From: a virus
DNA length: 27,182 nt
IMG/VR virus record: IMGVR_UViG_3300042472_000956
Span: 1-27,182 of that record
Direction: 5' to 3' (one strand)
Position numbers and translations under genes: made by a program. Below the pieces are notes generated by a model, which was not told where the DNA came from, did not search any database, and was given only the letters and a program-made list of their open reading frames with translations. Numbering within the stretch: the stretch's first letter is position 1; each line of letters begins with the position of its first letter. Below are positions 1 to 27,182 of this stretch, piece by piece.

Positions 1-41
1 AGCATTTGCAACCATGGGAAAAAAGGTAAAGGTAGTTAAAC

Positions 42-2948
42 ATGGCTGATGTAAATTTAGGCAGAGCCAGTTTAAGTGTTACAGCAGACCTTTCTGGTTT
101 TACTTCTGCCCTAGATAATGCAGCCAAACAGACTGATAAGCTTTCAACAGCTAATAACATTGTGGTTACAAGTTCAAACAATGTAACGACAAGTTTAGAC
201 CACCAAACCAAATCAGTTCAAGAACTCCAGGCTGCTGCTGTAAGTAATTCTATTCTGATAAAGAATATGAATTTAACAGCACAGGCAACTAAGCTTGCAA
301 CTGATAATTTGGTTTTGCTTGATGGCGCAACCCTACTTTATTTGAAGGATGAAAAAGAATTAGAATTTCAACAGGCAAAATTAAGCACAGGATTTAAGGA
401 ACTTGAAACCAACCTATTTAAAAATGATGCAGCCTTTAGAAATAATTCTTTATTAATTGAGTTGAATACTCAAAAGCAAAGGAATTTGGCTTTAGAAAAT
501 AAAGCTTCAATGGCTGCAATGCTGGCTTTAGATGATCAAGCTATTGGTTATGCTGCCAATCAGAAAACCTTATCAACCGAATTAGACATTGCAACCCGCA
601 AATTAGATTTGCAAGCAAGGCAGATGAATATTGATACTGGTGCAACCAAGGCTTTGCATGATGAATTGGTAAAACTTGAAGAGCAAGAAAAAGCTTTGGC
701 AGCGCAAGAAGATAAAGTTAAAGGTATTAACCAACCAGTTGCAGCAATTGAACCCCCTGCAAAGGTTGATACCAATACAGCAGAGTTTGTTAAAGGCCAA
801 ATAAATCTGAAGTCTGAAACCGATATGGCAACCAAGGCTTTAGAACTTCAAGCAAGGCAAATGAACATTGATAGCGGGGCAACTAAAAAGCTTTATGAGG
901 ATATGCAAAAACTAGAAGCCCAAGAAAAGAAAATAATTGCTTTAGAGAATAAGGCCAAAGGGATTATACCCCCGCCCCCGATTCCAATTAAACCACCCCC
1001 AATTCCTGTTAATAAAAATACTGCTGAATTTGTTTTGAATGCTAAAAAGATGGCAGCAGAAACCGACATACTAAATAAAAAATTGGATATGCAAGCAAGG
1101 CAAATGGCTATTGATTCTGGTGCAGCAGTAAAGCTTGCCAAGGAATTATCAGCATTAGAAAAAGCTGAAAAGAAATTGAATGATACAGAAGTAAAATTGG
1201 GAATTAAAAAGCCAGAAGAGAAAAAAGCAGTTCCTAAAACTGGCATGAAAATAACTGATATGCTTGGGATTGGTTTTTTCACTGCAGCATTCACCAAGGT
1301 TTTTGATGGTGCAATGGCTTTAGTTAAAAGCCTTGTTACAGGGGTTATTGATTTAGGAGCAAAGATAATTGAATCAGGTTCAAAGTTCCAAGAATTAGAT
1401 AGGCGATTATCAGCGATGACAGGTTTTGCAGGTTTGGCAACAGGTTTGCAAACCATCATGAAGTCAGGCCCAAGCGCAAGCTTTACTGCATTGGGTGAAT
1501 CTGCAACCCGATTGGCTGCATTAAAATTTAGACCTGATGCAATTCAAGGTTTGATTAAGAACTTTAATTCTTTGAGTGTAGCTTTAGGGAATCCCGAAAA
1601 GATATTGGCATTAATCACAGATAAAATTGCAGACATGGTAGCAGATGGTGGGGCAACCATGGCAGCCCTAGGGAAACTATCAGAGGAAGGGATTCAAGTA
1701 TTTGAAGCCCTAGCCAAATCAATGGGGGTTTCAGTTGATGAAGCCAAGCGCAGAGTAACCCAAGGTTTAGTTACAGTAACACAAGCAACACAAGCAATTT
1801 CCGATGCTGCTAATATGCCAGCCATGCTTGCTGCTGCTGAAGCTTCTGCCAATTCTTTTTCTGGGATTTGGAATAGGGTTACAAATAATATTGAAGTTCT
1901 ATTTCAAAATATTGGGGTTAGTATTTTAAAGGGTTTTGGTTTAGTAAGTTTAAACACTTCCATTAATAACTTTTTTGAAAGTTTATCAAATAAGGCTGCA
2001 GAATTTGCGCCAATGCTTGAAAAGTTTGGTGCAGTTATTGCCATGATATCTGCAAAGGTATTAGATTCGATTGAATCATTTTTAACACAATGGGTTGTAA
2101 CTACGGAAAAAATGACAGTTGAAGAAATGCTAGGAGAAATAGAAATTGTTGCAGAAAGAATTGTTAAATCTGCAATTGATTTTATAACTGAATTAAGACC
2201 ATTCGTTGAAATCTTGGTTGCAGGTGCAAAACAAATGCTAAAGATTGCAGATGGTTTAGGAAACATGAAAAAGAATATGGAGCTTGACGCAAAAGCTGCA
2301 GGTGATTTATTTAAACCAAAGCAAGTTGATAATATCGATACTTTTACAATCATGGAATTAATGGATTTACAAAATGAAGTTATGGCTAATATTGATGAAA
2401 TGGATGAACAAATAAAAGAGGTTGTTGATACTAGGTTTAATGGAACTGGTGGCAGCTTCATGACAGATTTGGAAGAAGCAATTGAAGCTTCCAGAATATC
2501 AATTGAGGCACAACTTGCAAAAATAAATGATATGCCATTAATTCAAGAAGCACCACGATGGCAGAAATTCTTGGATGAAAATTTAAGCCCATTGCAAACT
2601 TATCAAAATGAAATTGAAAAATTAAATATGTTGATGGCTGATGGATCAGAACAGGGCTTTCAAGCATTTGCAATTGGTTCAGCAGGGGCATTAGCAAAGC
2701 TTAAATCATCCATGGGAGTTTCTGCAGAACCAAAATTTGCCAGCGCAATAACCAGAGGCAGCGCAGAAGATTTCAAAGCTACTATCGATATGCAATCTAA
2801 AAACAAAGATGTACAGCAAGAGATCAAAGAGCTAATGGCTTTGGCAAATCAATTGCAACAAGAACAACTAGAAGCACAACAGGCAATAGCCAGAGCAATT
2901 TTGGCACAAAGGCCAGCCCAAGTTTTGGCATTCTGCGGGCCAGTCTAA
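42..2948 (+). CDS. Phage tail tape measure protein
   Basis: This 968-residue protein should set tail length and pass through the tail tube during DNA entry. Residues about 1-400 are Ala/Lys/Gln-rich and helical, with three copies of an approximately 80-residue unit centred on QARQM-x-ID-x-GA (near residues 190, 270 and 350), joined by proline-rich linkers including one with PPPPIPIKPPPIP. Residues about 440-640 resemble the tape-measure domain of many siphoviruses (GSKFQELDRRLSAMTG, then EEGIQVFEALAKSMGVSVDE). Hydrophobic stretches follow near 405-435 and 630-680, and the C-terminus is Gln-rich and coiled-coil-like. At roughly 0.15 nm per residue the tail would be about 145 nm. Tail genes follow directly, as usual for this module. 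The gene preceding it lies outside the window. Confidence 0.9.
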   Translation: MADVNLGRASLSVTADLSGFTSALDNAAKQTDKLSTANNIVVTSSNNVTTSLDHQTKSVQELQAAAVSNSILIKNMNLTAQATKLATDNLVLLDGATLLYLKDEKELEFQQAKLSTGFKELETNLFKNDAAFRNNSLLIELNTQKQRNLALENKASMAAMLALDDQAIGYAANQKTLSTELDIATRKLDLQARQMNIDTGATKALHDELVKLEEQEKALAAQEDKVKGINQPVAAIEPPAKVDTNTAEFVKGQINLKSETDMATKALELQARQMNIDSGATKKLYEDMQKLEAQEKKIIALENKAKGIIPPPPIPIKPPPIPVNKNTAEFVLNAKKMAAETDILNKKLDMQARQMAIDSGAAVKLAKELSALEKAEKKLNDTEVKLGIKKPEEKKAVPKTGMKITDMLGIGFFTAAFTKVFDGAMALVKSLVTGVIDLGAKIIESGSKFQELDRRLSAMTGFAGLATGLQTIMKSGPSASFTALGESATRLAALKFRPDAIQGLIKNFNSLSVALGNPEKILALITDKIADMVADGGATMAALGKLSEEGIQVFEALAKSMGVSVDEAKRRVTQGLVTVTQATQAISDAANMPAMLAAAEASANSFSGIWNRVTNNIEVLFQNIGVSILKGFGLVSLNTSINNFFESLSNKAAEFAPMLEKFGAVIAMISAKVLDSIESFLTQWVVTTEKMTVEEMLGEIEIVAERIVKSAIDFITELRPFVEILVAGAKQMLKIADGLGNMKKNMELDAKAAGDLFKPKQVDNIDTFTIMELMDLQNEVMANIDEMDEQIKEVVDTRFNGTGGSFMTDLEEAIEASRISIEAQLAKINDMPLIQEAPRWQKFLDENLSPLQTYQNEIEKLNMLMADGSEQGFQAFAIGSAGALAKLKSSMGVSAEPKFASAITRGSAEDFKATIDMQSKNKDVQQEIKELMALANQLQQEQLEAQQAIARAILAQRPAQVLAFCGPV

Positions 2949-2957
2949 GGGGGAAAC

Positions 2958-3920
2958 ATGGCAATAGATTTATTTGAAGAACTTTGGAATGAAAGAAAAG
3001 CAACCCTAGATAAAAGTTATCAAAACACTTTTACCAGATCCTTTATTGTTCATACCGATGCAGTAGAACAATCCGATATTTCAATTTATGATGCAATTTA
3101 TGACCATGGCAATTGCCCCCAGATTGGTGATTTATACCCAGGCGATGATGATAGTTATGCCCAATCGGTAAATATCAACCCAGAAGCTGATGACCCGCAA
3201 ACTTGGAAAGTTGTTATTGAATACAGTAGCAACCCCGATGCAAGCACAAATGCAGCTAATGGGAGCAGCCCGCCCGCAAATGTTGAAACACAAAACCAAG
3301 GGCAAAAGCCAGAAGATAGAGAAGCCAATCCAACCTTAAGACCCCCAGATTTTAGGGTAACCTTTGTTTCATTTCCAGAAGTGTTAACCAATCTTAGAAA
3401 TTCTGCAGGTGATCCTTTTGTACCCCCAATAACCATTGAAAGATTTAGACCAGTGTTCACGATTGGTTGCAATGTTTCAACAATTGATGCCTATGATTTA
3501 GCAACCTATATTGGCAAGGTTAATAACGCAACTAACACTTTTTCAACTGGCACAGGTTGCACCCTTACCATTACAGACAAAACCGGAAAAATTAAAGGGA
3601 TAGGAACAGAATTAATTCTTGAAGGTTCTTATCAATATTGGCGGTTGACCTATGAAATAGAAATCAACACAACAATAACAGATGCAGAAATTACTGGCTG
3701 GGATATGTATATTAGAGATCAGGGATATAGGATTAAGAAAGATGATGGTACATTGGTAATGGCAACCAGCGGGGGAAATGTTGTTTCAATTCCAATTGAT
3801 TTAGATGGAGCAGGGAAAAAGAACCCTGTAAATGATGATCCCCAATACATTTTATTTACTGCTGCTGATGTTTACGGTGAAATAGATTTTTCAACCCTTC
3901 CCGGATTAGGATTCTTTTAA
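2958..3920 (+). CDS. Tail/baseplate-region structural protein, unrecognised
   Basis: This 320-residue soluble protein follows the tape measure by 9 nt, with a strong AAGGGGG ribosome binding site. No signal peptide or membrane segment is visible. The N-terminal 70 residues are acidic (DHGNCPQIGDLYPGDDD). Residues about 90-125 form a low-complexity Asn/Pro/Gly linker, and the rest looks beta-rich (FTIGCNVSTIDAYDLATYIGKVN, then a YWRLTYEIEI strand pattern). Its position directly after the tape measure is where distal-tail and baseplate hub proteins sit, so a tail-tip role is inferred from context only. The stop overlaps the next start by one base (TAATG), implying coupled translation. Confidence 0.6.
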   Translation: MAIDLFEELWNERKATLDKSYQNTFTRSFIVHTDAVEQSDISIYDAIYDHGNCPQIGDLYPGDDDSYAQSVNINPEADDPQTWKVVIEYSSNPDASTNAANGSSPPANVETQNQGQKPEDREANPTLRPPDFRVTFVSFPEVLTNLRNSAGDPFVPPITIERFRPVFTIGCNVSTIDAYDLATYIGKVNNATNTFSTGTGCTLTITDKTGKIKGIGTELILEGSYQYWRLTYEIEINTTITDAEITGWDMYIRDQGYRIKKDDGTLVMATSGGNVVSIPIDLDGAGKKNPVNDDPQYILFTAADVYGEIDFSTLPGLGFF

Positions 3921-5059
3921 TGCCACCCCCAGTAGGATTTGATTTTGAAACAGCCAAGGAAATTCTAAGGCTGGTTAAAAAGAATAAGAATGGATCTTTA
4001 AACAGACCCATTGATTCTGAAACCCCAAATTTAAATGATCCCCAGATGGTATGGGTTTATAATCCTGCAAATATTGATTGTACATATGATGAAACAATTA
4101 AAGCTTGGTTGATTCCTGATGCAGTTACTTTTTTTGGAATGGTTGCAGGCAATGATAGTTCTGGATATTTGAGCTTTGGTTTAATTAATGCTGATGGATA
4201 TATTGTAAATTCTGGAACCACTTGCATTTCCTTTCATGTTGGTGATGAAACTGTTTCCCCTGCCCCAAGAATATCAAAAGGCTATCATCTTGGGGTTATA
4301 GTTGCATACAATGATTCAGAAGTTCCAATCGTTTTAATTGTTCCCCCAGTATATAACCCACCCCCAGAATTCAATGCAACAATGGATGTTGTAACTTCGG
4401 TTTATGCAACCCCCGAAGGTATTGAAGTTACAACTGCAACATTATATGCAGATGCTTCTGCAATAATTGCAAAGGAATTTATAGGGTTAACAGATGTTGG
4501 TCCAGATAGTTTTACTGGGAACCAAGGAAGGGTTGTTAAAGTTGATGATACAGGAAACTTTTTAGAATTTGGGCCAATTGTTGATGCTGAATATACAACC
4601 TTTATTGCCTTATCTGATACCCCTGCAAGTTATGGCGAAGAAGAAGCAGATGCTTATAAATCTTGCATTGTTGGTTCTAATGGTATTTCAATTGTTTTTT
4701 CTACTATTGATGTAACCACGACTAACAGCATAGAAGGAGGGGGAAACCCCCACAATAATTTTGTTCAGATAAAATTGGTTGGTGATACTGCCAGCCCTGC
4801 AACAGATACTTTTTATGGGGTTGATGGTAATGGTGATAGAGGATTTAGAACAATAGAAATTACTTCTTTATCAGACTTTCCTTCAATGGTTGGATCTGGT
4901 GAATACTTTTTAAAAGTTAATGTTGGGGAAACTGCAATTGAATTTGTAGCTGTGGACATTCAACAAATCTTGGATGATGTAGTTGCCCTTCAAACTGATG
5001 TTGCAACCTTGCAAGCTGATTACATAACCCTTGAAGCCAGAGTTACAGCACTGGAATAA
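3920..5059 (+). CDS. Tail fibre-like protein with C-terminal coiled coil
   Basis: This 379-residue protein starts in a TAATG overlap with the preceding stop. Residues about 1-150 look like a compact beta-rich domain. Residues about 190-330 are short-repeat, fibre-like (phrases such as LTDVGPDSFTGNQGRVVKVDDTG and FYGVDGNGDRGFRTIEI). The last 35 residues are a clean heptad pattern (ILDDVVALQTDVATLQADY and onward) expected to trimerise. A fibre or tip-attached adhesin fits these features and the location between the tape measure and lysis genes. The receptor is unknown, and specific homology is not claimed. Confidence 0.6.
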   Translation: MPPPVGFDFETAKEILRLVKKNKNGSLNRPIDSETPNLNDPQMVWVYNPANIDCTYDETIKAWLIPDAVTFFGMVAGNDSSGYLSFGLINADGYIVNSGTTCISFHVGDETVSPAPRISKGYHLGVIVAYNDSEVPIVLIVPPVYNPPPEFNATMDVVTSVYATPEGIEVTTATLYADASAIIAKEFIGLTDVGPDSFTGNQGRVVKVDDTGNFLEFGPIVDAEYTTFIALSDTPASYGEEEADAYKSCIVGSNGISIVFSTIDVTTTNSIEGGGNPHNNFVQIKLVGDTASPATDTFYGVDGNGDRGFRTIEITSLSDFPSMVGSGEYFLKVNVGETAIEFVAVDIQQILDDVVALQTDVATLQADYITLEARVTALE

Positions 5060-5061
5060 AT

Positions 5062-7983
5062 ATGCCTTTACAATTAAGGGGAAAGGTTGCAGATTCTGTT
5101 GAATTACCTGCAAGTTATCCCCAAGTACATTTTGATTTTACTAATAATTATTTAGTGATTCCAACAGCAATTCTAAATGGATATTATGCAAAACCACAGA
5201 ATGAATATTTAAAAGTATTGTTTTCAAAAGCAAACCAATCTGACCCTTTACCTGATGGGATTAATACTTATACAGTTTATGAATTAGACTATGTTGAACC
5301 ATTTAATGAGGTTACAAAATATTATGATGCATATGGTTATGTACTAGACTTTCCACAAAGAGCATTATTTTTAGCAGATCAAAATTATTATGATTCATTA
5401 AATCCAAATATGATTGGATATGTACCTAATGATGAGGTAACCAGATTTAGTTTTGTAGATACAAATGTTGTTTTAGGATTTGGAACACTACCGAATAATA
5501 CTATTTTTAGTGGTATAACAATGGCTTGTGTTAATCAAAAGGAAGATCCTTTTTACGCATGGGATTCGACAAGTTCTAGCAAAACATCTTTAAGCCAACC
5601 AGCAGCAAACCCTGCAATTATTAATACTTTTTCTTTTTATGATACTGCTGATTATGATGTTACATTTCTTTTAACTGATTACACTTTTGACTATTACAGC
5701 AACACTTTTCCAAGTGAAGTATTAGTCCATCTTACAGGATTTAATGCACCGTTTGAATTTTTGAACAATACCACTATTAAAGTAATTTCTAATGGCCATT
5801 ACACAGGTCAATTTATTGATGGCGAATTTGACCCACCTTTTTTAATTGAAGATTGGGATACACCAGGAAGCAAAACTTTTATAGGTGGGGCTTATTTTAG
5901 ATGGGCAAAAACCTTTGTTGATATTTTACCAGTCTTTAACAATAATGTTTGGTCGTTAGAAAGCATAGGATTTAATATATTTGGAGCAATTTTATTAACA
6001 GGCGAAAAATACTTTTACGCAGTTGCACAAACAGAATATTTAGAAAGTTCCCAAACTGTAATAATAGATACCGAAAATTTAAATGAGTTTGAAATCAATA
6101 CCACTTCCCAATTCATGCTTCCATTAACACCAATTAAAATTGATTTTGGCGCAGAAGTTCAACACCAATGGACATATGGGAGAATAGGTGAAACTGAAAA
6201 TTACAGATTTTTAGAAGAAGAATCTGATTTATCAAATACCACTGTTACCTTAACTTATGACAATGAAAAAAAAAGATGGTACAGCCCACCCCTTACCAGC
6301 AATGGTTATCCATTTAAATTGCAAATTGATCCATTTAATGCTTATAACATTTTTACCAATGTTGCCCCGCAGGTTAATTCAGAAGATGGCCCTTTGGAAT
6401 CTTTTGCAAAAGTATCAGGTATTTATAAACCTGCTTTTGATTCTGATGATAATGAATTTTTCCCATGTATGAACCCACCAAATATAAATACAACTTATAA
6501 TGGTTTTTTGAATCACTTATATCTTTCATCAATACCAAGTGATTTAAATTATAAAGTAAAAAAACACCAGCAAGATTCTATTACTGCAAATAATTATTCT
6601 GATACTTTTTTAAATTGGGATAATTTATATGTTGGATTGCCATTTATAAGGATTACAACTGATTTTGACAGAAGGTTAAAAGCTTTAGATGATTACGATT
6701 TCCCAGCTTATAATTACTATTACCCAGCAGATAGAATTACTTGGCTATCTTCCATGTATAAAATTATTATTTCCCAACCAAATGCATTAAATAAAAAAAA
6801 CAAAAGACCCCACGCAATCTTTAGCATTGAAGGGGCATTTACTATTTATCAAGAATTAGAAGTGCAACCAGTTGCAACCAATTCAACTGTTACTTTTAAT
6901 GATGATGTAATTGAAGATAATGCAGAAACCTTAATTATTGCTGGCACAAATTTTGAATTATATGCTTTTGATAACCTAGTTACTTTTAATTTGGGTGCAA
7001 CTGGCTTTGTAACAGCAGCAACTTCAACACAATTAACTGTAACATTCACCACGCAACCCACCAGCCTTGGAAACTTAACAGCAGTTGTTACAACAGGTGG
7101 AACTTTTTCATCAGGGGCTGCAGTGCAGGTTGCAACAGTGGTTGCTGGAATTGTAGTTACCCCGAATTCAGATTACTTGGCAATCAATGCCCCAACTTTG
7201 GTTATTGCTGGTTCTGGTTTTAGTGCAACTGCAAATCAGAATACAGTTACCTTTAATTTGGGTGCAGTGGGTACAGTTACCAGCGCAACCACAACAGAAT
7301 TAACAGTAACTTTTTCAACCCAACCAACTGCAGATGGTTCTTTAACTGCAGTGGTTTCCATTGGTGCAAACAATTCTGGTTCAGCAGTGCAGGTTGCAAA
7401 TGTGTATTATGTAACCTTTACCATTACAGATGGCAACAGCCCATCCACTTCTTGGGATTTCATGGAAGTTGGGGTATTCAATGGCAAACCATTCTTTACA
7501 AGTGAATCTGGTTTCCCTTCTGTGTATTGGGATTCAAGCCAATGGATAATGATGGATGGTTACGAAAATCCAAGGTTCAGTAATTCGACAGATTCCGAAA
7601 TCCCACCATCTGGGGAATGGGTAGATGAAAATGGAATACCCCCCGTAGCAGGTTCAATGGCCTATTCAGATATTGACATGAACTTTTTTGGCCCTGTTAC
7701 ATCTTATGTTTGTGTAACTGGTAATTCTGGTTATAACAATCCAAGTTTTAATGGGTTATATTATGCATCAAACAATGATCCAAGTTATCGAAAACTACAA
7801 GCAGGTAGGCAAACACTTGAAAACTTAAATCCAAGCCAAGATGGTTACACATATGTTTTCAAGAAAAATGGTAATTATGCTTATCTAGGAACAACCTTAA
7901 CTGGTTTTTATGATGGTTATTATGATGAATATGGGGAAGACCATGGTGATCCTGCCCCAACAGTAACTATGGGTGAATGCTAA
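5062..7983 (+). CDS. Large tail/adhesin protein with two IPT/TIG-like domains
   Basis: This 973-residue, Asn/Tyr/Phe-rich, beta-rich protein is probably exposed on the virion. Residues about 1-600 have no family I recognise. Residues about 605-690 and 693-785 are two tandem Ig-like IPT/TIG-type repeats: both contain VTFNLGA, then a VTSAT-like turn, LTVTF, TQPT, LTAVV and AVQVA. The DNA of the two copies is also visibly similar (about 6960-7130 and 7240-7400), which suggests duplication. The remaining roughly 190 residues are aromatic-rich (VYWDSSQWIMMDGYENP, NPSFNGLYYASNNDP) and could bind a carbohydrate or host surface. Such repeats occur in planctomycete surface proteins and their phages (recalled knowledge). 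A receptor-binding role is inferred. Confidence 0.6.
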   Translation: MPLQLRGKVADSVELPASYPQVHFDFTNNYLVIPTAILNGYYAKPQNEYLKVLFSKANQSDPLPDGINTYTVYELDYVEPFNEVTKYYDAYGYVLDFPQRALFLADQNYYDSLNPNMIGYVPNDEVTRFSFVDTNVVLGFGTLPNNTIFSGITMACVNQKEDPFYAWDSTSSSKTSLSQPAANPAIINTFSFYDTADYDVTFLLTDYTFDYYSNTFPSEVLVHLTGFNAPFEFLNNTTIKVISNGHYTGQFIDGEFDPPFLIEDWDTPGSKTFIGGAYFRWAKTFVDILPVFNNNVWSLESIGFNIFGAILLTGEKYFYAVAQTEYLESSQTVIIDTENLNEFEINTTSQFMLPLTPIKIDFGAEVQHQWTYGRIGETENYRFLEEESDLSNTTVTLTYDNEKKRWYSPPLTSNGYPFKLQIDPFNAYNIFTNVAPQVNSEDGPLESFAKVSGIYKPAFDSDDNEFFPCMNPPNINTTYNGFLNHLYLSSIPSDLNYKVKKHQQDSITANNYSDTFLNWDNLYVGLPFIRITTDFDRRLKALDDYDFPAYNYYYPADRITWLSSMYKIIISQPNALNKKNKRPHAIFSIEGAFTIYQELEVQPVATNSTVTFNDDVIEDNAETLIIAGTNFELYAFDNLVTFNLGATGFVTAATSTQLTVTFTTQPTSLGNLTAVVTTGGTFSSGAAVQVATVVAGIVVTPNSDYLAINAPTLVIAGSGFSATANQNTVTFNLGAVGTVTSATTTELTVTFSTQPTADGSLTAVVSIGANNSGSAVQVANVYYVTFTITDGNSPSTSWDFMEVGVFNGKPFFTSESGFPSVYWDSSQWIMMDGYENPRFSNSTDSEIPPSGEWVDENGIPPVAGSMAYSDIDMNFFGPVTSYVCVTGNSGYNNPSFNGLYYASNNDPSYRKLQAGRQTLENLNPSQDGYTYVFKKNGNYAYLGTTLTGFYDGYYDEYGEDHGDPAPTVTMGEC

Positions 7984-8237
7984 TGGTAATTCATTTCCAA
8001 TTACACCAATCGTGGACTTCAACCAAAGTGTTATCTGATGCTTATCGGTTGGGGGTAAGCCTTGGCAAAGATAACCATTGGCATTATAACGGAGTTACCG
8101 GATTGTATATATTCTCTGATGGTTTCCTGATTATTGAAATCATTGAAAAGCCATCAGATATAAAACCTGCAATGATTAGAGGATTAATCAGAAGCATTCA
8201 AAAGCAATTACTGAAACCAAGGGAATCTAAGAAATGA
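7983..8237 (+). CDS. Small hypothetical protein after the adhesin gene
   Basis: This protein of about 84 residues is encoded between the adhesin and lysis-like genes. The start at 7983 makes a TAATG overlap with the adhesin stop, the pattern used repeatedly in this genome. A second ATG lies two codons upstream at 7977. It has a central hydrophobic patch (GLYIFSDGFLIIEIIEKP) that looks like a buried strand pair rather than a membrane helix, and a basic C-terminus. No family is recognised. Its stop overlaps the next ATG as ATGA. Confidence 0.6.
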   Translation: MVIHFQLHQSWTSTKVLSDAYRLGVSLGKDNHWHYNGVTGLYIFSDGFLIIEIIEKPSDIKPAMIRGLIRSIQKQLLKPRESKK

Positions 8238-8899
8238 TTAGCTTAATTTTGTCTGCATTGTTGGCCCAACAAATAAACCTGCCACCTGAAATTCATGGGA
8301 TGCCAGGCGCATTCATTTCAATACCTTCTGCAACTGATGGCAAGCAAGTTCAATGGGTGGTTTTAGATAAAGGTTTAAACCTGTTTCCTGTGGAACTATT
8401 AAAGGATTCTAAAACCTGTGTAGTTACAACAACCATCGAGGGCAGGTATAGGGTTTTGGCATACACTGCAGCAGGGGATAACCCTTCAAAACCTGCAATA
8501 ACCCTAGTTATCATAGGAAGCCCACCAGCCCCCGAACCAGAACCAGACAACCCCGAAGAAGCCAGCAAACTTTCAAGGGAAATTAGATCCATATACAGGG
8601 CTTTAAATGAGGATGACAAGCAGGGCAAAGCTCTAAAGCTTGCAGCGGTTTACAAAGGGTTGGTTGCAGTTGCCAAAGATCCAGCCATTGAAACCACTGG
8701 GGATTTATTAGGGGCAGCAAAGATTGCAGCCAATAAGGTATTAGCCCCTACTGATTTAAAAGAAATTCGGGATAAGCTAAGTCAACAATTCGTTGGATTT
8801 CCTGATGATCCATCTGTTATAATAACAGCAGAAATGCGGGTTAAATTTGCAGTGGTATTTAAGGATATTTCCAAGGCAATCGAGATAGCTATTAAATGA
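8234..8899 (+). CDS. Secreted protein: Ig/PKD-like domain plus helical C-terminus
   Basis: This 221-residue protein begins with a short hydrophobic segment (MISLILSALLAQQ) consistent with a Sec signal or membrane anchor. Residues about 18-95 look like an Ig/PKD-type beta sandwich (KQVQWVVLDKGLNLFPVELL, then GRYRVLAYTAAGDNPSKPA). A proline/glutamate linker (PPAPEPEPDNPEE) spans about 97-109, and residues 110-221 are alpha-helical. Proteins with this layout sit beside papain-like peptidases in planctomycete phages as far as I recall. The role is not known. Export plus position suggests an envelope-facing function during lysis. Both gene boundaries are ATGA overlaps. Confidence 0.6.
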   Translation: MISLILSALLAQQINLPPEIHGMPGAFISIPSATDGKQVQWVVLDKGLNLFPVELLKDSKTCVVTTTIEGRYRVLAYTAAGDNPSKPAITLVIIGSPPAPEPEPDNPEEASKLSREIRSIYRALNEDDKQGKALKLAAVYKGLVAVAKDPAIETTGDLLGAAKIAANKVLAPTDLKEIRDKLSQQFVGFPDDPSVIITAEMRVKFAVVFKDISKAIEIAIK

Positions 8900-9813
8900 C
8901 CCCAGCCCCAAATAATCTAGGATGGATTGCACCAGAGTTAAGAACACCAGAAATGGTTGAACTTGATTTGCAGGTGAAGGGCAGGATGCCACTTTTTCAA
9001 ATCGATGGAACCTACAAAGAACCAGTTGATGCCCTTCTATATAAATTCATTCAAGATTTTAAACCCTTTAGCCAGCAAACTGGCAGTTGTGTGGGCAATG
9101 GTTTGGGTATGGCGTTATGGTGTTTAGAATCTGTTGAAGTTCATCAGCAAGCCCAGTTAGAAAACCCTTTAGTTCCTTTCTGGCTTTTGCCCTATGGCAA
9201 ATCTAGGGAATTGGCTGGGTTGAATGGCAGAGGCGAAGGCAGTTTTGGAAGTGCAGCAATAGAAGCCCTGCAAAGATTTGGAACCCTACCTGCCAACACC
9301 AAAGATTTACCCCAGCCAAAAATTCAAGATGGTGCTTACACTTGGGGTGAATCTGCAGAAATGGAATGGTCAGATGGAGCCAGAATAAAAGATCATTGGT
9401 TATTAGCTGCAAAAAAATTCACAATCCAAACTGCTGCAAGAATTAAAACTTGGCAAGATGCAAAGGCCAGCCTTATCAATGGTTACCCTATGACCTGCGC
9501 CAGCAATTGGGGTGGGGAAATGAACCCACCGATTAAAGGTAACCCTGCAATTATTTTAAATAAAAGGGTTACCCAATGGGGCCATCAAATGAGTTGCTTG
9601 GGATGGGCTTACCACCCAGAATTTAAAGATATTTTCTGGATTCAAAACAGTTGGGGCTGCAGCCATGGAACAAGCCCAGGAAATTATCAAGAACCTGCTG
9701 GGGGCTTTTGGATACAAGCAAAAGAATTTGATTGGATTTGCAAAGATGGGGAAGTGTTTTCCCTGTCAAACTTTGCAGGGTTTCCAGTTCAAAAACTGGA
9801 TTGGTTTATTTAG
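8896..9813 (+). CDS. Papain-like (C1 family) cysteine peptidase
   Basis: The 305-residue product has the three marks of the papain fold in order: a nucleophile region SQQTGSCVGNG (Cys65, with Gln60/61 upstream), a catalytic His in QWGHQMSCLGWAYH (His230), and Asn in IQNSWG (Asn251), followed by a glycine-rich GGFWIQ strand. No signal peptide is visible, although the gene before it encodes an exported protein. It lies in the position where many phages encode endolysin, and no glycosidase, amidase or transglycosylase is present in the window. It could cleave host envelope protein at lysis, act as a virion-associated protease, or process phage proteins. The fold assignment is firm and the biological role is inferred. 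Confidence 0.8.
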   Translation: MTPAPNNLGWIAPELRTPEMVELDLQVKGRMPLFQIDGTYKEPVDALLYKFIQDFKPFSQQTGSCVGNGLGMALWCLESVEVHQQAQLENPLVPFWLLPYGKSRELAGLNGRGEGSFGSAAIEALQRFGTLPANTKDLPQPKIQDGAYTWGESAEMEWSDGARIKDHWLLAAKKFTIQTAARIKTWQDAKASLINGYPMTCASNWGGEMNPPIKGNPAIILNKRVTQWGHQMSCLGWAYHPEFKDIFWIQNSWGCSHGTSPGNYQEPAGGFWIQAKEFDWICKDGEVFSLSNFAGFPVQKLDWFI

Positions 9814-9827
9814 AAAGGCTGGTGATC

Positions 9828-9986
9828 ATGAATCTTTTATTAGCTGGGGTTTTGGCATTAACTGCAAATGCAGATTGCAAGGAATGTAAAACATTTTCTG
9901 CCAAGGTAAATTCAGTTGGGATAACTGTTAGAAATAAAGATGGCAGATTCAAAGGCTTTAGAAATAAACTACGCAGGGGCAGATAG
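9828..9986 (+). CDS. Small exported Cys-containing peptide
   Basis: This 52-residue protein is found by choosing the internal ATG at 9828, which has AAAGG nine bases upstream. A longer frame extends back into the peptidase gene but lacks a good ribosome site. The N-terminus MNLLLAGVLALTANADCKEC is a textbook signal sequence, with AxA cleavage before Asp-Cys or possibly lipidation at Cys. The mature part is short and very basic (RNKDGRFKGFRNKLRRGR). A spanin-like or lysis-accessory function is possible but unproven. The stop overlaps the next GTG start (TAGTG). Confidence 0.55.
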   Translation: MNLLLAGVLALTANADCKECKTFSAKVNSVGITVRNKDGRFKGFRNKLRRGR

Positions 9987-10252
9987 TGTTTACCCCTGAT
10001 TGGTTTAATCTGATTGAAAAGTTAGGGTTGCCAGTGGTTGCTTTAGTTTCCATTGGCTATGCCCTTTACAATTCTTGCAGATGGATTGGTACAAATATTT
10101 TGTTACCCATTCACAATCGACATCTAGTATTCCTAGACAGGTTAGAAACCGGAATTGAAAAGATAGTCGATGTTCAACACAACCAGAATTCACAACTAAT
10201 AAACCTAACACAAAAGATTTCCGATTCACTGGAAACAAAGGAACCTAAATAA
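9986..10252 (+). CDS. Small membrane protein, candidate holin
   Basis: This 88-residue protein starts at GTG in a TAGTG overlap. It has one predicted membrane helix (LPVVALVSIGYALYNSCRW, about residues 16-34), then a basic stretch and a C-terminal coiled-coil-like tail (LDRLETGIEKIVDVQHNQNSQ). One helix followed by a coil is typical of several holin and holin-accessory families, and it follows the peptidase and exported peptide. Holins are too diverse for assignment by eye, so this call rests on size, topology and position. Confidence 0.5.
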   Translation: MFTPDWFNLIEKLGLPVVALVSIGYALYNSCRWIGTNILLPIHNRHLVFLDRLETGIEKIVDVQHNQNSQLINLTQKISDSLETKEPK

Positions 10253-10584
10253 TGCTGATGCCATTTCCCCAAGAATTACCCATTGAAGCCATTGGGCTAA
10301 TTGTAGATAGAATCAGGGGTAAACCCATTCCAGTTCAGATTGCTTTAAATGCTGCATGGAATCTTGCAGGTTATGCTGCAACCCAAATTCCAATCCACAC
10401 TAAAGAGGCAATGGATTTACCAGTTCAAGAATACCCTGTTACAGATGATGAAATTGTAACCCTTCTTGAAATGGTTTCTGGTGAATACAAACCAGCCATT
10501 GAAGGTGAACCAGTTAAATTTGGAATCATCCCTTGGGTTATAGTTCTAAAAATAACCATGAAGTTGCTTGCCACCTTTGCCTAA
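10252..10584 (+). CDS. Hypothetical protein of the lysis-like region
   Basis: This 110-residue protein begins in a TAATG overlap with the holin-like gene. It contains helical segments (IEAIGLIVDRIRGKPIPVQIALNAAW) and a hydrophobic C-terminus (FGIIPWVIVLKITMKLLATFA) that might be a membrane anchor. No family is recognised. Its tight coupling to the preceding membrane protein suggests joint expression. A holin partner or anti-holin is only a possibility. Confidence 0.5.
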   Translation: MLMPFPQELPIEAIGLIVDRIRGKPIPVQIALNAAWNLAGYAATQIPIHTKEAMDLPVQEYPVTDDEIVTLLEMVSGEYKPAIEGEPVKFGIIPWVIVLKITMKLLATFA

Positions 10585-10588
10585 TATT

Positions 10589-10933
10589 ATGTTTGGAATC
10601 CCCAGATCAGGGAAATGGCCAAAGGCAAGGAAGGCCCATCTTAAGTTGCAACCATGGTGTATGGGCTGTGGTTGCAGCAATCCAACCCAATTAGAAGCCC
10701 ATCATATAATACCTTTTTATATTGATCAAACACAGGAATTAAACCCTAGTAATTTACTAACCCTTTGCAGTTCCAAAAGCCGATGCCATTTTGTTATTGG
10801 GCATTTGTCGAATTGGACTTCTTGGAATGTTAATGTAATAAAAGATGCTGCAATTTATTTTGCCAAACTTGAAATAAAACCAGATGGCAAGCGAATAATA
10901 AGAAGCAGAAATGCCAGCCCATCCCCGATATGA
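10589..10933 (+). CDS. HNH endonuclease-like protein
   Basis: The product is about 114 residues from ATG 10589. A TTG at 10568, inside the previous gene, would add seven residues, and neither start has a strong ribosome site. The HNH pattern is clear: Cys24-x2-Cys27, His38-His39 in LEAHHIIPF, Asn55 in ELNPSNLLTLC, Cys60 and Cys66-His67, then GH. HNH proteins of this type (HHIIPF ... LNPSNLLTLC ... CHFVIGH) occur as free-standing phage genes. Placement between lysis-like genes and attP is away from the terminase, so it may be an independent homing-type gene or a host-DNA nuclease. Family confidence is high and the role is unknown. Confidence 0.75.
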   Translation: MFGIPRSGKWPKARKAHLKLQPWCMGCGCSNPTQLEAHHIIPFYIDQTQELNPSNLLTLCSSKSRCHFVIGHLSNWTSWNVNVIKDAAIYFAKLEIKPDGKRIIRSRNASPSPI

Positions 10934-11156
10934 TTACAACCCCGAACCAGAACCTGTTTTAAAAATGCCAGCCCCTACCCAACATAGGCCAGGTTCAGAG
11001 GAAAAGATTGTGGTATTAACTAATAGGGTTGCATCGGGTGAGAATTTATACCATCCAGACGATGGAAAGATACCAATAGTTAAACATCATTCTGACAGCA
11101 AACAACCCCTGCCAGAATATTTTTGCCATCAAGAAAACCAAGACGAGGATTATTAA
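10911..11156 (+). CDS. Small conserved-looking protein before attP
   Basis: This 81-residue hydrophilic protein overlaps the HNH gene by 23 nt in another frame. It has a Pro-rich N-terminus and a distinctive core, GSEEKIVVLTNRVASGENL followed by YHPDD. I recall similar small proteins with a G-x-x-x-K-I-x-V-L-x-x-R-x-x-x-G-x-x-L-x-H-P-x-D core in planctomycete phages and prophages. No function is known to me. It is the last gene before the attachment region and hence the likely end of the late transcript. Confidence 0.55.
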   Translation: MPAHPRYDYNPEPEPVLKMPAPTQHRPGSEEKIVVLTNRVASGENLYHPDDGKIPIVKHHSDSKQPLPEYFCHQENQDEDY

Positions 11157-11370
11157 TAAACCTGTGACGGTTTCCTTAATCTGGAACAGGTGGCAGGTTC
11201 AGTTGTCAAGATTTCCAACCGAAAAGGCTGGTACAGAATCTGTACAGAAAACCCTGATAAATCTGTAATAAAACTTGCATGAAATTGGTATTATTTTTAA
11301 ACAAAAAACTGTACATAAAGCTTACAAAACCCTGCTAAACATAACGAATAAAGCCTTATAATATATCGCT

Positions 11371-11412
11371 TTGGGGTGGAAGAGGTCGCAGGTTCAAATC
11401 CTGTATCCCCGA
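11371..11412 (+). other. attP core: 3' half of tRNA-Pro(GGG)
   Basis: The sequence reads as the 3' part of a tRNA: anticodon loop TTGGGGT (11371-11377, anticodon GGG at 11373-11375), 3' anticodon stem GGAAG, variable loop AGGTC, T-stem GCAGG with T-loop TTCAAAT and CCTGT, acceptor strand ATCCCCG and discriminator A at 11412. No CGGGGAT acceptor partner or D arm lies upstream, and bases before 11371 do not pair with GGAAG. It is therefore a partial gene, as expected for an attachment core that restores the host tRNA-Pro after integration. The encoded 3' end is not CCA. Confidence 0.8.
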
Positions 11413-11434
11413 CTGGGTTTGGTGAAAAAACAGT

Positions 11435-11471
11435 AACCTAAGAATTCTGTACTGTACAGAAAACTTAGGTT
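11435..11471. repeat. 37-bp near-perfect palindrome beside attP
   Basis: Outer arms AACCTAAG (11435-11442) and CTTAGGTT (11464-11471) enclose the inner palindrome TTCTGTAC-T-GTACAGAA (11445-11461). The only breaks are AA facing AA and one central T. It lies between the tRNA core and the integrase start. A related smaller palindrome, TACAGA-A-TCTGTA, lies at 11232-11244. Candidate roles are an integrase/excisionase arm site or an operator controlling integrase. Confidence 0.7.
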
Positions 11472-11532
11472 CCTGTACCCTTTATGTTACCTGATGCAAC
11501 TTTTGCAAAAGATAAACATGAAGGTTCCAACG

Positions 11533-12726
11533 ATGAAAATTAAGATTCCTAAACTGTGTCATCATAAGGGCAGAAACCTTGGTTACACTACTAACCCTAG
11601 AACCAAGGCTGTTACCTACCATGGGCAATGGGGTTTGCGTGAAACAAAATCCAACTACGAAAAATGGCTGGCTGAATATCTAAGCGCAACAACCCAACCA
11701 GAATCCCACCAACCTTCTGAAGATACCACCCCAGCAGGGGAACCCATGCTTGCAGATTTAGTTACTGCATTTATGCAATGGGCAGATGGCTATTACAGAA
11801 ACCCAAAAACCAATTTACCCACCAGCCAGCACCATGTGTTAAGGTCAGCAATTCGGGAATTAAAACCATGGGTTGAATCTGGGATGCTGTGCAAGGATTT
11901 TACCACCAAAGATTTGCTGGCAGTTAGGGCTGCAATAATTCATCGTGACATAATGCCCCAATCCCAATTTACCCCAAAGAAAAAACTATCAATATCCAGT
12001 GTTAATATTTTGATTTGCAAAATCAGATTGTGCTTTAAAAAGGGTGTTGAATTTGGTTTGGTTCCCATCAATGTTTTTCAAGCTTTAATGTGTGTTCAGA
12101 ATCTCAACTGGCGAACAGCCCCAACCCTTAGAAATCCTGCCCCAATCAAACCTGCTGAAACTGTTTCCCTAGAAAAGATTCAAAGTTATTTAAAACCTGT
12201 TTACCAAGTGTTGATGAAAGTTCATCGCACAACAGGAATGAGGGTAAAGGAATTAGTGGAAATGCGTTGGTCAGAAATTACCCCAGAAAAAAATGATCCA
12301 ACTTTATATTGCTACCAACCTGCAACCCACAAGAATTCACATCGAGGGCAGGAAAGAAAAATTTTCATTCATGAAGATTTAATAGCTGACATGAAAGCAA
12401 TTAGAAAAAAGGTTTGGGAAAAAGATTTTTGCTGGTGCAGTACTGGCAAAGGAATCAATGCAGGTTACAGCGGGCAGATGACAAGTGCAGCATATTATTT
12501 GGCAATCAAAGGGGCTATCCGAAGATACAACAGAGATAACAAAACCCAGATTGAAAGGTTTACCCCACTTCAAATTAGACATTTAGTTGGCACCGAGATT
12601 AGGGAAACAGACGGAATAGAAGCTGCTGCTGCTACCCTTGGCCATGCGAGGTTGAACACCACAGAAATTTATGCAGAACAAAGTTTCACCAAGGCCAAGG
12701 AAAGAGCTAGGATAAAGCCTAAATAA
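11533..12726 (+). CDS. int: Tyrosine recombinase / phage integrase
   Basis: The start at 11533 has AAGG eight bases upstream. ATGs at 11494 and 11518 are in frame but poorer, and the product is 397 residues. The N-terminus (MKIKIPKLCHHKGRNLGY, then the WLAEYLSA helix) matches the DNA-binding head I associate with planctomycete integrases. The core-binding domain spans about 75-190. Catalytic landmarks are Arg237 in TTGMRVKELVEMRW, Lys267 in THKNSHRG, Arg349 in TPLQIRHLVG, His371 in LGHAR and Tyr380 in TTEIYAEQ. The first His of the usual HxxR box is Leu346. It recombines attP with the host tRNA site. It is adjacent to attP as usual and carries its own non-coding leader. Confidence 0.93.
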   Translation: MKIKIPKLCHHKGRNLGYTTNPRTKAVTYHGQWGLRETKSNYEKWLAEYLSATTQPESHQPSEDTTPAGEPMLADLVTAFMQWADGYYRNPKTNLPTSQHHVLRSAIRELKPWVESGMLCKDFTTKDLLAVRAAIIHRDIMPQSQFTPKKKLSISSVNILICKIRLCFKKGVEFGLVPINVFQALMCVQNLNWRTAPTLRNPAPIKPAETVSLEKIQSYLKPVYQVLMKVHRTTGMRVKELVEMRWSEITPEKNDPTLYCYQPATHKNSHRGQERKIFIHEDLIADMKAIRKKVWEKDFCWCSTGKGINAGYSGQMTSAAYYLAIKGAIRRYNRDNKTQIERFTPLQIRHLVGTEIRETDGIEAAAATLGHARLNTTEIYAEQSFTKAKERARIKPK

Positions 12727-12789
12727 ACGATTCATAAACTATGCTAATATTTACTAAATAATTATTTGTGAATATTTGAAGAATTATAA

Positions 12790-12817
12790 TTGACCAGCTG
12801 ATTAAATAATTTACACT
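12790..12817 (+). promoter_or_regulatory. Candidate sigma70-type promoter with operator-like repeat
   Basis: TTGACC (12790-12795), a 16-base spacer and TACACT (12812-12817) give 5/6 and 4/6 matches to the sigma70 consensus. The spacer begins with AGCTGATTAAA (12796-12806), which recurs exactly at 13340-13350 near the next gene's promoter. A start site near 12824 is predicted. Confidence 0.45.
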
Positions 12818-12845
12818 TTGCAAATCTGAGATTGAAAAGGATTTT

Positions 12846-12902
12846 ATTTGGGGCATGATGCCAGCCAAAATTCTTGATAGGATTTTGCCCAAATCTTTTT
12901 TT
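12846..12902 (+). terminator. Branched terminator-like RNA (possible sRNA or attenuator)
   Basis: The outer stem ATTTGGG (12846-12852) pairs with CCCAAAT (12888-12894) and is followed by C and seven T residues. It encloses a small hairpin GCA-TGA-TGC (12853-12861) and an 8-bp hairpin CAAAATTC / GGATTTTG (12866-12887, loop TTGATA). It may end the integrase transcript. Because a promoter candidate lies only about 30 nt upstream, it could also end a small RNA of about 80 nt or attenuate the gene at 12952. Confidence 0.5.
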
Positions 12903-12906
12903 AGTA

Positions 12907-12929
12907 CAGCAGCTTTGCCAAAGCTACTG
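12907..12929. repeat. Hairpin upstream of the winged-helix gene
   Basis: AGCTTT-GCC-AAAGCT is a perfect 6-bp hairpin with a 3-base loop, extended by CAG/CTG with one mismatch. It lies 23 nt before the gene at 12952 and has no following T-run on either strand, so it is not a simple terminator. A leader structure or protein-binding dyad is possible. Confidence 0.45.
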
Positions 12930-12951
12930 TTAAAACAGAAAGCACCGACCC

Positions 12952-13257
12952 ATGCCCCTGTCTTTATTCATTTCTGAATTGAACAACCCTTCCCTAAACC
13001 CCCCAGAACTGGTTTCCCCCCCCCCCCTGTTTAATTTATGTCGAAAGGAAAATTTTTTAGATAGATGGAAAATCTTTACGGAATTTGAAATTGAAATTTT
13101 GTCAGTGCTAAGCCAGTTTCCTAACCTTAAAGCAGATGGAATTGCCAAACAGTTAAAACGAACTAATGATGCAACCTTACGAACTAAGCTTGCAGATTTA
13201 AAAGAAAAATTAATTATCACCAGCAGTGGTAGAACTGGATATGTTTTAAATTTATAA
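12952..13257 (+). CDS. Small winged-helix-like putative regulator with poly-C tract
   Basis: The product has 101 residues. The first 35 are proline-rich and disordered, and they include a run of 12 C bases in the DNA. Residues about 45-101 (EFEIEILSVLSQFPNLKADG, then AKQLKRTNDATLRTKLADLK and SGRTGYVL) have the helix-helix-helix-wing pattern of a winged-helix DNA-binding domain. The ATG at 12952 has no good ribosome site, and no ATG in frame lies after the C tract, so the tract is inside the reading frame. The gene stands alone between a terminator-like structure and a strong terminator, next to the integrase. A lysogeny-control regulator is plausible but unproven. Confidence 0.5.
   Translation: MPLSLFISELNNPSLNPPELVSPPPLFNLCRKENFLDRWKIFTEFEIEILSVLSQFPNLKADGIAKQLKRTNDATLRTKLADLKEKLIITSSGRTGYVLNL
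13016..13027. repeat. Homopolymer C12 tract inside a coding frame
   Basis: Twelve consecutive C bases encode Ser-Pro-Pro-Pro-Leu in the putative regulator. A change of one base would remove the winged-helix domain from the frame. It is the longest homopolymer I see in the window. Confidence 0.9.
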
Positions 13258-13281
13258 ATCATGCAATTATATTTACATATT

Positions 13282-13309
13282 AAACCTCTGCAATTGCAGG
13301 GGTTTTTTT
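13282..13309 (+). terminator. Strong intrinsic terminator after the regulator gene
   Basis: AAACCTCTGC (13282-13291), loop AATT and GCAGGGGTTT (13296-13305) pair over ten positions with one T-G wobble, and the T-run continues to 13309. It separates the single-gene regulator transcript from the early operon that starts at 13429. Confidence 0.88.
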
Positions 13310-13323
13310 ATGCCTATTTTTTA

Positions 13324-13352
13324 TTGTCAAACTAATGTCAGCTGATTAAAAA
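13324..13352 (+). promoter_or_regulatory. Candidate early-operon promoter/operator
   Basis: TTGTCA (13324-13329), a 17-base spacer and TAAAAA (13347-13352) form a weak promoter candidate. The 11-base repeat AGCTGATTAAA at 13340-13350 overlaps its -10 and contains half of the palindrome TCAGCTGA. An alternative is TTGTTA at 13357 with CATTAT at 13381. Which of the two is used cannot be told from sequence alone. Confidence 0.35.
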
Positions 13353-13428
13353 ACTATTGTTAAATTTACAAATTAGAAATCATTATTAGAATTCTTTTTA
13401 GGTGACCAACCTGAAAGGAAAACTACTA

Positions 13429-13734
13429 ATGCAATCTTACAAAAGCCATATTCCAAAAAAAGTTTTATCGGTTAATGGATTAGCTAAACATTGGGATAGA
13501 ACCCCAGCAACAATTTATAATTACATAACCAAGGGCAGGTTATTTAAAGGCCAAAGAATTTACCTGCAAGCTACCAAGCTTGGGGGTGGGTATCTTATTC
13601 ACCCTACAGAAGTTGGAACATTCTTAGCAGCACTTAACAGCCCACCAGAAACTTCCAAGAAACCAACAAACAAAATTAATAAATCCATGGCAGAAAGAAT
13701 TGCCAAGGCTTTGCAGCATATCGAATTTAATTAA
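13429..13734 (+). CDS. HTH DNA-binding protein, excisionase/DUF1580-like
   Basis: The start at ATG 13429 has AAAGGA nine bases upstream. The GTG at 13402 is less likely. The 101-residue product contains a helix-turn-helix of the MerR/excisionase style (LSVNGLAKHWDRTPATIYNY, then ITKGRLFKGQRIYL and LGGGYLIHPTEVGTFLAALN). The order of helix-turn-helix, GR, an LGGG strand pair and a final helix resembles small planctomycete DNA-binding proteins (DUF1580-type) and phage Xis proteins. The C-terminus is basic. As the first gene of the early operon after a terminator, it may be an excisionase or a Cro-like early regulator. Confidence 0.55.
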   Translation: MQSYKSHIPKKVLSVNGLAKHWDRTPATIYNYITKGRLFKGQRIYLQATKLGGGYLIHPTEVGTFLAALNSPPETSKKPTNKINKSMAERIAKALQHIEFN

Positions 13735-13763
13735 CCCATTTACTTTCTTAAGGAGTTTTTAGC

Positions 13764-14510
13764 ATGGCAAATATTAAAACTAAATCTGTTATTTCAGATC
13801 AGGTTTTAGTGCAGGGGGATTTATCCAGCTTAACAGAAGATCAAAGGGCAGCATATTATTTAAAGGTTTGTGAAAGCTTGGGATTAAACCCACATACCCA
13901 ACCCTTTGAATATTTAAAACTAAATAACCAACTTAAGCTTTACGCAACCAAAGCTTGCAGTGATCAGCTAAGAAAAATCAATGGTGTTAGTTTAGAAATC
14001 ATTTCCAAAGAATTGGTTGATGAAGTTTATACTGTTACTGCAAGGGCAGAAGATGCTGCTGGCAGAAGAGATGAATCTTGTGGGGTTGTTAGTCTGAAAG
14101 GAATGCAAGGGGAGCCAAGAGCCAATGCAATCATGAAAGCTGAAACCAAGGCCAAACGCAGGGTTACCCTTTCAATCTGTGGTTTGGGTTGGTTGGATGA
14201 AACCGAAGTTGAATCTATTCAAGCTTCTTGCAAACAACCTGCAACCCAAACAATGAACCTAATTAAACAAAAAGATCCAGCAGGTTTTATTGATCATGTT
14301 GAAGAATTTAATGCAGAGCAGATGAATTCAGAATCCCTTGAAAGATCCGCATTAAAAAACCTGCTGCTGGATGTTGAAGAACTTAGCCCAGGAACACAGC
14401 GCAGAATGTTGGAGCATTACAAAACAATCGATGTTGAAGGTTTAACCCTAGAGCAAGTTCAATCGGCAGCAGAAAAATTAACCAGAAAATTGAAAGGTTT
14501 AACATCATGA
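13764..14510 (+). CDS. Putative single-strand annealing protein (RecT/Red-beta-like)
   Basis: The product has 248 residues and an ideal AAGGAG site eight bases before the ATG. Residues about 18-60 (LTEDQRAAYYLKVCESLGLN, then P-x-T-x-PFEYLKLN and YATKACSDQLRK) resemble the start of the Red-beta/RecT fold. The segment near residues 113-150, with ANAIMKAETKAKRRVTLSIC and GLGWLDETE, matches a phage annealing-protein group I recall. The C-terminal 80 residues are a helical acidic tail. It would pair ssDNA at phage ends or during recombination-dependent replication. It is followed by Gp157 and an SSB-like protein, a grouping common for phage annealing systems. No RecE/exonuclease gene is obvious next to it. 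Confidence 0.65.
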   Translation: MANIKTKSVISDQVLVQGDLSSLTEDQRAAYYLKVCESLGLNPHTQPFEYLKLNNQLKLYATKACSDQLRKINGVSLEIISKELVDEVYTVTARAEDAAGRRDESCGVVSLKGMQGEPRANAIMKAETKAKRRVTLSICGLGWLDETEVESIQASCKQPATQTMNLIKQKDPAGFIDHVEEFNAEQMNSESLERSALKNLLLDVEELSPGTQRRMLEHYKTIDVEGLTLEQVQSAAEKLTRKLKGLTS

Positions 14511-15031
14511 GTTTATTTGATTTATCTGCCAGTGCAGCCATCATGAAATTTTGGATTGAAACAGAATCCCAAACTGATGAATCTGGGGAACTAACAGGGG
14601 AAATTAACCCAACCATTGATGCCCTTATTGCAGAGCTTGAAGGCAACATTGAAGCCAAGGTTGAAAACTATTGCTGGCTAATCAGGGAAATAGAAGGAAG
14701 GGCATTGGTAAGGCAGACTGAAGCCAAGAGGATTAGGAACCTAGCATTGACCAATGAAAACATGGTTAAGAGTTTGAAGGAAAGGCTTAAGTTCTTTTTT
14801 GAATCCCAAGCCATTTTGAAGCTTGAATGCAAAACCTTTAAAGTTTCGATTGCCAATAATGGTGGGGTGCAGCCCCTGCAGGTTGACCTTCCGGCAGATC
14901 AGTTGCCAGTTCAATTTCAAAAGGTAACCATTGAACCTGATAACGCAAGTATTAGGAAAGCCTTGGAAATTGGAACCCGGATTGAAGGTGTTAAATTGTT
15001 GCCCCGTGGAACCTCATTAAGAATTAAATAG
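14507..15031 (+). CDS. Gp157-family protein
   Basis: This 174-residue protein is coupled to the previous gene by an ATGA overlap. The layout is that of the siphovirus Gp157 family (PF05565): an N-terminal helical part (NPTIDALIAELEGNIEAKVE, YCWLIREIEG), a heptad-rich middle (AKRIRNLALTNENMVKSLKE), and a C-terminal beta part ending in PDNASIRKALEIGTRIEGVK and LPRGTSLRIK. Family members have been linked to phage resistance and recombination, but the biochemical role is unclear. Its neighbours are annealing and SSB-like genes. Confidence 0.85.
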   Translation: MSLFDLSASAAIMKFWIETESQTDESGELTGEINPTIDALIAELEGNIEAKVENYCWLIREIEGRALVRQTEAKRIRNLALTNENMVKSLKERLKFFFESQAILKLECKTFKVSIANNGGVQPLQVDLPADQLPVQFQKVTIEPDNASIRKALEIGTRIEGVKLLPRGTSLRIK

Positions 15032-15042
15032 GAGAATGAAAA

Positions 15043-15495
15043 ATGGATTTTATGAATACGCAACAGGATTTAAAATCAGAATCAAAATTCGCCAAGGTGA
15101 ATGATTTACCTGATGGAAAATATTCTGGCAAGATTACTTCTGCAGGTTTTGTTGAAGTAACTATTAAAGCAACCCAAGAGAAAAAACAAACCTTCCAAAT
15201 AAAAATAATGATAGCAGGGGTTGAAACACAAATGACCTATTGGCTAGCAACTGATGCTGATTTTAGAAGGTTGCTAACCAGCCTTGGAAGAATTGGTTTT
15301 GATGTTGAAAATTGGGGGCCAGCTTTCAAGAAGCCTTATCGAATCCAAATTGAAAAGGCTGCAGAAACTTTGATTAATCATGTGTTGAGTTTTCACAAAC
15401 GAACCACCCCCAATGGATATCCTGCAATTGGGTTGGATGAACTTTCAGAATCTAATAAGGAAATCCAGGCCGAACTGGATGAACTACCTTTCTAA
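15043..15495 (+). CDS. ssDNA-binding-like protein (DUF669-type) with SSB tail
   Basis: This 150-residue protein has a GGAG site eight bases before the ATG. The core is an OB-like beta domain (LPDGKYSGKITSAGFVEVTI, KKQTFQIKIMIAG, then a RRLLTSLGRIGF helix), similar to DUF669-type phage proteins. The last residues, QAELDELPF, mimic the acidic tail ending in PF by which bacterial SSB recruits partner proteins. It probably coats ssDNA for the annealing protein two genes upstream. SSB-type function is inferred from tail, size and context. Confidence 0.65.
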   Translation: MDFMNTQQDLKSESKFAKVNDLPDGKYSGKITSAGFVEVTIKATQEKKQTFQIKIMIAGVETQMTYWLATDADFRRLLTSLGRIGFDVENWGPAFKKPYRIQIEKAAETLINHVLSFHKRTTPNGYPAIGLDELSESNKEIQAELDELPF

Positions 15496-15589
15496 TACCC
15501 ATTAGGGGTGGCTGCAGTGGTTGTTCATCTGCAGGGTTTTCAATGGGGCTGCTGTTACCCACCCACCAGCAGCAACAATATTCATGAAG
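15496..15589. other. Intergenic stretch with a 7-bp hairpin
   Basis: No credible gene lies here. GCTGCTG (15548-15554) and CAGCAGC (15567-15573) form a hairpin with a 12-base loop, and two CTGCAG palindromes lie near 15513 and 15529. Together with 15590-15666 this makes the whole 191-nt gap structured. Confidence 0.5.
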
Positions 15590-15666
15590 ATTGGGCTGGT
15601 TTGTGCCATATGAGATATAAGGCCAGTAACACACTTTGACTTGTGGTCAAAAACTGCCAGCCCAAT
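15590..15666 (+). ncRNA. Candidate structured RNA, three-way junction
   Basis: The outer 10-bp stem is ATTGGGCTGG (15590-15599) with CCAGCCCAAT (15657-15666), a perfect match. Inside is hairpin A: GCC and ATAT (15605-15611), loop GAG, then ATAT, an AA bulge and GGC (15615-15623). Hairpin B directly abuts it: CAGT (15624-15627) with ACTG (15653-15656), and TTTGAC (15635-15640) with GTCAAA (15646-15651). The only junction linker is TTTGT. Five T bases follow at 15668-15672, and the AAAGGA ribosome site of the next gene is at 15674-15679. This fits a cis-acting leader RNA or a terminator-like switch for the 15687 gene. Confidence 0.5.
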
Positions 15667-15686
15667 GTTTTTAAAAGGATTTAAAA

Positions 15687-16280
15687 ATGGATTTGATAGA
15701 AGTAAAAAACCAGAACTTTCCAGATGATTTTGAAAGCTTTTTAAAACCAGATATCTTAGCAGCCCTTTTGGTGCAGATGCAAAATTCAACTGCAACCAGA
15801 AACATTTACCAAGTAAGGGCAATGTTTATTTCAGATAAGAAAGATGATGTTAGCTTTAACTATCATCTAACCACTTTGGGTGGGGCTGATGATGGCTTGC
15901 AGGTAATGCATTCAAACACAATCAAAACCCCAGACCACTTGAAAACCTTTTTAATTCAGATGGCCCTTCTTGGTTATAAGCCTTGGGAATGGGGCGCAGA
16001 TAAGAAGCTGAATTTTGTTGAAGGCTGGCATATTGCAGAGAATGAAATCGATGGCTGCAAGGTTGTTGGGTTTGCTATGGATGAATGCCTAACAATGTTT
16101 TCTTATGATGCTTGTATCCATCAAGTTTTTTGCGATGAATGCCATACCCCCAGCCAGCTTTCATGGGATGAATTATCTTTTGAAACTTGGATTAATCGTA
16201 ATGGCTGGCTTGGGTTTCCTGATGGTGAATTCTGCAAATACTTCTGCCCAAAATGCGTTAAGAAAATATCCAAGCTATAA
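15687..16280 (+). CDS. Hypothetical early protein with Cys-rich C-terminus
   Basis: The product has 197 residues with AAAGGA seven bases before the ATG. Residues about 1-120 form an alpha/beta domain with no family I recognise (VSFNYHLTTLGGADDGLQVM, FLIQMALLGYKPWEWG). The C-terminal 70 residues contain two Cys pairs, CDEC (about 148-151) and CPKC (about 189-192), with further Cys and His between, suggesting one zinc-binding domain split by a 35-residue insert. It lies between the structured intergenic element and a DUF3310 gene, in the replication block. The function is unknown. Confidence 0.6.
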   Translation: MDLIEVKNQNFPDDFESFLKPDILAALLVQMQNSTATRNIYQVRAMFISDKKDDVSFNYHLTTLGGADDGLQVMHSNTIKTPDHLKTFLIQMALLGYKPWEWGADKKLNFVEGWHIAENEIDGCKVVGFAMDECLTMFSYDACIHQVFCDECHTPSQLSWDELSFETWINRNGWLGFPDGEFCKYFCPKCVKKISKL

Positions 16281-16289
16281 GGGGCATTC

Positions 16290-16520
16290 ATGACAGATAA
16301 AGAAATTAACAGCCCAGAACATTACCAAGGTAACAACATTGAATGCATTGATGCAATTAAGGCAATGGTTGGGCATTACGGATTTATAACTTACCTGCAA
16401 TGTAGCGTAATGAAATACCTGTGGAGATTCCCAGCAAAAGGGAACCCAGCGCAAGATTTGAAAAAGGCAGAATGGTTTTTGCAAAGGTTGATTACGGAAA
16501 TTGAATCAAAGGATATCTAG
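16290..16520 (+). CDS. DUF3310 family protein
   Basis: This 76-residue protein carries the DUF3310 (PF11753) signature: SPEHYQGNNIECIDAIKAMV, a central YLQCSVMKYLWRF segment and a DLKKAEWFLQRLI helix. These small phage proteins are often annotated as nucleotide-kinase-like, but their activity is not established. The ATG follows AGGGG by five bases, only nine bases after the previous stop. The gene ends at the second structured intergenic stretch. Confidence 0.85.
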   Translation: MTDKEINSPEHYQGNNIECIDAIKAMVGHYGFITYLQCSVMKYLWRFPAKGNPAQDLKKAEWFLQRLITEIESKDI

Positions 16521-16750
16521 GGGCAACCATTCCAATTGCCAGCAGGTTAATCTTTTTAAGCAACCAAGATTAATTTGAACAACTGGGGTTAAACTTTTGG
16601 AATGGGGTTTTATTCAAGGTTAATCCCATTGGAAAATGCCAGAAAAGTAAGATTGTTTCTGAAAAACTGGCTGTTGTGGGACACTTTTTCAATGGGGTTT
16701 TTATCACAGGGTGGGGGAATTACCCCACCCTAAACAAGAAGGCTTCAACC
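16521..16750. other. Structured intergenic region with four inverted repeats
   Basis: This 230-nt stretch has no credible gene. It contains GGCAA/TTGCC (16522-16540), TTAATCTT/AAGATTAA (16547-16573), AATGGG/CCCATT (16601-16630), and a perfect GC-rich hairpin GGGTGGGG/CCCCACCC with loop GAATTA (16709-16730). AATGGGGTTTT occurs twice (16601 and 16691). No T-run follows the GC-rich hairpin, so it is not a typical intrinsic terminator. A frame could be opened by GTG at 16676, but it would run through the hairpin and lacks a ribosome site. Confidence 0.55.
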
Positions 16751-17374
16751 ATGATTTATTTTCAAGGCATGACAAAAACAGAATTGGTTAAAACAATTCG
16801 GGATGCTATTAAAAACATTGGCTATGAAGTTGAATTTGAAAACCAGTTAATTTGTGATTTGATAGGTGAACACCATTATTATTGGTCAACACAAAAAATA
16901 AAACCATCTAAGTTTAAAAAATCCTTCATGCCCAAAAGCTATATTTTTAAAGGTTGGACAGAAAAAGAAGGTTGGAAAGATGTTTCATGGAAAAAATGCA
17001 TTTACAAAAAAGATTCAAACGCAATTTTAGTTGAAGCTTTAAGGTATGCATCACACCCATTTCTTTTGGAATACAGAAAAAACAATCCAATTTGTGAGAT
17101 TTGCAAAATAGCAAAATCAACTGAAGTTGATCATGTAGAACCAACATTTAAAAAATTAGCTGAAGGGTTTTTAAGTGCTTTGACAGAGGAACAGATTGAA
17201 AAAATCAAAAGCAGTTTTAACTTTTGCAAATTTGAAAAGTTTAGTTTCCCTGATGAATTTGAATTATCCAGAAGCATGAAGATTATTCATGAAACAGCAA
17301 TAATAAAAGCAGTTTGCAAATTGTGCCATTTAGATTCAGCAAGAGTAAGAAAACAAAAACAAGGGGTTAAATAA
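16751..17374 (+). CDS. HNH-type nuclease-like protein (DUF3223-like)
   Basis: The start chosen is ATG 16751 (AAGAAGG eight bases upstream), giving 207 residues. GTG 16676 and ATG 16769 are alternatives. The C-terminal half has CEICK, then VDHVEPTFKKLAEGFL, then after about 60 residues VCKLCHLDSA. Separation of the DH motif from the last CxxC by a long insert is what I recall from bacterial DUF3223-linked HNH proteins. The N-terminal half has aromatic and Lys-rich beta segments (YYWSTQKIKPSKFKKSF). It could cut DNA, or be a degenerate zinc-binding form. It sits directly before the replication gene, two bases away. Confidence 0.55.
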   Translation: MIYFQGMTKTELVKTIRDAIKNIGYEVEFENQLICDLIGEHHYYWSTQKIKPSKFKKSFMPKSYIFKGWTEKEGWKDVSWKKCIYKKDSNAILVEALRYASHPFLLEYRKNNPICEICKIAKSTEVDHVEPTFKKLAEGFLSALTEEQIEKIKSSFNFCKFEKFSFPDEFELSRSMKIIHETAIIKAVCKLCHLDSARVRKQKQGVK

Positions 17375-17375
17375 C

Positions 17376-18422
17376 ATGAGATATAAAATTAAGAACTGGG
17401 AGAAGTTTCAACATTATAAAGATAGGAAACCTTTGTGGATCAAACTTTACAGAGATATTTTAGATTCCAGAGATTGGGCAGCCCTATCTGGAATGGCTGC
17501 AAAAACCTTAATTATGGTTTGGTTAATTGGTTCTGAATACGATGGAACATTACCCTTAAATGATGTGTTATCTTTCAGATTGCGAATTAAAATAAGTGAT
17601 CTTGAAAAATGCATTCAAGAACTAATTGAAAATGAATTTATTATTGAATCAGAAGAAGCCCCCAAATCAGAAAAAACAACTAGCAAAGAGTTGAAAGAAA
17701 AATCTGGTTTTGGTGATAGATATGTTAGCCAAACAACTAAGAACCTAATCATGATTAGGGATGTTAATTGTGTAAGCTGTGGAAGTTCTGAAAACCTTGA
17801 AATTGATCATATAAAACCAGTTTCAAAAGGAGGAAATTCTGAACCCGAAAACCTGCAACTTCTATGCAGATCATGCAACAGAAGTAAAAGGGCAACATAT
17901 TCAGCGGAGCAGGTTGCTACACATTTGGCGCAAGTTGCTACGCATTCTACAAGCGGTGAAAACCTGTGTAGCCTAGAGAAAGAGAAAGAGATAGAGATAG
18001 AGACAGAGATAGAGATAGAGACAGAGATAGAGATAGAGACAGAATATAGTTCAGAACTGGTTCCCAGTTCCAAACCTGCCCAGCCCAATTATCAACCAGA
18101 AATCAAATTTCCCTGCAAAGGCAACCCTGCAGAATGGGTATTGCCCCAAAGCTTATTTGATGACATTCAAGAAACCTTCAAGGATGATCCTATTTTGAAT
18201 TGGATCATGAAGGCAAGGCTTTGGGCTATTACCAACCCAAAGAAGCGAAAAACAGCAAAGGGGATGCCTACATTCTTGATTGGATGGATGGGAAGACAGA
18301 ATGACAGGCCAAACCAGAATGCAACCTACCAAACCAATGGAAAATCCAAACCAACAAACCTGCAAGAAGTGTTAGCCAAAATGCCAGCAGGTTTTGTTAT
18401 GCCAGGGGAGCAAAAACTATGA
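17376..18422 (+). CDS. Replication initiator-like protein with internal HNH domain
   Basis: The product has 348 residues. Residues 1-92 (NWEKFQHYKDRKPLWIKLYR, then LPLNDVLSFRLRI and LIENEFIIES) match the winged-helix head of phage replication initiator/organiser proteins. Residues 132-171 are a full HNH domain: Cys132/Cys135, Asp144-His145 in LEIDHIKPVSKGG, Asn159, Cys164/Cys167. Residues about 200-223 are a Glu/Ile/Thr low-complexity linker from an 18-bp tandem repeat. The C-terminal part (WIMKARLWAITNPKKRKTAK, then FLIGWMGR) is the tail often seen in initiator proteins. It likely binds the origin and recruits a loader. The HNH domain is an added nuclease or structural zinc module. An ATGA overlap joins the next gene. 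Confidence 0.7.
   Translation: MRYKIKNWEKFQHYKDRKPLWIKLYRDILDSRDWAALSGMAAKTLIMVWLIGSEYDGTLPLNDVLSFRLRIKISDLEKCIQELIENEFIIESEEAPKSEKTTSKELKEKSGFGDRYVSQTTKNLIMIRDVNCVSCGSSENLEIDHIKPVSKGGNSEPENLQLLCRSCNRSKRATYSAEQVATHLAQVATHSTSGENLCSLEKEKEIEIETEIEIETEIEIETEYSSELVPSSKPAQPNYQPEIKFPCKGNPAEWVLPQSLFDDIQETFKDDPILNWIMKARLWAITNPKKRKTAKGMPTFLIGWMGRQNDRPNQNATYQTNGKSKPTNLQEVLAKMPAGFVMPGEQKL
17988..18041 (+). repeat. 18-bp tandem repeat, three copies, in frame
   Basis: Three exact copies of an 18-base unit (GAGATA twice, then GAGACA) encode EIEIET three times, preceded by GAGAAA units. Slippage by whole units would change linker length without breaking the frame. Confidence 0.9.
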
Positions 18423-19096
18423 ACCAGATAACCAACTTTGTAACCAATTCAAACCCAACATGGGCAGATTGGATTGAACATCATGCCACTTTCTATGGTT
18501 GGGAAACAGAAGCCCAATTAAAAATGCTGCTTGCATGGTCAAAGTATTTTGATGATGAAGGGTTTGGGCCAGAAGAATTGATGGCTGCAAGTAAAGATTT
18601 AACAGATGTAAAAATCTTCAAGAAAGAGGATACCATTTACGAGTTAGAAAAGGCGGTAAAACAGCGCAGAGAAACCCACAGGCAAAAAAATGAACCTGCT
18701 GTTGTTGATTGCAAAAGATGTTTGGGGTTTGGGTTGATTCCAGTACCCCACCCAAAGTTCATCAAAGATGGGGTTTGGAATTCGAAATATACCTGTGCGG
18801 TTTGCTGTACTTGTTTGAATGGATTGAAATACAAACCAAACCTTAGCCCCGAAAATAACAAAAGCATTTTAAATCTGTTGGACTATGAAAAGATTAATCC
18901 CTTCTGGGAAAGGCAAATGGCAAACTTTAGAGAATCAGAAAGGAAACTTGCAGACTTGATGAATGCCCAGAACCCCAAAAGGAATACGGAATTAGATGCT
19001 ATCCTTGAAAGGATAAAAAAAAGGCAGGAAGAACTTAAGGCCAAACCCGAACCCGAAAAATGGATCATTGAAAAATCAGTTAGAACTTATGGGTAA
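18419..19096 (+). CDS. Hypothetical replication-region protein with Cys cluster
   Basis: This 225-residue protein is coupled by ATGA to the initiator-like gene. The N-terminal 70 residues are helical (WADWIEHHATFYGWETEAQL and onward). A cysteine cluster follows, CKRC at 98-101 and CAVCCTC at 126-132, probably a zinc site. The C-terminal 80 residues are charged and helical (AILERIKKRQEELKAKPEPE). Position directly after an initiator often belongs to a helicase loader, but no Walker A motif is present, so it is not an ATPase loader. The function is unknown. Confidence 0.6.
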   Translation: MNQITNFVTNSNPTWADWIEHHATFYGWETEAQLKMLLAWSKYFDDEGFGPEELMAASKDLTDVKIFKKEDTIYELEKAVKQRRETHRQKNEPAVVDCKRCLGFGLIPVPHPKFIKDGVWNSKYTCAVCCTCLNGLKYKPNLSPENNKSILNLLDYEKINPFWERQMANFRESERKLADLMNAQNPKRNTELDAILERIKKRQEELKAKPEPEKWIIEKSVRTYG

Positions 19097-19115
19097 TTTT
19101 GGAAAGGATTCCTAA

Positions 19116-19697
19116 ATGATAACTATTGAATTAGATCAAAACCAAGCTGGCTTAATTTGGATGGCTGCAAGTGCAAAAGCTGATTGGATGATAGCGCATG
19201 GTTGGCCAGCTATTCAATCAGAGAAGTTAAAAAATTACGGTTTAACCAAAGATGATGAACAAACCTACCATCAAGCAATTGGGCTTGCAGGGGAAGCTGC
19301 TGTGCATCTGTGGGTTTATGGCAACCTTTCAAAGTTCTTTGAAGCCCAACGAATTAACCAAGCTGCTACCACTGGGGATGGCGGGGAAGATATGGCAGGG
19401 ATAAACATTAAAGCAGTTGATTCCCTTTGCAGTTTACCCATGCAGCAAAACCTGTTGGTGCAATCTGCAAGGCTATCAACCAATATTATTTACCTGCAAA
19501 CCCTAGTTATGATTTCAGAACCATTCATGTTTATTTCTAATCTGAAGGTAAAAATAGTAGGGGCAATTTCTGGCAGTTCAATTGCCAACAACTTTAAACC
19601 CAGCCATGGGAACCCACCCTGTTACATGGTTCCCTTTGAATTGCTATTTCCCCCAGAAGCTTTGCTTTGGAATGAACACAAAAGGAAAATCAAATGA
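19116..19697 (+). CDS. PD-(D/E)XK nuclease-like protein
   Basis: The product has 193 residues with AAAGGA seven bases before the ATG. The arrangement resembles restriction-endonuclease-fold proteins of phages: Glu60 in the helix AIGLAGEAAVHLWVYG, then TGDGGEDMAGINIKAV (Asp92 and Lys99), then a strand NIIYLQTLVMIS. In active enzymes the residue two before the Lys is usually Asp, Glu or Gln. Here it is Asn97, so activity is uncertain. The C-terminal part is unassigned. It lies between replication genes and RusA, consistent with DNA processing. Confidence 0.5.
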   Translation: MITIELDQNQAGLIWMAASAKADWMIAHGWPAIQSEKLKNYGLTKDDEQTYHQAIGLAGEAAVHLWVYGNLSKFFEAQRINQAATTGDGGEDMAGINIKAVDSLCSLPMQQNLLVQSARLSTNIIYLQTLVMISEPFMFISNLKVKIVGAISGSSIANNFKPSHGNPPCYMVPFELLFPPEALLWNEHKRKIK

Positions 19698-20047
19698 TTG
19701 GCAGATGTAGACATTGCGACAAAATCAGGTTGATTTATTATGGGCTTTGCACCAAATGCAATTGCAAGCCAAGGGATTTATACCGATTGCTAAAACGAAA
19801 CCTTAATCTAAAGATGAAAATAGAAACCCTTAAAAAAAGGGCAGGTGAGAAACACAGGCTTTTAAATAATATCAGGGGAAAGTTTTACAACCTGCAGAAA
19901 GTTTGCAAAAGAACCACAAGGGCTTTATATGAAATTGATGATGCCAATCCCGCCATCTGTAAATCATATGTACCGAAGCAAAAGGGGCGGAGTTTACAAA
20001 AGCAAAAGATACCTGCAATGGATAGAGGAAGCAGCCTTGATGATTAA
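19694..20047 (+). CDS. Small zinc-ribbon-like protein overlapping rusA
   Basis: The product has 117 residues and starts in an ATGA overlap. The N-terminus has two Cys pairs, CRHC (5-8) and CTKCNC (19-24), suggesting a zinc knuckle, followed by a strongly basic helical segment (LKRNLNLKMKIETLKKRAGE). The last 40 residues are encoded by bases that also encode the start of the RusA-like protein in another frame (119-nt overlap), and they look less protein-like (KGRSLQKQKIPAMDRGSSLD). It is probably a nucleic-acid-binding protein. The C-terminal end may be a by-product of the overlap. Confidence 0.5.
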   Translation: MIGRCRHCDKIRLIYYGLCTKCNCKPRDLYRLLKRNLNLKMKIETLKKRAGEKHRLLNNIRGKFYNLQKVCKRTTRALYEIDDANPAICKSYVPKQKGRSLQKQKIPAMDRGSSLDD

Positions 20048-20291
20048 AACCACCCGCAAAGGGGCAAAGATTTACCCGCCCTACAAATTCATTATGACGA
20101 TTTCGGGTGGCAAGGGTTGGAGAAGCAACAGGGATTTAGACAACTGTTTAAAACCAGTGCTTGACCTGTTAACCACGATGAACATTATTGAAGATGATAA
20201 TTGCCATCTGGTTAACAGCCTTTCAGTTATCTTTGTTGCTGGCAATGGATCAGATGCCAAATGTATGGTTGAACTATTGGAGAACCACTAA
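19929..20291 (+). CDS. rusA: RusA-family Holliday junction resolvase
   Basis: The product has 120 residues. The start MKLMMPIPPSVNHMYRSKRG is the typical RusA opening (P-x-PPSVNH). The SNRDLDNCLKPVLDLLTTMN segment carries the conserved aspartates, and IIEDDNCHLVN supplies another. RusA dimers resolve four-way DNA junctions, here presumably before packaging. The length matches the family (about 120). The ATG at 19929 lies inside the upstream gene with ACAAGGG as its likely ribosome site. It joins the HNH gene by TAATG. Confidence 0.9.
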   Translation: MKLMMPIPPSVNHMYRSKRGGVYKSKRYLQWIEEAALMIKTTRKGAKIYPPYKFIMTISGGKGWRSNRDLDNCLKPVLDLLTTMNIIEDDNCHLVNSLSVIFVAGNGSDAKCMVELLENH

Positions 20292-20632
20292 TGCCATGGG
20301 AAATTCCGAATCATGATCCAAACCCCAAAAAGAAACTTCCCAAGGGAAAGAAGAAACCAGAAACCCACAACAGGCCCAGCCCATCAATCAGGGGATATGG
20401 CAGAAGGTGGGAACATATCAGATTGGCATTACTGCAAGAGGAACCACTTTGCAGATTATGCCAAGGCCCAGCAAGTTGCGTGGATCATATTAAGCCATTA
20501 AAAAAGGGTGGTACACATGACAAACTTAACCTGCAACCATTGTGCGCATCATGCCACAATAGCAAAACATGGCATGAAACTTGGGGCGCAAAGATGAATA
20601 AGGGAAAAGGCAAAACTAATGAAAACCCTTGA
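20291..20632 (+). CDS. HNH endonuclease next to terminase
   Basis: The product has 113 residues. The basic N-terminus includes RGYGRRWEHIRLALLQEEPL, followed by the HNH motif: Cys54/Cys57, Asp65-His66 in CVDHIKPLKKGGTHDKLNLQ, Asn80, Cys85 and Cys88-His89. Small HNH proteins at this place, directly before the small terminase, are known in cos-type phages (for example HK97 gp74) to stimulate terminase cutting at cos. The 100-nt gap after it is therefore a good place to look for cos. Confidence 0.88.
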   Translation: MPWEIPNHDPNPKKKLPKGKKKPETHNRPSPSIRGYGRRWEHIRLALLQEEPLCRLCQGPASCVDHIKPLKKGGTHDKLNLQPLCASCHNSKTWHETWGAKMNKGKGKTNENP

Positions 20633-20742
20633 ATTATGCGGAAATTTAGGGGGTAGGGGGGGATGATGACATTTTAGAAAAAGGCCGGAGTACCTACACG
20701 AAAAATTCCACGATTTTGGACAAAAAATTTAGGCAATAAGGA
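20633..20742. other. Candidate cos/packaging region
   Basis: This gap between the HNH and small-terminase genes has a base pattern unlike its surroundings: GGGGG (20649-20653) and GGGGGGG (20656-20662), then AGGCCGGAGTACCTACACG, then an inverted repeat AAAAT/ATTTT around TCCACG near 20703-20718. Cos sites of HNH/P27-type phages lie in this place and often have G-runs. The exact cut cannot be read from sequence. Confidence 0.4.
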
Positions 20743-20750
20743 TGTTAGTT

Positions 20751-21227
20751 ATGGCAAAAGGTAGAAAAGCACAATTAAGACAAGTATTATCTTTAAATAT
20801 TAACAAGAAACCAAGCAGAAAAAACCCTGCCCCTGTTGAATTCGATTTATCAATTCCCCTAATGCCCAACTGGTTAGATAAAGTTGGTAAGGAAAAATGG
20901 CTGGCATTAACCACAGGGTTAAAACATATGGCGATTTTATCCCCTGTTGATGCAGATATACTGGCTGCATACTGCGCTTTGTATTCACAGATGGTTAGGT
21001 GTGTTATCAAGCTAAATAAATCTGGTGGGTTTACAACTTCCCAAAATGGTGGGCCAGAAAAAACAGATCCTGCAGTTGACCAGCTAACAGTAATTTCAAA
21101 TCGGCTTGCAGGGCTTGGGAAAAATCTTGGGTTAAACCCACTGGCCAGAAGCAAGTTGGTTGCAGATCCAACCATTCAAGAAAAAGATTGGCTGGATAAT
21201 ATGTGCAAAGAAAAAACAAATGAGTAA
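20751..21227 (+). CDS. terS: Terminase small subunit, P27 family
   Basis: The start at 20751 puts AAGGA eight bases upstream (ATG 20742 overlaps that site), giving 158 residues. The sequence fits the P27-type small terminase: a basic N-terminus, IPLMPNWLDKVGKEKWLALT, SPVDADILAAYCALYSQMVR, and a C-terminal NRLAGLGKNLGLNPLARSKL helix. It recognises the packaging site and hands DNA to the large subunit, whose start lies in an 8-nt overlap. Confidence 0.9.
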   Translation: MAKGRKAQLRQVLSLNINKKPSRKNPAPVEFDLSIPLMPNWLDKVGKEKWLALTTGLKHMAILSPVDADILAAYCALYSQMVRCVIKLNKSGGFTTSQNGGPEKTDPAVDQLTVISNRLAGLGKNLGLNPLARSKLVADPTIQEKDWLDNMCKEKTNE

Positions 21228-22746
21228 AAAGAAAATCGCAGATCCTTTGATAATTGGTTTTATTGAAAGAGCTTTAACCCTTTCTGTTGGGGAATGGGCT
21301 GGTAAACCTTTCAAGCTTCAAGAATGGCAGAAGGAAATTCTTAGGGCAATCTTTTTACCCTTAGATAAAAATGGTAACAGAGTGGTTAGGCAGGTTTATT
21401 TGGAAGTTCCAAGGAAGTCTGGAAAATCAACCCTTGCTAGTGCAATTGCTTTATGGCTTTTGGTTGAAGGGGAACCAGGGGCGCAAGTTTTTTCTGCTGC
21501 TTGCAACAGGGAGCAAGCGAAAATCTGCTTTAATTCTGCAGTTGAAATGGCTAGGAATTGCCCTGCCTTGAAGAATAAGCTGGAAATACAGAAGGAAAAA
21601 ATCGAATATTCCAAGCTTAGAAGCTTTTACAAATCGATATCCAGTGAATCAGATTCTGCCCACGGCACGAACCCCCACGGAATCATCCTTGATGAACTGC
21701 ATACCCAAAAATCGAGGGAGTTATTTGATACTTTATTAACTGGAACCTTGGCACGAAGGCAACCATTAGCAGTAATGATTACCACAGCAGGTTCAGATAG
21801 AACTTCTTTTTGTCATGAGATGCACCAGTACGCAGAAAAGATAATTGATGGAACCATAATCAACCCAAGTTTTGTAGCCAGAATATTTTCAGCAGCAATT
21901 GAAGATGATTGGACAGCAGAAGAAACTTGGAAAAAAGCAAACCCAGGTTATGGGGTAACCGTAAAACCAGAATACTTTTTTCAACAGGTGCAGGAATGTA
22001 AAGATAACCCAGCCAAAGAAGCAGCATTCCGCAGAGATCACCTAAACCAATGGGTTGAAACTGATATCAGATGGATTTCCCCGCTTAAGTGGGATGAATG
22101 CCAAATAGATAAACCCAATCTAGATTTTAGAGATTGTTACCTAGGTCTTGATTTAAGTAATACTTTAGATTTAACGGCTGCAGTTTTACTTTTCCCACCC
22201 ACCCATGAAGATGAACCAGCTTTTGTTTTGCCTTTTTTCTTTTGCCCTTCTGAGGGTTGGAAACTGAGGGAGAGATTAAACAAGTTTAAAATAAAACCTT
22301 GGGTTGCTGCAGGGCATATTATAGAAACCCATGGGAACAAAATTGATTACAGGTTGGTTAAAAAACATATTCAAGAGTTAGCCCAAAAATATAACATCTT
22401 GGAAATAGTGGTTGACCCTTGGCATCATGATCAAATCATCCATGAACTAGATGAATTTACCTGCATCAAGTTTCCCCAAACCCCACCCAACATGGCCCCA
22501 CCAACTAAAAAACTTGAAGAATTAATACTAACCAAGGGTTTAGCCCATGCAGGTAACCCTGTTTTGAGATGGAATTTAGGGAATATTTCCTGCAGTTTGG
22601 ACGATAATGCCAATTACAAGCTTTCTAAAAAAAAGAGTCGTGATAAAATTGATGGGATCATTGCCCTTATAATGGCCATTGGCAGATGGCAAGTTAATCA
22701 GATTTCACCAACAGAAACCCAAGGGGCAGGAATTGAATTCCTGTAA
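21220..22746 (+). CDS. terL: Terminase large subunit (ATPase and nuclease)
   Basis: The product has 508 residues from ATG 21220. A longer frame from 21160 would overlap terS by 68 nt, without support. Residues 63-71 hold the Walker A-like VPRKSGKST, GIILDELHT is Walker B with the catalytic Glu, and TTAGSD is the coupling motif. The RNase-H-like nuclease domain shows YLGLDLSNTLDLTA, EIVVDPWHHDQI and a final acidic SRDKIDGIIALIMAIG. This is the Terminase_1/HK97-type layout. It translocates DNA into the prohead through the portal encoded next. Confidence 0.95.
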   Translation: MSKKKIADPLIIGFIERALTLSVGEWAGKPFKLQEWQKEILRAIFLPLDKNGNRVVRQVYLEVPRKSGKSTLASAIALWLLVEGEPGAQVFSAACNREQAKICFNSAVEMARNCPALKNKLEIQKEKIEYSKLRSFYKSISSESDSAHGTNPHGIILDELHTQKSRELFDTLLTGTLARRQPLAVMITTAGSDRTSFCHEMHQYAEKIIDGTIINPSFVARIFSAAIEDDWTAEETWKKANPGYGVTVKPEYFFQQVQECKDNPAKEAAFRRDHLNQWVETDIRWISPLKWDECQIDKPNLDFRDCYLGLDLSNTLDLTAAVLLFPPTHEDEPAFVLPFFFCPSEGWKLRERLNKFKIKPWVAAGHIIETHGNKIDYRLVKKHIQELAQKYNILEIVVDPWHHDQIIHELDEFTCIKFPQTPPNMAPPTKKLEELILTKGLAHAGNPVLRWNLGNISCSLDDNANYKLSKKKSRDKIDGIIALIMAIGRWQVNQISPTETQGAGIEFL

Positions 22747-22752
22747 AATATA

Positions 22753-24615
22753 ATGGCATTAACCATCAGAAGTTTCTTTGCTAACACCATGGCAAAACTT
22801 GCTGGTTATAACCTGTTAACGGATGCTGGCAGTTGGTCGCTTACTGGAACTGCAACCACAGGGCAGAATGTAAACACTGCTTCTGCCCTTACCTATTCAG
22901 CAGTTTGGGCTGCAGTCAGGGTTATTTCAGAAGCTGTTTCCAGTTTGCCCCTGCAAGTATTCATGAAAGATAGTCAAGGGGGCAGATCAAAAGCTTTGGG
23001 CCATCCACTTTATCGTATTTTGCATGACCAACCAAACCCCGAAATGTCATCTTTAACCTTTAGGGAAACCCTGATGGGCCATGTTCTAACATGGGGGAAT
23101 GGTTTTGCAGAGATTGTAAGGGATAAAATAACAGGCAGGGTTATGGAATTATGGCCCCTTGACCCCAGCCAAGTCAAAATTGTAAGGGATAATGAAGGGA
23201 ATTTGTATTATCAGTATGGAACAATCATCTTTTTACCTGCTGAAATTCTGCATATTAAGGGGTTAGCTTTTGATGGGGTTGCAGGTTATTCAGTTATCGG
23301 GATGGCAAAGAATTCAATTGGGTTGGGAATGGCTGTTGAAGATTTTGGGGCAACCTTTTTTGGGCAGGGTGGGAAACCTGCTGGGGTAATCACAGTACCC
23401 CACAAGCTTAATTCAGAAGCAATTCAGAATATGCGAAAATCTTGGGAAGAAATGCATTCAACAAACAAGAATGCCCATAGGGTTGCCATCCTTCAAAATG
23501 GGGTTGCATACCAAAGCATTGGAACCCCCCCAGATGATGCCCAATGGATTGCAAGTAGAACATTTCAAATAGAAGAGATTGCAAGATGGTTCAAGATACC
23601 CCCAAGCAAGTTGGGGAATGGGAAAGGAACCTACACCAATCTGGAACAGGATAACCTTTCATTCCTTCAAGAAACTTTGCGCCCATGGCTAATCAGATGG
23701 GAGCAGGAAATTAATTTTAAATTGATTAGTTCAATGGATTCAATGTATGCAGAACATAACCAAGATGCTTTGATGAGGGGCGATAGCCAAGGAAGGGCTG
23801 CATTTTATGCACAAGCTTTAAATTGGGGATGGCTATCTAGGAATGATGTTAGGTCAATGGAAAACCTGCCCCCATTTGAAGGTGGGAACAGTTACATGAT
23901 TCCAAAAAATATGGATCCAGCATTTGGGCCAGGTTCCCCTGCTGTTGCTGTTGATGCTGCAGCCCTTGCCAATCAATTACCTGCAACCCAAACAAGCCCA
24001 CAGGATGCCCCTGTTTTAGCAACTGCCCCCCCTGCAGCAGATGTTGCAGCAACTGCCCTTAACGGGGCGCAGATATCAAGCTTGGTTGATATAGTTGCCA
24101 AGGTTGGGGAAGGGTTGTTACCTTTGGAATCTGCAAAGGCAATTGCCCAAGCCAGTTTCCCTTTTTTATCCCAAGCAGTTCTGGATGCAATATTTTCAGG
24201 AATCAAGGTTATGATTTCCCAACCCACCCCACTAGAACCCCAGAAAAATTCAGAACCAGAACTAGGTTTTGCAGGATTGCTTGAAGCTGCAAGGGTGCAA
24301 ATCAGAAAAATAGAATTCATCTTTTTAACTAGGGTTGCAAACAGACCAGGGGATTTTATACCAGCCTTGGAGAAATTTCTTGAAGCGCATGAAGGCAGGG
24401 TTGAAACAATCCTAGAACCTGTTTTAGAATTTATTAAACCTGCTGCAGGTGGGGCATCAAGGGCAGCCAGCGAACATTGCCAAAGTATAAAATCAATATG
24501 GTTAGAGATTGCAGGGAATTCAACCATGAAGAATTTTAAAGCCAATGCAGATGAAGTTTTAAGGGATTGGATTACAACACAAACAGAATGGGAGAAAACA
24601 TCATGGTTAAATTAG
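22753..24615 (+). CDS. HK97-type portal protein, long C-terminus
   Basis: The product has 620 residues. The portal core spans about 1-410, with VWAAVRVISEAVSSLPLQVF, RETLMGHVLTWGNGFAEIVR, WPLDPSQVKI, FGQGGKPAGVITVP and FKIPPSKLG typical of phage portals of the HK97 family. A Pro/Ala-rich linker with low complexity (about 395-435) leads to a helical extension of about 185 residues (LNGAQISSLVDIVAKVGEGL and onward). The usual length is about 400, so the extension is substantial, though portals with a helical tail beginning LNGAQ are common. It forms the dodecameric DNA gate at the capsid vertex. It overlaps the protease start by 13 nt. Confidence 0.93.
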   Translation: MALTIRSFFANTMAKLAGYNLLTDAGSWSLTGTATTGQNVNTASALTYSAVWAAVRVISEAVSSLPLQVFMKDSQGGRSKALGHPLYRILHDQPNPEMSSLTFRETLMGHVLTWGNGFAEIVRDKITGRVMELWPLDPSQVKIVRDNEGNLYYQYGTIIFLPAEILHIKGLAFDGVAGYSVIGMAKNSIGLGMAVEDFGATFFGQGGKPAGVITVPHKLNSEAIQNMRKSWEEMHSTNKNAHRVAILQNGVAYQSIGTPPDDAQWIASRTFQIEEIARWFKIPPSKLGNGKGTYTNLEQDNLSFLQETLRPWLIRWEQEINFKLISSMDSMYAEHNQDALMRGDSQGRAAFYAQALNWGWLSRNDVRSMENLPPFEGGNSYMIPKNMDPAFGPGSPAVAVDAAALANQLPATQTSPQDAPVLATAPPAADVAATALNGAQISSLVDIVAKVGEGLLPLESAKAIAQASFPFLSQAVLDAIFSGIKVMISQPTPLEPQKNSEPELGFAGLLEAARVQIRKIEFIFLTRVANRPGDFIPALEKFLEAHEGRVETILEPVLEFIKPAAGGASRAASEHCQSIKSIWLEIAGNSTMKNFKANADEVLRDWITTQTEWEKTSWLN

Positions 24616-25172
24616 AAACCCGATTCAGTTCAGAAATCAGAATGGAACTATCAGGGAAGAAAATCGTAGGCTATGCAGCCAAATTTGCCCCCAATAGAAG
24701 CCAAGATTTGGGGGGATTCATTGAACAGATTGACCCCAAGGCATTTACCAGAAGCCTTAAAGCTAATGCAGATGTTAGGGCTTTGATTGACCACAACCCC
24801 AGCTTGATTTTGGGCAGAACCCTTTCTGGAACTTTGCAACTTTCCACAGATTCAACAGGCTTATTGGTTGAGATAACCCCACCCGATACCAGTTATTCAA
24901 GGGATTTGATGGTAAGTTTGGAAAGGGGAGATGTAACCCAGATGAGTTTCGCATTTATTACCAAGGAAGATTCTTGGGATAAGGAAGAATCTATAAATGT
25001 TAGAACCCTTCTTGATGTTGATTTGCATGATGTTTCTGCTGTTACCTACCCTGCTTATCTGAATACTGAAATTGGGTTAAGAAGTTTGCTTGAACATGAT
25101 GCAAACAAAAAGGTTAACCAAGTTCAATGGCAGATCAACTTGGCAAAGTTTTTGAAACTTAAATATTCTTAA
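24603..25172 (+). CDS. Prohead protease, HK97 gp4 family
   Basis: The start at 24603 is supported by GGGAG eight bases upstream. In-frame ATGs at 24567 and 24588 lie inside the portal gene. The 189-residue product has IVGYAAKFAPNRSQDLGGFI, then His64 in ALIDHNPSLILGRT and Ser115 in TQMSFAFITK, the positions of the catalytic His65/Ser115 of HK97 gp4. It cleaves the capsid protein's N-terminal delta domain during maturation. It ends just before a terminator. Confidence 0.94.
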   Translation: MVKLETRFSSEIRMELSGKKIVGYAAKFAPNRSQDLGGFIEQIDPKAFTRSLKANADVRALIDHNPSLILGRTLSGTLQLSTDSTGLLVEITPPDTSYSRDLMVSLERGDVTQMSFAFITKEDSWDKEESINVRTLLDVDLHDVSAVTYPAYLNTEIGLRSLLEHDANKKVNQVQWQINLAKFLKLKYS

Positions 25173-25207
25173 CTACTAATTTGATCTTGTTTAGTAATTG
25201 AAACTAA

Positions 25208-25238
25208 AACCCCTATTTATCTAGGGGTTATTTTTTTT
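25208..25238 (+). terminator. Intrinsic terminator after the protease gene
   Basis: AACCCCTA (25208-25215), loop TTTATC and TAGGGGTT (25222-25229) form a perfect 8-bp stem, followed by A and eight T residues. It separates terminase/portal/protease expression from the capsid transcript. Confidence 0.92.
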
Positions 25239-25250
25239 ACATTTCCACAG

Positions 25251-25278
25251 TTGACAAATATTAGATTTAGATTCTAAT
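25251..25278 (+). promoter_or_regulatory. Strong sigma70-type promoter for the capsid gene
   Basis: TTGACA (25251-25256, perfect), a 16-base spacer and TCTAAT (25273-25278, 5/6) lie just after the terminator. A start near 25285 gives a leader of about 100 nt before the capsid ATG at 25389. This is the best promoter match I found in the window. Confidence 0.75.
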
Positions 25279-25306
25279 TATCTTTAGCTGTGTAGTTTTC
25301 ACGCAT

Positions 25307-25340
25307 AGTTGCCAACGGAGCATTCCGTAAAGGGGCAACT
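25307..25340 (+). promoter_or_regulatory. Nested hairpin in the capsid mRNA leader
   Basis: AGTTGCC (25307-25313) pairs with GGCAACT (25334-25340), and inside it ACGGA (25315-25319) pairs with TCCGT (25324-25328) around loop GCAT. The two stems are joined by A on one side and AAAGG on the other. It lies within the predicted leader, about 48 nt before the start codon. It may stabilise the abundant capsid mRNA or act as a protein-binding translational operator. Confidence 0.55.
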
Positions 25341-25388
25341 GTGCAAAATGCCAGCCCCCTTGAAAAATTCTTTTCAAGGATAAAAACC

Positions 25389-26708
25389 ATGATTAGCAAG
25401 ATAGCGGATTTGAAAACCCAAAGGGCAGCAGCCCTTGCCAACCTTGATGGGATGGCAACCAGAGCTTTGACACCAGAAGAACAAATGGCATTTGATGCGG
25501 TTGTTACTCAAGTTGGTGAAATTGATTCTAGGGTTGCAGAACTTGAAAGTGCTATGAATTCTGAAGCAGCAGTTGCAACCAATTCTTCTAAGCTTGAAAC
25601 CCTCAAACGCAGTCAGCGCAAAAGCCCTGCAATTTCTGCCCCTAATTATGTTGCTGATGTTAGCGATAAAAAAGCAAAATTAAACACTAGCAATTCTTTA
25701 AGGGCTTGGTTCACCAAAGGAACCCCAGCCTTCAGAAATGAATTTGCAGTTGCAGCCAATGAAACCGGAATTGATTTAAATAGCAATACCTTAACCTTTG
25801 ATGCTCGTGCAGCCCAAGGGGTTGGTTCAACTGGCATAGGTGGGGCTTTAATTAACAGTGGTTTTTATAATACCTTAACAAGTGCTTTAAGGGATTACAA
25901 TTCAGTTATGCAAGTTGCAACCATCATTAACACTGATACAGGTTCAGCTTTGAATTTCCCAACCTTGGACGATACTTCCGTAACTGGTGAACTGCTTGCT
26001 GAAAATGGCACATCAGCGCAAACTGCATTCACAGTTGCAACCACAACTTTGGGTGCATACAAATATTCTTCTAAGCAAATCTTAACCAGCTTTGAATTAT
26101 TCCAAGATGGTTTAATTGATATTGAAAATATTGTGGCAACTGTGGCAGGCCAGAGATTGGGGCGCATTACTGCCACCCACATGAGTTTAGGAACTGGCAG
26201 TTCCCAGCCCAAGGGCATCGTAATTGCTGCTAATGCTTCCACTGCTGTTGCATCCACAACTGCAATAACTGCTGCAAATATTTTAACCTTGGTTGGAAAT
26301 GTTGATCCTGCCCACCGGAATGCACCAGGCGTAGCATTCATGATGAATTCTACAACCCTTAATCAGGTTGCAAGCATTATGGATGATAACGGAAGGCCAA
26401 TTTTTGTAACTAACTATGTTGATGGCTCTGGCAGGTTGCCAACTATTTTGGGTTACCCTGTTTATGTTAATAACAATATGGACAGCGCAGCAGCAACCAA
26501 GAAGCCTATCATCTTTGGTAACCTTGCAGCCTACACTGTAAGACAGGTAACAGGCCAAGCTGGTTTAACTTTGGTTAGACAGAATGAAACCTACGGGCAT
26601 ATTGGCCAAATTGGTTGGACTGCATTTACCCGAATGGATGCAAATATTCTTACCGGAAATGCAACCACTTACAGCCCTATTTGGTCGCTATTAATGGCTG
26701 CATCATAA
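25389..26708 (+). CDS. Major capsid protein, HK97 fold
   Basis: The start at ATG 25389 has AAGGA eight bases upstream (GTG 25341 is in frame but follows the leader hairpin directly), giving 439 residues. Residues about 1-100 form a coiled-coil delta domain acting as scaffold (MISKIADLKTQRAAALANLD, then QVGEIDSRVAELESAMNSEA), and the mature shell protein should begin after the basic KRSQRKSP stretch. The remainder has HK97-fold marks: INTDTGSALNFPTLDDTSVT, the YKYSSKQILTSFELFQD helix region, RITATHMSLGTGSSQPKGI and ILGYPVYVNNNMD. It is transcribed from its own strong promoter. Confidence 0.95.
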   Translation: MISKIADLKTQRAAALANLDGMATRALTPEEQMAFDAVVTQVGEIDSRVAELESAMNSEAAVATNSSKLETLKRSQRKSPAISAPNYVADVSDKKAKLNTSNSLRAWFTKGTPAFRNEFAVAANETGIDLNSNTLTFDARAAQGVGSTGIGGALINSGFYNTLTSALRDYNSVMQVATIINTDTGSALNFPTLDDTSVTGELLAENGTSAQTAFTVATTTLGAYKYSSKQILTSFELFQDGLIDIENIVATVAGQRLGRITATHMSLGTGSSQPKGIVIAANASTAVASTTAITAANILTLVGNVDPAHRNAPGVAFMMNSTTLNQVASIMDDNGRPIFVTNYVDGSGRLPTILGYPVYVNNNMDSAAATKKPIIFGNLAAYTVRQVTGQAGLTLVRQNETYGHIGQIGWTAFTRMDANILTGNATTYSPIWSLLMAAS

Positions 26709-26974
26709 TGAAAATAACAATGTTAATTTCTGTTGCCTCTGCTTGGGATAACACCAGCAGAGGAAAAACAGTAGATGTACCAGACGAAGTTGGTATGGAA
26801 TGGTGCAGGATTGGTTATGCCAAACCTGCATCACCACCAGCCAAAGAAAAAGCAACTTCCAAAATTACCCCAGAGGTAAGATCAAATGGAACTCAAGGGG
26901 ATAGTAACAGTAGTAACACAACCGACAACGGAACCAATAACACTGGCACAAGCAAAAAGCCATCTAAGAATTGA
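26708..26974 (+). CDS. Small head-region protein, low-complexity C-terminus
   Basis: The product has 88 residues and starts in a TAATG overlap with the capsid stop. Residues 1-40 (MLISVASAWDNTSRGKTVDV, then PDEVGMEWCRIGYAKPA) resemble the small proteins of unknown role found after capsid genes in many siphoviruses. The last 35 residues are rich in Asn, Thr, Ser and Gly. Their coding bases also encode the N-terminus of the next protein in another frame (89-nt overlap). A minor head or decoration role is possible. Confidence 0.65.
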   Translation: MKITMLISVASAWDNTSRGKTVDVPDEVGMEWCRIGYAKPASPPAKEKATSKITPEVRSNGTQGDSNSSNTTDNGTNNTGTSKKPSKN

Positions 26975-27182
26975 TCATTCCGATGATGATACTTATTTAA
27001 ATCTTTGCATCACTGCAGCCAGAAGTTACTTTGAAAAAATGTGTGAAATAACCATTCCTTCAACTACTTTAAAATTGTCATTAGATAACTTTGAAGATGT
27101 TTTATATCTTCCGAAGGGGCCAATCCAATCTGTTACTGAAATTGTTTATTACGATTCAAACGAGGATGAACAGAATGTTGCC
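26886..27182 (+). CDS. Head-tail connector protein, gp6-like (partial, cut by window end)
   Basis: The frame opens at ATG 26886 with AGAGG nine bases upstream and runs off the window, leaving 99 residues visible. MELKGIVTVVTQPTTEPITL, AQAKSHLRIDHSDDDTYLNL, CITAARSYFEK and LPKGPIQSVTEIVYYD match the opening of phage gp6-like head-tail connectors (the PxTLAxAKxHLR-DDD-AARxxxE pattern). It would form the ring beneath the portal. The start lies within the previous gene, as shown by the family match beginning well before that gene's stop. Confidence 0.8.
   Translation, partial: MELKGIVTVVTQPTTEPITLAQAKSHLRIDHSDDDTYLNLCITAARSYFEKMCEITIPSTTLKLSLDNFEDVLYLPKGPIQSVTEIVYYDSNEDEQNVA

Follow-up and report, generated by a model that had tools for sequence, protein, structure and literature searches.

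What is the folded segment that fills the gap between two genes in the early region of this virus, and which of them, if either, does it serve? The DNA analysed here (the window: 27,182 nucleotides, positions 1 to 27,182 of IMG/VR virus record IMGVR_UViG_3300042472_000956) carries genes for integrase, Gp157, DUF3310, HNH, terminase, portal, protease and capsid proteins. An earlier note had drawn a compact three-way-junction RNA at 15590–15666, directly before the ribosome-binding site of the gene at 15687, and likened its geometry to that of riboswitch-like or protein-binding leaders. The sample numbers hint at a freshwater origin, as no more than a guess. Elsewhere in the contig, the stretch at 11370–11412, close before the integrase gene, resembles a tRNA gene's 3' half (perhaps of tRNA-Pro); it is a possible phage attachment site and is adjoined by an inverted repeat at 11430–11476. 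About four 18-bp tandem repeats within the replication-protein gene (17974–18043) recall lambda-type origin iterons.

The pieces of the drawn element are all present. The perfect 10-bp outer stem pairs ATTGGGCTGG (15590–15599) with CCAGCCCAAT (15657–15666) and encloses two adjoining hairpins, GCC-ATAT-GAG-ATAT-AA-GGC and then CAGT...ACTG; the TTTGT linker and the AA of the first hairpin are in place, and five T residues (15668–15672), then AAAGGA, follow as described. The minimum free energy of 15590–15666 is −27.5 kcal/mol (z −3.22; one of 200 shuffles equally good) and a repeat run gave z −3.4, so that the predicted excess over shuffled sequence exists (z about −3.2 to −3.4). However, z ≤ −3 is reached by 2.3% of the 77-nt windows in the contig, and fold energy alone is insufficient to settle the element, because several other stretches of the contig fold as well. 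A perfect 10-bp stem with at least six GC pairs and such spacing occurs once, against 0.43 expected. The CAGT:ACTG closing helix is absent in single-sequence folding (p 0.003–0.005), the drawn structure being 5.9 kcal/mol worse.

Relatives were reached through the protein encoded at 13764–14510, named recombinase-like from its position and sequence pattern, with no database match. A covariance model built from the single window element (R1), applied to the loci of the best 80 of 462 relatives of this protein, detected at least 34 further loci on the gene strand (E 1e-15 to 1e-4); an independent search with a junction-sequence pattern matched one contig of the same set. Alignment of the gaps of these relatives revealed a conserved region running from 1–5 nt past the stop codon of the upstream gene to the P3 stem, which corresponds to 15496–15668 of the window (around 173 nt). 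Thus, the three-way junction is real, but 15590–15666 is too short and constitutes only the 3' half of the conserved RNA. A full-length covariance model (R2, 172 model positions) matched at least 35 loci in IMG/VR phage contigs, the window included (24 distinct sequences), with 141–212 bits; the match in the window scored 141.1 bits (E 7e-39). Each record has one genuine copy, and weak minus-strand matches to R2 overlap the same place. Searches with the neighbouring proteins 15043 and 15687 returned a near-identical contig only; the outer-stem pattern returned 38 stretches, none related apart from the near-identical contig; and relatives of the terminase and the replication protein gave no further match with R1 or R2. 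The absence of matches in Bacteroidota, searched as a host group (0 of 198 genomes), says little. When 11160–27177 of the window is compared with IMGVR_UViG_3300042393_001390, identity is 100% over 12043–19277, with 149 mismatches elsewhere in the aligned part, a pattern that suggests recent recombination.

Two other proposals were discarded. The gap at 16521–16751 has TTTTCAATGGGG in common with the RNA, but the alignment is near chance (22 of 300 shuffles) and R2 finds a single copy in the window. Small open reading frames or stop-codon read-through in the RNA's own gap were dropped on inspecting the relatives' sequences by eye, their frames not being conserved because the relatives differ by indels and in-frame stops. 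The 16521–16751 gap is itself structured: before the open reading frame 16676–17374, GGGTGGGG and CCCCACCC make up a strong hairpin (at 16693, z about −4.4), the flanks of which may pair with the ribosome-binding region.

The aligned relatives point to a two-domain structured RNA at 15496–15668 (+ strand, as are all features below), beginning right after the upstream stop codon (15493–15495). In the 5' domain, P1 (15498–15547) pairs CCCATT (15498–15503) with AATGGG (15542–15547) in 100% of cells of the 24 sequences, its variation being confined to one side, with zero double changes. The P1a hairpin (15512–15534) joins CTGCAG (15512–15517) to CTGCAG (15529–15534) and covaries, appearing as CTGCAG/CTGCAG, CCACAG/CTGTGG, CAGAGG/CCTCTG, CGGGA/TCCCG and CAAGGA/TCCTTG. 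The covarying P2 hairpin (15548–15573) pairs GCTGCTG (15548–15554) with CAGCAGC (15567–15573), both sides having changed in five of its eight pairs, and holds ACCCACCCA in its loop. GGGTGG in the interior of P1 (15506–15511) is complementary to CCACCC in the loop of P2 (15559–15564), and both strands are invariant in 24 of 24 sequences; they probably form a pseudoknot (15506–15564), for which covariation can give no proof because nothing varies. An unpaired interdomain linker (15574–15589), with a highly conserved TATTCATG in alignment A4, leads to the 3' domain, the element of the earlier note (15590–15666), closed by P3, which is 100% paired and has double changes in four pairs. Within it, P4 (15605–15623; GCC-ATAT-GAG-ATAT-AA-GGC) covaries, GCC/GGC being replaced by GGC/GCC and UCC/GGA in relatives. 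P5 (15624–15656) combines covariation with conservation: the upper helix, TTTGAC/GTCAAA, varies among relatives as CUGAC/GUCAG, CUUGC/GCAAG and CGAAC/GUUCG, the internal loop AACACAC (15628–15634) is highly conserved, and in the lower helix, CAGT/ACTG, AGU:ACU is kept in 24 of 24 sequences, the pair that closes it being U-A in 20 sequences and C-G in two. Pairing of the P5 loop with the AACACAC loop was also considered and rejected, being broken, as judged by eye, by the variants in loci L132 and L139.

Taken together, P1a, P2, P3, P4 and P5 all covary. Across the 24 distinct sequences of alignment A8, pairing holds in 98.3% of 1086 cells, and 19 of 46 pairs are double-changed. Double changes fill 93 cells, a count of sequences (many of them close relatives) rather than of events; shuffles give 24.6, with none among 500 reaching 93, and sliding the partner strand gives no more than 11 cells and four pairs. 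Being fitted to R2, A8 leans towards that model, but the MAFFT alignment A4, made from sequence alone, agrees with it: 94.9% of cells are paired, 18 pairs are double-changed, and the 75 double-change cells compare with no more than 13 in slid controls. Compensatory changes are therefore present in relatives beyond the controls, and it is this comparative evidence that is decisive for 15590–15666. The relatives vindicate the drawn CAGT:ACTG helix in spite of the energy model, and the statement that the structure is hard to explain by chance stands through their covariation, not through its energy, which is not unusual in the contig. A chance fold without function, with which the commonness of such energies in the contig would by itself agree, is already refuted by the 35 homologous loci and the strong covariation, and we give it next to no credence.

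G-U cells outnumber A-C cells by 47 to 1, and the transcribed + strand is thus the functional one, although single-stranded DNA of the + strand is still compatible with this excess. The context of replication and recombination genes, and the exchange of flanking genes at the RNA, would suit an element acting as DNA, either a single-strand structure with a part in replication or recombination, or a linker that owes its conservation chiefly to its use by recombination. The great excess of G-U over A-C weighs against it, as do compensatory changes that keep helices for which a mere stretch of homology would have no need, and we consider this reading improbable.

The RNA is tied to the gene upstream rather than to 15687. 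In 35 of the 35 loci found, the RNA starts 1–5 nt past the stop codon of a gene that in the window (15043–15495, + strand) encodes 150 amino acids ending in ELDELPF and lies directly upstream; this linkage may be overstated, since all homologues were reached through relatives of one recombinase-like gene. From the position, the LPF tip after acidic residues (25 of 25 proteins compared) and a low-confidence strand pattern, we infer that the product is SSB-like; searches of Pfam, PHROG and PDB gave no supporting match, and single-sequence structure predictions were too poor for use (pLDDT 51 for 15043 and 35 for 15687). An RNA within 5 nt of the SSB-like stop codon in every locus might be a 3'-UTR element through which the SSB-like mRNA is regulated or stabilized, perhaps in a feedback with the SSB-like protein itself as the binding partner. 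This seems unlikely, however, in that the same RNA accompanies SSB alleles only around 40% identical and that the SSB-like gene occurs in some relatives where the RNA is absent. In loci L119–L122, the recombinase-like, Gp157, SSB-like and 15687 genes occur without the RNA and with a short hairpin instead; the RNA is accordingly not essential, as some phages of the same group lack it. The letters of that hairpin, GGGTGG...CCACCC, which lies past the SSB-like stop codon and before the 15687 homologue, are those of the pseudoknot strands of the RNA.

The downstream side is far more variable, about ten unrelated gene families following the RNA among the loci found: an AlpA-like regulator, the 15687 family, a protein with weak endonuclease matches, DUF6378, ParB-like proteins and several without an assigned identity. 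In the window, the RNA ends around 20 nt before the start codon of 15687–16280 (+ strand; 197 amino acids), a gene without assigned function that represents one of these alternative families. A riboswitch or protein-binding leader dedicated to this gene, as the earlier note had proposed, would accord with that short distance and with the 15687 relatives that follow the RNA in L111–L117. Yet other genes occupy the place in most relatives and close 15687 homologues occur without the RNA, and the variety of genes downstream has already largely refuted the dedicated leader, which is very improbable. These same facts, together with the U5 run, a hint of a terminator or expression platform that is present in the window but in a minority of relatives, make a ligand-sensing riboswitch unlikely, whereas protein binding, the other half of the proposal, is possible. 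The AGGA of the window lies in a weak A-U hairpin, and the sequence of the relatives differs there.

Both flanks change around a constant RNA. Of the RNAs, 42 pairs reach an identity of 95% or more; the SSB-like proteins are less than 60% identical in 28 of these pairs, downstream homology is absent in 35, and both hold in 25; the SSB alleles flanking near-identical RNAs are often only around 40% identical. From this mosaicism, it seems that the DNA of the RNA also provides the common sequence at which SSB alleles on one side and downstream genes on the other undergo recombination. Such constancy between changing flanks, with a single copy per record and highly conserved loops and linkers (AACACAC, TATTCATG and the UUGUU loop), would also be expected of a trans-acting phage RNA processed from the early-operon transcript, which would bind a protein or an RNA of either host or phage and act, for instance, as decoy or regulator. 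We consider this possible, but neither a conserved promoter nor a conserved terminator accompanies the RNA, and a trans-acting role leaves the fixed spacing from the SSB-like stop codon without explanation.

Signals for independent transcription were sought at the RNA. No conserved promoter was found there, promoter-like scores being no better than those of shuffled sequence, and no conserved terminator, a T-run following P3 in only seven of 24 sequences; a terminator scan found no intrinsic terminator at the element, which has a large multibranched loop and no conserved U-run. Thus, the RNA is probably part of the early-operon mRNA.

Of all these readings, the one that we favour, if tentatively, is a cis-acting element on the early-operon transcript that acts irrespective of which gene lies downstream; it is followed in our ranking by the processed trans-acting RNA, control of the SSB-like gene and the DNA-level element. 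The RNA would be carried untranslated in a transcript that encodes the recombinase, Gp157 and the SSB-like protein and then variable genes; it would take up its fold after the ribosome has cleared the SSB stop codon, and a protein bound to it (RNA polymerase, an RNase or a phage factor) would control transcription through, or the stability of, whichever segment follows. Both the action in cis and the independence are suggested by sequence comparison: the covariation far above shuffled and slid controls with its G-U bias, the SSB-like gene always upstream against about ten families downstream, the near-identical single-copy RNAs between unrelated flanks, and the probable place in the operon transcript. 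On the other side stand the absence of the RNA from some phages of the group, its fixed place after the SSB-like gene, which could equally mean control of SSB, and the scarcity of strong intrinsic terminators downstream (two matches in 88 kb of + strand, 4 kb per locus, both at one position shared by a pair of near-identical loci). A put-like antiterminator may be one form of the cis-acting element, and would need to act on Rho or pausing because intrinsic terminators are so few.

No match to a described RNA was found. Neither the window nor any of seven homologue loci matched Rfam 15 (4227 models) at the gathering threshold, in agreement with the statement that no known riboswitch family is recognizable, and the sub-threshold matches were to unrelated miRNA, snoRNA or AT-rich models. 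blastn against INPHARED and PLSDB found no relative in phage or plasmid records, and no description of the RNA was found in the open-access literature, subscription journals being mostly outside that coverage. The nearest in theme is the STAXI motif, a candidate RNA in which a pseudoknot recurs two or three times and UUCG loops are frequent, and whose neighbours are often genes for single-stranded-DNA-binding proteins, integrases and antirestriction proteins (Weinberg 2010, PMC2864571). The RNA described here shares with it a probable pseudoknot and an SSB-type gene nearby (35 of 35), but its architecture is different, with one pseudoknot domain plus a three-way junction and no UUCG repeats, and cmscan found no STAXI match even at E 10. 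The L17 downstream element follows the gene for ribosomal protein L17 in Lactobacillales and Listeria (PMC2864571) and is likewise a conserved structured RNA with a set place in a single gene's 3' UTR; cmscan gave no match to it here. As a model of function, the putRNA of phage HK022 (around 70 nt, two stem-loops, downstream of early promoters) makes RNA polymerase resistant to termination and pausing (PMC9378689). It too is structured, belongs to the early operon of a phage and acts in cis on any sequence downstream, whereas the present RNA is around 173 nt long, with at least six helices, lies mid-operon and has few intrinsic terminators downstream. The lambdoid nut site is a short boxA-boxB element recognized by N, without a large covarying structure; nut sites and linker sequences at the mosaic joints of phages lie just past the stop codon of an early gene and form the conserved joint between exchanged modules. 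The RNA resembles them in position and in its role at a joint, and only the RNA has a large covarying structure.

Few structured phage RNAs have a known function. The RNA reported here is well supported by covariation, is absent from Rfam and is present in many IMG/VR phage contigs (at least 24 distinct sequences from one partial search) at a joint of gene exchange, where it keeps its place after the SSB-like gene while both neighbours change. R2 and alignment A8 provide a defined model for searching, and the element is directly testable. On balance, we lean towards regarding it as a class of phage RNA not described before, distinguished by an invariant pseudoknot and a three-way junction. It would work independently of its neighbours, placed at the constant end of an early-operon slot whose genes can be exchanged. 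If so, it may serve, for example, to control transcription through the inserted genes, or may be an RNA aimed at the host.
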